In this document: positions 1 through 53,402 of the stretch, one piece after another | How positions within the stretch are numbered: position 1 is the stretch's first letter | Layout of the letters: each line of letters starts with the position of its first letter | Source of the DNA: a virus | Reading direction: 5' to 3' (one strand) | Length of the DNA: 53,402 nucleotides | IMG/VR virus record: IMGVR_UViG_3300035659_000019 | Location: 1-53,402 of that record | Position numbers and translations under genes: made by a program | The notes under the pieces: model-generated | Databases searched by the model: none | What the model was told of the DNA's origin: nothing | What the model saw: the letters and a program-made list of their open reading frames with translations, nothing else

Positions 1-1417
1 GATCTGGATTCTTAGATTCGGCGGCCGCTCGCATCACTAGCTGGCTCCGCTTAACTGCTTCGTCGTTCCATGTACGCATCTTAGCTATAGTCTTCTGGTC
101 ATAACCCGCTTCCTTCCATAACTGCTCTTCGGGTATGCCAATCTTTTGTTTCTTTATAAGCAGGTCCATCTTCTCCTGGTCGCCACGCGCCGCAGCCTCT
201 GCCCATATAGGTTCGAACGCTGCTTCACTATCGAGCTTCATCTCCCCCCAAACATCCTCGAGCGTTCTAGCGATCTTGAGTGCTGCAACCCAAGAGTTTC
301 CTGCACGAGTCTGCAACGTTGCTACCCGTGAGATTAGAGGGCCTTCTTGCTCTTTCAAGGTCTCGTCGCTCGCAATCAGTTTAGTAGATACAAAGCGACT
401 CACCGGAGTATTGGTTACCATAGCGAGCCATAACACTAACTGGTGTGTCAAATCCATCAGCTGCTGGAGATTAGCGGCCTCGATCGCTCCAAACGAAGCT
501 TCCCGAGCTGACTTAGTCGTCCCCACTATCTGTCCAGGCTCTAGCTTCATCCAGTTACTACGGTCTTCTTTAGGAGCCTTACCGTCGGTTGTTGGGATAA
601 AGCCTAACGCGTAGAAGATGCGGAATGCTGTCAAGTCCGAACTCGACATTAGATCAATGAGGGACTTATTGACTGCGTTTTGGAGAGGGAACGCGTCCCA
701 CGCTTCACAACGAAGCATCTTATTTGTAAAGTGTATCAACGGAATACCAATAGGCTTGAGGTCGCTATTAACCCACGGAAGCGGCCATGAGTCATCGCCC
801 AACGCTTGGTAGGGTGCCCACTCGGCCCCGAACAGATTCCTTCGGTACTTTGCTACTCTGTCTGAGAAGTATAGAGTCTTCCGTTGATAAGTCTCGTTGT
901 TCTCCATCTTCTCCGACCAGTACTTTACGCCGTACTCTGGCTCCTGGTTCGGATCATCCTCGGTATATTTCATGTAGCAGCCAAACCCATCGCCCCCCAC
1001 GCTAACATCGGTATATCTTTGATGTGGAATGAGTCGCGGTCGGCTCTCAATTCCGTTCCAGTCAACGAGTACAAAGTATTCCCCATCTCTTAGACAACCT
1101 TCATGAACCTCAGCCTGCATAGCATCAAGTTTGTTCTTCTGCCACACATCCCAGACCCAATCGATCAATGTCGCATCCGGCGAGTCGAATCCGGTTACAA
1201 TCAAGCGCTCTGCAACGGCCGAAACGACACTCCGACATACGTTCATGCGGAACTTTACCTGCGAACCTAAGAACTGTTCGAGACGCTCCGTTAGAGCGAC
1301 AAACTGCTCTCCTTCGTGGTAACTGCGAGCAAGAACTATCGCCTCTTCCCGCGATCTCTCAATCTGGTTCATAAAGTCTTGTATTGATAGCGCAATCGTT
1401 GTCGTTGCTGGTAACAT
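1..1417 (-). CDS. Phage portal protein, SPP1 gp6-like (partial, C-terminus cut by window edge)
   Basis: Forms the dodecameric ring at the capsid vertex through which DNA is packaged. The reading frame starts at ATG 1417, one base past the terminase stop, and stays open to base 2. The N-terminus has the pattern of SPP1-type portals: an amphipathic helix, then a 'YHEG' motif, then residues with Arg/Asn that lead into 'GFDSPD'. The missing end is supplied by 53191-53402 if the contig is circular, which gives 480 residues, normal for the family. Position directly after terL supports the call. Two residues differ between the two copies of the C-terminal part (K/S and E/Q), so the ends come from slightly different variants. 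Confidence 0.88.
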   Translation of the reverse strand, partial: MLPATTTIALSIQDFMNQIERSREEAIVLARSYHEGEQFVALTERLEQFLGSQVKFRMNVCRSVVSAVAERLIVTGFDSPDATLIDWVWDVWQKNKLDAMQAEVHEGCLRDGEYFVLVDWNGIESRPRLIPHQRYTDVSVGGDGFGCYMKYTEDDPNQEPEYGVKYWSEKMENNETYQRKTLYFSDRVAKYRRNLFGAEWAPYQALGDDSWPLPWVNSDLKPIGIPLIHFTNKMLRCEAWDAFPLQNAVNKSLIDLMSSSDLTAFRIFYALGFIPTTDGKAPKEDRSNWMKLEPGQIVGTTKSAREASFGAIEAANLQQLMDLTHQLVLWLAMVTNTPVSRFVSTKLIASDETLKEQEGPLISRVATLQTRAGNSWVAALKIARTLEDVWGEMKLDSEAAFEPIWAEAAARGDQEKMDLLIKKQKIGIPEEQLWKEAGYDQKTIAKMRTWNDEAVKRSQLVMRAAAESKNPD

Positions 1418-1418
1418 A

Positions 1419-2843
1419 TTATACCCTCGACTGCTGGTATGCGTATGCTACTGAATACGCATCTTCGCCTGACTTAGCTCGAACGGCTAACGCATAACTG
1501 ACTGCCGCATCATCGTAATCACCTGAAGGAGCCTTCAACGAGGCACCTTCAATACATTGTAACTGCAAGAACGACTTCTCGCTATGTATCACACACGTCT
1601 TATCCTTCGCCGCATCGGCCATCGTCGACCACATAATCGCTTTCGACTTCGTTGTGCTTAGCCAACCAGCGTTCCCATCAATACCTGGGAGCAAATTAAC
1701 GTCCGGATAGAGCTCACTCAGATACAGAAGTACCGCATGACCGTGGTTGTTACGCTCAATTAACGCACCTGCTCCGTTGTAGTAGCGCGAAAGCGTAACG
1801 ATATTCTCCGCCATTACTGACGGCTCCTGGCGTTCAGCTAGACTCGCTACCTCTTCACCTAGGTCGCTCATTACGGTAACCGACGAATCATCACTCGTTG
1901 GATTGCCTTCCGCAGGATCCGCCCCTATGTAGTAGCCCATATTGGATTCGGGCGGTCGAAATATTTGTAAACCCGCAACGGCGGGAGCGTCTGGGACGCT
2001 CTCCAACGGTGTCATCTCTTGGTAACAGCTAACTAACCACGGCGTCGGAAGTCTCTTATCCATCGTACGCGCCATCAACGCTTCCGCATCGGTAGCTGGA
2101 TATTGCTCATACAAGTCATCTAGTGCAGTCGTCCGCGCCAGTATGTCGCTCTTCTGGTCCGCATACCACACTTGGCCGCGGTCTGGCCGGCTCCACCACG
2201 GTAAAAACACCGAAACCCATGGACTCTTGCCGGCTTTCGCTGCCTTGTACATTGTTTTGAAAGGACTATTCGGTTCATCCTTGTTCGAACGGCTCAGTAG
2301 GATCATTCTGCCGCCACCATCAATTGTCGGCTTTACCGCAGTCATTAGCTTATCGAGGTCAGGAATCAGATCTGCCTCGTCAACCAGTGCTGTTGACGCA
2401 GTATATGAGTCTCCTGCTGTAGTTGGGAACGCATACGTCTCCGAACCGTTGCTAAAGTGCCACGCATGGTCGTTACTTACCAACACTCTTCGAGTACGCA
2501 TCCATGCTGGTAACCGTTTCTCTATTCCTTGTTGCCGCTTGAGCAAATACACTGCTTCATCGTCACGGCGTGAAAACAACAAACTCGTAGTCGACGGGTA
2601 GAATAGTTTCAGCCACAAGTCGAACGCTAGCATCAACCATGTCATACCTAACTGCCGAGCCTTCAATACTATAACCAAGCGGTTATCGACAAACGTTCGC
2701 AATACCTCCACTTGAGCTGGCCACAAGCGGAACGGAATCCACTTGCCTAGCGGTGCATCGTAGATATGTGTATAATGGTCTACCCAGTACGGACACGACT
2801 GCGAGCACGTTAGCCATTCTCTTTTCTGTTCATCTTCTCCCAT
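1419..2843 (-). CDS. terL: Terminase large subunit (ATPase-nuclease)
   Basis: DNA-packaging motor that translocates and cuts concatemeric DNA. Seen: an ATPase P-loop of the terminase type KARQLGMTW (residues 61-69), Walker B ALVDEAD (152-158), and a C-terminal RNase H-like nuclease with acidic residues in GADPAEG (307-313), E363 in ALIERN, and DYDD (442-445). At 474 residues it is a full-length two-domain terminase. It overlaps terS by 34 nt and is followed at once by the portal gene, the standard packaging order. The antisense frames here are shadows. Confidence 0.95.
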   Translation of the reverse strand: MGEDEQKREWLTCSQSCPYWVDHYTHIYDAPLGKWIPFRLWPAQVEVLRTFVDNRLVIVLKARQLGMTWLMLAFDLWLKLFYPSTTSLLFSRRDDEAVYLLKRQQGIEKRLPAWMRTRRVLVSNDHAWHFSNGSETYAFPTTAGDSYTASTALVDEADLIPDLDKLMTAVKPTIDGGGRMILLSRSNKDEPNSPFKTMYKAAKAGKSPWVSVFLPWWSRPDRGQVWYADQKSDILARTTALDDLYEQYPATDAEALMARTMDKRLPTPWLVSCYQEMTPLESVPDAPAVAGLQIFRPPESNMGYYIGADPAEGNPTSDDSSVTVMSDLGEEVASLAERQEPSVMAENIVTLSRYYNGAGALIERNNHGHAVLLYLSELYPDVNLLPGIDGNAGWLSTTKSKAIMWSTMADAAKDKTCVIHSEKSFLQLQCIEGASLKAPSGDYDDAAVSYALAVRAKSGEDAYSVAYAYQQSRV

Positions 2844-3328
2844 TCCTCAGCCTCCTGGCGCGCCTTGGCAAGTTCGTCGGCGGTAAATGAGATTGTATTG
2901 GCGGACTCAACACGAGTAACCGCGGGCAGGCCGGCCCTATCTAGAATCTCCTTTGCAGCTTGTACACCTAAACGCGTACTCAGCAAATTTAACTCCAGAG
3001 TCTCTACAGCGCGTAATGAGAGTTCACGGAGTTTTCGACTAGCATGTTCTACAGAAGCCATGGCAAGCCTCGACTGCTCCGTCTCCCACGCCTTCGCGCG
3101 GTCGAACCACTGCCACTTCAACGCGACGTTTACCCATGGATACGGCGTCTTGCTCGACAATAGGAACGTGTCGACATCGGGTCGCGTGTCGCGAATGAAA
3201 TTCAAATACGCAACGCGAAGAGACCTGCCTGGTCCTTGCGCTAGGTAGTACTTGACGAAGATAGTATGCCAACGTTCGGGCTCGCCTTGAAGACGTTCCC
3301 AAACGTTAGTTTCCTGAGGTGTGTCCAT
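2810..3328 (-). CDS. terS: Terminase small subunit
   Basis: Recognises the packaging site and recruits TerL. The start is placed at ATG 3328 because GAGGAG lies six bases upstream; an ATG 48 nt further upstream has no such site. The 172-residue protein carries the aromatic/charged pattern KWQWFDRAKAW (71-81), which is common in the HTH region of small terminases, and a charged helical C-terminus. It is the first gene of the leftward late cluster. The family assignment rests on motif and position, not on catalytic residues. Confidence 0.75.
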   Translation of the reverse strand: MDTPQETNVWERLQGEPERWHTIFVKYYLAQGPGRSLRVAYLNFIRDTRPDVDTFLLSSKTPYPWVNVALKWQWFDRAKAWETEQSRLAMASVEHASRKLRELSLRAVETLELNLLSTRLGVQAAKEILDRAGLPAVTRVESANTISFTADELAKARQEAEEWEKMNRKENG

Positions 3329-3388
3329 AACATTCTCCTCATAGTCGCGGGCAGAGCGGCCGGCCTCGAGGCCCATCTCTATGTAAAT

Positions 3389-3417
3389 ATTATAGAACAG
3401 ATTAAAAAAGAAGGCAC
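3389..3417 (-). promoter_or_regulatory. Candidate late leftward promoter
   Basis: On the minus strand a TATAAT (3394-3389) lies about 60 bases upstream of the terS start, behind a T-rich stretch. No good -35 hexamer is seen at 16-18 bp, so an activator or another sigma factor would be needed. The site sits in the divergent gap between late and early genes, where a late promoter is expected. Confidence 0.35.
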
Positions 3418-3487
3418 GTGGTCAATTCTGCATCGTCTCGGACTAACTGGGGTGCGGGCCCGGATCCTACTTTTGCAAGTTGCCCCC

Positions 3488-3516
3488 TAGGAATTTTAGA
3501 AGAAATAAATTATAAT
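3488..3516 (+). promoter_or_regulatory. Candidate rightward promoter for the HTH gene at 3611
   Basis: TATAAT at 3511-3516 in an AT-rich stretch (3490-3530) stands out from the GC-balanced surroundings. The -35 region is poor (TAGGAA at 17 bp). A leader of about 90 nt follows. Supported only by the -10 match and its position. Confidence 0.35.
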
Positions 3517-3610
3517 TGTAGTACGTCAAAAGTTGAACGAGGCATGCGACGAGCCGATTTAGGCCTTGGCACACGCCCAAGTGTTTCAGCTATTCTGAAA
3601 GGAGCCGTAT

Positions 3611-4186
3611 ATGATGGACATAAATGAAGTAGCAAGGATGATAGAAGCAGGTCTTACAGTGGAAGCGATCGCTGAGGAGCTAGGGTGCTCAACGAGTTCG
3701 GTGTACAAGATAATGCGTGCTGTGCAACCTAACAGACGGAAAGGGAGGCCGTCCTCGGGGGACGTGCTTACTGACGTAGACCGCAGTGAGATCGTTGGCG
3801 AGTACAGATCAGGAGAGATCCCCGTTGGAGAGATCGTCCGTTCTTGGAAGATTACGTACGCTGTATTCTATAAGACTCTGCGAGATGGTGGCGTGTCGTT
3901 AGGACGTCCTAAGACGCCGGTGAAAGTAGCGAGAGAGGAACAGGCTGTCCAGATGTATATCGATGGAGCACCGCTCTGGGAGATCGTCGAGGAGACCGGA
4001 GTTCCACAACCAGTACTACACAAGATGCTACATATCCGTAAGGTACCGTTCCGTCATGGAAGCGCGCCAAAGTTTGTAGTGGACGGTGCGCCGATAGAAC
4101 CGGAGGACGAGCTACACGAAGGTGAGGGCGCTGAGCCTAGTCTTGGAGAAGATGGGACCTTCCAAGGAGACCCAGAGCCTCTTTAG
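3611..4186 (+). CDS. Protein with three helix-turn-helix modules and an acidic tail
   Basis: Probable DNA-binding regulator. Three homeodomain/resolvase-type HTH units follow one another: about residues 5-36 (ending SSVYKIMRA), 59-94 (ending VFYKTLRDGG) and 108-140 (ending VLHKMLHIRKV). The linkers contain KGRP and LGRP, reminiscent of AT-hooks. The last 30 residues are rich in Asp/Glu/Pro. ATG 3611 is preferred over ATG 3614 because AAAGGAG lies six bases upstream. It is the first rightward gene, opposite the packaging genes, so it could switch early and late transcription. No recombinase domain is seen, so it is not a complete resolvase. 191 residues. Confidence 0.75.
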   Translation: MMDINEVARMIEAGLTVEAIAEELGCSTSSVYKIMRAVQPNRRKGRPSSGDVLTDVDRSEIVGEYRSGEIPVGEIVRSWKITYAVFYKTLRDGGVSLGRPKTPVKVAREEQAVQMYIDGAPLWEIVEETGVPQPVLHKMLHIRKVPFRHGSAPKFVVDGAPIEPEDELHEGEGAEPSLGEDGTFQGDPEPL

Positions 4187-4274
4187 GACCCCGGCGTTTA
4201 CCCGGCTCGATATCGTTTCCGCTCCGCGATCAAAACTGTTACAAAAGTAACGTTCAAACCAGGACATTTGACAT

Positions 4275-4303
4275 TTGACTTGGAGTTAGAATTCATGTAC
4301 AAT
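4275..4303 (+). promoter_or_regulatory. Strong sigma70-type promoter
   Basis: TTGACT (4275-4280), 17 bases, then TACAAT (4298-4303). It is followed by an 11-A tract (4316-4326) and a roughly 350-nt untranslated stretch, so it probably drives the structured RNA at 4423-4517 and the zinc-ribbon gene at 4663. A second TTGACA lies at 4268-4273. Confidence 0.8.
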
Positions 4304-4422
4304 AAAGCTGTAAGCAAAAAAAAAAACAACTTTCACAACAAACAAACATATATATTGTACTTTAATAACTAAATACTCTACTTCATTTTATAAATTTTCT
4401 CAAACATCTAAATTTATAAAAT
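4304..4422 (+). other. AT-rich non-coding leader
   Basis: Part of a roughly 475-nt gap (4187-4662) with no convincing gene. This section is far more AT-rich than the genome and holds A and T tracts, so it may be bent or easily melted DNA. An iteron-like GTTTACCCG lies at 4196-4204, just after the upstream gene. Confidence 0.5.
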
Positions 4423-4517
4423 ATCTTGAAGCTAAAAGCTGTGACGACTTCTCAGCTAGTAACAACTAGCTTAGAACATCGCGAAAGCTGAGTCGAAAGA
4501 CTGCGATTCTTCAAGAT
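4423..4517 (+). ncRNA. Candidate structured non-coding RNA (~95 nt)
   Basis: A 9-bp closing helix, ATCTTGAAG (4423-4431) with CTTCAAGAT (4509-4517), encloses two hairpins. One is AGCTAG-TAACAA-CTAGCT (4454-4471), which extends outward with one mismatch. The other is AGTC-GAAA-GACT (4491-4502) with a GNRA tetraloop, stacked under ATCGC/GCGAT (4478-4482/4503-4507). CTCAGC (4451-4456) could alternatively pair with GCTGAG (4487-4492). It lies about 120 nt downstream of a strong promoter and contains no plausible gene. I do not recognise the family; it is not a tRNA. Confidence 0.5.
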
Positions 4518-4662
4518 TATGAGATGAGTACTAACGACGTGACTCAACACAAGTCGAACTATAATATAGGTCGTATGCAAAACGAACACGTCGTAGAGTT
4601 TAGTAACTTTCTATCTAATCATCAAATCATCAAATCGACATCTATCTATAGGAGAGAACAAA

Positions 4663-4935
4663 ATGACTACAAAACGTTATACATCAAAATCACACAACTT
4701 CTTCGATAACGACAAAAACATAACACAATATCATCATCCACGTAATCGACAACTTCCACCACACATCGTCTACAAACTAGAGCGAGAGTCAACAGATGGT
4801 GGCACAGTAATATGTGGCATATGTCACGAGAGATTCACAGTAACAGCTTGTGTCTGGTCAAGAAGAAGCTGGACTGAAGAACCACAATACTTTTGTAAGT
4901 ATTGCGTCAAGTTTCACAAGCTTACAAGAGTGTGA
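4663..4935 (+). CDS. Small zinc-ribbon protein
   Basis: 90 residues with a basic, Asn/His-rich N-terminus and a zinc-ribbon: CGIC at about 52-55 and CKYC about 26 residues on. A clear AGGAGA site lies seven bases upstream of the ATG. It sits in the AT-rich island behind the promoter at 4275 and is more AT-rich than the genes around it, which fits recent acquisition. Function unknown; small zinc proteins in phage early regions often bind host proteins or nucleic acid (inference). Confidence 0.7.
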   Translation: MTTKRYTSKSHNFFDNDKNITQYHHPRNRQLPPHIVYKLERESTDGGTVICGICHERFTVTACVWSRRSWTEEPQYFCKYCVKFHKLTRV

Positions 4936-4944
4936 GTAATGTGA

Positions 4945-5083
4945 CACACTCAGCTCTGATAAGCTTACAATCTGAGCTGTCCGCTGAAGTCGAGTGAGAG
5001 ACTAAACGTGCTAGTCAATACTAGAGTGACGTCTGCACTTGCTTCCAGCAGCTCAGTTGTCAAGCTTGTCAGAGCTGAGTGTG
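4945..5083 (+). repeat. Long inverted repeat forming one 139-nt hairpin
   Basis: The outer arms 4945-4966 and 5062-5083 pair over 22 bp with a single G-T. Pairing continues inward through ACAA/TTGT and CTGAGCTG/CAGCTCAG (4967-4979/5049-5060) with one bulged base on each side. Shorter helices follow (AGTG/CACT, AGAC/GTCT), and the tip is CTAGT-CAAT-ACTAG (5011-5024). The whole element could fold as one rod. It ends 40 bases before the HTH gene at 5123, so it may be a regulatory leader, a free small RNA or a MITE-like element. Confidence 0.75.
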
Positions 5084-5122
5084 GCCCACCTAAAACCACA
5101 CCAACACCTTAGGAGGTGTACG

Positions 5123-5581
5123 ATGCCTAGTAACATTGATCCCAAGTTAGCCTATACCATCAAGCAGGCTGCTTTAGCCTGCAGCCTTGACCCAATGTGG
5201 GTCAGACGTATGGTACAGGAGTCCAAGTTGGATGGCTGCTACCAGGAGAACGTACCTGGCACGACCATCAAACGATGGATGATTCCAGGAGCTTCTCTGA
5301 TCAAGCACGCAGCCAATGCTAAGCAGAGCAAGCGAACTGACGGAGCCACTAAGTTCACGATGTATGCTGATCGTGCGATGGCTGCTAAGTTGGAAGAGCT
5401 TGCCAAAGCAAATGGGTTGGTTGTAACCATCCAGAGAGCTAACACTCCTGAGCAGATTGCTAAGCGATATGCTCACCAGAAAGCTCAGCGAGCTCTTGCC
5501 AAAGCGAATGCTACCAAAGCTTCTGCAGCTAGCAAGCAGCGAGCGTTAGCAGCACTTCGAGGTACTGTCAGCAAGAAGTAA
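5123..5581 (+). CDS. Excisionase-type HTH protein with Lys/Ala-rich tail (paralogue A)
   Basis: 152-residue probable DNA-binding protein. The start is the ATG preceded by AGGAGGTG; an upstream in-frame ATG at 5039 lacks a ribosome site and lies inside the hairpin. Residues about 10-40 read as a MerR/excisionase winged-helix unit (YTIKQAALACSLDPMWVRRM). A middle unit starts KFTMYADRAM, and the last 45 residues are Lys/Ala/Arg-rich with histone-H1-like composition. The same architecture recurs at 9481 and 16688. Each copy stands alone, flanked by structured non-coding DNA. It could be an autoregulator, a nucleoid-type protein or a replication/partition factor. Confidence 0.75.
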   Translation: MPSNIDPKLAYTIKQAALACSLDPMWVRRMVQESKLDGCYQENVPGTTIKRWMIPGASLIKHAANAKQSKRTDGATKFTMYADRAMAAKLEELAKANGLVVTIQRANTPEQIAKRYAHQKAQRALAKANATKASAASKQRALAALRGTVSKK

Positions 5582-5621
5582 CCCAAAGCGCTGAAGCGCG
5601 CACGACCAAATTGAATACCCA

Positions 5622-5687
5622 GAGCATGCAGCCGGCACCTGCATGCTCCTGGTGAGTCGCAAAACTCCACCTCCACGCGGTGCGACT
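5622..5687 (+). other. Two intergenic hairpins
   Basis: GAGCATGCAG / CTGCATGCTC (5622-5631/5639-5648) is a perfect 10-bp stem with a 7-nt loop. AGTCGCA / TGCGACT (5655-5661/5681-5687) forms a second stem. Neither is followed by a T-run, so classic intrinsic termination is unlikely; processing or translational control is possible. A GCGCT/AGCGC mini-palindrome lies just upstream at about 5588. Confidence 0.55.
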
Positions 5688-5727
5688 TGGACAATGCTAA
5701 CGGAGAATTGAAGGAAGGAGAACTAAA

Positions 5728-5919
5728 ATGCCAGAACTACCGTTCGACCTAAACATGATTCGATTCTTAGCTCAGCGAATACACGATCATCTAGACCAAA
5801 TAAGCAAGGTGATAGAGATTGATGATGAGCAATTCGGTGAGCTCAACCACTTTGTGAGTTGGATCGTTGACCACAATCTGGAATACCTAATCGAGAAAGG
5901 AGGCAAAGCCAATGACTGA
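5728..5919 (+). CDS. Small acidic protein of unknown function
   Basis: 63 residues, largely helical and rich in Asp, Glu and Ile, with no recognisable motif. AAGGAGAAC lies upstream of the ATG at good spacing. The last codons overlap the start of the small membrane protein at 5912, which suggests co-translation. Confidence 0.6.
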   Translation: MPELPFDLNMIRFLAQRIHDHLDQISKVIEIDDEQFGELNHFVSWIVDHNLEYLIEKGGKAND

Positions 5920-6085
5920 CAAATATCAATACATCAAGGCAGGCGCCTGGCGCGCACATCAGAATGGTGTGCGTGAGTCACACACAGTGCGCCGCGCCGC
6001 GGCAAGCATTGCATTCTGGATGCTTGCAGTCGGCGCAGCCAGCTGCTTCGTGGCGATCGTGGTTCTTGCGATCGTCGTCCGGTAA
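5912..6085 (+). CDS. Small single-pass membrane protein
   Basis: 57 residues. The N-terminal half is polar and basic; the C-terminal half is a hydrophobic segment (about residues 32-56, ending VAIVVLAIVVR). The start overlaps the preceding gene by 8 nt and AAAGGAGG lies upstream. The type of small membrane protein seen in phage accessory regions; role unknown. Confidence 0.6.
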   Translation: MTDKYQYIKAGAWRAHQNGVRESHTVRRAAASIAFWMLAVGAASCFVAIVVLAIVVR

Positions 6086-6145
6086 CATAGAGCCCCCGGC
6101 CCGGGGCCCCCAGTGCCCCGACCCACAGGACCCCCGCCCCCCGGA

Positions 6146-6187
6146 GCGGGTGTCTGCAATCTGCGAATATCGTGACCGGGGACACTA
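6146..6187 (+). repeat. Duplicated intergenic element, copy 1
   Basis: 42 bases beginning GCGGGTGTCTGC and ending GGACACTA match 8873-8914 at 34 positions without gaps. Both copies keep GTGTC near the left end and GACAC near the right, so each can form a hairpin. It lies just upstream of the SprT-like gene, after a very GC-rich stretch (6088-6145). A shared regulatory or RNA element is likely. Confidence 0.6.
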
Positions 6188-6225
6188 GCATGCTGCGTCA
6201 CATCGCAGCGGAAGGAGAGCTTATC

Positions 6226-6735
6226 ATGTACACAGAGAGAACAACCGGCGGCGAGCCGGTGGACGTCGGACCGCTGTACGCGGAGGCGCTGCGGGCCTGG
6301 GGCCCCTCAGCCCTGCCGCCGGCGGAGATGATCCGCGTGACCATCGAGCCGCAGATGACCCGCAACTTCGAGCGGGCCTACCCCAAGGCGTTCCACCGTC
6401 ACACGGGCCAGAAGGTTAGCCGCGACTACTACGCGATCACCCTCAGCGGTCCATGGTTCTGCGCTATCCAGGACGTCTGCGGAGAGCAGGTGCTACTGGA
6501 GCAGTGGCGCGACACGGTACTACACGAGCTTGCGCACATCAGCATTTACCACACGCGCCCGGGGTCAGGAATTCACCACGGATACGAGTGGCAGCGTCTC
6601 ATGCAGAAGGTGGGGCTACCTACCTGCGCACGAGCGTTCTACCCTTGGTCATACAAGGTAGCGCTACCTGGTACGAAGGTAACCTGGGCTCAGATAGCGA
6701 GTTACAAAGAAGACGAGCACGGAGGCGACTCATGA
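6226..6735 (+). CDS. SprT-like zinc metallopeptidase
   Basis: 169 residues. The start is the ATG after AAGGAGAG; an in-frame ATG 54 nt upstream lacks such a site. The active-site helix VLHELAHISIYH holds HExxH (H100, E101, H104), followed by a third candidate ligand in HHGYEW (117-122), the SprT/Spartan pattern. The family includes peptidases that clear DNA-protein crosslinks, but phage members are uncharacterised. No zinc-ribbon follows the catalytic domain. It sits in the small-gene accessory region, so a role against host DNA-bound proteins is possible (inference). Confidence 0.75.
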   Translation: MYTERTTGGEPVDVGPLYAEALRAWGPSALPPAEMIRVTIEPQMTRNFERAYPKAFHRHTGQKVSRDYYAITLSGPWFCAIQDVCGEQVLLEQWRDTVLHELAHISIYHTRPGSGIHHGYEWQRLMQKVGLPTCARAFYPWSYKVALPGTKVTWAQIASYKEDEHGGDS

Positions 6736-6784
6736 CGGCAGAGAACCGTCAGGGTACCGCTCATGTAATAATCATAACAAACGG

Positions 6785-6825
6785 CACGGGTAAAAATTAT
6801 TATAATAATATATAATATATATAAT
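6785..6825 (+). promoter_or_regulatory. AT-rich promoter-like region with an inverted iteron motif
   Basis: The reverse complement of 6785-6796 reads TTTTTACCCGTG, matching the array unit at 8949-9287. It is followed at once by three TATAAT hexamers (6801, 6811, 6820). No clear -35 is seen. This is a plausible regulated promoter for the gene at 6863. Confidence 0.45.
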
Positions 6826-6862
6826 GAAAACCGTAACCCCACTACCACAAGAAAGGAGCACC

Positions 6863-7030
6863 ATGGACGAGAAACTGAAAGCATTGCTAGTAGCCTTCCT
6901 AGAGAAGGTAGTCTCTGGCACCGAGTCGATCATCGAGCTTCGGGTATACAAGGACGCTGACCCCGTATACAAGATGATCGAGCTGTGTCAGATGGACGAC
7001 GGCTCGTACGAGATCGAAGACGAGCAGTAG
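6863..7030 (+). CDS. Small acidic protein of unknown function
   Basis: 55 residues starting at ATG 6863, which follows AAAGGAGCACC; an upstream in-frame ATG lacks such a site. The N-terminal half is an amphipathic helix (KLKALLVAFLEKVV); the C-terminus is acidic (SYEIEDEQ). No family recognised. Confidence 0.6.
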   Translation: MDEKLKALLVAFLEKVVSGTESIIELRVYKDADPVYKMIELCQMDDGSYEIEDEQ

Positions 7031-7040
7031 GTTCGACGCC

Positions 7041-7068
7041 CTGTCCTGGAGCGAGGACTCCAGGACAG
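7041..7068 (+). other. Perfect 11-bp intergenic hairpin
   Basis: CTGTCCTGGAG (7041-7051) and CTCCAGGACAG (7058-7068) pair perfectly around a 6-nt loop. A second short stem (CCGGC/GCCGG) follows before the next ribosome site. No T-run, so it may be an mRNA processing or stability element. Confidence 0.6.
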
Positions 7069-7102
7069 CCGCCGGCTCTACTGCCGGAGAGAGGAGTACC
7101 AT

Positions 7103-7873
7103 ATGCACCCTGAGACAAAGCACGACATGCTAGCCGCACTACTGTATTACCACGACTACGTAGCGAACGGCCGGCGTCACCTTACGACCTTGGGTCGCGA
7201 CGGGTACTACCACCCCATTGAGGACCTTGAGTGCCCGCTGTGCGAGAACGCCCGGTGGATCTCGTCGTACGGATCACATATGCGGAGCAACGAGCACATC
7301 GTTGCGAAGTTCCGCGTCTCACGACGACGGCTCCAAAAGGCCCAAGAGTACCTGACCATCCTAAGCCACGGTCAGGGTCTTACGCCAGACGTAGCATATA
7401 AGCGTCTGTCGTTCGGCGAAGGAGATCTGTCAGGGCTACTCGTATCACCACACAAGTCTGACGAGCCCTGGCAACCTGGTAAGGTGTACGAGGCGACCTG
7501 TGTCAGTTCCGACATGACGCAGGCCGCACATACGCCCCCAGGAGAGGACTGCACGTGCGGGATCTACGCATTCTGGGACCCAGTACAAGCCTTCGAATAT
7601 CCAGGAGGCGACGTAACGGTCCGCCTGAAGATTGGCGGACTAATAGAGGACTGCGAGGAAGGCTGCAGAGCCCAATACGCGGTCATTACAGGCCTAGTCT
7701 ATCTCGAGCACGCACGGGATAGCTTGGTCGTAGACACCGCGAGCATCGAGCTCTCGGCACGATACGGAGTACCGGCCATACCGGCAGTCCGTGAGAACCA
7801 GGGAGAGAAGCTCCGTACGATGTTGGAGCCGCTATTCTCCCAGTGGGATATGGAGGACAAGAGCCATGAGTAA
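7103..7873 (+). CDS. Unknown protein with a C2H2-like zinc motif
   Basis: 256 residues. A Cys/His cluster at about 44-65 (ECPLCENAR... SHMRSNEH) resembles a C2H2 finger. The middle has CTCGIYAFWD (about 151-160) and further cysteines (DCEEGC). GAGAGGAG precedes the ATG. The C-terminus overlaps the HTH gene at 7866 by 8 nt, so the two are probably co-translated. No enzyme family recognised; a nucleic-acid-binding role is possible. Confidence 0.65.
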   Translation: MHPETKHDMLAALLYYHDYVANGRRHLTTLGRDGYYHPIEDLECPLCENARWISSYGSHMRSNEHIVAKFRVSRRRLQKAQEYLTILSHGQGLTPDVAYKRLSFGEGDLSGLLVSPHKSDEPWQPGKVYEATCVSSDMTQAAHTPPGEDCTCGIYAFWDPVQAFEYPGGDVTVRLKIGGLIEDCEEGCRAQYAVITGLVYLEHARDSLVVDTASIELSARYGVPAIPAVRENQGEKLRTMLEPLFSQWDMEDKSHE

Positions 7874-8156
7874 GTCCCTGATCAGCGACGAGCCTCGTGT
7901 ATCGTATAAAGAGGCTGCCGACATCCTGGGTGTAGATCATCATTACGTCCGGATACTGACGGCTCGCGGCGTCTTCGAGATCTTAGAGGAGCGCCGCATT
8001 AGTCCCCACGTGATCAAGGTGTTCATCAGCCTTGAGAGCGTGGAGCGTTACCAGGAAGCCCACCGTACGCGTACGCGCCATATGGTAAAGCTGACTGAAG
8101 ACGAGTGGTCGCAGTTCCGGGCCATGTTCGGCAATGACAAAATCCGAGGAGGGTAG
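7866..8156 (+). CDS. Excisionase/MerR-type HTH protein
   Basis: 96 residues. Residues about 11-60 follow the excisionase HTH pattern: VSYKEAADILGVDHHYVRIL, then a wing-like segment ending KVFISLESVERY. It resembles the N-terminal domain of the paralogues at 5123, 9481 and 16688 but lacks their Lys/Ala tail. ATG 7866 overlaps the previous gene and GGAGG lies nine bases upstream. Probably a transcription regulator or DNA architectural protein. Confidence 0.7.
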   Translation: MSKSLISDEPRVSYKEAADILGVDHHYVRILTARGVFEILEERRISPHVIKVFISLESVERYQEAHRTRTRHMVKLTEDEWSQFRAMFGNDKIRGG

Positions 8157-8157
8157 T

Positions 8158-8349
8158 ATGACTTACATCGGCAAGAAACGTCGCACGACGAAGCTTCCCA
8201 AGCCGGAGGCCGTTCCGCTCGCGCCGCCTATCCAGGTACCTGACTGGCCTACGCCAGAACGGACACCGGAAGAGGCGCCGCTCGTAGCACCCAACTGGCC
8301 CACTAAGGCACCGGTAACGGTACCCCTTACGCCCGGGGGCAGCTGGTAG
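8158..8349 (+). CDS. Small proline-rich protein
   Basis: 63 residues with a basic N-terminus (GKKRRTTKLPK) and then a Pro-rich low-complexity stretch with repeated VPDWPTP/APNWPT motifs. GAGGAGGG lies five bases upstream of ATG 8158, one base after the previous stop. The composition suggests an extended, unfolded protein. Function unknown. Confidence 0.55.
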   Translation: MTYIGKKRRTTKLPKPEAVPLAPPIQVPDWPTPERTPEEAPLVAPNWPTKAPVTVPLTPGGSW

Positions 8350-8388
8350 CTAGCCGGGGGCTAGGGGGGCCCCCAGAAAGGACCACAT

Positions 8389-8814
8389 ATGTACCGCAGT
8401 AACGGTTATGTCGACCCCAACCGTACGATACCAGGCAAGACGTGGTATCCAAACGGCGCGGCGACACTTCACCACCCTACGTACGAGGTACTGCCTGGAC
8501 ATTGGAACAACATCCGGCAGAACCGACGGTTCCTCATGCTGCTCTACGAGGCCGTCGGCGACGAACCATTCACCAATAAGCAGGCGTACGAGATCTACGC
8601 CAAGCACTGCTGGCAGGGCCGCTTCCGGATCGCAGAGTTCCGAGATCGCGCGCATGCAGAGCTGGACGCCGACTTAGCAGGGATGTACGACAAGGAGATA
8701 GGGTACGGCGACTGCTGGATGCAGATGAACTGCAGGAACCAGCTGTGCACGGGAGCCAAGCGGGGCACCCTGATCCGCTTGGAGCCCGGCCTCTACAGGT
8801 TCCGCCCGTACTAG
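8389..8814 (+). CDS. Unknown protein, possible winged-helix
   Basis: 141 residues with AAAGGA before the ATG. The middle (FLMLLYEAVGDEPFTNKQAY) and the end (LIRLEPGLYRFRPY) look like helices followed by a beta-wing, a layout also seen in the protein at 13395. It is the last gene before a strong terminator. No confident family. Confidence 0.55.
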   Translation: MYRSNGYVDPNRTIPGKTWYPNGAATLHHPTYEVLPGHWNNIRQNRRFLMLLYEAVGDEPFTNKQAYEIYAKHCWQGRFRIAEFRDRAHAELDADLAGMYDKEIGYGDCWMQMNCRNQLCTGAKRGTLIRLEPGLYRFRPY

Positions 8815-8817
8815 TGT

Positions 8818-8862
8818 AACCCACCGACCCTCGGGGTCGCAAGGCCCTCCGGGTTCTTTTTT
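8818..8862 (+). terminator. Rho-independent terminator
   Basis: AACCC (8818-8822) pairs with GGGTT (8851-8855) around an inner hairpin GACCC-TCG-GGGTC (8826-8838), followed by C and six Ts (8857-8862). It ends the 3.6-8.8 kb gene run and separates it from the repeat array. Confidence 0.8.
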
Positions 8863-8872
8863 GCCCAACGGC

Positions 8873-8914
8873 GCGGGTGTCTGCCATCTGCCAATTTCCT
8901 GGCCATGGACACGA
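8873..8914 (+). repeat. Duplicated intergenic element, copy 2
   Basis: Matches 6146-6187 at 34 of 42 bases, including the GTGTC...GACAC arms. Here it lies between the terminator and the repeat array. An inverted CGGGTAA (8924-8930) follows at once. Confidence 0.6.
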
Positions 8915-8948
8915 ACTTTCTAGCGGGTAACAAACTTTGGGGAAAAAC

Positions 8949-9287
8949 ACCCGTGTAGTATGGATTCAACTCCTCGTTACCCGTGTAAGGACCGCTCCTA
9001 GGCGTTTACCCGCGTAAAAATCCTCTCACGGTCTTTACCCGTGTAGAAGGAATTCAACACCATGCTCCCCGTGTAAAGTCCGGCCCCTACCTTTTACCCG
9101 TGTACCACAGTTAATCAAACGCGCTCCCCGTGTAAAGACCAGCGCGGCACCACTACCCGTGTAGTAGGATGTTCAAAGACGGCTACCTACGTAGCTAAGG
9201 AGCAAATCACCGCTACCCGTGTAAAAACACCCAAACACGCAGACCCGCGTAACTCTCACCGCTACCCGTGGCACAGTTACCCGCCAG
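8949..9287 (+). repeat. Iteron-like array: 11 units every 28-30 bp, consensus TTACCCGTGTAA
   Basis: The core CCCGTGTA (or CCCGCGTA) starts at 8950, 8980, 9009, 9038, 9068, 9097, 9127, 9156, 9186 (degenerate, CCTACGTA), 9216 and 9244; shorter forms (CCCGTG, CCCGCC) lie at 9265 and 9280. The spacing is 30, 29, 29, 30, 29, 30, 29, 30, 30, 28. The unit is an imperfect palindrome (TTAC/GTAA). The intervening bases vary, though units at 8950, 9038 and 9156 share GTAG-A/T-AGGA-TTCAA. This roughly 340-bp stretch has no gene. It looks like a multi-site protein-binding array: replication origin, centromere-like site or operator cluster. Confidence 0.85.
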
Positions 9288-9389
9288 AGGCGCACCCGCC
9301 ATGCTAACTCTCTACGGACCCCGGCACTTCTAGAGAACCGTCCTGACCATACCATGACGTATCATCAAAAAATTCATGACAAACGCCAC

Positions 9390-9418
9390 TTGACATAAAA
9401 TTACTAATATTCTATAAT
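9390..9418 (+). promoter_or_regulatory. Perfect-consensus sigma70 promoter
   Basis: TTGACA (9390-9395), 17 bases, TATAAT (9413-9418). It drives the HTH gene at 9481 with a roughly 55-nt leader, and the repeat array lies just upstream. Confidence 0.9.
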
Positions 9419-9430
9419 ATATATAACGAT

Positions 9431-9450
9431 TGAACAGCGTATCATGTTCA
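9431..9450 (+). promoter_or_regulatory. Candidate operator, inverted repeat TGAACA-N8-TGTTCA
   Basis: A 20-bp dyad lies 12 bases downstream of the -10, about where transcription begins. It fits a repressor site, perhaps for the product of the gene it precedes. Confidence 0.45.
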
Positions 9451-9480
9451 TAGACTACTACAGGAAAGGAGGATACCCCA

Positions 9481-9897
9481 ATGGCTAACGACAAGAACAC
9501 CGCCCCTAAGACTTCGTATTCCATCGAGGAAGCTGCAAAGTTCCTCGGAATGCGCAGCCAGTACGTCCGGACGCTAATCCGGACCGGCAAGCTGCCCAGC
9601 ACGAAGGTACAGTTAAGCGAGAACATGTGGCGCCACGAGATCGCACTCGCAGCGCTCGAGGCTCGCAAGGCCGCAGGAAGCACTCGCGGCAAGCCGGCGA
9701 ACGGCAACAAGTACTTCATCCACGCAACTCCAGTCGTACTTGCTCGGCTTCAGGCGATCGTCGCGAAGGAAGGCCTAAGCATTACCTTCGCCCCCGCATA
9801 CGACAAGGCCAAGGCGAAAGCCCAGTACCTGAAGCAGAAGGCCAAGAAAGCCGCCGCGAAGAACGGCACGCTCAAAGCCGTCGTCGAGAAGAAGTAG
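9481..9897 (+). CDS. Excisionase-type HTH protein with Lys/Ala-rich tail (paralogue B)
   Basis: 138 residues, preceded by AAAGGAGG. The N-terminal HTH (about 12-60) reads YSIEEAAKFLGMRSQYVRTL, with a wing ending in a helix rich in Ala/Arg. The middle unit starts KYFIHATPVVLARLQ. The C-terminal 40 residues are almost only Lys, Ala and Gln, as in histone-like tails. It is transcribed from a perfect promoter immediately beside the repeat array, so it is the first candidate for the protein that binds those repeats. Paralogues at 5123 and 16688. Confidence 0.75.
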   Translation: MANDKNTAPKTSYSIEEAAKFLGMRSQYVRTLIRTGKLPSTKVQLSENMWRHEIALAALEARKAAGSTRGKPANGNKYFIHATPVVLARLQAIVAKEGLSITFAPAYDKAKAKAQYLKQKAKKAAAKNGTLKAVVEKK

Positions 9898-9926
9898 TGA
9901 CCCCGGCCCCCAAAGCTCCACATAAC

Positions 9927-9948
9927 GAGCCGTCCGTAAGGACGGCTC
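9927..9948 (+). promoter_or_regulatory. Hairpin with GTAA tetraloop beside the ribosome site
   Basis: GAGCCGTCC and GGACGGCTC form a perfect 9-bp stem with a GNRA loop (GTAA, 9936-9939). It ends one base before the AGGAGG that serves the gene at 9962. No T-run. It could control translation or block 3'-to-5' decay of the upstream message. Confidence 0.6.
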
Positions 9949-9961
9949 TAGGAGGTTGCCT

Positions 9962-10318
9962 ATGCTCAGTTTCGAGATCGACTTTGCCTGGGACATAGAC
10001 GCCACGCCTTACCAAGATCACGACTTCATGCACCTCGGCGGCGAATGGAACTCCAGCGGATTGCTACCAGATCGAGCCACTGGACAGCGGTTACGCGACG
10101 TACAGCTGCTTTTGCACACGCCCCTGCAAACCCGTAATGCTGTCAGATGGATGGAGGCCTTGGATCCGCCGCTCGAGTATGTCAACGTGCATTGGGCTCC
10201 GCCTGACTGGATCGTAAGTATCCAGGAATGGGCGGATACCCATGGCTTAGCTGCGTTGAAATGGTGGATCGATGATATCGGAGATGATCTAGTGGAGTGG
10301 CTATGTGCCTACGCATGA
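9962..10318 (+). CDS. Unknown protein, Trp/Asp-rich
   Basis: 118 residues starting at ATG 9962; AGGAGG lies six bases upstream. It opens with FEIDFAWDID and is rich in Trp (eight) and acidic residues (WWIDDIGDDLVEW). This superficially resembles a HAD-type DxD start, but no other motif supports that. Last gene before a roughly 470-bp non-coding gap. Confidence 0.6.
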   Translation: MLSFEIDFAWDIDATPYQDHDFMHLGGEWNSSGLLPDRATGQRLRDVQLLLHTPLQTRNAVRWMEALDPPLEYVNVHWAPPDWIVSIQEWADTHGLAALKWWIDDIGDDLVEWLCAYA

Positions 10319-10397
10319 GATTACGAAAGCGGCGTCCCCGGGTAAAGCGTATCAGGTTAGACTTATTCACGGTGACGATCCGTAAAAGAAAATAAAA

Positions 10398-10434
10398 CGG
10401 GCCCAGTGGGCATACTAACGTATGCCCACACCCG
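10398..10434 (+). other. Strong hairpin in the 10319-10789 gap
   Basis: GTGGGCATAC / GTATGCCCAC (10406-10415/10420-10429) is a perfect 10-bp stem with a TAAC loop, extended by CGGG/CCCG. No T-run follows. A second inverted repeat, ACAATAAT/ATTATTGT, lies at 10445-10452/10464-10471. An inverted iteron core (CGGGTAAA, 10339-10346) lies before it. Confidence 0.55.
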
Positions 10435-10530
10435 GGGATAACGAACAATAATTTTCCTTTGTCATTATTGTCTAAGATCCAGAGGATGCTTATATATAAA
10501 TACTAATAGAAACGTATAAACTCACATATA

Positions 10531-10560
10531 TTGAGAGTCTGAACGGTTCTGCTGTATAAT
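10531..10560 (+). promoter_or_regulatory. Sigma70-type promoter
   Basis: TTGAGA (10531-10536), 18 bases including the dyad GAACGGTTC, then TATAAT (10555-10560). A very AT-rich stretch with an (ATT)n tract (about 10602-10620) follows, and then a roughly 150-nt mixed leader with the palindrome CCGTTAACGG (10680-10689). Confidence 0.65.
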
Positions 10561-10718
10561 GATTTAGAATACATAGAATATATAGAATAATACTAGATAA
10601 AATATTATTATTATTATTATATATTATTAATGGGACCCTCAGCCATTCCAACTCCCTGTTTGTCTCTTACCCACTGAGCCCGTTAACGGCAACACGTCCC
10701 GGTAACGCTCACAGTAGG

Positions 10719-10764
10719 TTTGGAACAAATGCCACGTTCCAAATAACAAATAATGGCGTATAAT
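10719..10764 (+). promoter_or_regulatory. Candidate operator plus -10 upstream of the 10.8-16.6 kb operon
   Basis: The dyad TTTGGAAC (10719-10726) / GTTCCAAA (10736-10743) overlaps the -35 position of a TATAAT at 10759-10764. The -35 itself is weak. The gene starts at 10790 with AAAGGAGG in between. This looks like a promoter governed by a dimeric regulator. Confidence 0.5.
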
Positions 10765-10789
10765 AGAATCATATAGGAAAGGAGGAACC

Positions 10790-11314
10790 ATGGATATAAA
10801 TTTGGAAGACGAACGAATCACCTCGCTCGAAGAGAGCGAACGCATCGAAGTGATCGATGTGGCGCTCAACGCATGGGCAATGGGTACTGCTCTGGATGTC
10901 GCCGACTCTCTTCAAGGCGACGAAAAGGCACGAGAGTTCATCCTCCAGCACATCGAGATGATCGACTACGTCGCTGGGCAGGCCGCACATCTACTCGAGG
11001 TGCACTTCACACCGCCGCCTGTAGACGCTCTCACGGTTGCAACCGCACTTACGGATCCCGACGTCTTTGCAGACCATCCTAACGGACTCGTAGACATGAT
11101 CGGCAGCCACCCAGCGTACATTGAAGCCTGTGTTGGTCGTATCGCAGCCGTACTGGGTACCGGCGTTGCATTGATCTACGAAGATGTAGGCTACCGGCAC
11201 CTCGACGAAGAGACCACCAAAAAGGTCCGCGACATCGACGAGCAACTATATCTCGATGTACTACAGGCTCTACATTACCAAGAAAGGAAGGAGTACCATG
11301 CCACCCAAGGGTAG
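10790..11314 (+). CDS. Unknown acidic helical protein
   Basis: 174 residues, strongly acidic, predicted mostly helical. First gene of a tightly packed run of small genes to 16566. AAAGGAGGAACC precedes the ATG. The C-terminal 17 nt overlap the next gene and contain its ribosome site. No family recognised. Confidence 0.65.
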   Translation: MDINLEDERITSLEESERIEVIDVALNAWAMGTALDVADSLQGDEKAREFILQHIEMIDYVAGQAAHLLEVHFTPPPVDALTVATALTDPDVFADHPNGLVDMIGSHPAYIEACVGRIAAVLGTGVALIYEDVGYRHLDEETTKKVRDIDEQLYLDVLQALHYQERKEYHATQG

Positions 11315-11621
11315 CACATTGATCCTCGATACGTATGAGGATCCATTTAGTCAGCTGGTGGAGTTTCTACAGAGCCTCCCTAATCCAGAGGCGCCCATCA
11401 GCATCCATGAAGTAGACCCGAGCATGACCTACAAAGTTCGGCCCTACTTTACGGCGTTCAGCAAGCGACAGGCAGTCCTCATTCTGAGGATCCTAAAAGA
11501 CACACTATGTGAGTGGGAAGCTTGGGGCCCACCCGAGAAGTACCCAATGACCTACACCAAGCAGGACATCATTCGTATGATAGCACAACTAAAGGCGGTG
11601 CTAAATGTCAAGCACGAGTGA
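11298..11621 (+). CDS. Unknown protein
   Basis: 107 residues from the ATG after AAGGAAGGAG; an in-frame upstream ATG at 11256 is less likely. Sequence is ordinary soluble alpha/beta (ILDTYEDPFSQLVEFLQ; AVLILRILKDTLCEWE). Overlaps both neighbours, so it is translated as part of the operon. Confidence 0.65.
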   Translation: MPPKGSTLILDTYEDPFSQLVEFLQSLPNPEAPISIHEVDPSMTYKVRPYFTAFSKRQAVLILRILKDTLCEWEAWGPPEKYPMTYTKQDIIRMIAQLKAVLNVKHE

Positions 11622-11898
11622 CACACTAACCAAAGCCCAGGAGTGGGAAGAGGCTCACTCATTTGAGGAGTGGCAAGCCTTACCCGTTACCAGAGACGAC
11701 CTGGATCAATGCATCTGCGATGCAATCCACGCCGCTCTGGCGATCCCTGGGGTATGGGATGCAGTCATGTCACAGGCCCACAAGGAAGACTTTACCACGC
11801 CTGAGGACGACGACCCGTACTCTATTCCCTTCTACTATATTTGGGAACATCTAACAACAGAGGAGGTATCAAGTGACAAGCAAACTAGTACGTCATAA
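11605..11898 (+). CDS. Unknown acidic protein
   Basis: 97 residues, acidic, with EEWQALPVTRDDLDQ and an acidic C-terminal half. Starts inside the end of the previous gene (17-nt overlap), and its own end overlaps the GTG start of the next. No motif recognised. Confidence 0.6.
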   Translation: MSSTSDTLTKAQEWEEAHSFEEWQALPVTRDDLDQCICDAIHAALAIPGVWDAVMSQAHKEDFTTPEDDDPYSIPFYYIWEHLTTEEVSSDKQTSTS

Positions 11899-12349
11899 GG
11901 TCAGCGTCTCGGTCTACAAAGTAGGTGCGGATCAACCAATCCTGCACGTAGAGCTCGAAGACTACGACCCCATTCGAACGGATGGCGAAGTTTATCGAAC
12001 CGCCACCCCAGTCAATGGCCATTACATCTTTGTTGGGGTCGAACCGCTCCCCGATCAACCGCGTATAAGCCTTACCCGAGCGCAAGCAAAGACCGCGCTC
12101 GAAGGGTGCTACGCTCAGATCAGCGAGTACGACACGATGCCCAACGACCCCAAGAACGCAAAGTACCGTACCTTGGCGCAGACACTCGAAGAGTTCCTAC
12201 AGACCAGCCGCACTCCACCTAAAAAGCGGAAGCCGGCTGACATCGAGATTCACTTCACGCCATCGGTTAAATCGAACTACGGTCCTGATCCTGACGTTAG
12301 CGACGTAATTCGCCAACACGAGGAGAGCGGCGATGGCTTCCCTCCCTAA
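11873..12349 (+). CDS. Unknown protein (GTG start)
   Basis: 158 residues. GTG 11873 is chosen because AGGAGGT lies five bases upstream and no in-frame ATG fits. A beta-rich N-terminal half is followed by a basic linker (PPKKRKP, about 111-117). C-terminus overlaps the next gene by 17 nt. Function unknown. Confidence 0.65.
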   Translation: MTSKLVRHKVSVSVYKVGADQPILHVELEDYDPIRTDGEVYRTATPVNGHYIFVGVEPLPDQPRISLTRAQAKTALEGCYAQISEYDTMPNDPKNAKYRTLAQTLEEFLQTSRTPPKKRKPADIEIHFTPSVKSNYGPDPDVSDVIRQHEESGDGFPP

Positions 12350-12737
12350 CCTTAAGTCCATCGAAGGGGCCCTCAACGACTTCGTCGACAAACTAACAGC
12401 CGGCAATGAGGCTGCCCTCGTCGAGATGCGGAGGAAACGCGAAATGCCTATCCAACTTGACCCCACAGGAGATCCCTACGAGCGCCTGACTGAGTTCCTA
12501 GAAGCCGCGATGACTTATGCGCAACGCGGCGAGTGGCCTCTAGTTCAGGAGATGCTAACCAACGCCAACGAGGCGTTATCATATATCGTGCCAATCGGCG
12601 CACCATTTCGTCATATATGGACGACTACACCCGCCGATAGCTTTGACCTTTGGGTATGTGCGCGATGCGGCAAACATTCGAACGACCCAGTTCCAAACGC
12701 AAAGGAGGTTTGCAATGACAGTGCAAGCAGTGGTTAG
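12333..12737 (+). CDS. Unknown protein with C-terminal CxxC
   Basis: 134 residues: helical N-terminus, then CARCGKHS at about 109-116 and a further Cys near the end, possibly one half of a zinc-ribbon. GAGGAG lies upstream of the ATG. The end overlaps the next gene by 23 nt, and the next ribosome site (AAAGGAGG) lies in its last codons. Confidence 0.6.
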   Translation: MASLPNLKSIEGALNDFVDKLTAGNEAALVEMRRKREMPIQLDPTGDPYERLTEFLEAAMTYAQRGEWPLVQEMLTNANEALSYIVPIGAPFRHIWTTTPADSFDLWVCARCGKHSNDPVPNAKEVCNDSASSG

Positions 12738-13122
12738 AATAGCCAAGGATCCGCGAGGCGGCAGTACCTGGCTCGTAGACCTTGGATTCGTCCATCCTAG
12801 TCTGGGATGGACTTCGATTCACCAAGTGAATCACATCCCCAGCGTAGCCGTAAGCGTTGTCGAGAAGTACATTCAAGCAGATGGCTACAAAATGAGCGAC
12901 GACCTCGAGACGGAGATTTCGTATCTCCGCATGCATCTAGCTGCACGCATCGATGACGCGGAACAGCAACTAAACCAGCATGACTACGAAGAGGCCGCCA
13001 ACTGTCTCAACGTGGCAAGCGGCCATGCAAGCGCAATCGCAGGTCTCTGGCCTAAGTATCTAGCCTCGCTCACAGATGTTATAAACGCGCGAGAGGAGTT
13101 ACGTCATGCCTTCCCCAAGTAA
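12715..13122 (+). CDS. Unknown protein
   Basis: 135 residues from the ATG after AAAGGAGG. N-terminal beta segment (VQAVVRIAKDP), C-terminal helices (DDAEQQLNQHDYEEAANCL). No recognised family. Overlaps the next gene by 17 nt. Confidence 0.6.
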   Translation: MTVQAVVRIAKDPRGGSTWLVDLGFVHPSLGWTSIHQVNHIPSVAVSVVEKYIQADGYKMSDDLETEISYLRMHLAARIDDAEQQLNQHDYEEAANCLNVASGHASAIAGLWPKYLASLTDVINAREELRHAFPK

Positions 13123-13420
13123 AGTTCAGCATACCGCAATCGACGTCGAGCTAGGCGAGAAACCTGCTCGAGCCTCGGTCAGCGAGTTCCAGGGTAAGAA
13201 CTACATATCCCTGCGTTATACGTACGAGGACCGTAACACGCATGAGACCAAGTTCGGTCAGAACGGAATTAACATGCAGGCCGGTACTGACGTTGCTACG
13301 CTCATTGAGGTTGGCGTAGAAGCGATCGAGTCCCTCATCAACGTACTCAACGTCTCAGCAGGCACCCACTACCATCTGGAAATGGAGGATACCAATGCAA
13401 CTGACACCAATAGCATCTAA
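13106..13420 (+). CDS. Unknown protein, weakly PC4-like
   Basis: 104 residues. The segment from about 28 to 56 (FQGKNYISLRYTYED ... FGQNGINM) has the strand pattern of PC4-type single-stranded DNA-binding coactivators, which phages and bacteria sometimes encode; the match is weak. Ends inside the next gene. Confidence 0.55.
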   Translation: MPSPSKVQHTAIDVELGEKPARASVSEFQGKNYISLRYTYEDRNTHETKFGQNGINMQAGTDVATLIEVGVEAIESLINVLNVSAGTHYHLEMEDTNATDTNSI

Positions 13421-13679
13421 GCCGCGGAAGCCGTCTGGCGCGTTCATCAAGTACCTTAGGGAGCACAACTTCCGCCCCGGCGAGTTCTTAACCGCTAGGG
13501 ACCTTAGCTTCGCCTACTACCGACATGCAACGAAGCTACCGCTGACAGACGAAGCATGCGCCTATCGACACCGGGATTCGAACTGCCGTGGCAACGCCGG
13601 TTTTGAGATCCGACGCTTACTGGACTACGGCTACATCTCCAAGTTCAAGAAGGGGCACTACATCGTCGTCCACTGGTAA
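13395..13679 (+). CDS. Unknown basic protein, possible winged-helix
   Basis: 94 residues, preceded by GGAGGATACCA. It ends with an HTH/wing-like layout (FEIRRLLDYGYISKF, then KGHYIVVHW), resembling the end of the protein at 8389. Closes the overlapping run that began at 10790. The short gap after it holds a dyad (GATCCGA/TCGGGTC). Confidence 0.55.
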   Translation: MQLTPIASKPRKPSGAFIKYLREHNFRPGEFLTARDLSFAYYRHATKLPLTDEACAYRHRDSNCRGNAGFEIRRLLDYGYISKFKKGHYIVVHW

Positions 13680-13758
13680 CCTTTGATCACTTCGGGGGGA
13701 TCCGAACGACGTTCATTCGCTCGGGTCCTACCTAGGTGCTAAAAGGAGGCACCACATT

Positions 13759-14388
13759 ATGGACCAAATTGATTCGTTCACGGGCGACAACTTCTTCCTG
13801 TCGAACTTCTACCCAGCATGTATCAAAGTAGAAGGTATAGCTTTCCCGACGGTAGAGCACGCATACCAGTACGCTAAGACTCTGATCCAGAATGAGCAGA
13901 TTGCAATTCTGACCGCACCTACACCGGGAGCAGCAAAGCGACTAGGTAAGACGGTTACGCTCCGAGCAGACTGGGAGATGATCAAGGAGGAGGTTATGCG
14001 CAAATGCCTCAGCCAAAAGTTCGCTATACCCGAACTCGGTACGGCTCTCCTCGCTACGGGAACCGCGGAACTTATCGAAGGGAACTCGTGGGGAGATACG
14101 TACTGGGGCGTGTGCAATCACGCAGGCCAAAATCGACTCGGCGAACTGCTAATGCAAGAGCGCAGCAAGGCTAGGATGGACATCGACCCAGACATCCTCA
14201 AAGAGTACTACCTTCGTCGTAACGAGCTAGACTACTTCTTCGAATACCTCGACGCCAACGGCTACGACGTCGAAGCATTCATGGAGAAGAACGAGGCCCG
14301 GCTGGACAAACTCGCCAACCAGCTCGATCTGGCTATCGCAGATCTGCTGGACAACCTAATCGAAGCAGATGCGGAGGGTATCATATGA
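13759..14388 (+). CDS. NADAR (YbiA/DUF1768) family protein
   Basis: 209 residues. Signature segments: FLSNFYP (13-19), EGIAFPTVEHAYQYAK (25-40), and ELIEGNSWGDTYWG followed by GQNRLGELLM (about 104-132). NADAR proteins act in NAD/ADP-ribose metabolism, and some are reported to remove ADP-ribose from guanine in DNA. The first 140 residues are the domain; a 65-residue charged helical extension follows. Good ribosome site (AAAAGGAGG). In a phage, a role in undoing ADP-ribosylation-based defence or restoring NAD is plausible but inferred. Confidence 0.85.
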   Translation: MDQIDSFTGDNFFLSNFYPACIKVEGIAFPTVEHAYQYAKTLIQNEQIAILTAPTPGAAKRLGKTVTLRADWEMIKEEVMRKCLSQKFAIPELGTALLATGTAELIEGNSWGDTYWGVCNHAGQNRLGELLMQERSKARMDIDPDILKEYYLRRNELDYFFEYLDANGYDVEAFMEKNEARLDKLANQLDLAIADLLDNLIEADAEGII

Positions 14389-14498
14389 TAATCGAAGTAC
14401 TGAAACATTCGGGCAACTTCTTTACGGCGTGCATGGTCATAATCGCGTGCGCCGGCTTTTTGATATGGGACCACTTCTTTAGAGGGCCGCACGAATGA
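14385..14498 (+). CDS. Small single-pass membrane protein
   Basis: 37 residues. ATG overlaps the NADAR stop (ATGA), and its own stop overlaps the next start the same way. One hydrophobic segment (FFTACMVIIACAGFLIW, about 12-28) with a short basic/acidic tail. Role unknown. Confidence 0.6.
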   Translation: MIIEVLKHSGNFFTACMVIIACAGFLIWDHFFRGPHE

Positions 14499-15121
14499 AG
14501 ATCTACGACAGCATGCACCCAACACTGCACAGCATAGACCTGCCGCATCACCTGATAGAGAACTGCATAATCTACGACGTAAGGTGGCAGGTACTCAAGG
14601 CGCAGCTTATCTGGTCGAGCCCCGTATTCATTAAGTGGGCTAGCACACAGCTGTTCCGTTACATGGAGGAGCAGGTCTCGAACCAAGAGAAGATGCGTCG
14701 CGTCTGCCGCATCCAACCGTACGCCAATCGAGCAGGCTTCGGTCCGCTCGAAATCCCTAACCCCTTCCTCCTCGGAGACTGGGACTGGAATAACGTACGG
14801 ATCGATCTTATAGCGCTCTGCCATCAAGACATCCGCCTAGCACACCTCCTAAGAAACTTGACGGACGGCAAGCAGTACTCGACTCGAGAAGGGCAGTACT
14901 ACAAAGGAATCGTCCTAGCCGTAATCGCTAGGAGGGAACCGCAGACTAGCGGAGCATTCATCTCGAGTCAAGCCGGAGCGTTCTGCGGACACTGTAACCA
15001 CTGGTTCGCCGAGCGATTCATTGTGTACGGACTTCCAACACATCATGCGTGCGACTTCATGCCTGACCACTACTGCCGTGCGTGTGCAGTTGCGTTGAAC
15101 GTAACGGAGCTAATCGTATGA
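14495..15121 (+). CDS. Unknown protein with C-terminal zinc-ribbon
   Basis: 208 residues. The first 150 are helical with several Trp; the end holds CGHC (about 164-167) and CRAC (about 195-198), with His between, forming a likely zinc-ribbon. Coupled by ATGA overlaps to both neighbours. Unrecognised. Confidence 0.65.
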   Translation: MKIYDSMHPTLHSIDLPHHLIENCIIYDVRWQVLKAQLIWSSPVFIKWASTQLFRYMEEQVSNQEKMRRVCRIQPYANRAGFGPLEIPNPFLLGDWDWNNVRIDLIALCHQDIRLAHLLRNLTDGKQYSTREGQYYKGIVLAVIARREPQTSGAFISSQAGAFCGHCNHWFAERFIVYGLPTHHACDFMPDHYCRACAVALNVTELIV

Positions 15122-15366
15122 ACGCCCATCCACACGTCGGTCAGCATAAGCCGTGTATACAATGCGGCTCTAATAGCGTCTCGGCTTGGACTACGAAGCT
15201 CGTCCAGAAGTACAACCCCAAGAAAGGGCACCTGGAGACGCTCGGCTCAGTCCGCAGGCGCGTGTGCCGTGATTGCGGATACGAAGAAAGGATGGAAACA
15301 TGTGGATCGCCGTCAGTAGTCACGTCCCCCGAACCGGGACGTTCCACGCAGAGTCCGAAGACCTAG
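15118..15366 (+). CDS. Small zinc-ribbon protein
   Basis: 82 residues from the ATG that overlaps the previous stop. CIQC (about 13-16) and CRDC (about 49-52), each in a typical zinc-knuckle setting, flank a basic segment (KLVQKYNPKKGH), like the zinc-ribbons of transcription factors. Low-complexity Ser/Pro tail. Confidence 0.65.
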   Translation: MNAHPHVGQHKPCIQCGSNSVSAWTTKLVQKYNPKKGHLETLGSVRRRVCRDCGYEERMETCGSPSVVTSPEPGRSTQSPKT

Positions 15367-15569
15367 ACTCGCTGATGTTTCTTTGTGCTGGAATGTGTAT
15401 CCGAGCCACTAACAACGAGGCCGAGATTGGTTGTGCATCTGAACCTGAACTACACCATTTCCATATCGGCCCAGTCGTCGAGCAGGCTAGAGGCATTCAC
15501 CTTGTCCTACCGTTTCTTGACATCTACGAGACGGTAGAAGGGCAGTTTCTGTATGACCGCCGTAATTAA
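15300..15569 (+). CDS. Unknown protein
   Basis: 89 residues, starting at an ATG inside the previous gene behind GAAAGGATGG. Rich in Cys and His in the middle (LCAGMC ... HHFH) but without a clear binding motif. Confidence 0.55.
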   Translation: MWIAVSSHVPRTGTFHAESEDLDSLMFLCAGMCIRATNNEAEIGCASEPELHHFHIGPVVEQARGIHLVLPFLDIYETVEGQFLYDRRN

Positions 15570-15581
15570 GAAAGGAGTAAC

Positions 15582-16103
15582 ATGTATGCCCGCATCTTTA
15601 CAATCTTGCTGGTCGCCGTGCTACTGTTCCCCGCTATGACAGCGTGCGCTACGGTTGCAGGGATTGACCCAAGTGTGGCTCTATCACAGCCACCGTTGGA
15701 TGGAGACATCATCGCAATGCAGTACGGAGCTACCTTGAACGGCATGCGTACCGCACTACGGGAAGCAGGCTATGGCCTACCGCGGATCTTCACAAAAGAC
15801 GCGTTGATGCTCTTCCGTTGGCCAATGTCCCAAGGTTGGGGCTTCGCCGTACTCGATCGCACGCGTACCGGTCTCATTCCAGACAACGGGAACTACGTAA
15901 ACGTCGAGACAATGAAGTCCTTACAAAACGGTCTCGCCGGCTGGAAGCAAGCAGCCCCGGATGAAGTACCTGCTTGGGTGACAACTGCTTTAGGCGGAAT
16001 CCAAGCCTTCGTCGGCACGCTTGCTGGATCACTTACTACAATGTACCTAGTTCCAGCTCCGTGCCCGACGATTAACTGCCTATACCCAACGTCGGAGGAA
16101 TAA
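15582..16103 (+). CDS. Predicted lipoprotein
   Basis: 173 residues. The signal peptide has a hydrophobic core (IFTILLVAVLLFPAM) and a lipobox MTAC at about 19-22, so it would be processed and anchored as a lipoprotein. AAAGGAG lies upstream. A second hydrophobic segment is near the C-terminus (ALGGIQAFVGTLAGSL). Phage lipoproteins made early are known to block superinfection in some systems; here that is inference. It shares no motif I know. Confidence 0.65.
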   Translation: MYARIFTILLVAVLLFPAMTACATVAGIDPSVALSQPPLDGDIIAMQYGATLNGMRTALREAGYGLPRIFTKDALMLFRWPMSQGWGFAVLDRTRTGLIPDNGNYVNVETMKSLQNGLAGWKQAAPDEVPAWVTTALGGIQAFVGTLAGSLTTMYLVPAPCPTINCLYPTSEE

Positions 16104-16106
16104 CAA

Positions 16107-16382
16107 ATGTGGACATTCGGTCTCCCCCTATGGGTTATGCTTGCGGCTCGGTACTGCGTTCGCAAGAGAGCAAAGCAAACAGCCCGTACAGAGGATCCTA
16201 GATACGCGCTGAACGCTTACCAGGTCCTCCAAACAAGGGTAATCAACATGCCCTTGACGTACAACGCCTTCGAGATGGAGATTCGTCACCACCTGCTACA
16301 GTGGTTGGCGAAGGAGATTGCAGCTCTCGAGACGCTTATCGCAATGAACGTCGTAGCAGTAGGAGTGATACCTCATGAGTGA
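16107..16382 (+). CDS. Small protein with N-terminal hydrophobic segment
   Basis: 91 residues. A hydrophobic start (WTFGLPLWVMLAARY) is followed by a basic patch (RKRAK), consistent with a membrane anchor; the rest is helical. CGGAGGA lies upstream. It follows the lipoprotein by three bases, so the two may work together. Confidence 0.6.
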   Translation: MWTFGLPLWVMLAARYCVRKRAKQTARTEDPRYALNAYQVLQTRVINMPLTYNAFEMEIRHHLLQWLAKEIAALETLIAMNVVAVGVIPHE

Positions 16383-16566
16383 CCCGCACGCATATATCTG
16401 GTCGCAGGACGGACATGAGTACCACGTTACAGACGACCCAAGCGACGCACCGGAAGGTACAAATGCTTGCCCGCTAGCGGCCGAGACAGATACCTTTCTC
16501 AGTACCTACGAAGGGCTACTCGACGAGTACGATTGTACGCTAATCGACGACCGGCTCAGTACTTAA
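16375..16566 (+). CDS. Small acidic protein
   Basis: 63 residues, very acidic, overlapping the previous gene by 8 nt. Last gene of the 10.8-16.6 kb operon. No motif. Confidence 0.55.
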   Translation: MSDPHAYIWSQDGHEYHVTDDPSDAPEGTNACPLAAETDTFLSTYEGLLDEYDCTLIDDRLST

Positions 16567-16570
16567 ATAA

Positions 16571-16659
16571 GTTGGACGTGTTCAACTTTGGTATGTTCTC
16601 CCTTAGTTTTAACGTTATTTTCACGTTAGTAGGTTATACTAAAAGAAAGCACGTCCAAC
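16571..16659 (+). repeat. Inverted repeat framing a promoter
   Basis: GTTGGACGTG (16571-16580) and CACGTCCAAC (16650-16659) are perfect 10-bp inverted copies 69 bases apart, enclosing the promoter at 16607-16640. They could bind a protein that loops the promoter, or form the stem of a terminator-like structure in RNA. Confidence 0.6.
16607..16640 (+). promoter_or_regulatory. Phage-specific promoter with two 11-bp direct repeats
   Basis: TTTTAACGTTA (16607-16617) and TTTTCACGTTA (16618-16628) are tandem, then GTAGGT and a -10 TATACT (16635-16640). The same arrangement with identical spacing occurs at 20417-20450. No sigma70 -35 fits, so the repeats probably bind an activator. Confidence 0.6.
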
Positions 16660-16687
16660 CCATTCTGTTTAGAAAAGGAGTGTTACC

Positions 16688-17110
16688 ATGGTTCTAGATA
16701 CATCTAAGTTCCAGTTCCCGGACGTTATGAACATTCGCTTAGCGAGTGTCTACCTTGACGTCAGCGAACAGCGGATCCGCGCCCTACTTCGGGAGGGCCG
16801 CATCAAGGCGGACAAAGACGAGGCCGGTGCTTGGATCATCAGCAAAGAGGCCCTTGAGGCCTACAAAGCGGAGCACGCGCAAGGACCCAAGCGCACTTCC
16901 GGCGTCAGTGGCAAAGGCAAGGCCTACGTCGTACGCGTACCGTTCCAGAAGATCCAGGCTGTCAAGGATTTCCTTGCCACTCAGGACATCGAGCTGGAGC
17001 AGCGGTACAACTACGACAAGATGAAAGTCTACCAGCAAAAACGGAAGGCTCGTCTTGCCGCAGAGAAGAAAGAGAAAGCCAAAGCCGCCAAGGCTGAAGC
17101 CGCCAGCTAG
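16688..17110 (+). CDS. Excisionase-type HTH protein with Lys/Ala-rich tail (paralogue C)
   Basis: 140 residues; AAAAGGAG precedes the ATG. HTH at about 13-58 (NIRLASVYLDVSEQRIRALL, wing, then SKEALEAYKAEH). Middle unit starts KAYVVRVPFQKIQAV. The C-terminal 35 residues are Lys/Ala/Glu-rich and coiled. Same three-part architecture as the proteins at 5123 and 9481, again as a lone gene between non-coding regions. Likely DNA-binding; exact role unknown. Confidence 0.75.
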   Translation: MVLDTSKFQFPDVMNIRLASVYLDVSEQRIRALLREGRIKADKDEAGAWIISKEALEAYKAEHAQGPKRTSGVSGKGKAYVVRVPFQKIQAVKDFLATQDIELEQRYNYDKMKVYQQKRKARLAAEKKEKAKAAKAEAAS

Positions 17111-17116
17111 TCAACA

Positions 17117-17386
17117 GGTCGGTGGACCTCGCCTGATGGTCCACCCACCAAATAGACTTAGGATCGACAGATTGATCCCAAGTCTACTTGGTGAGCAATG
17201 TGAGGCTCACTTCGCTTTGGGGGAGGCGTGGACTTCTGTGTGGTCCTCCTTCCTAAAAAACACGACTGCTGGCTACAGTCGTCCTCCTTTGGTGTTCTAC
17301 ACGCCTCCCCCATCGCAGTTGGCCGACAATAGTGCCGGAGAAATTTCTAGCAGCAAAGGAGCCAGACGTATTGCCGGCCAACTGCG
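17117..17386 (+). ncRNA. Chain of stem-loops in a 514-bp non-coding region
   Basis: Between 17111 and 17624 no convincing gene is seen. Successive stems: GGTGGACC/GGTCCACC (17121/17138); a 19-nt arm pair with two mismatches (17147-17165/17174-17192, core TAGACTT..AAGTCTA); GTGAGC/GCTCAC (17191/17205); a perfect 13-bp pair at 17218-17230/17300-17312 enclosing ACGACTG/CAGTCGT (17262/17276); and CGCAGTTGGCCG/CGGCCAACTGCG (17314/17375). Five to six strong helices in 270 nt suggest a structured RNA or an origin-like region. Family not recognised. Confidence 0.6.
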
Positions 17387-17573
17387 GTACAGAGCGTATA
17401 GTCGTACTCGTATGACATTAAGATCGTGTGAGCCAAAAGGGTGAGGCGATAAGGGTAGCAACCCCGCCGCCAACCCCCTACCTGTACCGTACTCACTTTT
17501 CCGCGTAACGTCTAACGCGTCGCTCCACATCTGTGGTCGCTTGACCGTAATTGACGTAGCGTGTGGCAGTGAG

Positions 17574-17612
17574 AGTGGAGACCGTCCCCCTGCAGAGGCG
17601 GTCTCCACTTTT
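17574..17612 (+). terminator. Terminator/attenuator just upstream of the lysozyme gene
   Basis: GTGGAGACCG (17575-17584) and CGGTCTCCAC (17599-17608) pair perfectly, and TTTT follows. It ends 13 bases before the lysozyme start and beside its GAGGAGG site, so it may also hold back lysozyme expression. Confidence 0.7.
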
Positions 17613-17624
17613 AGAGGAGGCATA

Positions 17625-18374
17625 ATGCAAACGATCGGTTGTGACTTAGCATACTGTAACGACATTGGCTCTACCGGCTACGCAAAAATGAAGGAAGGCG
17701 GCATCGTCTATGCATGGTCCAAGCTTACACAAGGGACTCGCGTCCACGATGACCACTTCTTAGCACATTGGAATGGTTGCGGTAATGCCGGAATCCTACG
17801 AGGTGCGTATCACATGTACGAACCTCTCGCGTCTGCTGACCAACAGCTGGCGTACATTAAGGAGTGCTATCCCTGGAAGGAAGCGGACTTGCCGTTCGCG
17901 TTGGATGTCGAGATCGACTTGCAGGCAACCAACGCATCCCTAATCAACGCAGTAGATCGTCTCTTAGTACTACTGTGGAACGAGTATGGCAGTAAGCCAA
18001 TCATCTACACAGGCCGCTGGTGGTGGAACTACAACATGACTCCTGCGGAACTGTGGATGTCGGAGTACGACTTCTGGTGCGCACAGTATCCATATGCGGC
18101 CGGAAGAGTCGATCTTACTTGGGGAGCGTTATCCTCCATACTACCTACGGGTTGGACACAACCTGTAACTGGCGGTAAGACGCCCGTGATCTGGCAGTTT
18201 AGCGGCGACAAGTTCTTTTTTCCTGGTGTCGGAGGCGCACTAGACTTGAACCTGTTCAACGGTAACGAAGCCGCCTTCCGAGTGTGGGCCAAAGCTGCAC
18301 CGCTAGAACCGGATTGGGAACACAGTGTTGATCCGTTCCTCCGGACGCTTGGTTATACAGGAAGGGCACCATGA
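17625..18374 (+). CDS. GH25-type lysozyme (endolysin)
   Basis: 249 residues from the ATG after GAGGAGG; upstream in-frame sequence lies in the hairpin. GH25 features in order: CDLAYCND near the N-terminus (the usual DVS..N strand), KLTQGTRV, GILRGAYHMY (about 57-66), LPFALDVEID (the catalytic D/E strand, about 87-96), YTGRWWW and WMSEYDFWCAQY. It ends with IWQFSG and GALDLNLFNG, as in the family's last strand. It would cut peptidoglycan at lysis. No separate cell-wall-binding domain is seen; the last 25 residues are short and variable. It lies in the rightward region, far from the holin candidate at 34524. Confidence 0.85.
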   Translation: MQTIGCDLAYCNDIGSTGYAKMKEGGIVYAWSKLTQGTRVHDDHFLAHWNGCGNAGILRGAYHMYEPLASADQQLAYIKECYPWKEADLPFALDVEIDLQATNASLINAVDRLLVLLWNEYGSKPIIYTGRWWWNYNMTPAELWMSEYDFWCAQYPYAAGRVDLTWGALSSILPTGWTQPVTGGKTPVIWQFSGDKFFFPGVGGALDLNLFNGNEAAFRVWAKAAPLEPDWEHSVDPFLRTLGYTGRAP

Positions 18375-18493
18375 ACCACCGGCATACGTCTTGCCTTGGA
18401 ATCGTCATTACTAGCATCCTCGGTACTCTAGTCTACCTCTGCATCTGTGGAGGCTGCTATCTACTAATGGCTCTCGTCGGAGGTGGAGGATGA
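18371..18493 (+). CDS. Small membrane protein, holin-like
   Basis: 40 residues; ATG overlaps the lysozyme stop and the stop overlaps the next start (ATGA). One long hydrophobic stretch (CLGIVITSILGTLVYLCICGGCYLLMALV) between a short basic N-terminus and a Gly tail. Its place right after the lysozyme suggests a lysis role, but one membrane span alone is not diagnostic. Confidence 0.6.
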   Translation: MNHRHTSCLGIVITSILGTLVYLCICGGCYLLMALVGGGG

Positions 18494-18939
18494 CATATAC
18501 AGTAATAGGTATAGATCCAGGGCACACAACAGGCTTCGTGAAGGCGTGCCTCCATGATAACGATCGCATCGAGGTGGTGGACGCTCAAGAGATTGCGTGG
18601 GAGAGTAGGTTTGATCTCATACCTCTCTTGAAGTGTTACGTCGGATTGGCCCAACCAGCCTACGATGCGGTCGTCATGGAGTCCTTCAATCTATTTAGTT
18701 GGAAGGCGGAGGCGCAAATCGGTTCCGCCTTCCCTTCTGCTCAAATCATTGGTATCGCTGACACCGCCTTGTACCTTGCTGGCACACAGCACATGCTTCA
18801 CATGCTACCGCCCGCAGTCAAGGCCCGCATCTCGCTCGCCCGGATCCAAGATGCTCGGTGGCAAAAGAGTGAGCACCTCAAGGATGCCGTAAAGCTCATT
18901 CGGTACTACATTGTAAAGCATGTGTCTATTACAGCGTAA
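18490..18939 (+). CDS. RuvC-like Holliday junction resolvase
   Basis: 149 residues. RNase H-fold signature: GIDPGHTTGF (7-16) with the first Asp, VVMESF (about 61-66) with the Glu, and a C-terminal helix HLKDAVKLIRYY with the last Asp. This is the layout of phage RuvC-like crossover endonucleases, used to resolve branched replication intermediates before packaging. Adjacent to the replication module. Confidence 0.85.
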   Translation: MTYTVIGIDPGHTTGFVKACLHDNDRIEVVDAQEIAWESRFDLIPLLKCYVGLAQPAYDAVVMESFNLFSWKAEAQIGSAFPSAQIIGIADTALYLAGTQHMLHMLPPAVKARISLARIQDARWQKSEHLKDAVKLIRYYIVKHVSITA

Positions 18940-19076
18940 CATTCTACATATCCTCATTGAGGAGATGTCCCTCGGCAACTTAGACCCATCCTATTTCAGA
19001 GAGGGAGGCGGCGATTTGGCGTCTCCTTCGAGTGCAGCCATGTCTTTACACCAGCTAGCGGAAAGACTAAAGACCC

Positions 19077-20402
19077 ATGAAGACCCCTCGCCCCTACCAA
19101 GTAACAGCGATCCAGCTTGCCCTTGCTCGGAATGCCCTCATAGCAGATGTCTGCGGACTCGGTAAAACTCTAGACGCAGTCTGCGCAGCACGTCTATTCG
19201 TTGGAGGTATGCACGGCATACGGCGCATTCTCATCGTTTGCCCCCTACGAGTTCGACTACAATGGGTGGAAGAGATCCGTGATCAGAACCCCGAGGCAAA
19301 AGTCTTTGTCATTGACCCCGGACTCCCGCTCGATCTTCAAATCCCCGAAAAGCCTAAGCCCTCAGGTTGGTACATTGTCTACTACGAAGGGCTTGCTCGA
19401 AGCGCAAAGGATCTACGTCCTATTGTCTGGGATGTTATCATCGCGGACGAGGCACACCGCCTTAAGAACCGCAAAACACGTTGGACTATCCAACTCAAGA
19501 CTCTCACCGCGATCCGTAAAATCGCACTCACGGCTACACCCCAGGAGAAAGGCCCTCAAGATCTTTGGTCGCCAGGCAACTGGCTCTATCCAGACGTTTT
19601 TACCTCCTACTGGAAGTTCTTCGACCACTATGTCGATGTTGACGAATTCACAAACCGTCCCAAAGGGATAAAGAACGAGAAGCAACTCGCATCCGTTTTG
19701 GCTCGCTTCATGCTCCGCCGTACCAAGGAGCAGGTTGAGCCAGATCTTCCCCCTCGCATCATGCAAACCGTTGACGTACCTATGACTCTTGTTCAGCAGA
19801 AGATCTACAACGAGGTCTCTAAGTCTCGAGATCTCACTGTCAAGGTCGAAGGGCAAACCCCTATACTCCTAATCGAAAACGTGTTAACGCACATCGTACG
19901 CCTTCAGCAAATCTCCTCTTGGCCTCCGCTTCTCGACTTCACCTCCTCGTCGGGAAAGGTCAACTGGGTGCTCGATTGGCTAAACGACAACCCACAGGAG
20001 GTAGTCGTTATCTTCTGTAAGTTTCGCGGAACTGTGGATGCGCTCGTCAGATCCATAGGGAAAACGAAACTGGAGGTCGTCGTTGGCGGTGTGCAAAGCG
20101 TGCCTGAACGGTTCGTTAAGGGCGAAGTAAATATTCTCGTTGGAACGATCGCCGCGATGGGCGAAGGTCTCAATCTACAACGGGCGGACGTCGCGCTCTT
20201 TGTCGATCAGGAGTGGTCAACCATCAAGATGACCCAAGCGATCGATCGTATCCATCGTATTGGGATCACAGGTCCTAAGCTTGTCTATTACCTCCGCTCA
20301 ACCAAGACCGACGATCTAGTACTAAGGGCTATCGAGAAGAAATGGACGGAGACGGAATTAGTGTATGCAGCCATCGAAGAGTGGAAGGCCCAGTCTAAAT
20401 GA
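19077..20402 (+). CDS. SNF2-family DEAD/H helicase
   Basis: 441 residues. Two RecA-like lobes: Walker A GLGKT (27-31), DEAH (124-127), motif III LTATP (151-155) and motif VI QAIDRIHRIG (387-396), typical of short phage SNF2 proteins. DNA-stimulated ATPase for remodelling replication forks or recombination intermediates. An in-frame stop lies nine bases upstream, so ATG 19077 is the first possible ATG; its ribosome site is weak. Head of the replication module. Confidence 0.9.
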   Translation: MKTPRPYQVTAIQLALARNALIADVCGLGKTLDAVCAARLFVGGMHGIRRILIVCPLRVRLQWVEEIRDQNPEAKVFVIDPGLPLDLQIPEKPKPSGWYIVYYEGLARSAKDLRPIVWDVIIADEAHRLKNRKTRWTIQLKTLTAIRKIALTATPQEKGPQDLWSPGNWLYPDVFTSYWKFFDHYVDVDEFTNRPKGIKNEKQLASVLARFMLRRTKEQVEPDLPPRIMQTVDVPMTLVQQKIYNEVSKSRDLTVKVEGQTPILLIENVLTHIVRLQQISSWPPLLDFTSSSGKVNWVLDWLNDNPQEVVVIFCKFRGTVDALVRSIGKTKLEVVVGGVQSVPERFVKGEVNILVGTIAAMGEGLNLQRADVALFVDQEWSTIKMTQAIDRIHRIGITGPKLVYYLRSTKTDDLVLRAIEKKWTETELVYAAIEEWKAQSK

Positions 20403-20416
20403 AAGTTCTACTTTCA

Positions 20417-20450
20417 TTTTCACTTTGTTTTCACTTTCGTGAGTTATAAT
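20417..20450 (+). promoter_or_regulatory. Phage-specific promoter with two 11-bp direct repeats
   Basis: TTTTCACTTTG (20417-20427) and TTTTCACTTTC (20428-20438) in tandem, then GTGAGT and TATAAT (20445-20450). Matches the arrangement at 16607-16640 base for base in spacing. Probably drives the replication genes from 20493. Confidence 0.65.
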
Positions 20451-20492
20451 TAGGTTATCTCTCAACGGAGCCGGAGGAAAGAAGAGGACACT

Positions 20493-21575
20493 ATGAAACA
20501 TAGCATCCACATCAGCGATGTTAGAAGCTTCAAGTCATGCCGTCGCAAATGGGCTTGGTCTAGTCCGCTACGGCGTAACTTGGAGCCCAACATTCCATAC
20601 GCTCCGTTCTTTACTGGACGCGGGCTCCACTATTGTTTGGAGATGTTCTATAGAGAACATACACCATTCTTGGACTCCCTGAAGCGGTTCCTCGAAATCG
20701 AGCTAGCCGAGATGGAGAAGACTGGTCGTCTGTGGCCTCAGGAGCAGTCCAAGATGGACGAGCAGATTGCTCTCATGATGGGCATGCTTAGTCACTACAA
20801 CCTCTGGGTCACAAAGGACCGCACTACGCGACTACGTGACGAGAACATCGAATGGCTCTCGTTCGAAAGGGAATTCAGTGTCCCCCTCTACAACCCCTAT
20901 ACTGGAAATAAATCTTCCAAGGTATACCTTGCAGGACGTTTCGATGGACTTGTCAAGTTGCTGCCGGAAGGCGGCATATGGATTTGGGAGACTAAAAGTA
21001 CCAGATCCATCTTCGAACTCGAGAACAGCCTCGCAAATGACGAACAGTGCGGCGCTTACATCTATGCTGCAGAGCAGCTGTTCGGCGTACCTGTTACTGG
21101 CGTTATCTACAACGTCATGCGTAAGAAACTTCCAACAGAGCCTGCAGTCCTTCAAAACGGCCTCCTCTCGAAGAACAAGGCCATAGATACGACAGCAGAA
21201 GCATATCTGGAAGCGGTCCGTCGTAATCATCCTGACTGGGACAACGCTCTTACGCTACAGTTCTACGAGGACATACTACAGCATCTCATCGCTAAGGGCA
21301 ACACGTTCTTTGCTCGCGTAGCGATTTACCGTACGCCAACTGAGATTCAACGGTTGGCGTCAAATCTCTGGGCTGTCGCTTTGGAGATGACTCGTGAGTC
21401 AACGATCATTTATGATGCTCCGGGCTGGCTGAGTTGCAACTTCTGCCATTTCCGTGCCCCTTGCCTAGCAATGAATGCGGGTGCGGATCACGAGTTCCTA
21501 CTCGAGCAGGAGTATCGGAAGCGAACGGATACCAGAGAGCTACTGTACGCAGAGGAGGACCAGAATGGCAAGTAA
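20493..21575 (+). CDS. Cas4/RecB-like PD-(D/E)xK nuclease with Fe-S cysteines
   Basis: 360 residues. Nuclease core: AGRFDGLVKL (D151) followed by IWETKS (E166, K168). One Cys near the N-terminus (C16 in FKSCRRKW) and three at the C-terminus (CNFC at 315-318 and C324) match the four ligands of the Cas4/AddB-type iron-sulfur cluster. Likely a 5' or 3' exonuclease in phage recombination with the Sak4-like protein. GGAGG-like site about 16 bases upstream. The end overlaps the endonuclease gene at 21565. Confidence 0.88.
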   Translation: MKHSIHISDVRSFKSCRRKWAWSSPLRRNLEPNIPYAPFFTGRGLHYCLEMFYREHTPFLDSLKRFLEIELAEMEKTGRLWPQEQSKMDEQIALMMGMLSHYNLWVTKDRTTRLRDENIEWLSFEREFSVPLYNPYTGNKSSKVYLAGRFDGLVKLLPEGGIWIWETKSTRSIFELENSLANDEQCGAYIYAAEQLFGVPVTGVIYNVMRKKLPTEPAVLQNGLLSKNKAIDTTAEAYLEAVRRNHPDWDNALTLQFYEDILQHLIAKGNTFFARVAIYRTPTEIQRLASNLWAVALEMTRESTIIYDAPGWLSCNFCHFRAPCLAMNAGADHEFLLEQEYRKRTDTRELLYAEEDQNGK

Positions 21576-21990
21576 CCCAATAACAGCGGAGTACATCGCT
21601 GGGCTGTTCGATGGCGAGGGCTCTATATGCTGTCTCCATAATGTAAGTGGGACCCCCCGCGTACAGTTAAACGTTACGAACACAAATCGTGAGGTTCTAG
21701 TAGACCTCAAGGAGTTCTTTGGTTTTGGTACTATGGCTAATAGCTCGGCCTTTGGTACACGCCCATGTTACCAGTGGCAGCTTGCTGGAGCACCCAAGGT
21801 CATAGAGGTCCTAACTGAGTTGCTTCCGTACCTTCGGGTCAAAGAGAAGCAGGCAAAGATTGCGGTACAGCTATGCGAGCGAATCGCAAGTAGTGCTGGC
21901 CGGAGTAGGCGTCCCTTATCGGACGAAGAATACTCCATTCGCGAAGGCCTAGCGGCTGAAATTACTGCATACAACAAAGGAGGTACCTAA
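21565..21990 (+). CDS. LAGLIDADG homing endonuclease 1
   Basis: 141 residues with one LAGLIDADG motif (YIAGLFDGEGSI, about 10-21), so it should act as a dimer. Starts at the ATG after AGAGGAGG, 11 nt inside the nuclease gene. Its last codons (NKGGT) encode the AAAGGAGG that serves the next gene, whose ATG overlaps its stop (TAATG). Close paralogue of 31457: 29 bases around the motif are identical. Its first 8 bases (ATGGCAAG) equal those of the downstream gene, which points to insertion at that start codon. Confidence 0.88.
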   Translation: MASNPITAEYIAGLFDGEGSICCLHNVSGTPRVQLNVTNTNREVLVDLKEFFGFGTMANSSAFGTRPCYQWQLAGAPKVIEVLTELLPYLRVKEKQAKIAVQLCERIASSAGRSRRPLSDEEYSIREGLAAEITAYNKGGT

Positions 21991-22874
21991 TGGCAAGCCG
22001 CATCACAAGAATACAGCTCGAATCCCCATACATCAAAGCATTGTTCTACGGGCAGCCGGGCTCCACAAAAACCCGGACCGTTGCCACAGCCGCTATGGAC
22101 GAGAGACTTTCTCCCGTCCTAATGCTTGACTCAAGCGGTAATCCTATTAGCATTCGTAACTACCCACAGTTGCCGGACATCGTACAGATAGACTCACTAA
22201 CAGAGTACAATCCTATTTACGAATGGCTTGCTGCGGGTCAGCCTGAGGAACATGGTGTTCCCAAGAGCTTGGATCTTCATCCGCCAGTGCCATATAAGAC
22301 CGTTATTATTGACGGCGTTACAGGAGTTCAGCGTATGTCCTTTAGTATCGTAATCGGGACAACGAAAGCGGGTCCCGGTACGATCCAGGAGTCTGCCGAG
22401 TTTCAGCACTTCAACAAGGTACTCGCGCAGATGGTTACGTTCGCCAAGCTGTTCTATAGTCTTCATATGAACGTACTCATTACGTCCCTCGAGAGGGAAG
22501 ACGTGGACGAAGCAACTAAGACTATCCACTACAAACCTCTCTTATGGGGTCAGAGCGCTGGCGAGGTTCCTGGTTACGCGTACCTTGTTTCAAGGCTCGT
22601 CCATCGTGCTCGGCTAGAAAACAAGGACAAGATGGACCTAGAGGAGGCACATCGCCTTCATATCATCGAAGACTCAATTGGCGTCGGCACTGTCTCAGTT
22701 GCGTTATTCAGACCAACTGGCAAGTATATCGCAAAGGACCAATACGGCAAGTGTGGTCCGTTCATGGTGAATCCTACCATGACCAAAATTCTCGACAAGA
22801 TTCTGGCCGTTGAGCCAGTTCTTGAGGCGGGTGCAAACCCAACTAATCCTACCCCAGAAAGGAACCTAACCTAA
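21990..22874 (+). CDS. Sak4-like RecA-fold ATPase
   Basis: 294 residues. Walker A GQPGSTKT (21-28), Walker B TVIIDG (104-109) and an overall layout of phage AAA_24/Sak4 single-strand annealing ATPases. Works with an SSB-type protein in strand annealing and recombination-dependent replication. Next to the DUF669 protein and the Cas4-like nuclease, the usual partners. ATG overlaps the upstream stop; its ribosome site lies in the homing endonuclease gene. Confidence 0.85.
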   Translation: MASRITRIQLESPYIKALFYGQPGSTKTRTVATAAMDERLSPVLMLDSSGNPISIRNYPQLPDIVQIDSLTEYNPIYEWLAAGQPEEHGVPKSLDLHPPVPYKTVIIDGVTGVQRMSFSIVIGTTKAGPGTIQESAEFQHFNKVLAQMVTFAKLFYSLHMNVLITSLEREDVDEATKTIHYKPLLWGQSAGEVPGYAYLVSRLVHRARLENKDKMDLEEAHRLHIIEDSIGVGTVSVALFRPTGKYIAKDQYGKCGPFMVNPTMTKILDKILAVEPVLEAGANPTNPTPERNLT

Positions 22875-23284
22875 TGCCTGCTATTGATTTTTCCCAAGTC
22901 CAAGACCTAACCCCTATCCCGCAAGCTTCCTACCCTATGGAGATCGTTGCCGCAGAGGTTGGTGAGTCGAAGAAGGGTTTCGCTAAGATCGACCTTCGGT
23001 GGAAAGTGCTCGAAGGTGAGTTTGAAGGTCGTCAGATTTTCGACTCCATGAGCTTCCACCCCGACGCTCTGTGGAAGACGAAGGCGGTCCTTAAGGCTCT
23101 AAACTTCCCCGACGATTTCGCCGGTGAGGTCGGGCCTGAAGATCTCCTAAATCGCCAAGCGACGGTGTACGTATCTGTTGAGACTGGTCGAATCGATCCG
23201 GCCACTCAGGAGCCGTACCCCGATCGTAATCGGGTTGTCAAGGTCAAGCCGCTCGGCCAAACCATGAGCTCGCTGCTCGCCTAA
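22874..23284 (+). CDS. DUF669-like protein, probable ssDNA-binding partner
   Basis: 136 residues, beginning MPAIDFSQVQDLTPIPQ and continuing with a YPMEIVAAE.. KIDLRWKVLEGEF..GRQIFD pattern, typical of DUF669 proteins that follow Sak4-type ATPases in phages. It has no acidic SSB tail. ATG overlaps the previous stop (TAATG). Confidence 0.8.
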   Translation: MPAIDFSQVQDLTPIPQASYPMEIVAAEVGESKKGFAKIDLRWKVLEGEFEGRQIFDSMSFHPDALWKTKAVLKALNFPDDFAGEVGPEDLLNRQATVYVSVETGRIDPATQEPYPDRNRVVKVKPLGQTMSSLLA

Positions 23285-23302
23285 CAACTCCATATAGACA
23301 CA

Positions 23303-23338
23303 AGACCCCTTCTAACCCGCCGGGAGGGGTCTCTTTGT
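23303..23338 (+). terminator. Terminator-like hairpin before the primase gene
   Basis: AGACCCCT (23303-23310) and AGGGGTCT (23325-23332) pair, followed by CTTTGT. It overlaps the likely ribosome site of the primase-helicase, so it may attenuate rather than end transcription. Confidence 0.6.
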
Positions 23339-23339
23339 C

Positions 23340-25745
23340 GTGATGACCATGGACCCAAAGACGAATGCGTTTCTCACCCACTTTAAGTTCGGCGAGGGTT
23401 TGTTGGCTATCCTTACTGGCTCGCCGCCTCAGGCAGTCGCTTACTGTAAGGATATTCCGGAGACTCTACCGACTAATGAGGATGTCTACTTCGGCCCCGC
23501 AATGCGTAACAAACAGGGGAACACGAAGGACGACGTACTCGGTACAGTGGCTCTGTGGGTCGACGTTGATGATATGCAGAGACCACTATATACACTACCG
23601 CCTAGCGCGATGGTCTTTAGTGGACATGGATGGCATCTCTACTGGCTCCTTAAGGAGCCTCTAACAGACATACAAAGAATCGAAGAGCTCAACCAACTGC
23701 TAGCCAAGGATGTGCCTACGGCTGATCCAGCATGTTGGAACGTAAATAGGGTCCTACGCATTCCTGGGACCATCAATACGAAAGATCCAAGAGCCGATGT
23801 CGTACTCCGCAGCGATAATGCTCTACGATACATTCCTGATGACATTGCGGTACTGGGACACCTGGATCGCGCCGCCAAACATAAAATTCGGACGGGCGAC
23901 TCTCGAGGATTCCGATCTAGGAGCGAACGTGACTGGTCTATCATAACGGACTTAGTCTCCGCTGGCGCTACTGACGAATTGATACTTCTAATATTCAGTA
24001 ACCAGCCATGTGGAGATAAAGTTCGTGAGGCTCCTGATCAGTACCTAGAGCATACCATCGAAAAGATTCGAGCCAAGGTAACGGCTGGACATCCGCCGCC
24101 TGCAGGCTCAGCTATCGAGGAGCACGATGACGGCTACTACATGTGGTCACGCAGAGCAGTTAGGAGAGTTAGTACGTTCCTAATCGAACCAGTACTTCTT
24201 CTTGACGGCTCTGCATATCAAGCGGAAGACGCTATTGTGGGCAAAGTCAAAGCTAGCGGTTACACTTGGGACAACACAACATTCTCAAGGAGTGCGTTCA
24301 CGTCGATCCCAAAACTCGACAAGGAATGTCCGATGGCCGCTTGGCAATGGCTAGGCAGAGATGAGGATGTCCGGGCTCTGTTACCGTACCTCCTAGCTCA
24401 ACTACAAGAGAAAGGTCTTCCTAAAATAATGGCGAGCCCCTCTCTGGGGCTACATTACGTGCATGACGTACCCTACTTCCTTGGCGACAAGCAAGTGTTG
24501 AGCGGAGATCAGTTATGGGACGGCTTCAGTGGACCTATAGCTTGGTTACCGTCAAAGCGCGAGCATCCAAAACTAGACTTAAGGCCTGACGTGAACGAGC
24601 ATGAGCTCGAGATCCTACGGTCATTGGTACCGTATCTGAACGAACCCCAGGCAGTCTGGCCTATCTTGGGATGGTACGCAGCGGCGTGTATTAAACCATG
24701 GCTCGAGGTTAAAGGGTACCGCTTTCCCATTCTAAATGTAGTCGGTACGAAAGGGTCAGGTAAGACAACGTTGATACAACGTATCTTCATGCCATTATTT
24801 GGTCAGCTAGATCCCAGGAGCTACGACGCAGGTACGACACGATTTGTTACATTAGCACTGATGGGAGCATCGAATGCAATACCGGTCGCTTTTAGCGAGT
24901 TCCGTTACGATACTGTAGAACGGTTTATCCGCTTCATCCTGTTAGCCTACGATACTGGGCATGACCCACGTGGGCGTGGTGACCAGACTACCGTAGATTA
25001 TGCCTTATCCGCACCGTTTACGGTGGACGGTGAAGACTTAATTGAGGACCCGGCCGCGCGAGAACGTATAGTGGTTTGCCACTTACATCCTAACATGATC
25101 GCAGAAGGTTCGGACTCTTACAAAGCCTACAACGAGTTCCGGAACTGTATCCCGCCTCACTTTGGAGGGCACTTCATTCAGCTAGTCCTACGAGCAATGC
25201 AGTCAGGCGAACTGGAGACTCTCCTTGGGTGGTGTCGCGAAGTAGTGTTCTCGCAGTTTCCATCTAAGCTACCAGATCGAGTGAGACAGAATCACATAGT
25301 GTCTTATCTCGGTTGTGTACTTTGGTGTCGTGCCGTTAATATGGAACCGCCTTCGCCAGAGATTCTAACTAGATCGATCGCAAGCGTATACGATATAGCG
25401 ACGGGGAGAGCCCGCACGCTCGCAGACGCGATGGTCGAAGATGTTGTGAATGCCTGTGCGCAGACGACGTTGGCAATACGCTATGTGGTATTAGACGACG
25501 GTAGGACCCTATACTTCCAGCTATCCTCGGCACACAGCTGGTGGTTATCTGCTAGACGTCGCCAAGGCCGAGGCGCCTTGGAAAGAGATGCAATCCGGTC
25601 ACAAATGAAGGAAGCTCCATACATACGCGAGCCTAAGGTAATCGAGGGTACGTGGATGTACGGAGTTAGTTTAGTAGCAGCACAAGAGAGCGGATTAGAT
25701 GTACCTGATTACATCAACACCCGCGAGTTGAAAGTGAGGTTCTAA
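23340..25745 (+). CDS. Primase-helicase (RepB-type primase fused to P-loop helicase)
   Basis: 801 residues. The N-terminal half has archaeo-eukaryotic primase features: WVDVDD (73-78), SGHGWHLYW (94-102) and RVLRIPGTINTK (137-148). The C-terminal part holds a Walker A, VGTKGSGKTT (468-477), of a DUF927/SF3-like helicase. It would lay primers and unwind DNA at the phage origin. Start uncertain: GTG 23340, ATG 23343 and ATG 23349 are all possible, and the upstream site is AGGGG in the hairpin. Confidence 0.85.
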   Translation: MMTMDPKTNAFLTHFKFGEGLLAILTGSPPQAVAYCKDIPETLPTNEDVYFGPAMRNKQGNTKDDVLGTVALWVDVDDMQRPLYTLPPSAMVFSGHGWHLYWLLKEPLTDIQRIEELNQLLAKDVPTADPACWNVNRVLRIPGTINTKDPRADVVLRSDNALRYIPDDIAVLGHLDRAAKHKIRTGDSRGFRSRSERDWSIITDLVSAGATDELILLIFSNQPCGDKVREAPDQYLEHTIEKIRAKVTAGHPPPAGSAIEEHDDGYYMWSRRAVRRVSTFLIEPVLLLDGSAYQAEDAIVGKVKASGYTWDNTTFSRSAFTSIPKLDKECPMAAWQWLGRDEDVRALLPYLLAQLQEKGLPKIMASPSLGLHYVHDVPYFLGDKQVLSGDQLWDGFSGPIAWLPSKREHPKLDLRPDVNEHELEILRSLVPYLNEPQAVWPILGWYAAACIKPWLEVKGYRFPILNVVGTKGSGKTTLIQRIFMPLFGQLDPRSYDAGTTRFVTLALMGASNAIPVAFSEFRYDTVERFIRFILLAYDTGHDPRGRGDQTTVDYALSAPFTVDGEDLIEDPAARERIVVCHLHPNMIAEGSDSYKAYNEFRNCIPPHFGGHFIQLVLRAMQSGELETLLGWCREVVFSQFPSKLPDRVRQNHIVSYLGCVLWCRAVNMEPPSPEILTRSIASVYDIATGRARTLADAMVEDVVNACAQTTLAIRYVVLDDGRTLYFQLSSAHSWWLSARRRQGRGALERDAIRSQMKEAPYIREPKVIEGTWMYGVSLVAAQESGLDVPDYINTRELKVRF

Positions 25746-26059
25746 TGGATGGAAGAGTAACGTTGCGGTCAGCCGTAAAGAGCCAGCTCCAGACCTTGAA
25801 ATCGGAGACGGCTTTCTATTACGGCGAGGTTGTTGAAATAAAGGGCGTGAAGTTTACCATAACGCGTATGAACAACTCTACGCTATGTGTACACCCCATC
25901 AATAAGTTCCGGCATTTCGCTGGCATTCTTTTAGTAGAGGAGAGTGAACATGTTACAACAGGTGTTGCAGATTCAGAAGGAACTGGCGCCCCCGAGAGCA
26001 GTAGTACTCCTGTCGGGCGGGATGGACAGCACGACGTGCCTGTCCCAAGCAATCCGTGA
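25745..26059 (+). CDS. Unknown protein overlapping queC
   Basis: 104 residues; ATG overlaps the primase stop (TAATG). The first 68 residues look like a normal small beta-rich protein (YYGEVVEIKGVKFTITRM). The last 36 run out of frame into queC and are low-complexity Ser/Gly/Pro. The 110-nt overlap is unusual here, so the true protein may once have ended near 25950. Confidence 0.6.
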   Translation: MDGRVTLRSAVKSQLQTLKSETAFYYGEVVEIKGVKFTITRMNNSTLCVHPINKFRHFAGILLVEESEHVTTGVADSEGTGAPESSSTPVGRDGQHDVPVPSNP

Positions 26060-26723
26060 CGGGAACGACGAGATCTTAGCGGTTACGTGTTTCTATGGAA
26101 GCAAACACGCCGCTGCAGAGGTTGGCGCTTCACGTCAGATCGTGGAGTGGTATAACAGTCGTGGCATAGCGAAGGTCGACCAACGAATCATCGAGCTACC
26201 TAATATCTTTAGAGGGTCGGGCTCGGCACTTATGAACGAGGTCAATATGCCACAGATGTCCTACGCAGACATACACGAGTCCTTTGGTCCTAGTCCAACG
26301 GTCGTACCGTTTCGCAATGCCAACCTTATCTCGGTAGCGACAACGCTCGCTATCGGCTTCAAGGCCACATCCGTATACATCGCTGCACACGCAGATGATG
26401 CACACAACTGGGCCTATCCTGATTGCACACCAGAGTTCCTGGGTGCGATGGCTGCTGCCGTGTACATAGGTTCGTACCATGCAGTTACCCTACGGTTTCC
26501 GTTCGTCTGGATGACCAAGGCCAACATCGTTGCGTGCGCGGAGATGGCGCCCTACGCTCCTCTCGGGCTCACCTGGTCTTGTTACGAAGACGGGCTACAA
26601 CAATGTGGTACTTGCCCAACGTGTATCGAACGTATCCACGCTTTTAGGGTGAACGGTTGGAAGGATCGACGTACTTACGAAGCTCCAGTCGATTGGATGA
26701 ATCTCCCGGAGTTTCCATATTAG
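25950..26723 (+). CDS. queC: QueC, 7-cyano-7-deazaguanine (preQ0) synthase
   Basis: Makes preQ0 from CDG, ATP and ammonia. 257 residues. PP-loop SGGMDST (22-28); PFRNANLISVA (120-130); zinc site of four Cys: C211, C219, C222, C225 (CYEDGLQQCGTCPTC). ATG 25950 is favoured by GAGGAG seven bases upstream; a GTG at 25944 is less likely. No fused amidotransferase domain. First gene of the deazaguanine cluster. Confidence 0.95.
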   Translation: MLQQVLQIQKELAPPRAVVLLSGGMDSTTCLSQAIRDGNDEILAVTCFYGSKHAAAEVGASRQIVEWYNSRGIAKVDQRIIELPNIFRGSGSALMNEVNMPQMSYADIHESFGPSPTVVPFRNANLISVATTLAIGFKATSVYIAAHADDAHNWAYPDCTPEFLGAMAAAVYIGSYHAVTLRFPFVWMTKANIVACAEMAPYAPLGLTWSCYEDGLQQCGTCPTCIERIHAFRVNGWKDRRTYEAPVDWMNLPEFPY

Positions 26724-26731
26724 GAGGATGT

Positions 26732-26977
26732 ATGAACTTCTTCAAAGACTCAACTACCAAAGACCTGCAAGAGATACTGACAGGTGTGGCCGCTCACGGC
26801 ACGCGACAGTTGGTCCAGAGAGTTTGGGCTGTAATTACTCTGACGGCCTGGTTTTCTCTGATGGCCTGCTTTTGGCTTCACATGTTTGCTACGGACGTAA
26901 AGGTAGTAGGTCCTTCCATCTTCTTCGCCGTTGTATTCATTAGTTGCGTAATCATCATACAAGGAGGTCCGAGATGA
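26732..26977 (+). CDS. Small two-span membrane protein
   Basis: 81 residues with two hydrophobic segments (VWAVITLTAWFSLMACFWLHMF; IFFAVVFISCVIIIQ) after a charged N-terminus. AGGAGGATGT precedes the ATG. It sits between queC and queD; two spans recall class II holins, but its place suggests another, unknown role. Confidence 0.6.
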   Translation: MNFFKDSTTKDLQEILTGVAAHGTRQLVQRVWAVITLTAWFSLMACFWLHMFATDVKVVGPSIFFAVVFISCVIIIQGGPR

Positions 26978-27399
26978 CCGTTACTATATCGCGTGAGTAC
27001 TCGTTCAGCGCAGCACACCGCCTTGAGGGGCATCCCCAGTGCGGTCGTATGCATGGCCACAACTACGTAGTCGAGGTGATCGTCGAGGCAAGCATCTTCG
27101 AGCTATCGCCGAACGGCATGATCCTAGACTATCATGACCTCGACGAGATTGTCAAGCCCATCGTTGCACTACTGGATCATCGTTACCTTGTTAGCGATGC
27201 GAATGCTCGTGCTGGCGACGTTTACTATAAGGCAGTACCTCGTGACTGCTATCTCATGGATGTCGAGCAAACTACGGCGGAGCTCATTGCGGGATGGTTC
27301 TTTGCAAAGCTTGAGGTACACTACCGGCTAAAGCATTACGGGATAGTTGTGATCATCTCAGAGACTCCAAAGAGCAAGGCCGCATATGCGGCAGACTGA
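26974..27399 (+). CDS. queD: QueD, 6-carboxytetrahydropterin synthase
   Basis: Second step of preQ0 synthesis (dihydroneopterin triphosphate to CPH4). 141 residues from the ATG after GGAGGTCC. Zinc ligands H15, H27, H29 (SAAHRL; GRMHGHNY), catalytic C23, DYHDLDEIVKP, LLDHRYL (D68, H69), and E130 in SETP. Full length for the family. Confidence 0.95.
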   Translation: MTVTISREYSFSAAHRLEGHPQCGRMHGHNYVVEVIVEASIFELSPNGMILDYHDLDEIVKPIVALLDHRYLVSDANARAGDVYYKAVPRDCYLMDVEQTTAELIAGWFFAKLEVHYRLKHYGIVVIISETPKSKAAYAAD

Positions 27400-27438
27400 T
27401 CTACGCCTAAAGGAGCTAAATAAGACAGGAGGTGAACT

Positions 27439-27792
27439 GTGAAGCAGGTCGATCTGGCCTATGCGGCAGGGTTCTTTGACGGAGAAGGGTCTATTACGAT
27501 CTCGAACAAAGGCGGTTATGTTCGAATCGAGGTAGCCGTCTCTCAAAAACTGCCTGCAGTACTCCAGTGGTGGGAGACTCACTTTGACGGCAATACATAT
27601 CACAGCGTAGTCTCCCAGTGGAAGATTCATGGCTCTAAAGGCGTCGCACTCTTAACGTTACTTCTCCCGTATCTTATCGTTAAGAATGTCGACGCTCAAG
27701 AGGCAATTCATATATGGTCGATACGAGCTGACCGCGAGCTCACGACACAACTAATCAATGAAAGGAAGGTTCGACGTGGTAAAGTTTCTTGA
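27439..27792 (+). CDS. LAGLIDADG homing endonuclease 3 (GTG start)
   Basis: 117 residues with AAGFFDGEGSIT (about 9-20). Diverged from the two copies at 21565 and 31457. GTG 27439 follows AGGAGGTG. Its last 17 nt overlap the next gene, whose ribosome site lies inside it. Free-standing, between queD and the gene at 27776. Confidence 0.82.
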   Translation: MKQVDLAYAAGFFDGEGSITISNKGGYVRIEVAVSQKLPAVLQWWETHFDGNTYHSVVSQWKIHGSKGVALLTLLLPYLIVKNVDAQEAIHIWSIRADRELTTQLINERKVRRGKVS

Positions 27793-28165
27793 TGTCAATC
27801 CCGATGAGTTTGATAATACCCGAGAAGGCAGACGTGGACGTGTTGCGTATCCTATCCTAAAAGAGTTCCTTGAGACAGGCAAGTTCATGGCCCAGCTTGA
27901 TCGAACGGGAATGCAACAGTCGTTCCAGTCTCTCTGCAGTACGCTAAATGCGTACATCCGTAACCATGTTATGCCAATCAAGATTATCACCCGACAGATG
28001 CAAATCTACCTGATGCGGCTTGACGTGGATAAAGAAGGTAAGGCCATCCCAGACTGGGTTGCTAAGAGCCTCGGAGCTCCGCTCCTTCTAGGTGAGGCTC
28101 CCGTAATCGATGCTGCGGAAGTCCAAAAGCGGATGGCAGTTGAAATCAACAAGAGTACGAAATGA
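27776..28165 (+). CDS. Unknown phage-type protein
   Basis: 129 residues from GTG 27776, which has GAAAGGAAGG six bases upstream; an in-frame ATG at 27758 has no such site. It begins VKFLDVNPDEFDNTREG and continues GRVAYPILKEFLET.. LDRTGMQQSFQSLCSTL.. YIRNH, which reads like a conserved phage protein with a helical core. No function known to me. Overlaps the DJ-1-like gene by 4 nt. Confidence 0.65.
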   Translation: MVKFLDVNPDEFDNTREGRRGRVAYPILKEFLETGKFMAQLDRTGMQQSFQSLCSTLNAYIRNHVMPIKIITRQMQIYLMRLDVDKEGKAIPDWVAKSLGAPLLLGEAPVIDAAEVQKRMAVEINKSTK

Positions 28166-28821
28166 ACGTTCTTGTTGTATGTGCTAAGCGTTATAACGGC
28201 CACGAACTTTGGGTTACCTTGGGTGTGCTTCAATCTAGAGGGCACACCTCCGAGGTCGTTTCAACGCAAACCCTTATCTCGGACGAGGTTACTGGACAGG
28301 CTAATACCATCAAACGGACTCTCGACGACGTAGCAACCCTCGAAGGCTTCGATGCTCTCGTATTTGTTTCGGGCAATATGCAAGATACAGAGGCGCACTG
28401 GAAGCACCCAAGGACGTTAGCCTATGTGCATGAGGCCATCGAGCGTAACCTGCCTATAGCCGCAATCTGCTGCTCCGTTCCTATTGTCAAGGAGGCTGTA
28501 AAGGGGAAGCGAGTCTCCTTCTTTCCTCTCGTACGCTCTCGTGAGATTCTTAGAAACGCGGGTGCAATACTTCAAACAGTAACTATAAGTGTCGACGGGA
28601 AGCTCGTTACTGCGGAGCACCAGATGGCTACACAGGTCTGGGTGGAAGAATTCTGCAATGTGCTCGATGGTACGGAGTCGAGCCTGCATCTCGTTGACTC
28701 TGGCTACAAGCCAAAAGGGCGTGAACGTAAGGCGATCCCGGAACTCGAGCACCTTCGGCAAATCGTTCGCAAGACAGGACGGACGGATATCGATGATACC
28801 AAACCTAGTAAAGGAACGTAG
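28162..28821 (+). CDS. DJ-1/PfpI-like protein (class I glutamine amidotransferase fold)
   Basis: 219 residues. Rossmann-like start (MNVLVVCAKRYNGHELWVTL); GFDALVFVSGN (62-72); nucleophile-elbow AICCS (101-105), where most relatives have AICHG; and a C-terminal KLVTAEHQMATQVWVEEF, matching the final PfpI motif. The family holds glyoxalases, peptidases and amidotransferase-like enzymes, so substrate cannot be read off. It lies between queD and queE, coupled by ATGA overlap, so it may act on a deazaguanine intermediate or product (inference). Confidence 0.75.
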   Translation: MNVLVVCAKRYNGHELWVTLGVLQSRGHTSEVVSTQTLISDEVTGQANTIKRTLDDVATLEGFDALVFVSGNMQDTEAHWKHPRTLAYVHEAIERNLPIAAICCSVPIVKEAVKGKRVSFFPLVRSREILRNAGAILQTVTISVDGKLVTAEHQMATQVWVEEFCNVLDGTESSLHLVDSGYKPKGRERKAIPELEHLRQIVRKTGRTDIDDTKPSKGT

Positions 28822-29050
28822 CGATAAGTACGGTGAAGCCTGGCTAACTACAGGCGAGATCGCACGCGACCTAGATGCAGTCGGTCGCCTTCCTGCCTTC
28901 GCTCTGTTCCCTTGGTTAATAATCCTGAACAAGCTTATCCGGGCGCTCACGTCTCCGTACCACATCGATCACTGGAGAGACATTGCTGGTTACGCTTACA
29001 TAGTTACTGAGCACTTAGAAAAGGTGCAACATGACAAAGTACAAGGTTAA
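28793..29050 (+). CDS. MazG/DUF6378-like phage protein
   Basis: 85 residues. Pattern: RSDKYGEAW near the start, then LIILNKLIRALTSPYHIDHWRDIAGYAYIV, typical of DUF6378/MazG-like proteins, which are related to nucleotide pyrophosphohydrolases; the usual metal-binding EExxE is not evident. Starts inside the previous gene and ends inside queE, so tightly coupled. Confidence 0.6.
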   Translation: MIPNLVKERSDKYGEAWLTTGEIARDLDAVGRLPAFALFPWLIILNKLIRALTSPYHIDHWRDIAGYAYIVTEHLEKVQHDKVQG

Positions 29051-29690
29051 CGAAATATTTCATTCAATCCAGGGTGAAGGTTACTGGTCAGGACGGCCGG
29101 CAACCTTCATCCGTCTTCAAGGATGCAACCTAACCTGCAACTGGTGTGATACGAAGTACGCACTAGGAGCAGGTGGTGAATGGATGGACACGAGAGAGGT
29201 CACCCGCCAGATTCGTATCGGCAATATGGCTGTTATTACTGGCGGCGAGCCGATGCTCTGGGATCTCGAGGAGCTTTTAGCGAACCTTGCGTTCCTTGGT
29301 GTCTACACCCAAATCGAGACGAACGGCACGCTAAAGCCGCTCTATATATCGGAGCCTAATTGGCTTACTGTATCTCCTAAGCCCGTATGTCCGATAGCAT
29401 CGGATAAAGTACTCCCTGCCCAGTTAGCTTTTAGGCAGCCTTGGGAAGTAAACGAGTACTACTATACGTACGCAAACGAGTTCAAGTGGGTTGTAGACGG
29501 TGATCTTAGCTTCGACTGTGTCGAAGCCGCGTGGAGGCGATGCCGTAGAAAGCGACCGCCTGTTTTCTCCCTAATGCCAGAGGGCTGTCCGCCCAAACCC
29601 GAGTTTGTACATCTTGCTCTAGTCTGGCTCGAGAAACATCCTGCCTGGCGTTACTCGGATCGACTACAGTGGAGGATAGGTGTGAAATGA
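29031..29690 (+). CDS. queE: QueE, 7-carboxy-7-deazaguanine synthase (radical SAM)
   Basis: Turns CPH4 into CDG using SAM. 219 residues. FHSIQGEG (10-17); CxxxCxxC cluster motif C32-C36-C39; ITGGEP (69-74). The end has the usual QueE pattern (SLMPEG, then DRLQWRIG). Overlaps the preceding gene by 20 nt. Confidence 0.95.
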   Translation: MTKYKVNEIFHSIQGEGYWSGRPATFIRLQGCNLTCNWCDTKYALGAGGEWMDTREVTRQIRIGNMAVITGGEPMLWDLEELLANLAFLGVYTQIETNGTLKPLYISEPNWLTVSPKPVCPIASDKVLPAQLAFRQPWEVNEYYYTYANEFKWVVDGDLSFDCVEAAWRRCRRKRPPVFSLMPEGCPPKPEFVHLALVWLEKHPAWRYSDRLQWRIGVK

Positions 29691-29845
29691 ACGACAGATG
29701 TCTCTACTGCGGTCGCGAGCTACCTGATGGCATGATAAAGGACGGCCTTTGTAAACGCTGTCACGAGATTTTTTATGGCAGCGGCGATGTTCCCGAGCCG
29801 CTACCAGACGACATAGAAGAAGAGGAGGAAGACGACGATGAGTGA
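29687..29845 (+). CDS. Tiny zinc-knuckle protein with acidic tail (first of a pair)
   Basis: 52 residues. CLYC (5-8) and CKRC (22-25) form a compact zinc site; the last 12 residues are nearly all Asp/Glu. The ATG overlaps the queE stop (ATGA). The next gene repeats the same layout, so the pair probably arose by duplication. Possible DNA- or protein-mimic tail; function unknown. Confidence 0.7.
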   Translation: MNDRCLYCGRELPDGMIKDGLCKRCHEIFYGSGDVPEPLPDDIEEEEEDDDE

Positions 29846-29990
29846 ACCTAGAAAGTGCGAATGTTGTGGCGCACCGCTATTCCCTTGGCAGGCACGCCTT
29901 TGTGCCACTTGCCTCCAGAAGTTCATGAATAGCGGTGGCTGCTCTCCTATACCAGAAACAGATGAGGAGGACGACGATGACGACGAATAA
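29838..29990 (+). CDS. Tiny zinc-knuckle protein with acidic tail (second of a pair)
   Basis: 50 residues. Cysteines at 7, 9, 10, 22 and 25 (CECCG; CATC), then a run of Asp/Glu at 42-50. Starts inside the preceding gene and ends inside folE. Same plan as 29687-29845 with little sequence identity outside the cysteines and tail. Confidence 0.7.
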   Translation: MSEPRKCECCGAPLFPWQARLCATCLQKFMNSGGCSPIPETDEEDDDDDE

Positions 29991-30531
29991 CGTTAGTGAG
30001 CTTACTACCATCTTAGCTACGATTTTCGGCAAGGAATGTTTCGATGATTCTGTCTCCAGTACTGCAAGCCGCGTACTTCGGTATTGGGGTGAGTTTCAGC
30101 CCAAAAGTGAGATAGACTTCGAGTTTACAGTCTTTCCAGCAACCGTCAACCAGCTCATAATCGTCAAAGACATTGAGCTGGAATCCATATGTGCACACCA
30201 CCTGCTGCCGTTTTACGGCAATGCTCACGTAGGATATATTCCTAATGAGCTAATGGTGGGGCTGAGCAAGATACCACGCCTAGTAGAGTTCTGGGCACGT
30301 CGCCCCACTACACAAGAGCAACTAACTGCGAACATAGCATCGGACTTGAAACATCGTCTCGCTGCTATGGGCGTCGCAGTAACCATTGAGGCTAGGCACA
30401 CGTGCATGTCGTGCCGCGGCGTACGTAAGCACAATGGTGTAATGATAACGAGCGAGATGCGTGGAGTATTCCTTACCGCTGAAGCAGCTCGATCGGAATT
30501 CCTAAACCTGATTGCGAGGGATCGTATATGA
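29977..30531 (+). CDS. folE: FolE, GTP cyclohydrolase I
   Basis: Entry step: GTP to dihydroneopterin triphosphate. 184 residues from ATG 29977, which lies in the acidic tail of the upstream gene; the longer in-frame start at 29935 is disfavoured because it would run through that gene. Zinc/catalytic C72, H74, H75 (SICAHHLLPFYG), SKIPRLVEFWARRPTTQEQLT, and C143 in HTCMSCRGV. Its presence means the phage does not rely on host folate enzymes. Confidence 0.95.
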   Translation: MTTNNVSELTTILATIFGKECFDDSVSSTASRVLRYWGEFQPKSEIDFEFTVFPATVNQLIIVKDIELESICAHHLLPFYGNAHVGYIPNELMVGLSKIPRLVEFWARRPTTQEQLTANIASDLKHRLAAMGVAVTIEARHTCMSCRGVRKHNGVMITSEMRGVFLTAEAARSEFLNLIARDRI

Positions 30532-30782
30532 GCGTCGTAGAGCAAATTTGGCTATGTGATGCTTGGATCGATCGCCTTAGCGTCCTACGTGACGCCGCGA
30601 CACAGACTGTGAAGAACAACCCTGATCTCGATCCCACAATCCGTACTAGAGTTCTGGAATGCAGGCTCGAGGTCGAATCCGTACTCGCCTCCTTTATTCA
30701 GGAGCGCGATAAACTAAGAAAGCTGGTAGAAGATGAAATACGCCGCGATAACTCCGACGCCATACCTCCCACTCCTCAATAG
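30528..30782 (+). CDS. Small coiled-coil protein
   Basis: 84 residues, helical with Arg/Glu heptad-like spacing (RVLECRLEVESVLASFIQERDKLRKLVEDE). ATG overlaps folE (ATGA), and the end overlaps dpdA by 50 nt. Between folE and dpdA, so maybe part of the modification machinery. Unrecognised. Confidence 0.55.
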   Translation: MSVVEQIWLCDAWIDRLSVLRDAATQTVKNNPDLDPTIRTRVLECRLEVESVLASFIQERDKLRKLVEDEIRRDNSDAIPPTPQ

Positions 30783-31473
30783 GATGTCGTACCATCTGCT
30801 CCTAGGCCAGAAGCTCGTTACTGACCTAAAGTACTTAGAGTGGGCAGAGATGCGGCACTACCAAGGAGATTTCCTTATCGTCGATAACGGAGCCGCTGAG
30901 CCCGAGCAGGAGCGTGTGCCTTTCGAAAATATCCTCAAGGTTGCGTTGAACATTTACGCAGACGAGATCGTCGTACCAGACGTCATACGTAACTCTGAGT
31001 TGACACTCGAAATGGCTCGACACTGGGGTCCAACGATTCCGCTCAACAAGCGTCTAATCATTCCTCAGGGACGTGACCTGGAAGAGTGGAAGTCGTGCTT
31101 CCTTGAGCTGAAGCATCTACTTAGCTTCGTAGCCGTGGGCATACCAAAGCATGCCGAGACCTTCAAAGGAGGTCGAGCTGCTATCCTCATGTGGCTTCAC
31201 GAAGCGGACTTCTGCCGCCGATCTAATATTCATCTCTTCGGCTGTCATACAGATCCCCTGGAAGAGATCCGCCAGGCGATAAGGATCTGTCCTGAGATCC
31301 GAGGGATCGACACTGGAGCGGCGGTTGCCTACGCTCAAGTAATGCAACCGCTCACGTGCGGCAAGCACTTTGGAGTCGAGTGGGATAAACAAGCAGATCC
31401 TCGAAGCATATCGTACAACATGTGCTCGATAGCGAACTGCATAGAGGAGGAACTGAATGCATATAACCATTGA
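30733..31473 (+). CDS. dpdA: DpdA, DNA 7-deazaguanine transglycosylase (TGT-like)
   Basis: Exchanges guanine in DNA for a 7-deazaguanine base. 246 residues, the short phage form. TGT-type landmarks: VDNGA (50-54) and VVPDV (80-84) with the Asp residues expected at the active site, PQG (111-113), VGIP (135-138) and GIDTG (191-195). The start MKYAAITPTPYLPLL is typical. In tRNA-guanine transglycosylases further zinc ligands lie at the C-terminus; here Cys/His are sparse. Together with queC, queD, queE and folE this forms a full DNA-modification set. Confidence 0.88.
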   Translation: MKYAAITPTPYLPLLNRMSYHLLLGQKLVTDLKYLEWAEMRHYQGDFLIVDNGAAEPEQERVPFENILKVALNIYADEIVVPDVIRNSELTLEMARHWGPTIPLNKRLIIPQGRDLEEWKSCFLELKHLLSFVAVGIPKHAETFKGGRAAILMWLHEADFCRRSNIHLFGCHTDPLEEIRQAIRICPEIRGIDTGAAVAYAQVMQPLTCGKHFGVEWDKQADPRSISYNMCSIANCIEEELNAYNH

Positions 31474-31870
31474 GTACATCGCTGGGCTGTTCGATGGCGA
31501 AGGTTGTATAACTTGCAACCACACGCAAAGCGCCCCCATAATACACTTGCAAGTCTCTAATTGCAATCGTCCGATCTTAGAGGAGCTTAAGGCATTCTTT
31601 GGTCATGGTACTATCCAGACCAATGGCGGCGGAGGTGATCGACCCGTATACTGTTGGCACACGAGCGGCGCCTCTAAGGTTACGGAGGTCTTAACGAAGC
31701 TTCTTCCATACCTTCGGATCAAGCAGAAGCAGGCATCGATTGCGCTGAAACTATGCGAACGTATCATAAATCGGGTCGGGCGAGCTTGGCCTGCATTAAC
31801 CTACGAAGAGTACTCCCTCAGAGAAGGTCTTGCAGAAGAGATTACTCGTCTCAACAAAGGAGGTACGTAA
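31457..31870 (+). CDS. LAGLIDADG homing endonuclease 2
   Basis: 137 residues with YIAGLFDGEGCI (about 7-18). Clear paralogue of 21565-21990 by shared motifs (LLPYLR.K.KQA; EEYS.REGLA.EIT) and by 29 identical bases at 31472-31500. Starts 17 nt inside dpdA and ends in NKGGT, encoding AAAGGAGG for the gene at 31870. Its first 8 bases (ATGCATAT) equal those of that gene. Confidence 0.88.
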   Translation: MHITIEYIAGLFDGEGCITCNHTQSAPIIHLQVSNCNRPILEELKAFFGHGTIQTNGGGGDRPVYCWHTSGASKVTEVLTKLLPYLRIKQKQASIALKLCERIINRVGRAWPALTYEEYSLREGLAEEITRLNKGGT

Positions 31871-32127
31871 TGCATATCACAGTCAAGGATCAGACTACCG
31901 GCTCAGATGCTACGATGTGCGTAGAACGTAGTACGGGCACTTGCGTTATCCTTGGGGGAGATATCGACATGTTTGACAAGCTCGTAAACATGGCGAACTC
32001 TCTCAAGGCGGACTCTGTAACTATACTCGCTGCTACGCCAGCCGTAGCGGCGCTCGAGGCTCTCGGCTGGAAGGCATCTGAAACAGTAGTCGCTATGACT
32101 AAGCTTACAAGGAGGGCTAGACAATGA
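31870..32127 (+). CDS. Unknown protein
   Basis: 85 residues. The last third (AATPAVAALEALGWKASETVVAMTK) recalls the final strand and helix of GNAT acetyltransferases, but the catalytic core is absent. ATG overlaps the endonuclease stop (TAATG). The end overlaps the polymerase start by 4 nt. Confidence 0.6.
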   Translation: MHITVKDQTTGSDATMCVERSTGTCVILGGDIDMFDKLVNMANSLKADSVTILAATPAVAALEALGWKASETVVAMTKLTRRARQ

Positions 32128-34472
32128 ACAAAGCTCCTTACGCACACTGCGACGAATGTACTCTCAAGGACCAGCCCTACGTCCCGTGGTTTGGTCCTCT
32201 CGAGCCTGAGCTCATCTTCGTAGGAGAAGCTCCCGGCGCCGAAGAGGTTCGTGAAGGCAAGCCGTTCGTAGGACCCAGCGGACGCCTACTCGACGCTACC
32301 CTTATAAACATAGGACACGATCCTGGAGAGACCTATCGTACGAACTGCGTTATGTGCCGTCCACCACAGAACAGGACTCCTACGGACGAGGAGCTCCTAT
32401 GTTGCTACGAACGCCTGCTATACGAACTCGCCTCCGTCCATCAGAACAAAGTAGTAGCGCTCGGCAAGGCTGCAGGTGACATGCTGCATGCAAATGAAGG
32501 ACGAGGCGCGTGGAACGTTGGTGCTGCTGGTCTAATAGTCCTTAAAACGTGGCATCCTGCTTACGTGCTTCGTAAGCCTTCGGAGTACAATGCTCTCGAA
32601 CATGATTTACGGAAGGCTTACGGTGGGATGTACCAGGAACCCGCTTTCCTGAACGCCATTAAGGTGCACATCCCCGATACCTACGAAACGTTAGAGCGTG
32701 AGCTGAGCTACTGCCCTCCACACGCAGAGGTATCGTTTGACATAGAGTCGGACCAGGTACAATGGTATGATATGCCTGGCAAAAAGGCTGATGCCGTCCT
32801 AATGCTAGGGATCAGCTGGAATGACGAGTACGGAGTAATCATCAACGATGAAATGCTCTACGACACTGAAGGAGTGATTCCGCTCCTCCAAGAGTTCTTC
32901 AACCGCTCGGATTTCTTTCTCTCAGGGCATAACTCAAAGTTCGACGAAGTCTTCCTACAGCATACCTTCGGTCTCAAGATCCGCTCAAGTATAGATACTA
33001 TGACAGCACACTATGTATTGAACGAGAACGAACGGCACGGTCTTAAAGCTATTGCGTGGGAAGAGTTCAGCCTTCCGGACTACGAGGAGGAGCTCCTAAA
33101 CAAGTACCTCAAGAGTCGGAACGACTACTACTCCAAGATCCCCTTCAATGAGTTCGCTGTATATTGTGCAACGGACCTGCGAGTTACTCGAACTCTCTCA
33201 AGAGTTCTTAAGAAGCGGATGGAAGAGCAAGGCCTATGGGAGCGTCCCTACAAGCTCGTCCTCCTACCTGCACACGACCTCTTGGTCGACATGGAGTTAG
33301 CTGGCGTTAAGGTCGACATTCCGTATCTCGTTGCTGCTCGAGTAAAGATGGAACTCGAGCAAGAGCGAGTTGCTAAGGTGTGCGCAGACATGATGGGGCT
33401 CGATGATTTGAACCTTAGTAGCTGGATGCAGGTCGGACATGTGTTGTGGGACGTATTGAAGCTCCCGCAGTCTCGTAACCCACGATTGAAGCCTCGCTCG
33501 ACCAATGAAGAGGCCGTAATGCATTTGAAAGGGAAGCATCCATTCGTGGATCAACTACTCTACTACAGACACGTTGCGAAGCTCAAGGCGTCGTACATCG
33601 ACAACATGTTGGAGTTTGCAGATGTACAGGGGCGTGTGCATCCCTCGTGGCGCGAGGAAGGAACGGAGATCGGACGACTATCGGCGAGAGATCCTGCAGT
33701 TCAAACGATTCCACGACCGGGCGATAAGAAAGCAGCGGACTACTCGGTCTATACTGACGGTGCTATGATACGCGGAGCCGTAATCGCAAATGAGGGTTGC
33801 AAGCTTGTTATCTGCGACTACTCTCAGGCGGAGCTTCGTGTTATAGCTGTACTAAGCAACGAACAGTTCCTTTTGGACGTCTATGCGAATGATAGGGATC
33901 TACATACTGAGGTTGCTACTGCAATGCACGGACCAGATTTTACGAAGGAGCAACGGGTTCAATGTAAGATGTTCAACTTCTCCTACATCTACGGTGGTTC
34001 GGAGTACTCGTTTGCTTTAGACGCAGGCTTGCCTATACCCATCGCAACAGCCTTCGTACGTAAGTATAACAGTCTTATGCCTAACCTCCTAGCATACCGT
34101 AAGTCACAGTACGAACTGCTTGTCGCACAAGGCTACGTTGAGACGATCTTTGGGCGCCGGAGGCGCTTCCCGTTGATCACCCAGGAGAACCGTGACGAAG
34201 CGCGCAAGGCAGCTGTACATCAACCGGTTGCAGGCACTGCGAGTGACCTGACGTTGCTCAGTGCTGTTGAGGCCTGGAAGAGATACGGCTATACAATCGT
34301 TTTGTTGGTCCACGACAGCATAGTTGCGGAAGTGCCTAACGATAAGGCGGACGAAGCAGCGGTACGTATCTCTGGTATTATGTGCGAGATGGGGGAGAAG
34401 TATTTACCACAGGTGAAATGGAAAGCCGACTCGGAGGTTCGCTCTCGATGGGTGGATCCTCCTACGTTCTAA
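32124..34472 (+). CDS. Family 4 uracil-DNA glycosylase fused to DNA polymerase I
   Basis: 782 residues in three parts. (1) UDG family 4, about 1-165: cysteines C9, C12, C78, C94 for an iron-sulfur cluster, GEAPGAEE (34-41), PFVGPSGRLLD and WHPAYVLRKP (141-150). (2) 3'-5' exonuclease: DIES (204-207), HNSKFDE, YCATDLRVTRTL. (3) Polymerase: motif A DYSQAELR (563-570), motif B with R609, K613, F617 and Y621, and motif C VHDS (727-730). No 5' nuclease. Main replicative polymerase of the phage; the fusion would excise uracil in the copied strand. Confidence 0.93.
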   Translation: MNKAPYAHCDECTLKDQPYVPWFGPLEPELIFVGEAPGAEEVREGKPFVGPSGRLLDATLINIGHDPGETYRTNCVMCRPPQNRTPTDEELLCCYERLLYELASVHQNKVVALGKAAGDMLHANEGRGAWNVGAAGLIVLKTWHPAYVLRKPSEYNALEHDLRKAYGGMYQEPAFLNAIKVHIPDTYETLERELSYCPPHAEVSFDIESDQVQWYDMPGKKADAVLMLGISWNDEYGVIINDEMLYDTEGVIPLLQEFFNRSDFFLSGHNSKFDEVFLQHTFGLKIRSSIDTMTAHYVLNENERHGLKAIAWEEFSLPDYEEELLNKYLKSRNDYYSKIPFNEFAVYCATDLRVTRTLSRVLKKRMEEQGLWERPYKLVLLPAHDLLVDMELAGVKVDIPYLVAARVKMELEQERVAKVCADMMGLDDLNLSSWMQVGHVLWDVLKLPQSRNPRLKPRSTNEEAVMHLKGKHPFVDQLLYYRHVAKLKASYIDNMLEFADVQGRVHPSWREEGTEIGRLSARDPAVQTIPRPGDKKAADYSVYTDGAMIRGAVIANEGCKLVICDYSQAELRVIAVLSNEQFLLDVYANDRDLHTEVATAMHGPDFTKEQRVQCKMFNFSYIYGGSEYSFALDAGLPIPIATAFVRKYNSLMPNLLAYRKSQYELLVAQGYVETIFGRRRRFPLITQENRDEARKAAVHQPVAGTASDLTLLSAVEAWKRYGYTIVLLVHDSIVAEVPNDKADEAAVRISGIMCEMGEKYLPQVKWKADSEVRSRWVDPPTF

Positions 34473-34475
34473 ACT

Positions 34476-34507
34476 AAAAGACCCCAGTCAAACGGCTGGG
34501 GTCTTTT
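34476..34507. terminator. Bidirectional Rho-independent terminator
   Basis: AAAAGACCCCAG (34476-34487) and CTGGGGTCTTTT (34496-34507) pair perfectly over 12 bp with an 8-nt loop and T-runs on both strands. It lies between the convergent polymerase and holin genes and ends both transcription units. Confidence 0.92.
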
Positions 34508-34523
34508 CTTCTATTCAGTTGTC

Positions 34524-34865
34524 TTAGCGTGGCGGACCGATCATCTCTGGTTTTGGTTTCGCAGCGAATATGTAGTTGGTTGACTTGTATACTCCTGCGC
34601 TAGTCATAAGAGCGATTACGAAGTCCACAAGCGGGTACCAAATCCATTCTCTCCAGGTAGGTCCAATATAGACCTGCAAGAAGCCGAGCAGGCTTAGCAA
34701 CACCACCACGACTTCTACAATGAATAAGATTAGTACGATCCGCAGTTGCTTCTGGTCGGAAGGCAGTTTATCGTACCAGTCCTTTACTCCTGGAAGTACA
34801 AAGAAAAGAATGGCGATTACTGCCGCGAGGACAGGCAGTAGGTCGAACGTCAACTTAATTGTCAC
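34524..34865 (-). CDS. Holin-like protein, three membrane spans
   Basis: 113 residues from GTG 34865, which follows AGGAGGTGCACC and overlaps the previous stop (GTGA). Three hydrophobic segments: FDLLPVLAAVIAILFFVLP, VLILFIVEVVVVLLSLLGFL and PLVDFVIALMTSAGVYK, with a Lys/Pro-rich tail. Last late gene, directly after an XhlA-like protein, as in many Gram-positive phages. Would make the membrane lesion that lets the lysozyme out. Confidence 0.7.
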   Translation of the reverse strand: MTIKLTFDLLPVLAAVIAILFFVLPGVKDWYDKLPSDQKQLRIVLILFIVEVVVVLLSLLGFLQVYIGPTWREWIWYPLVDFVIALMTSAGVYKSTNYIFAAKPKPEMIGPPR

Positions 34866-35218
34866 GGTGCACCTCCTAAATGTGCGAATATTTTCGGGAA
34901 GACCTCTATAATGAGGAACACTAGAACGGCTGTAATGAGCGGCCCGAAAAGCCTGTCGACGATCCACTTCCATGTTACGTTCTTACCGTCAACATCTTCT
35001 TTTATAGTGGACGGGTTCGATCCCTTACGAGCGTTACGTGCACCCTCTAGTTTTGCGATACGTGTCGCATGATCGAGTAGAACCTTGTTGACACCTTCGA
35101 GTCCGACTTCGACAGCAAGCTTTAATGCAGCAGTAGCAGTTGTAAGTGCTGTCAACGTAGTATCTACACGTCCCATCCAATATGCGAGGTCTCCATCTCT
35201 CTTCGGCTCTGGTTGCAT
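34862..35218 (-). CDS. XhlA-like protein with C-terminal membrane anchor
   Basis: 118 residues. Soluble helical N-terminal part, then one membrane span close to the end (LFGPLITAVLVFLIIEVF). The heptad-like helix and C-terminal anchor match the general plan of XhlA/hemolysin-type lysis partners. Coupled to the holin gene. Confidence 0.6.
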   Translation of the reverse strand: MQPEPKRDGDLAYWMGRVDTTLTALTTATAALKLAVEVGLEGVNKVLLDHATRIAKLEGARNARKGSNPSTIKEDVDGKNVTWKWIVDRLFGPLITAVLVFLIIEVFPKIFAHLGGAP

Positions 35219-35230
35219 AGGAAGTCTCCT

Positions 35231-35575
35231 TTACAACTTAGCAGTGTGAATAGCAGAGCAGGTACCATTGGTTGCAACAGAGAAGTCAACATACACGGTG
35301 CCGTCCACCTGGTTGAAGATCTCCGAGGGGAACGGTCCGATCAGCAAGGATGCAGTTGCTCCCATTACTACTACGACATCTGTGATAGTGAGCCCTTTTA
35401 CCTTTGCAGGTACTCTGAAGGTAACCGTGATTACGGTACCAGCGGTTCTCATATAGAATATGGTCTCGTTCCCTATATTCGAGAACGACATCCCGTTTGC
35501 GGCGTCGACTGAGACCTCCCCCATTGTGACTCCAGCGAGAACGACCTCTCTTACTGTTAGCGCTGTTCGTGGCAT
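35231..35575 (-). CDS. Small beta-rich virion protein (paralogue of 35928)
   Basis: 114 residues, beta-rich. Shares the plan of the protein at 35928-36269: an N-terminal LTVREVVLA/LAVQDIVIA strand, T(V/L)TF(R/A)(V/T)PAK in the middle, and IGPF...FNQ.DGTV.V near the end. Good ribosome site (AGGAGATAAGAT). Possibly a decoration or tail-tip protein. Confidence 0.65.
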   Translation of the reverse strand: MPRTALTVREVVLAGVTMGEVSVDAANGMSFSNIGNETIFYMRTAGTVITVTFRVPAKVKGLTITDVVVVMGATASLLIGPFPSEIFNQVDGTVYVDFSVATNGTCSAIHTAKL

Positions 35576-35578
35576 ATC

Positions 35579-35710
35579 TTATCTCCTTTTCTTCCTTACC
35601 CTTGTGGGTAGGTTCTTGAACTTAGTCGTAGTGTGATGAGCCCAGCGTCGCGCGATGCGCGGCTTGTTCTTGAAGAGCCATCTCCACTGTGCCTTACTTC
35701 TAATTGGCAT
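35579..35710 (-). CDS. Tiny basic protein
   Basis: 43 residues, strongly basic, with RSKAQWRWLFKNKPRIARRW and an Arg/Lys-rich end. I recall this SKAQWRW type of small protein from other phages, but its role is not known to me. AAGAGGTGAGC precedes the ATG. Confidence 0.7.
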   Translation of the reverse strand: MPIRSKAQWRWLFKNKPRIARRWAHHTTTKFKNLPTRVRKKRR

Positions 35711-35725
35711 GCTCACCTCTTTCTG

Positions 35726-35911
35726 CTAGAGCGGCTTCCAGTGCCGCTTAGCCATGCGGGCGAAGTTCGCTCGGCGACGCGTCTTTGTAGAGTATCTCGT
35801 AGGATGCGCTAGAACGTGCCGAGCGTGTGTCTGGACACTACGATGCGCTCCCTTCGCCTGTTTGGTGAACGCGCCCTTCTTAAGCTTGCCGAAGGGCTTT
35901 TTCTTTCTCAT
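35726..35911 (-). CDS. Small, highly basic protein with an extended ribosome site
   Basis: 61 residues, about 20 of them Lys or Arg, plus several His; no acidic residues. Upstream, AAGGAGGTGATC (35925-35914) is complementary to 12 bases at the 3' end of 16S rRNA, the strongest site in the window, which suggests high expression. May bind DNA or RNA. Tandem with the basic protein at 35579. Confidence 0.7.
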   Translation of the reverse strand: MRKKKPFGKLKKGAFTKQAKGAHRSVQTHARHVLAHPTRYSTKTRRRANFARMAKRHWKPL

Positions 35912-35927
35912 CGGATCACCTCCTTCC

Positions 35928-36269
35928 TTACGATCTCTTCATCTTAAAGGCACCTACGGTGATCGTAGTAATAGCACTGTACGTAACTTGTACTGTGCCG
36001 TCACCCTGATTAAAGACCGCCGGATCGAAAGGACCGATCATCTTATCGATGCCGGCTCCACAGACTACGGCCCACTCTACTACGTCAACGCCGGCTAGTT
36101 TTGCTGGCGTAGCGAAGGTCAAGGTAGTTGGTACCCCACTACCATTCTTTACATGAAAGAAGGTAGCGCCATCATTGATAAACCACTGACCGTCTGTGTT
36201 CGCGGCTACGTAGGAGGGCTGTATGCTTGCAATTACGATATCCTGTACAGCGAGCGCTATCATTGCCAT
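35928..36269 (-). CDS. Small beta-rich virion protein (paralogue of 35231)
   Basis: 113 residues of the same family as 35231-35575 (TFATPAKLAGVDVVEW; MIGPFDPAVFNQGDGTVQV). The two copies flank the pair of basic proteins, so the block may have arisen by duplication and insertion. Location after the fibres suggests a surface-exposed virion role. Confidence 0.65.
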   Translation of the reverse strand: MAMIALAVQDIVIASIQPSYVAANTDGQWFINDGATFFHVKNGSGVPTTLTFATPAKLAGVDVVEWAVVCGAGIDKMIGPFDPAVFNQGDGTVQVTYSAITTITVGAFKMKRS

Positions 36270-36271
36270 AT

Positions 36272-36637
36272 CTAAGTCTCCTTTATCATCCAGAACAGAG
36301 CTGAGAGCTCCGCTGGTGTTATTTCTATATTGCCGAACTCCTCAATAGAAACGAGGTGTGGCTCAAAGTCGGGTAGTCCCATCTCAAGTAAGTTGGTATG
36401 CTCAGTCTCTGCCTCCTTTTCCTGCTCTGGTAACGACCAGTGGACCTCGTCTGAGTCTGTGCTCGTTACCGCATTTGTATTTACCAGAATAGCCTTCCTG
36501 GCAACGTTGTAGACTTCGTATTCAACGTTTGCCTTTCGAATGTTCTTGGCAATAGCATAGGCGAGCCTTGCGCCCATAGGGCGCGCTGCCAAGTCTTGTA
36601 GTACTTTCTGTGACTCAAGTAGCTCCCGAAGTTTCAT
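36272..36637 (-). CDS. DUF1617-like phage protein
   Basis: 121 residues from ATG 36637 behind AGGAGGATGT; it overlaps the fibre gene's end by 23 nt. KLRELLESQKVLQDLAARPM, a helical middle with Lys/Glu, and ITPAELSALFWMI at the end follow the layout of DUF1617 proteins, which sit after tail fibres in Gram-positive phages. Function unknown. Confidence 0.6.
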   Translation of the reverse strand: MKLRELLESQKVLQDLAARPMGARLAYAIAKNIRKANVEYEVYNVARKAILVNTNAVTSTDSDEVHWSLPEQEKEAETEHTNLLEMGLPDFEPHLVSIEEFGNIEITPAELSALFWMIKET

Positions 36638-38792
36638 ACATCCTCCTAGCCAATTGTCTAATGGCGCCAATAATTAGCATGCTCATGCGTGACCAGTTAA
36701 CGAAGTGGTGCCCGTCTTCGTTAAATGTAACCACACGTAGTCGTGACAACAAGTCACGGTTCGTTTCTAGCGTCTCGAGGAACTCTTTCCTCAGTGGATC
36801 CCTCTCGAGTAGCGTACAGGCAGCATCGAGTAGCACGATATCATCCTCGTTGTCGAAGTTCGTCCAAGCAGTTCCGACGTCCTGATGGGAGTCTCCGTCT
36901 GCGTCCAAGATGAACCGGTTCGTAGTGTAGTTACGTACTACCAACAGGTTGGCATTGGCTCCCATTGCAGCAATACCCGTACCAGACTTCTTGCTCGCTA
37001 CGATAAGTACGCCACCATCAGCACTAGCTGTTTTTGCTGAGTCGTCCGTAGTGTATATGCCGTGTAACTGCGCGCCTATGTAAGTCTCCGTGAAGCCAGT
37101 GAGCACAACACCTCCGTAGTCAGGTTGTACCTTTTTGAAATCGCCGTACGTGCTAGTTTCAGTAAGGTCCGTAACGCCATGGGCAATGTCGCTACTTTTG
37201 AAGGCGAGTATCTCATCGTCAGCCCCCGCTTGACTGAGCGTTAATCCTCTAGTTGCCTTTGTGTTCAACGTTGTGCAGCCACTCCCCATGTTGATGTTAC
37301 CACCTGGGTGGAACGCCATTACCCATTCGTTCAAGTTCCAGCCGTACACGCCCATCTTCACAAGGGCCTTTGTAGTGCTCGACTCATTTATCAATCCCCA
37401 GGCCTTCGTGTCATCAGTTGCTCCGAGGACCACACCAGCTCGAGCATCCGCGGTCGTTGCAGCAATATGGCCGCCGTCGTTTACGAAGACCCAACCTCTT
37501 AGGTTGGTCCTTCCTGCGACGTACACATCGCCGTTAGAGAGACCTACAGGCTTCGTATACTCACCTCCTACAATGAAGGCTCCTAGAGTAACGAACGTAC
37601 CGGTGTTTACGTCACTATTGCTATCGGCACTAACGAGGAACTGTGCTTGAGTAACGTCGCTTGCTACTGTTATATAGGTAGCTGCATGATAGGTCGACGG
37701 CGCGACCGCCTGAAGACCTACAATCGATGCTTTGCTGGCGATGGGGTATGCGATGAGCTCTACTCCGTTATACGATGGAGAAGGGTTCTGATACCCGTAT
37801 AGGCCTGCATAGTCAACTGCGGCGCCGTTCGTAAAGCGATAGGAGACGACGGGATCAATTGCAGTACCTTCAGTAAGTGTAATCCCGCCCGCTTGGATCC
37901 GCAATGAACCGGCTCCCGCACTAATGAGGAAGCCGTTAGTAGGATCGTAGCGCATATAGTTGCCAGCCGCGTAGTCGCCGAGTCCAATACCATACAGTTC
38001 GGTAGCAATGCCGTACGTTCCGTCTAGGTCTCCAATACGAGCAACGTAAGTAGTTAGGTTATATGCAGCTCCCTGTTTTAGGATAGAAATACGGGGTGTG
38101 TCGTATGAGTTTAGTTCGATACGACCATCACCCGTTGTTCCCAAAACGAGATAGACACTACCTGCGGGCCAGAAGTTCGCTCCCGAACCATCGAGGTTAC
38201 GTGTCACGGCGTACTCGTAACTACCGTAGGAGGCGCCAACTAGCATGTACTCTACTTTGCCGACCGACCGAAATAGGACCCAATCTCCAGACGACATCGA
38301 CTGACCAAAGAAGACTGAGGAGTCTCCTACTTGGACATCGACGGTAACTGCTCCTTCGTTATGCCCTACTATGAGCCAGCCGCCCAAGAGCGTAATAGTC
38401 TCTTTAGCGAAGACGAGTGCATCTATCTCCGACAAGTAACCCTTACGCCACAACTTGTCTGATGATCCCAGATCGTACTGATCGGTATTAGTAGGTATTA
38501 GACTTGAGCCTACGCTTCCACTAACCGTTAGTATTTGTCCGGCAGGTATTGTAACGCCTAGGCTAAAGGTCTGAAGAGCGTTCCATACGTGACTAACGGA
38601 GATCGTATCGATAGTCGCCTTACGTACGAACTGCGGCCCCTGGTCGTCTGCAATCGCTCCAGCGTGGTGCACACCACTCATGTCGTGCGGTGAGGGTGCG
38701 TAATTACCTGTAAGTGATACTCCTGCATCACTAAGCCAACCAAGTACGTAAGGCTTTATCTTCGGGGCTAAATCGGCGACGTCTAGTTTCAT
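36615..38792 (-). CDS. Tail fibre / receptor-binding protein
   Basis: 725 residues. The N-terminus has a HHAGAIADDQGPQFVRK motif typical of phage fibres, then a long beta-rich stretch with repeated Gly/Thr/Asp strands. A segment with LGSSDKLWRKGYLSEIDAL resembles the phage fibre tip module. Overlaps the upstream tail gene by 4 nt. Likely contacts the host surface. Confidence 0.8.
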   Translation of the reverse strand: MKLDVADLAPKIKPYVLGWLSDAGVSLTGNYAPSPHDMSGVHHAGAIADDQGPQFVRKATIDTISVSHVWNALQTFSLGVTIPAGQILTVSGSVGSSLIPTNTDQYDLGSSDKLWRKGYLSEIDALVFAKETITLLGGWLIVGHNEGAVTVDVQVGDSSVFFGQSMSSGDWVLFRSVGKVEYMLVGASYGSYEYAVTRNLDGSGANFWPAGSVYLVLGTTGDGRIELNSYDTPRISILKQGAAYNLTTYVARIGDLDGTYGIATELYGIGLGDYAAGNYMRYDPTNGFLISAGAGSLRIQAGGITLTEGTAIDPVVSYRFTNGAAVDYAGLYGYQNPSPSYNGVELIAYPIASKASIVGLQAVAPSTYHAATYITVASDVTQAQFLVSADSNSDVNTGTFVTLGAFIVGGEYTKPVGLSNGDVYVAGRTNLRGWVFVNDGGHIAATTADARAGVVLGATDDTKAWGLINESSTTKALVKMGVYGWNLNEWVMAFHPGGNINMGSGCTTLNTKATRGLTLSQAGADDEILAFKSSDIAHGVTDLTETSTYGDFKKVQPDYGGVVLTGFTETYIGAQLHGIYTTDDSAKTASADGGVLIVASKKSGTGIAAMGANANLLVVRNYTTNRFILDADGDSHQDVGTAWTNFDNEDDIVLLDAACTLLERDPLRKEFLETLETNRDLLSRLRVVTFNEDGHHFVNWSRMSMLIIGAIRQLARRMYETSGAT

Positions 38793-40354
38793 ACTATCTC
38801 CACATCTGTTATGCTATCTGGTACTGTGGGCGTGATCTCTAGAACCTGTTGCTCCACTAGATAGCGGCTGAGCTCGATAAATTCTGCTCCCGCCTTTAGC
38901 GTGTCGTCTGATACTAATTGATCAGGAAGTCCGATGAAGTCTGCCCACTTACCCACTGGGCACGTTGCTAGAGGAATCGGTACGTTAGAAGCCTGAGACC
39001 AAACGTTGTCGAACTTGTCTATCTGAAGTTCGGTTGCGGTAGGCTGTGCATAGATAACCAACTTCCGTTCTCGCGTTACCGTCGCTAAATAGCGTAGGCC
39101 ACCACTAGTTCCTGTTTGCATTAGCTCACTAAGTATTGTACCCACCCCCTGCTCGCCACTTCGATAAGGATTGCCGTAGACGCCACTAGAGGGGCTGACC
39201 TCGACCCCAGTGAAGAACGGGGCATAGCTACCCGAGAGCATGCTAGATATCTGTAGTGATGTCTCCTCGACCACGTTAAGTGTAAACAATAGGTCAGCAT
39301 CAGTGGCGAGTGCTTGCCAAGAGCCGCTCTTATAAACGCGACATACCCCGTCCGTATAGCCCAGGGCGTTGTTTGCTAGTACGGAATAGTAGTTTACGTC
39401 ACTCGTCGATCCAGTACGCTCGGCAACGACCCAGTACAGTACGCCTACAGTGAGCCCAGAACGTGTGAGTACCTTTACAACCCAAGCGTACTGCTCACTA
39501 AGTGAACTCCCTACGAACGTAGTCGAGACGATCTCCGTGCCAGGCACACCCGCATTATCGTTGCAAATACTATACTTGACGCTGTCGACCGGAGCCTTGA
39601 CCTTCTTTATGTGATAGCTCATTGTGTCGACAAACCAAGTGCCTGCGACCGTAAGCTTGAAACCTTGTGCAACCTTTACTACGGATCCTGCAGCAGCCTT
39701 ACCAAAGGCGATCTCTTGCGTAGTTCCTGTTTGATCCTCGTACGAGGTCGAGCCTGTGGGGTGTGCATAGAGTTGCCAGTTCAAGGTTGAGTACCACCCC
39801 TTGCAGGTTAGAAGAGCGGATAGACTGCCCCCCTCAGAGGTGCCGGACTGTATCTGCCGTACAGGAAGCTTATATTGAGCCAAGTATAGGTTACGTTTTG
39901 CCTCCGCAACTTCGGTAAGCGCGTCGCCTATATTGTAGATTCTTTGTTTGACCCCGTAACGGGCCTGACTTGTTGCATCCTGAACGTAGGCCGTCGTTAA
40001 CTTAGTCGTAGACGATGTTTCTCCTGGCTTAAGCTCCGAGTACGTTACAGCAACCTTGTTCGCCATGCTACCAATAGATACGCTGATTGTCCATGCACCT
40101 ATGCGGATCTCAACATTGTACAGATAGCCGAACCAGACGAGCTCGCTCCGGTCGTCATAGATTCGCACAGGACTGCGTAGTAGAGTAGCAAGTCGCGATA
40201 ACGCCTCGGCAGTACCACGAGCGGAGATGGAAGCAGCTACTGGACCGCCAACGGCAGCCCACTCATACGTGTTTACCGTAAGCTCACAGCCTGTGCGAGC
40301 AATGGTCTCGGTCTTAGCGAGATCCGGGTCGCCAATTTCAACTTGGTACGTCAT
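38789..40354 (-). CDS. Minor tail protein with an inserted carbohydrate-binding-like domain
   Basis: 521 residues. The start and end are typical of baseplate-hub/minor tail proteins. The middle (about 225-340) has QGFKLTVAGTWFVDTMSYHIKKV and a following ...YSICNDNAGVPGT.. pattern, as in choice-of-anchor/jelly-roll modules that bind glycans. Sits between distal tail and fibre genes with 4-nt overlaps on both sides. Confidence 0.7.
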   Translation of the reverse strand: MTYQVEIGDPDLAKTETIARTGCELTVNTYEWAAVGGPVAASISARGTAEALSRLATLLRSPVRIYDDRSELVWFGYLYNVEIRIGAWTISVSIGSMANKVAVTYSELKPGETSSTTKLTTAYVQDATSQARYGVKQRIYNIGDALTEVAEAKRNLYLAQYKLPVRQIQSGTSEGGSLSALLTCKGWYSTLNWQLYAHPTGSTSYEDQTGTTQEIAFGKAAAGSVVKVAQGFKLTVAGTWFVDTMSYHIKKVKAPVDSVKYSICNDNAGVPGTEIVSTTFVGSSLSEQYAWVVKVLTRSGLTVGVLYWVVAERTGSTSDVNYYSVLANNALGYTDGVCRVYKSGSWQALATDADLLFTLNVVEETSLQISSMLSGSYAPFFTGVEVSPSSGVYGNPYRSGEQGVGTILSELMQTGTSGGLRYLATVTRERKLVIYAQPTATELQIDKFDNVWSQASNVPIPLATCPVGKWADFIGLPDQLVSDDTLKAGAEFIELSRYLVEQQVLEITPTVPDSITDVEIV

Positions 40355-41790
40355 ATCGCTCGTCTCCGCCTACGATAGGAAGCCTTCACGGTCATGTAGT
40401 AGTCGACCTTGAAGGTACTAGTAGCGACGTCCCAAGTAAAGTACAGTCGTTGAGTTGTATTTGGTTGGAGTACTATAGGCTGCCCGCGATATACAAAGTG
40501 TCCATAGGATACTCCTCCGTACAGCATATATACTGACTTCTCGGCACCGTCCCAAACCAATGTGGAGTTCAGGCCAAGATGATATGAATCGGCAAAGAAG
40601 TACATATATCCGTCTTCACTCTCAGTAGGCATAAGCAGGATGAAGTCTAGCGACATATCCATTGACACCGCGCCTTCACTCTTTGCATACAGCTCAAGAG
40701 TTAGCGCTTCCGGCGTCGTGCCCGCAAGCAGGTACGGAGGGATACATAGCACTCCTAGGTCGAAGGCACCCTCCCACGGTGGCTTATAGGCTACGGTACT
40801 CTGGAGGATCGTTATGCCTGCGTACGACAACTTGAACATTAGCCAGCCTGGTACGAACGCAGCACCAAAAGGAAATGCGCACACCAAGCGGAACCAACGG
40901 TTACGCATTAGTGCCGTCTGCGCACTTGTAAGGGTCCAATCTAAGATGTGCGTCCAAGACGAGAGTACACCGGTTATCCGCTCGCCTGCCAGATTGCTGA
41001 AGTTAACGTTTGCCGTGAGATCCGCAACGTAGGTGCCGTTTTTCCACGCGTAGCTTTCCGCTTCATACCTATGTATAAATGAGCTGGGTGTCCAACGTCG
41101 ATTATTGGCAACGAAGATATGCCATATACGGTTGGTGTCCGAGTTCTGGTTTAGCATCTCTAACTTCATCGGCGACGGGATCGCTCCTTTGATGTCGGTA
41201 TTTAGAATCTCGACGAAGTTATCGTGCTCTGACCCATCCATGTGTGGATAAACTGGGATACCTCCCGTTACGCGAGTCATATTTCGATTTGACAAGGGAA
41301 GCTCAGTCCAGCCTGTATCTTCCCAGAAGGGCGCACGTACTAGGATAACGGATATGTCCGAGTACTTTGAATAGCCTGCAACGCCGAACATCGTTGCTTG
41401 TGCTTCGGAGAGTCGATTTGGCGTTTGAATAAGCTGGATTGTAAAGATCTCCGATCTCCATGTAACGATCGAGCCCTCGGGCCGGATCCGAATATAGACA
41501 CGCTCTGTAAGGGAGTCGAGGTTCTGCATTGCCCTATGTAGCGCGGACTCCAGTGTTTCGCGGTTAGCATCTACTTCAGCGTTCGTAGAACCTCCTACGA
41601 ATACTCTCAGAGTGTCTGTAGCATTACCTGGCTTGGCATACTGAAGTTTCTCGCCCTCGTCGTAAATAGAAAGCTGTGACTGCGTCTGATAGGAAGGTGT
41701 AGATGCAGTGAACCCCATGAAGAAGTAGGGAGGGTTATTTAGGTTCACAATATTGCTCGCGTTGCGGTAGATATCTATTAGAGTTGTCAT
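40351..41790 (-). CDS. Distal-tail-like protein
   Basis: 479 residues following the tape measure, the normal place for Dit or a fused tail-tip protein. The N-terminal 160 residues resemble the ring-forming Dit fold; the rest is beta-rich and could be a lectin-like extension (TVAYKPPWEGAFDLGVL). Four-nt overlap with the tape measure. Confidence 0.7.
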   Translation of the reverse strand: MTTLIDIYRNASNIVNLNNPPYFFMGFTASTPSYQTQSQLSIYDEGEKLQYAKPGNATDTLRVFVGGSTNAEVDANRETLESALHRAMQNLDSLTERVYIRIRPEGSIVTWRSEIFTIQLIQTPNRLSEAQATMFGVAGYSKYSDISVILVRAPFWEDTGWTELPLSNRNMTRVTGGIPVYPHMDGSEHDNFVEILNTDIKGAIPSPMKLEMLNQNSDTNRIWHIFVANNRRWTPSSFIHRYEAESYAWKNGTYVADLTANVNFSNLAGERITGVLSSWTHILDWTLTSAQTALMRNRWFRLVCAFPFGAAFVPGWLMFKLSYAGITILQSTVAYKPPWEGAFDLGVLCIPPYLLAGTTPEALTLELYAKSEGAVSMDMSLDFILLMPTESEDGYMYFFADSYHLGLNSTLVWDGAEKSVYMLYGGVSYGHFVYRGQPIVLQPNTTQRLYFTWDVATSTFKVDYYMTVKASYRRRRRAI

Positions 41791-44700
41791 TTGCTTATCA
41801 TCATTTCATATCGTAGGCGGGTCGCAATCTGCTGGAAAGTCTTCTCGACATCCAGCTCGGTTGACATCTTTGCAATTTGTACATTTACCACCAACGACGA
41901 AGGCATCCTCGGTCCTCCTAGAGCGCCGAAGGAAGATGTCCCGAAACCAACGTAGGCATCGCGAGCGGCCTTAATCGCGCTTGCGATTCCTCTAAACGCC
42001 TTCTCTAGCGGAGGAGGGCTGCCCGGCCGGAACATCTCCGGCAGCCGATTAGCGAAGTCTTCCAACGCCTTGATCGCTGCTAGAATCAAATCGTTAATCT
42101 TCGAGATAGCGTCCCGGATCCTTTCAAACACGGTCGCTACGGGCGGAAGGATGAGCTCGGCTAGGTTCTTAAGCGTGCCACTAAGCTTGTCTAAGATCAG
42201 ACTGTGTATCTTGTCTAGTAGGGCGTGTATACCCTCTTCACCTGTAAGCGCCTTAAGGATCCGATCGAAGAGGTCCGCTACTTTCCCTAGGTAAATCGCT
42301 GCGAGATCGTGTGCTACCTTGAAGCCAGTTTTGAGGAGGGTAGCAACATTACCATAGAGAGTTAGTATATCCCTTAGCATTGGTAGATAGTCGTTCGTAA
42401 TAAAGTCCTTGATAGTCTGGAGAGCGGGCTGGAAGTGTTGATAGATCATAGTAACGTTGTCCCAGTGAGCGGTATACATCTTACCCAGCGTATCGACGAT
42501 CTTCAACAAAGGAGTCCATAGTAGCCAACCTGCCGTAGTAAGGTCGTCCCAAGATGTCTTTAGCTTCGGCAACGCCGTCTCACCGAGATCCTTTGCAAAG
42601 CCCAACATAGCACCTAGGCCGTCACTTATTCTGCTGAGCGGCTCTTCTAGCGTCTTAACGGCCGCAATCGTAAAGTCACGAAAGCCGCCGAAGTTTGTGA
42701 TCCACGCCAAGGCAAGTGCGCCGATCCCCAAGGTAAGCTCACCCACAACTACCGCTAGACCAGCTAGTACGACCAAAAGAGGCCAGACCGAAGTTGCTGC
42801 ACCTAGTATCGCCTTAGTAGCACCGCTTAACGCTGCTGTTAGTGTAATAGGGGTACCGGCTTTAGCAGCTGTACCTAGGGCAGCGGAAGCTGCAAAGATG
42901 ATAGCGAGGAACGGAGGCCCGAGCACACTAATAAGCATACCCACCATTCTGCCAACGCCAGGAGCAGCCGCCTCGACTGCTTTAAGTGCGCCTGCAAGTA
43001 GACCCGCCGTTAGCGCAGACTTCCCAAAGGTTGAAGGCCCAGGCTCAAATACTGTAAAGAGAGATTTGACAGCGCCAACGACGCCACTCTGGCCATCTTC
43101 TCCTATCAAGATCAGCTTTATTTTCTCGAGCGCAGGCTTCAGGTCTTGCTCCCACTTAGCCTTAAGCGTCGTCCATGCCTCAGGGATATGTACCTTGCAC
43201 CAGTTGTAGAGCTTTTTTAGGGCGGGTACTAGCTTCTCGTCGATGAGGATATGGATCTTATTGAACGCAGGCTTTATGTGGTCGTTATAGGCATCCTTCA
43301 CCGCTTGAAACGCTAGAGGAATCTTTGTTTCGAACCACGGGATTAGCTTGTCCCGAATGAAGTCTCTAAGACGCCCGAATGCAGGTATCACATCTTCAAC
43401 AATGAACTTGCGTAGCTTCTCGAGCGCCGGCTGTAGCTTCGTCTCCCATACTTCTTGCACCTTCGCAAACGCTAGAGGAATATGTATCTTCAGCCACTCG
43501 TATATCTTTATAATTGCAGGAACCAGCTTCGTTGTGACAAACTGCCAGAAGTCGTAGAGTGCGGGATGTAAGTGGAGCTGCCAGAAGTCGCTAACAGCCT
43601 TATACGCAATGGGAATGTTCGTTCCCACCCAAGTCGCTAGCGTCTTAATGACCGGTACGAGCTTCTCGGCAATAAATCGAGCTAGACTGTCGAACCATCT
43701 AGCAATCGCAGCTCCGCCCTCTCCGGTTAGAAAGAGATAGAAGGCTGTTACTATCTTGCCGATAAGACTAACGCCTCCAGTAACTGAGTCTTTGCCGAGC
43801 CCCGCAAGAGCATCGCCTATGACCTTGAACGAGTTCGATATCGAGGGTCCGTAGATCGTCCAGAAGTCTTTGAACGCCTTCATTAGTATAAGGAACCAGT
43901 ACTTGAGGTCGTTAAAGGTCTTTTGTACCCACTTAACAGCAGGCTGCAGTCGTCCCCAAGCAGCAATATACTTATCGAGTGTCTTGACGCCCTCTGGACC
44001 GAAGAGCCTTAGAACTACGTTGTGCAGAATATCCATGCCGCCTAACAACTCTTTGACTGCGATCTTCAGTTCGTTCCATTGGTGGATATTAATACCCTGC
44101 TTACCCATAGCAACGATCAGGCGAGCGTATTTTTCTAAGAAGGAGATCGCCTTGTCTATTGGTGCTAGCCACTTCGCAACCGCAGCACGCCATCTCTCCC
44201 CAATTTGGTCCATTGCCTTTGAGTCACGAAGCAAGACGATAAAGTCTAACAGCTTAGCGATGCGTGCAGTAATCTCGTCGATTGCAGGAAGGATTAACTT
44301 CGGCATCGAGAGAACCCATACATCGTGGAAGGTCGACTTCAGCCCTATTAGGGTCTTCGCGAGACGTTCAGCCGCTCCCGCAAAGTTTTCGTCGGCATAC
44401 TTCTGGAAGTACTTAGTAAAGTCCTCCCAGGTTATCTTCCCGGCTGCAATAGCGCGGTTGAAGTCCAAATGGGTCTTGATGTTGATGCCCATCTGCTTGC
44501 CGACATAAACGAGAACCGAGTTCAGATCGAAGCCGGCAAGGGCCAGCTGTCGAATATCGAGGGCTGTTACTTTACCTTGACGACGTATCTGCGCTAAGTT
44601 ATACGCCATACGGTCAAGCATATCATTCGACGCACCAATAGCTGCGGCATAGTTTAGGAGTGCGTCGGTCAGTTTCTTAGATTGATCTACCGAGAAGCCG

Positions 44701-45092
44701 AAGGCCATGTTCATCCGGAACACGTTCATCGTTAGCTCTACGGTATACGGCGACAGAATCGCCATCTTTGACAGCTCATCCATTAGTGCGGCTGCTCTCT
44801 CCCGAGCTTCGGGAAAGACATCCGAAACATTCTTAAGACCGTCAGAGAGTCCAACGAGCTCGCGAGCAACCAAACCTTCGAGCGTTGCTCGCATTAGCTG
44901 GAACTGTGCTGTCGCGTTAATACAGTTCTCGAAGACCGTCGAGATACCGTCGGCAATCGCGTAGAATATTCGTGAGGCAACGATACCCCCGAAAATTTGT
45001 CCTATACGAGAGAAGGACCACGCTAGGTTATTGAAGACGCCACTAGCGCGGTCCGTTCCTATAATTGAAATACTAAGGTCATAGCTAGCCAT
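41787..45092 (-). CDS. Tape measure protein
   Basis: 1101 residues, the longest gene; sets tail length. N-terminal assembly region (FSRIGQIFGGIVASRIFYA). Residues about 477-665 hold four tandem repeats of 45, 45, 53 and 46 residues with the pattern KLVPA(I/L)..LY.W...HIP.A(F/W)..V...W...L.PAL.KL. A hydrophobic region at about 690-800 may act in DNA ejection. No peptidase or lytic domain recognised. At about 1.5 A per residue the tail would be about 165 nm (inference). Confidence 0.92.
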   Translation of the reverse strand: MASYDLSISIIGTDRASGVFNNLAWSFSRIGQIFGGIVASRIFYAIADGISTVFENCINATAQFQLMRATLEGLVARELVGLSDGLKNVSDVFPEARERAAALMDELSKMAILSPYTVELTMNVFRMNMAFGFSVDQSKKLTDALLNYAAAIGASNDMLDRMAYNLAQIRRQGKVTALDIRQLALAGFDLNSVLVYVGKQMGINIKTHLDFNRAIAAGKITWEDFTKYFQKYADENFAGAAERLAKTLIGLKSTFHDVWVLSMPKLILPAIDEITARIAKLLDFIVLLRDSKAMDQIGERWRAAVAKWLAPIDKAISFLEKYARLIVAMGKQGINIHQWNELKIAVKELLGGMDILHNVVLRLFGPEGVKTLDKYIAAWGRLQPAVKWVQKTFNDLKYWFLILMKAFKDFWTIYGPSISNSFKVIGDALAGLGKDSVTGGVSLIGKIVTAFYLFLTGEGGAAIARWFDSLARFIAEKLVPVIKTLATWVGTNIPIAYKAVSDFWQLHLHPALYDFWQFVTTKLVPAIIKIYEWLKIHIPLAFAKVQEVWETKLQPALEKLRKFIVEDVIPAFGRLRDFIRDKLIPWFETKIPLAFQAVKDAYNDHIKPAFNKIHILIDEKLVPALKKLYNWCKVHIPEAWTTLKAKWEQDLKPALEKIKLILIGEDGQSGVVGAVKSLFTVFEPGPSTFGKSALTAGLLAGALKAVEAAAPGVGRMVGMLISVLGPPFLAIIFAASAALGTAAKAGTPITLTAALSGATKAILGAATSVWPLLVVLAGLAVVVGELTLGIGALALAWITNFGGFRDFTIAAVKTLEEPLSRISDGLGAMLGFAKDLGETALPKLKTSWDDLTTAGWLLWTPLLKIVDTLGKMYTAHWDNVTMIYQHFQPALQTIKDFITNDYLPMLRDILTLYGNVATLLKTGFKVAHDLAAIYLGKVADLFDRILKALTGEEGIHALLDKIHSLILDKLSGTLKNLAELILPPVATVFERIRDAISKINDLILAAIKALEDFANRLPEMFRPGSPPPLEKAFRGIASAIKAARDAYVGFGTSSFGALGGPRMPSSLVVNVQIAKMSTELDVEKTFQQIATRLRYEMMISK

Positions 45093-45318
45093 CGCCGGTA
45101 CCTCGCATTTTCGTTAGGTTATTCTCTACATCGATACAGTTCAGATGCTTAAAGACTTCAACGACGTTCTCGCCCCGAAGTTCTGAAAGCCGACAGTGGT
45201 ATACATCACGGCACAACACAAGTGTAATGTACTCCCATGGAGCAGGCACTGCTTCAGTCCAAAGATAGGCAAACAGTGCCTGCTTCAAAGTTAAGCCGGT
45301 TTCACCGACGGGGGGTTT
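45085..45318 (-). CDS. Tail assembly chaperone, downstream frame (made by -1 frameshift)
   Basis: Continuous in the -1 frame from the slippery site to 45085; about 75 residues are added to the upstream protein. The frame has no ATG with a ribosome site; the only early start would be TTG 45288. Content: ALFAYLWTEAVPAPWEY, VVEVFKHLN. As with lambda G and G-T, the fusion would recruit the tape measure during tail assembly. Confidence 0.75.
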   Translation of the reverse strand, partial: KPPVGETGLTLKQALFAYLWTEAVPAPWEYITLVLCRDVYHCRLSELRGENVVEVFKHLNCIDVENNLTKMRGTGDG

Positions 45319-45518
45319 GTGAGCTTTTCGACCTCTGCCTGCACAAGTTCCATGACTCTCGGTAGGTCCTTGATTTTCACGGCACGAGCTCCACCCTCAC
45401 TCACAACTATCCTATTGAGGATGCCCATCTGGCCATTGAAGTCACCGCCAGAGTTGTTCATCAAGTCCTGCATATCGCCGAGCGTGAGTTCAGATACGTC
45501 GATCACTAAATCAGCCAT
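45291..45518 (-). CDS. Tail assembly chaperone, upstream frame
   Basis: 75 residues, acidic, helical (DLVIDVSELTLGDMQDLMNN), ending NPPSVKPA. Lies between tail tube and tape measure, where all siphophages keep such a gene. AGGAGGTATTCCG precedes the ATG. Translation may shift at the CCCCCC run near its end. Confidence 0.8.
   Translation of the reverse strand: MADLVIDVSELTLGDMQDLMNNSGGDFNGQMGILNRIVVSEGGARAVKIKDLPRVMELVQAEVEKLTNPPSVKPA
45309..45318 (-). other. Programmed -1 frameshift site
   Basis: Minus-strand AAACCCCCCG contains two heptamers in the right phase: A AAC CCC and C CCC CCG. Slipping one base back moves ribosomes from the 75-residue frame into the open downstream frame. Position, phase and gene order match known tail-chaperone frameshifts. 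Confidence 0.75.
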
Positions 45519-45532
45519 CGGAATACCTCCTA

Positions 45533-45982
45533 CTATGCTACGACGCTCTTAGCAATCGTGACCACCTTGAGGGCGATCTCGACCGCTACGAGGTCCGCAC
45601 TGTCTGCACTACCAACGGGGTATACAGGTCGCTGAATCACGCCCGCGCTAGTAGTGAACATAAAGGTAGTTGACCCACCACCTTTTGGCGACCATCGCAA
45701 ATAGAACGGGGAGTTACCTTCATAGGCTACACGCACTATCTCCGTAACCTCTGAACCACCTTCGGTATATACAACCCGACACGTAACTCCAAGAGAAGCG
45801 CGCTTCCCTGAAGTTAGGATCGGTGTATCGCCGTCATTGGTAAAGAAGTCTGAAGTAGCACGCTCACCGCCGTCTACTGCAACGCTGTTTGCGAAGCCCG
45901 AAATGTCAGTCCACGAGGATCCGTTGACGGACATCTCAACTTTCGCATTGCGCCAGGACATACCTCCAGTAGTTTGTGCCAT
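45533..45982 (-). CDS. Major tail (tube) protein
   Basis: 149 residues, beta-rich. The start (GGMSWRNAKVEMSVNGSSWTDISGFANSV) and the strand pattern fit tail-tube proteins, and it lies directly upstream of the chaperones. AGAGAGG before the ATG. Confidence 0.8.
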   Translation of the reverse strand: MAQTTGGMSWRNAKVEMSVNGSSWTDISGFANSVAVDGGERATSDFFTNDGDTPILTSGKRASLGVTCRVVYTEGGSEVTEIVRVAYEGNSPFYLRWSPKGGGSTTFMFTTSAGVIQRPVYPVGSADSADLVAVEIALKVVTIAKSVVA

Positions 45983-45984
45983 GC

Positions 45985-46215
45985 TTATACCTCTCTAGAG
46001 AAGGGTACCGGCTCTACGGCGGCTACCTTGGGCACACCGAGCTTTACCCCTTTAGGCAAGACGGTCCCAAGATCCTCCAAGACTCCGGTAGTAAAGAGGT
46101 CGGGGTGAAGTAGCTCCTTGTCCATTTCAACTACTTCGCCTTTCACGAGTTCCCGCTGATGTTGTAGCGACCAGACAGGACCTTCGAGGACCTTGATATA
46201 AACTCTTGTACTCAT
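45985..46215 (-). CDS. Small head-tail region protein
   Basis: 76 residues, charged, no motif. Between tail-terminator and tube genes, with GGAGGCAAC upstream of the ATG. May be a structural or assembly factor. Confidence 0.6.
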   Translation of the reverse strand: MSTRVYIKVLEGPVWSLQHQRELVKGEVVEMDKELLHPDLFTTGVLEDLGTVLPKGVKLGVPKVAAVEPVPFSREV

Positions 46216-46640
46216 AACGTTGCCTCCAATCTTAACGGTATTAGTTCGAACAGGTAGGGTACACCTGCTACTACTACACGATCAACTATTGATTGCGAGT
46301 CCCAATCCACTGCGACCCAGTAATCCGTCACTTGGTGATTCTCGATGCACGTTGCAATGTAATGTTCGATGTTATCGAGCATGTCTTCTGCTTGCGCCTC
46401 AGTCCAACCCGACTCGGTATCAGAGTGTAACACGAATACATGTGCGAGAAGTACAAACGTAGCGCGCGATCCACGATTAGTGAACGCAGTACGGTTAGAG
46501 GGGCCCGAAGCAACGAAAACAACGGGTGACTCACCAGTAAAGCTAGACGCCAGGTAGTCGTAAACGTTCTGGAGTCCAGGAACTTCTGCCTTTATCAGCG
46601 AGGCCAGAAGCTTTCGTGCATTCAACCTATTTAGCCCCAT
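46212..46640 (-). CDS. Tail terminator-like protein
   Basis: 142 residues. Alpha/beta with GWTEAQAEDMLDNIEHYIA and a final strand pair, the layout of gpU/gp37-like terminators that cap the tail. Position after the HK97-gp10-like gene supports it. GGAGGAGAT precedes the ATG. Confidence 0.65.
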   Translation of the reverse strand: MGLNRLNARKLLASLIKAEVPGLQNVYDYLASSFTGESPVVFVASGPSNRTAFTNRGSRATFVLLAHVFVLHSDTESGWTEAQAEDMLDNIEHYIATCIENHQVTDYWVAVDWDSQSIVDRVVVAGVPYLFELIPLRLEATL

Positions 46641-47098
46641 ATCTCCTCCATCACTCTAATAGCCTTACTCATACCTACACCACCGAGATACAGGTGTGCT
46701 TCGCTAATAGTTCGCTGATAGAAGGCGTGTGATCCGCCGCGTGCGTGTTCATAAACACCGTAGATAAAGGGCCACATTAGCGTTGAGCCCTTTGCCCATA
46801 CTACACGCTGGTTGAGATACACGTTGCCTGTCATCTTGTGAGAGTCATACTCCCACTCGTGCGACTCTGCTAACTTACCTGACGTACCTCGGTGTGTAAT
46901 CTTAGCTGCGTAGTCTCGGGCTTCCTCTAGCATTGCCTCTATGGACTCTTTGAAGATTCCACGGTAGGTTTCGCCGTCGTTAGCCTTCTTGATCGCCTGC
47001 GCTAGCTTATAGTAGCCGGAGACCCTGAACGTAAGCTCGACATGCCTATAGGTCGCCGTTACATTCAAGTCACTAAAGATACCAGGGGTCCAGGGCAT
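46631..47098 (-). CDS. HK97 gp10-like head-tail joining protein
   Basis: 155 residues, basic and mixed alpha/beta: AKITHRGTSGKLAESHEW is the usual centre of gp10-like proteins, with a final helix MSKAIRVMEEI. Part of the connector set. Confidence 0.7.
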   Translation of the reverse strand: MPWTPGIFSDLNVTATYRHVELTFRVSGYYKLAQAIKKANDGETYRGIFKESIEAMLEEARDYAAKITHRGTSGKLAESHEWEYDSHKMTGNVYLNQRVVWAKGSTLMWPFIYGVYEHARGGSHAFYQRTISEAHLYLGGVGMSKAIRVMEEIWG

Positions 47099-47099
47099 G

Positions 47100-47426
47100 T
47101 TACTGTGCCTTCCTCTGTTCTAGTAACATGTAGAACAGCTTACCATCTGGGCACCACCAGTCGCCACAGGCCCTAATAGAATACTGAACGCTCTCGACAA
47201 CGAGAAGATCGCCTTCCTTTATGTCGTAGTCGCCAAGTGTGAACGATTGAAGTAACTCCATTGGAGTCTTAAGGCTCGCTCGTTCTATGAGATCTGGATC
47301 CGCTGGGTCCAGTGGTGTGCATCTTAGTTCCGCTACGCAAGTAGTGGGTGCGCCACGCTTGCCGCCTACTACGAGAGGTGAGCGTACTGTAGATGCAGTA
47401 ACCGTCATCGCTCTACGTATACCCAC
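47100..47426 (-). CDS. Head closure-like protein (GTG start)
   Basis: 108 residues from GTG 47426, six bases after GGAGG; it overlaps the connector gene by 14 nt. Beta-barrel-type sequence (FTLGDYDIKEGDLLVVESVQYSI), as in head-closure proteins. Confidence 0.65.
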   Translation of the reverse strand: MGIRRAMTVTASTVRSPLVVGGKRGAPTTCVAELRCTPLDPADPDLIERASLKTPMELLQSFTLGDYDIKEGDLLVVESVQYSIRACGDWWCPDGKLFYMLLEQRKAQ

Positions 47427-47796
47427 TTAGTTCCTCCGCAAGTAAAGCGTAGCCGTCATCACGGACGAGACCTACGCTAAACGCAAGGGAACCACCACCG
47501 CCGTATGCAAGACGTAGAGCCGTCGCTTGACGCTCGTATGCCTTCGCAACCTGCGAGCAGTTCTCTTTACGTGGTCCGATAGTGTAGTCCGCTTCGTTAG
47601 ACCACGCTCGTGCCAGCAGTTCACACGCCGCTGCTACTGATTGATTCAAGTCATCCTCACACTTCGTAAGGATGTACGCTATCTCCTCGTCAGTAAGTGG
47701 CGTGCGATTCGGTTTTACGCCGTTGTCCGGATCGGTGTCGTTTATTTCGAAGCGCAGCCGTCCAACTAGCGAAGTAAGGGTGTACGTAAAAGTCAT
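47413..47796 (-). CDS. Head-tail connector (adaptor) protein
   Basis: 127 residues, helical: LVGRLRFEINDTDPDN at the start, DEEIAYILTKCEDDLNQSVAAACELLARAWS in the middle, typical of gp6/gp15-type adaptors that dock under the portal. First connector after the capsid gene. Confidence 0.8.
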   Translation of the reverse strand: MTFTYTLTSLVGRLRFEINDTDPDNGVKPNRTPLTDEEIAYILTKCEDDLNQSVAAACELLARAWSNEADYTIGPRKENCSQVAKAYERQATALRLAYGGGGSLAFSVGLVRDDGYALLAEELSGYT

Positions 47797-47810
47797 TGGT
47801 TGCTCCTTCT

Positions 47811-47837
47811 GGGGGAGCCTTGCCTAAGGGCTCCCCC
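47811..47837 (-). terminator. Hairpin after the capsid gene (partial terminator)
   Basis: GGGGGAGCC and GGCTCCCCC (47811-47819/47829-47837) form a 9-bp stem in the gap after the major capsid gene; no T-run. Such hairpins often lower expression of downstream connector genes relative to the capsid or stabilise the capsid message. Confidence 0.6.
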
Positions 47838-47863
47838 ATCTTCGGGAGGAGAGAAATGCTACT

Positions 47864-48922
47864 TTAGATGATCGTAGGATCAGCCCAAGTGGCATTCGCA
47901 AAGTAGTGGATCGCGCCGTTGGTACGCGTCCAGACACCGAGTCCGTACTCGGACTCCATATACTGGGCGTGCAGCGGGTACGCATCGATTTCCGCAGCGA
48001 TCCGGAGACCCTGCAAACCAGTATTGCTCCGTTGTCGGAACGCAAGAGGTTTGTTTGGAGTTCCAGCGTCCCAGCAGAACGCGTAGTTCGCGATGGCCCA
48101 CGGCTTTACCCAAACTTCAGCAGCACCTAGAATACCGATCGCTCGGTTATCGAGGCGCGAGATATCCAAAGTTTGTGCCGTAGTATCCGTCACGCGGTAG
48201 ACGATCCGAGGATCGACGTACGCCACGAAGCCCGTGAGCGCGCGAAATGCAGCTTCGTCAGCCTGTGCAATCGCGAGCTTGATGGCCGTGCCGTGACCGT
48301 GCTCTATAACGTTAGAGATCAACGCGATGATGTTCGCAACGAGGAGCGTAGCGGCGGCAGTGTAGTGCTGGTGAGATGCTCCGTCGAAAACCTCACCGTT
48401 AGGACCCGGTGGGATGTCTGCACTATCGGCGTTGACGAGACGCTTTACAGATAGCGCGACATTATCAACCAGGTGGTCGGTCCAGGTATAGTTCGTAGCC
48501 TGGTACAGAGCCTTCTTGATGTCGCGGCGTAACGCACGTACGTGCGCTTTCTCCGCGGCGAGAGTAGCGATAGCCAGATCAGCAGGAGTCTTCGTTTGGA
48601 GCCACTTACGAGTCCAACCGATAGCATACTGGTTCAGCTTCAGTGGGAACCCAACAGTGGCGCCTACGAGCGGGCGTTGTGTAGGCGCACGACCGAATTC
48701 GTCGACGTCATACATTTCGCCTTCTACCCCAGCGCCGTAGATGCGCTGACGATCGGTAGTACCTTCACAGAACTCACCAAGCAAGTCCTGCATGATCCGG
48801 TTGTGTGCAGCAAGATCGGACTGCAGGATCGCGATAATCCTGTTTTCGCCGAACTCCGCAACGCTCTGGATGCGAGCAGCAAGCAGAGATGAGATGTCAA
48901 GAGTTCCAACAATGGTAGGCAT
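47864..48922 (-). CDS. Major capsid protein
   Basis: 352 residues, located between a decoration-like gene and the connectors. It has an N-terminal helical arm (LAARIQSVAEFGENRI), a segment resembling the E-loop region (EFGRAPTQR..VGFPLKL), and a long spine helix. The HK97-type fold is inferred from position and layout, not from a diagnostic motif. Confidence 0.8.
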   Translation of the reverse strand: MPTIVGTLDISSLLAARIQSVAEFGENRIIAILQSDLAAHNRIMQDLLGEFCEGTTDRQRIYGAGVEGEMYDVDEFGRAPTQRPLVGATVGFPLKLNQYAIGWTRKWLQTKTPADLAIATLAAEKAHVRALRRDIKKALYQATNYTWTDHLVDNVALSVKRLVNADSADIPPGPNGEVFDGASHQHYTAAATLLVANIIALISNVIEHGHGTAIKLAIAQADEAAFRALTGFVAYVDPRIVYRVTDTTAQTLDISRLDNRAIGILGAAEVWVKPWAIANYAFCWDAGTPNKPLAFRQRSNTGLQGLRIAAEIDAYPLHAQYMESEYGLGVWTRTNGAIHYFANATWADPTII

Positions 48923-48934
48923 GATTCATTCTCC

Positions 48935-49843
48935 TTATGCTGTTCGGAATCCTAGGACGTAAACTTCAGCCCCAGGGAAGTTGGCACCAGTGCTTGCCTT
49001 AGAAACACGCAAGTTGGTACCGGCGGCAACATCAAAGTATGCGTCATCATACGACGCAAAGTGATACTGAGCCTTATCGGCGCCTGCAGCGCAGTCCAAA
49101 GCTTCAGTAATCGCATTAGCGACGTTCTTCACGGTGACCAAGCAGCCAGCAGTACCTGCTCCCTTCAGCACAAACCACGCCATCGCGACGCGTGTCTTGT
49201 GGGTCAATAGGATGTCTGTATCGCCGTTCGCGCCTGACGTCAGTGTTAAGCGATGGATCACAGGAATGCCACCGATGACGTTTGCGTTAGCAACTAACGC
49301 GGCTACAGTACCGGTCAGAGATGCAAGAGCGATCTTTGCCTCCGTAACGTTCGCATCCAGAATCTTAACGGTAATAACAGCGTTCGACGCGAGCTCGGTA
49401 GCAGTAATAGTACCTGCACCTACCGTTGCCGACGTCAGAGGAGTTTCATCGCCTACAACACGAATGTCGTAAGCGGTAATTGCCTGCGCAATGGCAAAGG
49501 CGCAACCAGTTTGCGCAGCGGTGTCTAGACGACCCGCAGTAGCACCTGTAAAATAGATGTCTCCTGGGGTTAGCAGACCATCAGAATAATGGAATCTGGC
49601 ACCTTTCCCGTACAGCGTAACAGCTTGACCTAACTTCACCGCACGGGGTGTCCACCCAACGATCTCTGCCGCTTCGTTTGCAGCGGTAGCATCGCTCATA
49701 TACACCTTGCCATCGGAGGACTTGATGTAACAAGGTGCGGCAACATCGAGATCCGCGCCAGCCTGCAACCCGGTAATCTGAGGTGCAAACATGGCAGTAG
49801 AGGTATCGATGCTAGCCTTTGTTGAACGGGCTATTAAACCCAT
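48935..49843 (-). CDS. Capsid decoration-like protein
   Basis: 302 residues, rich in Ala, Thr and Gly. The N-terminal half (AAPCYIKSSDGKVYMSDAT... GDIYFTGATAGRLDTA) matches the gpD-like decoration domain; the second half is a beta domain that may project outward. Between scaffold and capsid genes. Confidence 0.7.
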   Translation of the reverse strand: MGLIARSTKASIDTSTAMFAPQITGLQAGADLDVAAPCYIKSSDGKVYMSDATAANEAAEIVGWTPRAVKLGQAVTLYGKGARFHYSDGLLTPGDIYFTGATAGRLDTAAQTGCAFAIAQAITAYDIRVVGDETPLTSATVGAGTITATELASNAVITVKILDANVTEAKIALASLTGTVAALVANANVIGGIPVIHRLTLTSGANGDTDILLTHKTRVAMAWFVLKGAGTAGCLVTVKNVANAITEALDCAAGADKAQYHFASYDDAYFDVAAGTNLRVSKASTGANFPGAEVYVLGFRTA

Positions 49844-49855
49844 AGTAATACCTCC

Positions 49856-50440
49856 TTAAAGAGAATAGCCGAGATCGGCTCGTTTCTTCGTTATAATTTC
49901 CTCAGGAGTGAGCCCCGCTACATCACCGGTCTTAGATGAATCAATATCCGGTGACTTCTTACCAGGCTTACCCACAAGGTACGGTTTGCGCTTCACTAGC
50001 GCCTTAACTGCATCCTCGACGCCATCGATCTTACCATCCTCAGTGATCTCCACATCAGAGGTATCAATTAGTCGAGAAACGTCTTCGATCGCTTCCGGTA
50101 AAACATTCTGCTTCACGGCCTCACGCTCGACTGCCATTCGGATAAGCGCCTTGTCATTATCCTCTTGGAGCTTCGCAGCTCTGGTCTCGAGAACTTTGAT
50201 CAGCTGCTCCGCCTTCTCAAGCTTCGTTTGCTCAGCATTAGTAGTCTTTACCTCTGCCTCTTCAAGCGCCTGAAGCTTCTTACGACGCTCAGCAGCTTCC
50301 CGATTTGCTTTCCGGAGTGCTGTTCGCATCTTGGCCATCTCTGCCAATGCGTTCTCGAGGTCTTTAGGATCCTTAACCTCTTCTTCGTCTTCGGACGTCA
50401 CGTCCTCTTCCTCTAGGTCTTTCTTATCTTCGTCGTCCAT
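49856..50440 (-). CDS. Scaffolding protein
   Basis: 194 residues: very acidic first 30, a long coiled-coil (about 28-110, rich in Lys/Glu/Ala), and a basic, Pro/Gly-containing end. This is the layout of DUF4355/GP20-like scaffolds, and the place upstream of the capsid genes fits. Confidence 0.85.
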   Translation of the reverse strand: MDDEDKKDLEEEDVTSEDEEEVKDPKDLENALAEMAKMRTALRKANREAAERRKKLQALEEAEVKTTNAEQTKLEKAEQLIKVLETRAAKLQEDNDKALIRMAVEREAVKQNVLPEAIEDVSRLIDTSDVEITEDGKIDGVEDAVKALVKRKPYLVGKPGKKSPDIDSSKTGDVAGLTPEEIITKKRADLGYSL

Positions 50441-50455
50441 CTCGGATCTCCTTTA

Positions 50456-50812
50456 CTAATCAGATTGACTTTCTTCAACTGTAGCCAAGCCTGCCATAAC
50501 TGGCGAGGTTTCGCCACTACTAACTACAGTCAGGCGAGCCTCATGTCCGTAGATACCAGACGTGAGATCCACAGTGTCTTCCGCGTTAATCGTAATGAGC
50601 ATGACTCCTTCCGTTGGTGCAGGGAAAGTAATTCCTCCTCCTACTGCTGAAGTCTTAGTAATGAGTACCTCATCCGCGGTATAGAGTACCCACTTCGCCA
50701 TATAAGGGATAAGACCAAAGTCTATAGGCGCTCCTTCTGAATCGAGTACTGTTACTTCAATAGCGAGTGTTGACCCAGTATATAACGTAAAGTCTTGATT
50801 CAGAACTGTCAT
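50456..50812 (-). CDS. Small Ig-like virion protein
   Basis: 118 residues, beta-rich: DFTLYTGSTLAIEVTVLDSEGAPID near the start and GIYGHEARLTVV near the end follow the strand pattern of Ig-like/BppU N-terminal domains. Four-nt overlap with the upstream repeat protein; likely part of the same surface structure. Confidence 0.65.
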   Translation of the reverse strand: MTVLNQDFTLYTGSTLAIEVTVLDSEGAPIDFGLIPYMAKWVLYTADEVLITKTSAVGGGITFPAPTEGVMLITINAEDTVDLTSGIYGHEARLTVVSSGETSPVMAGLATVEESQSD

Positions 50813-51696
50813 ATCTCACCATCCAAGTCTTCATGTGTGCCTAGATGTCCGTCTAACTCTATACTCATATCGAAGCCTCCTTGCAACGCGCCATCAAAAG
50901 CGGCTCCACCTACTAGAGCTAAAGCACCCTCAAGTTCTCCTCGTAACGCCTCTACGAGGGTGAGCGCACCGCCCAATCTAACCGTACGTACGGGTATCAC
51001 AAATGCGACTACCGTTCCGTCCGTACTATCTTGAGCGCTAGCCGCTTCCGTAATATCCGCAACGATACCGCCTGCTACCGCATCCTGAACCGCTAGAGCA
51101 GAACAACTCTCCGTAATACTATCGGCAGTAATCCGTAAGCCGTTGCTAACGTCCGTAGCGTCGGCTACCTCTATAATGTTAGCGAGCGTAACGAAAAGGC
51201 GGTCGGAGACATCTTGAGCGCTAGCCGCTTCCGTAATCGCAGCTAACATACTATTGGAAGCTAGCTGGCCATCTATCGCCGAACCACTCTCGGTTATGGA
51301 TGCGACGCCAATTATTAAGCTACTAGTTACATCTACTCCGCTGGCCGCTTCAGTAATGCCAGCGAGGGTTTCAAGGGTAAAGGCTTGACTTTCTGACGCC
51401 GAAGCTGCTTCCGTTATGGTGCTAGGAAAAACCTGTGATGCGTCCTGTGTCTCACTAGCAGAAGTAGCCTCTGTTATCGTACTAGCAGTGATGCGTAGAC
51501 CATCGGATGTTTCTGTCGCAGATGCAACCTCGTTTATTGCGGCTGCGTATATTCCAATGGCATCCTGAATACTATCGGCTGTTGCAACCTCTGTAATACT
51601 GGCGCTTTTAGCACCCGTAGCAGAGTCCTGCCAGAAGTGATACCAAGCTTGCCCGCGTGCCCAGAAGTTGAGCCAAACAGCATCAAGGCGGGCCAT
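50809..51696 (-). CDS. Virion protein with ten ITEAA repeats
   Basis: 295 residues. After a Trp-rich head (WLNFWARGQAWYHFWQD), residues 34 to about 235 hold ten tandem repeats of about 20-22 residues centred on ITEAASA.D, rich in Ala, Ser, Thr and Asp, giving a fibrous rod. A Gly/Leu end region follows (GALTLVEALRGELEGALALVGGAAF). Likely a capsid or neck fibre. Repeat number could change between strains. Confidence 0.75.
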   Translation of the reverse strand: MARLDAVWLNFWARGQAWYHFWQDSATGAKSASITEVATADSIQDAIGIYAAAINEVASATETSDGLRITASTITEATSASETQDASQVFPSTITEAASASESQAFTLETLAGITEAASGVDVTSSLIIGVASITESGSAIDGQLASNSMLAAITEAASAQDVSDRLFVTLANIIEVADATDVSNGLRITADSITESCSALAVQDAVAGGIVADITEAASAQDSTDGTVVAFVIPVRTVRLGGALTLVEALRGELEGALALVGGAAFDGALQGGFDMSIELDGHLGTHEDLDGEI

Positions 51697-51697
51697 G

Positions 51698-52606
51698 TTA
51701 GCTCACGCAACACCAAGCGTTTACAAGACCAGAAGTAATCGCTGCCGCGGGATTAGGCAAAGAGGTTGTCAAACCGGTTGTTGATGTCCCATGCAAAATA
51801 GGTACCTGAGCTGCTAGTTGTCCGCCTGTCTTGGCCGTTCCACCTTTGCTGGTAATAATGGTTGTCGCGGCCATGAACATACCTACGTAGTAAATGCCAC
51901 TCGAAGGTACTAGATAGGGTGTAGTCATAGCTAACGTCTTCATAGTCTGCGCTGCCCATGCAGCAGCTCCTTGATCAGTGCTAGTTGCTAGAAGATTCCG
52001 GCTAATATCATACAACCCAAACATCCAGTGCGTGATAGTGGCTCCGGCGGTAGCGGCCGAGTGCCACATGATGTTACTTACGGTCATTCCTACAGTCAGG
52101 TATATAGCCTGCATGAATAATGTACCTGAAGCAGTAGGAATGGTCGCGTTTACCTCTGGGCAAATGCTTCGATCCATAGACTCTGCCAAAGTTCCTGTAG
52201 GCCCGTAGACGTCTACTGAACCAAGTACGCTGTTACCCACTCCCATAAGAACTTGGCCGGCTGAGTTGAAGAATCGCCACCCAAGACCATCTTCGTAAAT
52301 AGCACATCCACCCGGAAGTAATGTAAAAGTAGGTGTGATAGCGTTAACAGCTGCCGTGCCGCCCCGGAATAACCTGAAAGTCCTGACTACGGTGTCGTTA
52401 TTGTTGACCATAATGGTCTTGATGAATGCTGTTGTCGAACCGGGAACAGTATAGATGGTCGCCGGAGAGGCGGCTAATTGGCGCTGATCTAAAACCGTAT
52501 AAACCTCGGTTCCGGCATTCAACTCCATACCGAAGACGGTACAAGTTAGTTGCGAGGCAACGCTTGCACCACCTGCAAGAGTATCAGCGGCAGCTAAAGT
52601 GATCAT
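51698..52606 (-). CDS. Putative virion protein
   Basis: 302 residues, rich in Thr, Ala, Gly and strands; ends HGTSTTGLTTSLPNPA. Starts with a 4-nt-scale junction to the gene upstream. Sits between two structural genes. Possibly a surface or fibre protein; the exact role is not clear. Confidence 0.65.
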   Translation of the reverse strand: MITLAAADTLAGGASVASQLTCTVFGMELNAGTEVYTVLDQRQLAASPATIYTVPGSTTAFIKTIMVNNNDTVVRTFRLFRGGTAAVNAITPTFTLLPGGCAIYEDGLGWRFFNSAGQVLMGVGNSVLGSVDVYGPTGTLAESMDRSICPEVNATIPTASGTLFMQAIYLTVGMTVSNIMWHSAATAGATITHWMFGLYDISRNLLATSTDQGAAAWAAQTMKTLAMTTPYLVPSSGIYYVGMFMAATTIITSKGGTAKTGGQLAAQVPILHGTSTTGLTTSLPNPAAAITSGLVNAWCCVS

Positions 52607-53194
52607 TTATAGACTCGCTGTGTAACTTACATTCAAAGTGTCGGTATCGACTACTGCCTTATCTCCACCGGTGAATAGGCCAGCCGAGTAGAGAACTCCT
52701 GCAGTACTGTCAATAGTGGATACTGCTCCAGCTCCGTAAACTAGGAAACAACCTTTCACAGTACCCGAACCAGTGAAGACAAAGGCCAAGGCAGCTGATA
52801 AAGCCTTGGAACCGTTGTTAGCAGCACTCCATGCACAAGTCTTCCGCGGTGCGGTGTAATGGGGTGTATATGTGGCACCAGCTTCTTTCCAAGTGCCATG
52901 CGATGCCATTGTGTCGCCAATTACTGGAACTCCGGTATAGCTGTCGGAACTAATAAGACCCATATATGGCCCGACTACTGCATAGCTAGCTGCAGCTAAG
53001 TAGGTATCCAGTGCTAGGTTCTTCCCAACGTAGGTTACGACGTTCTCAATGGTATCTTCCCACTTGAGATTGCCATCTTTATCAAAACATTGACACCTGA
53101 AAGTGCCTTTAAGCTTGAGGGCCTCGAAAACCCCTCCTGCGCGTACAAGAGCGGCACTGTTTAGGTCTACTGCGTTAGCCTGTGTAGGATTCAC
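52607..53194 (-). CDS. Putative virion protein (GTG start)
   Basis: 195 residues from GTG 53194, overlapping the portal stop (GTGA), with AAGGAG ten bases upstream. The N-terminal part (KWEDTIENVVTYVGKNLALDTYLAAA.. VVGPYMGLI) is a layout often met in phage minor structural proteins. The later part is Gly/Ala/Ser-rich with strands. Role not established. Confidence 0.65.
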   Translation of the reverse strand: MNPTQANAVDLNSAALVRAGGVFEALKLKGTFRCQCFDKDGNLKWEDTIENVVTYVGKNLALDTYLAAASYAVVGPYMGLISSDSYTGVPVIGDTMASHGTWKEAGATYTPHYTAPRKTCAWSAANNGSKALSAALAFVFTGSGTVKGCFLVYGAGAVSTIDSTAGVLYSAGLFTGGDKAVVDTDTLNVSYTASL

Positions 53195-53402
53195 GGTTGG
53201 TTATCTCCTTGTTGTTGATCTGGATTCTTAGATTCGGCGGCCGCTCGCATCACTAGCTGGCTCCGCTTAACTGCTTCGTCGTTCCATGTACGCATCTTAG
53301 CTATAGTCTTCTGGTCATAACCCGCTTCCTTCCATAACTGCTCCTGTGGTATGCCAATAGACTGTTTCTTAATAAGTAGATCCATCTTCTCCTGGTCGCC
53401 TC
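53191..53402 (-). CDS. Portal protein, C-terminal end (partial; continues at position 1417-1 if circular)
   Basis: 70 residues of the portal C-terminus ending AAAESKNPDQQQGDNQP. The frame continues into the first gene of the window when the ends are joined with an offset of 53216. Mostly Lys/Glu-rich helix (QLWKEAGYDQKTIAKMRTWN). Confidence 0.85.
   Translation of the reverse strand, partial: GDQEKMDLLIKKQSIGIPQEQLWKEAGYDQKTIAKMRTWNDEAVKRSQLVMRAAAESKNPDQQQGDNQP
53217..53402. repeat. Terminal redundancy with the window start
   Basis: 53217-53343 is identical to 1-127. The remaining 59 bases match 128-186 with about ten differences, some of which change residues in the portal. Shows that the ends overlap. 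Confidence 0.9.

Follow-up and report, generated by a model that had tools for sequence, protein, structure and literature searches.

Three genes in the early region of a phage genome, here called A, B, and C, each encode a small helix-turn-helix (HTH) protein ending in a Lys/Ala-rich tail, which raises the question of whether they form one family and what such a family would do for the phage. We addressed this question in the window, that is, the whole stretch of DNA analyzed here (53,402 bp, positions 1 to 53,402 of the IMG/VR record IMGVR_UViG_3300035659_000019). No close relative was found among named phages, either by megablast with the first 25 kb of the window or by tblastn with protein B. 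The large terminase gene (1419-2843), named via the relatives of the window phage, adjoins a small terminase gene (2813-3376; phrog_6299), and other genes encode an SNF2-type helicase, a NADAR protein, a GH25 lysin, and a family A DNA polymerase fused to a uracil-DNA-glycosylase-like domain. Reading of the sequence also pointed to QueC-, QueD-, QueE-, and FolE-like genes (25944-31473) and to three LAGLIDADG homing endonuclease-like proteins with an AGLFDGEGSI-like motif (21475-21990, 27439-27792, and 31457-31870). A possible DpdA-like protein at 30733 matched phrog_20335 and had no Pfam match; together with the Que/FolE-like genes, it makes 7-deazaguanine DNA modification possible in this phage. 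Neither a tyrosine integrase nor a serine resolvase was detected in the window or in six related records, any of which may be partial, and this fits a lytic life.

A family of winged HTH proteins with a second module

Gene A (5123-5581; 152 aa), gene B (9481-9897; 138 aa), and gene C (16688-17110; 140 aa), all on the + strand, lay where the sequence-only reading had placed them. Protein A (type A) consists of a winged HTH (wHTH), a middle module (SKRTDGATKF...RAN), and a Lys/Ala/Arg tail; B has a wHTH, the middle module, and a Lys/Ala tail; and C has a type C wHTH, the middle module, and a 31-residue basic helix. A short type D-like paralogue, gene D (7866-8156, + strand), is part of an operon and contains the wHTH and the start of the middle module, with the tail absent. 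With B as the query in its own genome, A and C were found at E-values of 6.5e-9 and 2.4e-6, and after the Lys/Ala tails were cut off they were still found at 2e-5 and 5e-4. The homology thus persisted after tail removal, which rules out chance similarity through low-complexity tails. Moreover, a profile of 17 related proteins encoded by other phages, searched against the tail-trimmed ORFs of the window, recovered C (8e-29), B (1e-20), A (2e-17), and D (8e-6) and no others; D is linked to A, B, and C solely through this relatives-only profile. These results bore out the proposed kinship of the three proteins. Gene A matched the type A profile of the relatives at 3.5e-14, and B was closer to type A (4.5e-13) than to type C (5e-8).

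Pfam recognized essentially only HTH_17 (PF12728) in these proteins, with B and C exceeding the curated score, A and D falling below it, and 14 of the 20 members matching at E<=0.01. The profile match and the predicted wHTH fold together place the family in the HTH_17 wHTH superfamily. The middle module, which had been noticed from the letters as a shared feature, proved to be homologous across groups: the C and A groups aligned over both the HTH and this module (profile-profile probability 97%, E 1e-10), and it is therefore part of the family. The AlphaFold model of C, built from 20 sequences, had a mean pLDDT of 88 and comprised a wHTH (about residues 13-64), a linker, a helix (86-98), and the Lys/Ala tail as one confident 31-residue helix (109-139). 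The models of B and C, the two that were predicted, agreed in the wHTH, in line with the structural comparison proposed earlier.

By composition, the tails stand out as originally described. The Lys+Arg+Ala fraction of the last 32 residues was 0.62, 0.59, and 0.59 in A, B, and C, the top three values among 61 window proteins, and the next value was 0.34. The term "histone-like", by contrast, did not survive beyond composition: in the AlphaFold models and PDB fold comparison, no histone, HU, or Alba fold was found, and the predicted fold is a winged HTH only. A basic stretch (YxYxKxxAYxxKRxA) is kept in most type C relatives and is absent from the type C protein of G010, and the tail is missing in most type A and D relatives, with type A relatives ending soon past the RAN motif. 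Thus, the tail is a C-type trait that is also present on A and B of the window phage.

Fold comparison with Foldseek returned RacA (5i44), Pukovnik Xis (4j2n), BldC (6amk), and RdfS (8dgl), with low rmsd confined to about 55 columns corresponding to the wHTH. No PDB E-value fell below 0.001, so these matches are regarded as fold analogies. The best PDB match of C was RacA, the Bacillus chromosome-anchoring protein (E 1.6e-3), which likewise begins with a wHTH and continues into a helical region; however, neither the second module nor the tail showed similarity to it, RacA gave no match by sequence profile, and its anchoring role has no counterpart here. The wHTH aligned with the 6amk chains of BldC, a Streptomyces MerR-like regulator, at 1.2-1.8 A rmsd, and the one HTH Arg that is the sole invariant residue of the family alignment probably corresponds to Arg30 of BldC. 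On direct repeats, BldC multimerizes head to tail (PMC5859096), and repeated DNA sites also lie near gene B, a likeness in which the array is suggestive only. Yet BldC is a 68-residue single-domain protein (PMC5859096), so the likeness is limited to the wHTH, and the present family, with its conserved second module and predicted helix, falls outside a BldC family defined by the wHTH alone. Pukovnik Xis, P2 Cox, and RdfS share the wHTH fold and the HTH_17/excisionase sequence signature, and RdfS and Cox form filaments (PMC11963761); in contrast to them, the family described here has an extra middle module, a predicted long basic helix in C, no integrase found, and three to four paralogues per phage.

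An ordered paralogue set in related phages

Relatives were gathered from terminase relatives and by searches using early-found family members; in this way, nine more phage records were obtained that contain members of the family (G002, G004, G010, G018, G019, G020, G021, G022, and G023; G021 is a partial repeat of G022). G018, G019, G020, and G022 (about 48-56 kb) each carry three to four paralogues, in the constant order A, D, C in all four records; the order in G022 was read across the record ends. The type clades were well supported (C 97/93, D 99/98, and A 82/91), whereas B and D of the window, on long branches, were not firmly placed in the tree. Gene C is 43-46% identical to its orthologues in five phages. 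From the constant order and the supported clades, we concluded that the paralogue set is old, predates the split of these phages, and did not arise by local duplication. Two scans that covered each bacterial or archaeal species with one genome revealed no family relative, and searches with B alone and with alignments A2 and A5 added no further members. No description of this family was found in the open-access library searched, and its full architecture is described by none of the libraries used. What is already known is the wHTH regulator as a kind; what is new is the three-part architecture, the basic helix, and the ordered paralogue set conserved in uncultivated phages.

DNA elements around the family genes

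In the sequence-only reading, A, B, and C were each set apart by non-coding segments carrying inverted repeats. This holds for A and C; B is also a separate unit, but what lies upstream of it is chiefly an array of direct repeats, and D overlaps genes on both sides and lacks flanking elements like those of A, B, and C. The leader of gene A (4936-5122, + strand; 187 nt) forms a long imperfect hairpin (-87.9 kcal/mol, z -8.6; z -8.9 for the last 200 nt), and the Shine-Dalgarno sequence AGGAGGTG can pair with CACCT in the palindrome CACCT-TAGG-AGGTG, giving a small hairpin at 5105-5118. Leaders of type A genes also folded strongly in G018 (z -7.1) and G019 (z -4.4), and those of G022 and G002 had no strong fold. 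Further upstream, a palindrome, GTTAC-AAAA-GTAAC (4238-4251, unstranded), precedes a sigma-70-like promoter (4275-4303) and resembles the layout of boxes before the type A genes of relatives, to which it may be functionally linked. On the 3' side of gene C, a non-coding segment (about 17108-17500, + strand) is strongly folded (z -6.6) and contains several inverted repeats of 12-20 nt. In several phages, the segments 3' of the type C gene are well folded and may in part be plain terminators; Rfam gave no known RNA family for the folded segments. Two UCCUCCUU stretches in 17108-17500, largely unpaired in the predicted fold, resemble the 16S anti-Shine-Dalgarno sequence. Hairpins with G-rich (GGGGGG) loops followed by a T-arm-like hairpin, alike by eye, were noticed 3' of type A genes in three phages (L132 7901-7975; L092 1940-2026, - strand; L133 6830-6905, - strand).

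Upstream of gene B lies an array of TACCCGYGTA-like units, all on the + strand (8948-9290), of which 10 up to 9251 are within one mismatch, the array becoming degenerate to about 9290. The spacing is mostly 28-30 bp (about 29.5 bp), with one gap of 60. All eight exact ACCCGYGTA sites of the window are inside this array. In the window, TTTACCCG occurs six times, always between genes of the early region and in three cases outside the array. Downstream of the array is a perfect consensus sigma-70 promoter of gene B (TTGACA-17-TATAAT; 9390-9418, + strand); since the array ends about 100 bp upstream of this promoter, direct promoter occlusion is not indicated.

Different elements were observed in the relatives. 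A GTGAY-N4-GTCAC box is found at seven promoters in G004, G018, and G019, most of them ahead of type A genes, with its center 29-30 bp upstream of the -10 element, and it looks like a CRP site. A phage-encoded CRP was rejected as the binder because these phages have no cNMP-binding gene; thus, the boxes may be bound by host CRP or by a phage protein. Nor can the box simply be transferred to the window as a shared 14-bp operator, since the window shows no enrichment of GTGAC-N4-GTCAC (13 found against 26 expected). In G004 and G019, TTCTCAT-like arrays with an 11-bp period, one unit per DNA turn, separate a tandem-HTH gene from the type A gene (autocorrelation z 11.4 and 10.1, with period information far above shuffles); they span about 39 unit lengths in G019 and at least 14 clear units in G004, and in G010 the TTCTCAT core recurs in short 11-bp-step runs just before promoter -10 boxes. 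These arrays and runs are at L133 7700-8135, L092 2870-3140, and L106 495-535 and 750-790, all on the - strand. Irregular site clusters of GGCGTCCCG and GGCGCCCCGC were observed in G020 and G022. The elements therefore differ by phage, yet the recognition helix of type A proteins is well conserved; this combination precludes a firm protein-site assignment and argues against one simple protein-site pairing.

The tandem-HTH gene is a candidate for encoding the array binder. It has about three HTH units in the window (3611-4186, + strand) and about 6-8 by eye in G004, G018, and G019 (genes in relatives: L092 3952-5073, - strand; L132 5343-6491; L133 8201-9133, - strand; L106 2692-3648, - strand), and it is confined to phages with the A/B/C family, plus one short fragment (L006). 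A short conserved non-coding element, GGCATTT...GGTCGATAT, was also seen 3' of this gene in four phages (window 4190-4235; L132 6700-6740; L133 8130-8180, - strand; L008 3150-3215, - strand) and is possibly a packaging or origin site.

Proposed early regulation and its alternatives

We proposed, with moderate confidence, that A to D, the paralogues of one phage-borne wHTH family, are dedicated early transcription regulators with an architectural component. This proposal is supported by the homology, the A-D-C order, the wHTH with its second module, the predicted helix of C, the separate A, B, and C units, and the nearby DNA elements. The wHTH would read repeated or palindromic elements near A and B, the second module would pair or multimerize the protein, and the basic helix may add non-specific DNA contact. 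Assembled at an array, the proteins could then build a nucleoprotein complex controlling the activity of early promoters and possibly the onset of replication, with the tail-less D acting as a plain regulator. The BldC multimers, the RdfS and Cox filaments, and the DNA-coating gp94 described below serve as precedents for this reading. Against this reading, the CRP-like boxes of type A genes could be bound by host CRP, and the co-occurring tandem-HTH protein could be the array binder.

That the arrays belong to the tandem-HTH protein, with the A/B/C family acting elsewhere, has a limited but appreciable chance of being right; it concerns the arrays and is compatible with a regulatory role of the family. 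The occurrence of the gene in the same phages, its position beside the 11-bp arrays of G004 and G019, and the many HTH units there are consistent with it, and one HTH unit per helical turn would fit; however, G018 has a long tandem-HTH protein and no 11-bp array, and the window array is far from the tandem-HTH gene and adjoins B.

The sequence-only reading had offered control or DNA packing. Its first half is supported by the three to four paralogues in fixed order, the separate A, B, and C genes, and the lack of integrase and resolvase in the records. Packing, in which A, B, and C would coat the replicating phage DNA or condense it, the Lys/Ala helix acting like the tail of histone H1, is possible but unlikely: the tails of the window proteins and the confident helix of C accord with it, but the type C protein of G010 lacks the tail, and so do most type A and D relatives, so that packing is not a function shared by the whole family. 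The early-region position, folded leaders, and own promoters also suggest regulated amounts. Precedents exist in Cox filaments, which are cited in PMC11963761 as compacting DNA, and in mycobacteriophage Alexphander gp94, a DNA-coating wHTH protein of the MerR type on which lytic growth depends (PMC11242194). Like A to D, gp94 is a phage wHTH protein; unlike them, it is described as one gene, in a temperate phage (PMC11242194). A wider version, in which the phage lineage would have evolved its own small chromatin-like system, with a wHTH paralogue set, some members bearing H1-like helices, building a nucleoprotein filament on dedicated site arrays to time early transcription or replication onset, is speculative and rather improbable; in two relatives, the arrays extend for a few hundred bp with roughly one site for each helical turn.

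It is also doubtful, and somewhat more so, that B and its array constitute a replication origin with B as an iteron-binding initiator, the clusters near type A genes of relatives being alike in function. The regular 28-30 bp array, the AT-rich promoter region beside it, and a unit that differs between phages as iterons do (GGCGTCCCG in G020, GGCGCCCCGC in G022) would suit an origin, but GC skew does not turn clearly at the array, G018 lacks an array despite its full trio, and the arrays adjoin different paralogues. Roles as prophage or transposon excisionases (recombination directionality factors) and as Nu1-like small terminase subunits are both very improbable: the wHTH has an Xis fold with TIGR01764 and PHROG excisionase matches, B weakly matches phrog_57 over most of its length, and four members match this group, but no integrase or resolvase was found, each phage has three to four copies, bacterial genome scans gave no family member and no homologue proved to be a simple transposon excisionase, and a separate small terminase gene adjoins the large subunit, far from the multiple copies A to D.

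Taken together, we favor the view that A to D are early regulators with an architectural component. If these proteins bind the arrays, they would provide a compact model for the ordering of a lytic phage's early program by several related DNA-binding proteins, and would allow one to ask whether a basic helix makes a packing protein out of a regulator.

Follow-up and report, generated by a model that had tools for sequence, protein, structure and literature searches.

We describe in a virus contig an array of eleven 12-bp palindromic cores with a period of 28-30 bp, followed directly by a promoter and a gene for an HTH_17 winged-helix protein. Judging from the sequence, the most likely reading, to which we give about even confidence, is that the array would be an operator cluster for a phage DNA-binding protein, serving early-gene control with autoregulation. 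The window, i.e. the whole stretch of DNA analyzed, is this 53,402-base contig.

Architecture of the repeat array

The array, the neighboring sites and the candidate binding proteins are located as follows:

3611-4186, + strand: gene for a tandem-HTH protein with three HTH units (from its model and matches to 2lvs), alternative candidate binder
4198-4204, + strand: single TTACCCG, about 70 bp upstream of the promoter-like 4275-4303
5123-5581, + strand: HTH_17 paralogue
6787-6793, - strand: single TTACCCG, inside the promoter-like 6774-6803
7866-8156, + strand: short HTH_17 paralogue
8843-8855, + strand: terminator-like hairpin with a T-run after the upstream gene, in a region whose hairpin count is not above that of shuffles
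8919-8931, - strand: inverted partial core at the left array edge (GTTACCCGCTAGA on the - strand), containing TTACCCG at 8924
8947-9252, + strand: array of eleven cores, a 12-bp word with the consensus YTACCCGTGTAR, period 28-30 bp
9262-9288, + strand: two off-phase partial cores at the right array edge (CTACCCGTGGCA, TTACCCGCCAGA)
9390-9418, + strand: sigma70-type promoter, TTGACA-17-TATAAT, 12/12 match
9481-9897, + strand: HTH_17 winged-helix gene directly after the array (Pfam PF12728, E=9.3e-7), with a basic C-terminal helix
10339-10345, - strand: single TTACCCG, about 185 bp upstream of the promoter-like 10531-10560
16688-17110, + strand: HTH_17 paralogue, which groups with one gene each of G016, G025, G026, G027, G029 and G030

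All eleven cores are on the + strand, with starts at 8947, 8977, 9006, 9035, 9065, 9094, 9124, 9153, 9183, 9213 and 9241, the one at 9183 being a degenerate copy (CTACCTACGTAG). The start-to-start gaps are 30, 29, 29, 30, 29, 30, 29, 30, 30 and 28 bp (mean 29.4). A match to ACCCGTGTA with at most one mismatch is present in 10 of the 11 cores; shuffled genomes displayed a mean of 5.4 such matches on one strand of the whole window and never more than two per 300 bp, which places the clustering far beyond chance. The regularity of the array was matched by none of 200,000 random placements. The eleven cores and their period, first noticed in a sequence-only reading of this DNA, are confirmed by these positions, shuffles and placements. 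The same reading carried strict phasing to 9287, which was slightly generous: the array is regular through 9252, where phasing stops, and the partial cores at 9262 and 9277 follow off phase, after 21 and 15 bp. The segments 8919-8931 and 9276-9288 form a 13-bp inverted pair (92% complementary), and the degenerate arm of both outermost elements points away from the array.

The core is an imperfect palindrome (5/6 pairs), and the spacers of 17-18 bp are almost without conservation, the information being restricted to the 12 bp of the core. In agreement with these poorly conserved spacers, Tandem Repeats Finder did not report the array. The stretches of units 1 and 4, 88 bp apart, are 74% alike over 68 bp, a likeness which suggests that the array probably grew by duplication, with later drift of the spacers and retention of cores and spacing. 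That both were kept while the spacers diverged indicates selection on core and spacing alike, a point in favor of the operator reading. No ORF of at least 60 aa was found on the + strand inside the array, in line with the initial view that it holds no gene. A search of the whole window against Rfam gave no match at the gathering threshold, and none appeared in 4180-10800 with the limit relaxed to E=0.1; a known structured RNA is therefore unlikely. A CRISPR array was ruled out by the unit sizes: the 12-bp core and the 17-18-bp spacer fall short of the repeats (about 21-48 bp) and the unique spacers (about 26-72 bp) that define one.

Flanking promoter and candidate binding proteins

About 100 bp separate the end of the array from the 9390-9418 promoter downstream, a distance that is far for a simple repressor and counts against the operator reading. 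Both this perfect sigma70 promoter and an HTH gene with a basic tail had been noted in the sequence-only reading, and both are there. The 9481 protein scores 29.5 bits against the HTH_17 profile, above the cut-off of 27, and the 5123 and 7866 proteins fall below it. Its AlphaFold2 model (pLDDT 82 overall, >90 across the winged helix) consists of two helices and a beta wing (H15-22, H26-35, E41-46, E49-55), followed by one helix and then by the long basic C-terminal helix. The nearest folds are Pukovnik Xis, RacA and BldC, all of them weak matches (best E=0.019), and with a profile of 17 relatives Pukovnik Xis again ranks first (E=0.026).

On direct repeats BldC assembles into head-to-tail cooperative multimers (PMC5859096), and RdfS, a protein related to BldC, forms filaments (PMC11963761). 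That such fold neighbors bind DNA as cooperative multimers supports the operator reading, and the likeness to BldC/Xis-type binders extends to the HTH_17 family, to repeated sites near promoters and to the 11-bp direct repeats of the relatives G005, G026 and G016. In contrast with the head-to-tail BldC repeats about one turn apart, the window core is palindromic and recurs every 29.4 bp, or 2.8 turns, which together with the weak fold matches counts against the operator reading; the 9481 protein, whose binding is predicted only, also differs in its extra helix and basic tail.

For a second candidate, the 3611 product, the Cbp1-type CRISPR repeat binding protein 2lvs is the best PDB match both by sequence (E=8.9e-5) and by fold (E=0.018), the similarity being modest. 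In Cbp1 three HTHs are aligned along one CRISPR repeat, with a motif of 21 bp (PMC10883916). The 3611 protein resembles the binder of Sulfolobales CRISPR arrays in its three tandem HTH units and, modestly, in its sequence, and Cbp1 likewise binds regularly spaced repeats; unlike Cbp1, it is a phage protein with putative binding, and the window array is not CRISPR and has a 12-bp word. In a variant with 3611 replacing 9481, this protein would bind the array in a Cbp1-like manner and form a chromatin-like structure. Tandem-HTH proteins have three HTH units in some phages and about five to seven in others, and two three-unit phages, G000 and G003, have periods of 29 and 28 bp, while the 11-bp repeats of G005, G026 and G016 go with about five to seven units. 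Against this stand G025, with about seven units and no 11-bp array, and G002, G027 and G029, with three units and no comparable array, and a rule linking unit number to repeat period was rejected on these exceptions. Considering also that the conserved part of each unit, 12 bp, is short for three HTHs and that the gene is 4.8 kb away from the array, we find binding by the 3611 protein improbable. Either product could bind the array, to judge from the sequences, and adjacency favors 9481.

The AT content climbs to 66-76% at 9350-9449, right after the array. The main rival explanation is an iteron-type replication origin, in which an HTH-protein initiator on the iterons would open the AT-rich 9350-9450. 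As in the iteron origins of plasmids and phages, phased direct repeats are joined by an AT-rich flank and an adjoining DNA-binding protein gene, and the phage encodes its own polymerase, primase-like protein, SSB-like protein and helicase. The cumulative GC skew reaches its minimum close to where the terminases and the tandem-HTH gene diverge; in G025, G026 and G030 this minimum is 0.9-1.7 kb away from the repeats. It coincides, however, with the switch in transcription direction, which confounds the skew as a check, and in the window it lies more than 5 kb from the array. Unlike iteron origins, the array has no DnaA box nearby (nor is there a genome-wide excess) and no recognized initiator gene adjacent, and no initiator of a known family was found. 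The AT-rich stretch is also simply the promoter, and G027 and G002 have no strong cluster at this place. We regard an origin as rather unlikely.

TTACCCG words outside the array

Outside the array TTACCCG occurs six times in the window, four of them intergenic (4198, 6787, 8924 and 10339), and all three copies of TTTACCCG are intergenic as well. With an intergenic fraction of 10.8%, from a gene list made by hand from ORFs, the bias of these words is significant at roughly p=0.001-0.002 (binomial). The additional cores initially placed at 4196, 6785, 8924 and 10339 are real sites, but they share only TTACCCG (7 bp) or slightly more with the core and never the full 12-mer. The three best promoter-like sites of 3400-11000 (9390, 10531 and 4275) each have the array or a TTACCCG word upstream, and a fourth, weaker one (6774-6803) contains the 6787 word. 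This placement is the main support for the operator reading. The 4198 word sits within an element partly conserved in relatives, possibly for other reasons, which weighs against that reading. The element comprises about 100 bp after the tandem-HTH gene and is partly conserved in four phages (window 4180-4290, L163:5110-5215, L164:5030-5125 and L109:3125-3230), with a GGCRTTT..TCGA.A..CACGTCA-like sequence and no Rfam match.

That a few TTACCCG words lie in other intergenic regions of the early genes could also be expected of stoperator-type silencing by an immunity repressor, since mycobacteriophage stoperators are likewise short sites, here possibly bound by a phage regulator. The window sites are, however, clustered rather than dispersed over the genome, and CCCGTGTA has no copy in the window outside the array. 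No lysogeny module was found, nor were Phage_integrase or Resolvase domains (tyrosine or serine recombinases) in the window and seven related records. We consider such silencing highly unlikely. The missing recombinase domains may be compatible with an extrachromosomal prophage, and a centromere-like partition site of a plasmid-like prophage has the layout of the array in its favor. In par loci a phased array usually lies upstream of the promoter of the DNA-binding protein, as it does here. No ParA was found, a scan of early proteins gave no ParM or TubZ family, and there is no sign of a lysogenic state; a partition site is equally far from probable. Origin, centromere and stoperator were the options put forward in the sequence-only reading. 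A protein-binding array by an HTH gene is supported, whereas centromere and stoperator are weak and the origin comes without a nearby DnaA box; an operator array, which was not listed, fits best.

The operator cluster would work through the HTH_17 product of the adjacent 9481 gene, most likely the putative binder of the cores. Contact between neighboring bound molecules would account for the fixed spacing, and these molecules would assemble one extended protein-DNA complex that tunes the adjacent 9390-9418 promoter, by repression or by activation, giving autoregulation. Single TTACCCG sites would let the same protein act at other early promoters.

Repeats near HTH_17 genes in a family of related phages

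A search for DNA similarity among 50,697 phage records, from which near-identical records were possibly left out, gave no close relative of the window. Relatives were found via proteins, and several are fragments; the primase or the 9481 protein alone retrieved none, and the terminase and small alignments did yield some. Relatives of the terminase, at about 50% identity, are present in IMG/VR and also in MAG contigs, mostly labeled Chloroflexota, with some Planctomycetota and others, and on these labels the host is probably a Chloroflexota bacterium. The window apparently belongs to an undescribed phage family of about 48-56 kb with a common gene order, a tandem-HTH gene and HTH_17 paralogues. 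Using the window proteins and three relative HTH proteins as queries, the long records G025, G026, G027 and G029 match 26 to 38 queries, with order largely kept; G030 joined the set via its tandem-HTH gene. The late genes share one strand, and the early strand carries the HTH_17 paralogues, helicase, exonuclease, Sak4-like protein, primase-like protein, queuosine genes and polymerase. The tandem-HTH gene is divergent from the terminases in the window (3611-4186) and nine related records (e.g. L109:3949-5052, L172:1403-2491 and L173:8201-9070).

Other features of the genome are the queuosine-type genes at 25944-30531 (QueC, QueD, QueE-like and GTP cyclohydrolase), kept in relatives, and a probable NADAR-domain protein at 13759-14388 (phrog_1017, E=4.7e-43), one early protein matching Pfam NADAR. 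The contig ends (1-150 and 53250-53402) share about 90 bp that are nearly identical, with differences, and may reflect a circularly permuted genome or a repetitive end.

Conservation of motif or spacing, set beforehand as a check, was not borne out: the 12-mer array is in none of the relatives searched, though most have other repeats near the equivalent place, and its absence counts against the operator reading. As an array the 12-mer is missing from six relatives and the L007 record, with isolated one-mismatch matches in two of the seven.

Repeat clusters were scored per record by one simple statistic, a sliding 500-bp repeat score, whose top value in the window is the array (z=32). In 6 of 11 related records the strongest cluster is close to an HTH_17 gene or occupies the corresponding site. 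In G025, G026, G005, G030 and G031 no more than about 0.4 kb separates it from an HTH_17 gene; G026 and G005 show a large margin over the next-best stretch and G031 a clear one, the margins of G025 and G030 being small. G003 is a fragment without an HTH_17 gene, and here the top score falls on a 28-bp array that lies where the contig ends, in the equivalent position following the tandem-HTH gene. The top stretch of G016 is 1.4 kb from an HTH_17 gene, with TTCTCATG-type repeats 11 bp apart at three promoter-like sequences (promoters judged by eye), and those of G027, G029, G002 and G032 are elsewhere.

Motif and period vary among the relatives (28, 11 and 9 bp; GTGAC palindromes). TTCTCAT repeats of 11 bp occur in G005, G026 and G016, three copies of GTGATCTTTGTCAC in G025, CCTTAACAA repeats in G030 (judged by eye) and GGTCTAAT repeats in G031. 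GTGAC-type palindromes are found mainly before HTH_17 genes in three relatives (G005, G025 and G026), so palindromic sites at HTH_17 promoters recur. These sites, and the repeats at promoter-like sequences in G016, favor the operator reading. The large 11-bp arrays of G005 and G026 are separate from these palindromes, and the repeats near HTH_17 genes are therefore not all of one kind. Cluster position thus recurs in most, though not all, of the relatives, while sequence and period change; among so few and related genomes this amounts to a pattern rather than a formal test.

Several observations on repeats stand apart. L109:2690-3110 and L173:7700-8170 contain hundreds of bases of 11-bp repeats (TTCTCATnnnn), whose strand with respect to the HTH_17 gene is opposite in these two related phages. 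In G030 (L189:11080-11160 and 11790-13300) the CCTTAACAA repeats precede one HTH_17 gene and ATGGAAC repeats surround the region before the next. On a 1.16-Mb Caldilineaceae contig a small terminase-like gene is preceded by 11-bp repeats (CCGCATTATCG; L160:8344-8471). A tie between an array and a second A-type HTH_17 paralogue, which fits G000, G026, G030 and G031, was set aside, the genomes being few and the records fragmentary. A scan of viral contigs for a two-copy pattern mostly picked up repeats that are in frame within collagen-like or other coding sequence; the best-looking pair, 28 bp apart in L007, overlaps ORFs in a record with no protein in common with the window, and was rejected.

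A wider and more speculative possibility, which we think improbable, is that a rapidly evolving "landing strip" of repeats has been maintained in the family near the HTH_17 genes, with lineage-specific motif and period (29, 28, 11 and 9 bp) and with co-evolving winged-helix and tandem-HTH proteins. If so, these phages would have their own equivalent of satellite-like DNA, organizing the viral chromosome or setting lineage-specific incompatibility. If the array is an operator cluster, these phages would offer protein-DNA pairs from nature whose sites have changed in spacing and sequence at a similar genome position, and would help to learn how specificity changes in winged-helix and tandem-HTH proteins. 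The array would then also be a first regulatory landmark in this group of Chloroflexota-linked phages.
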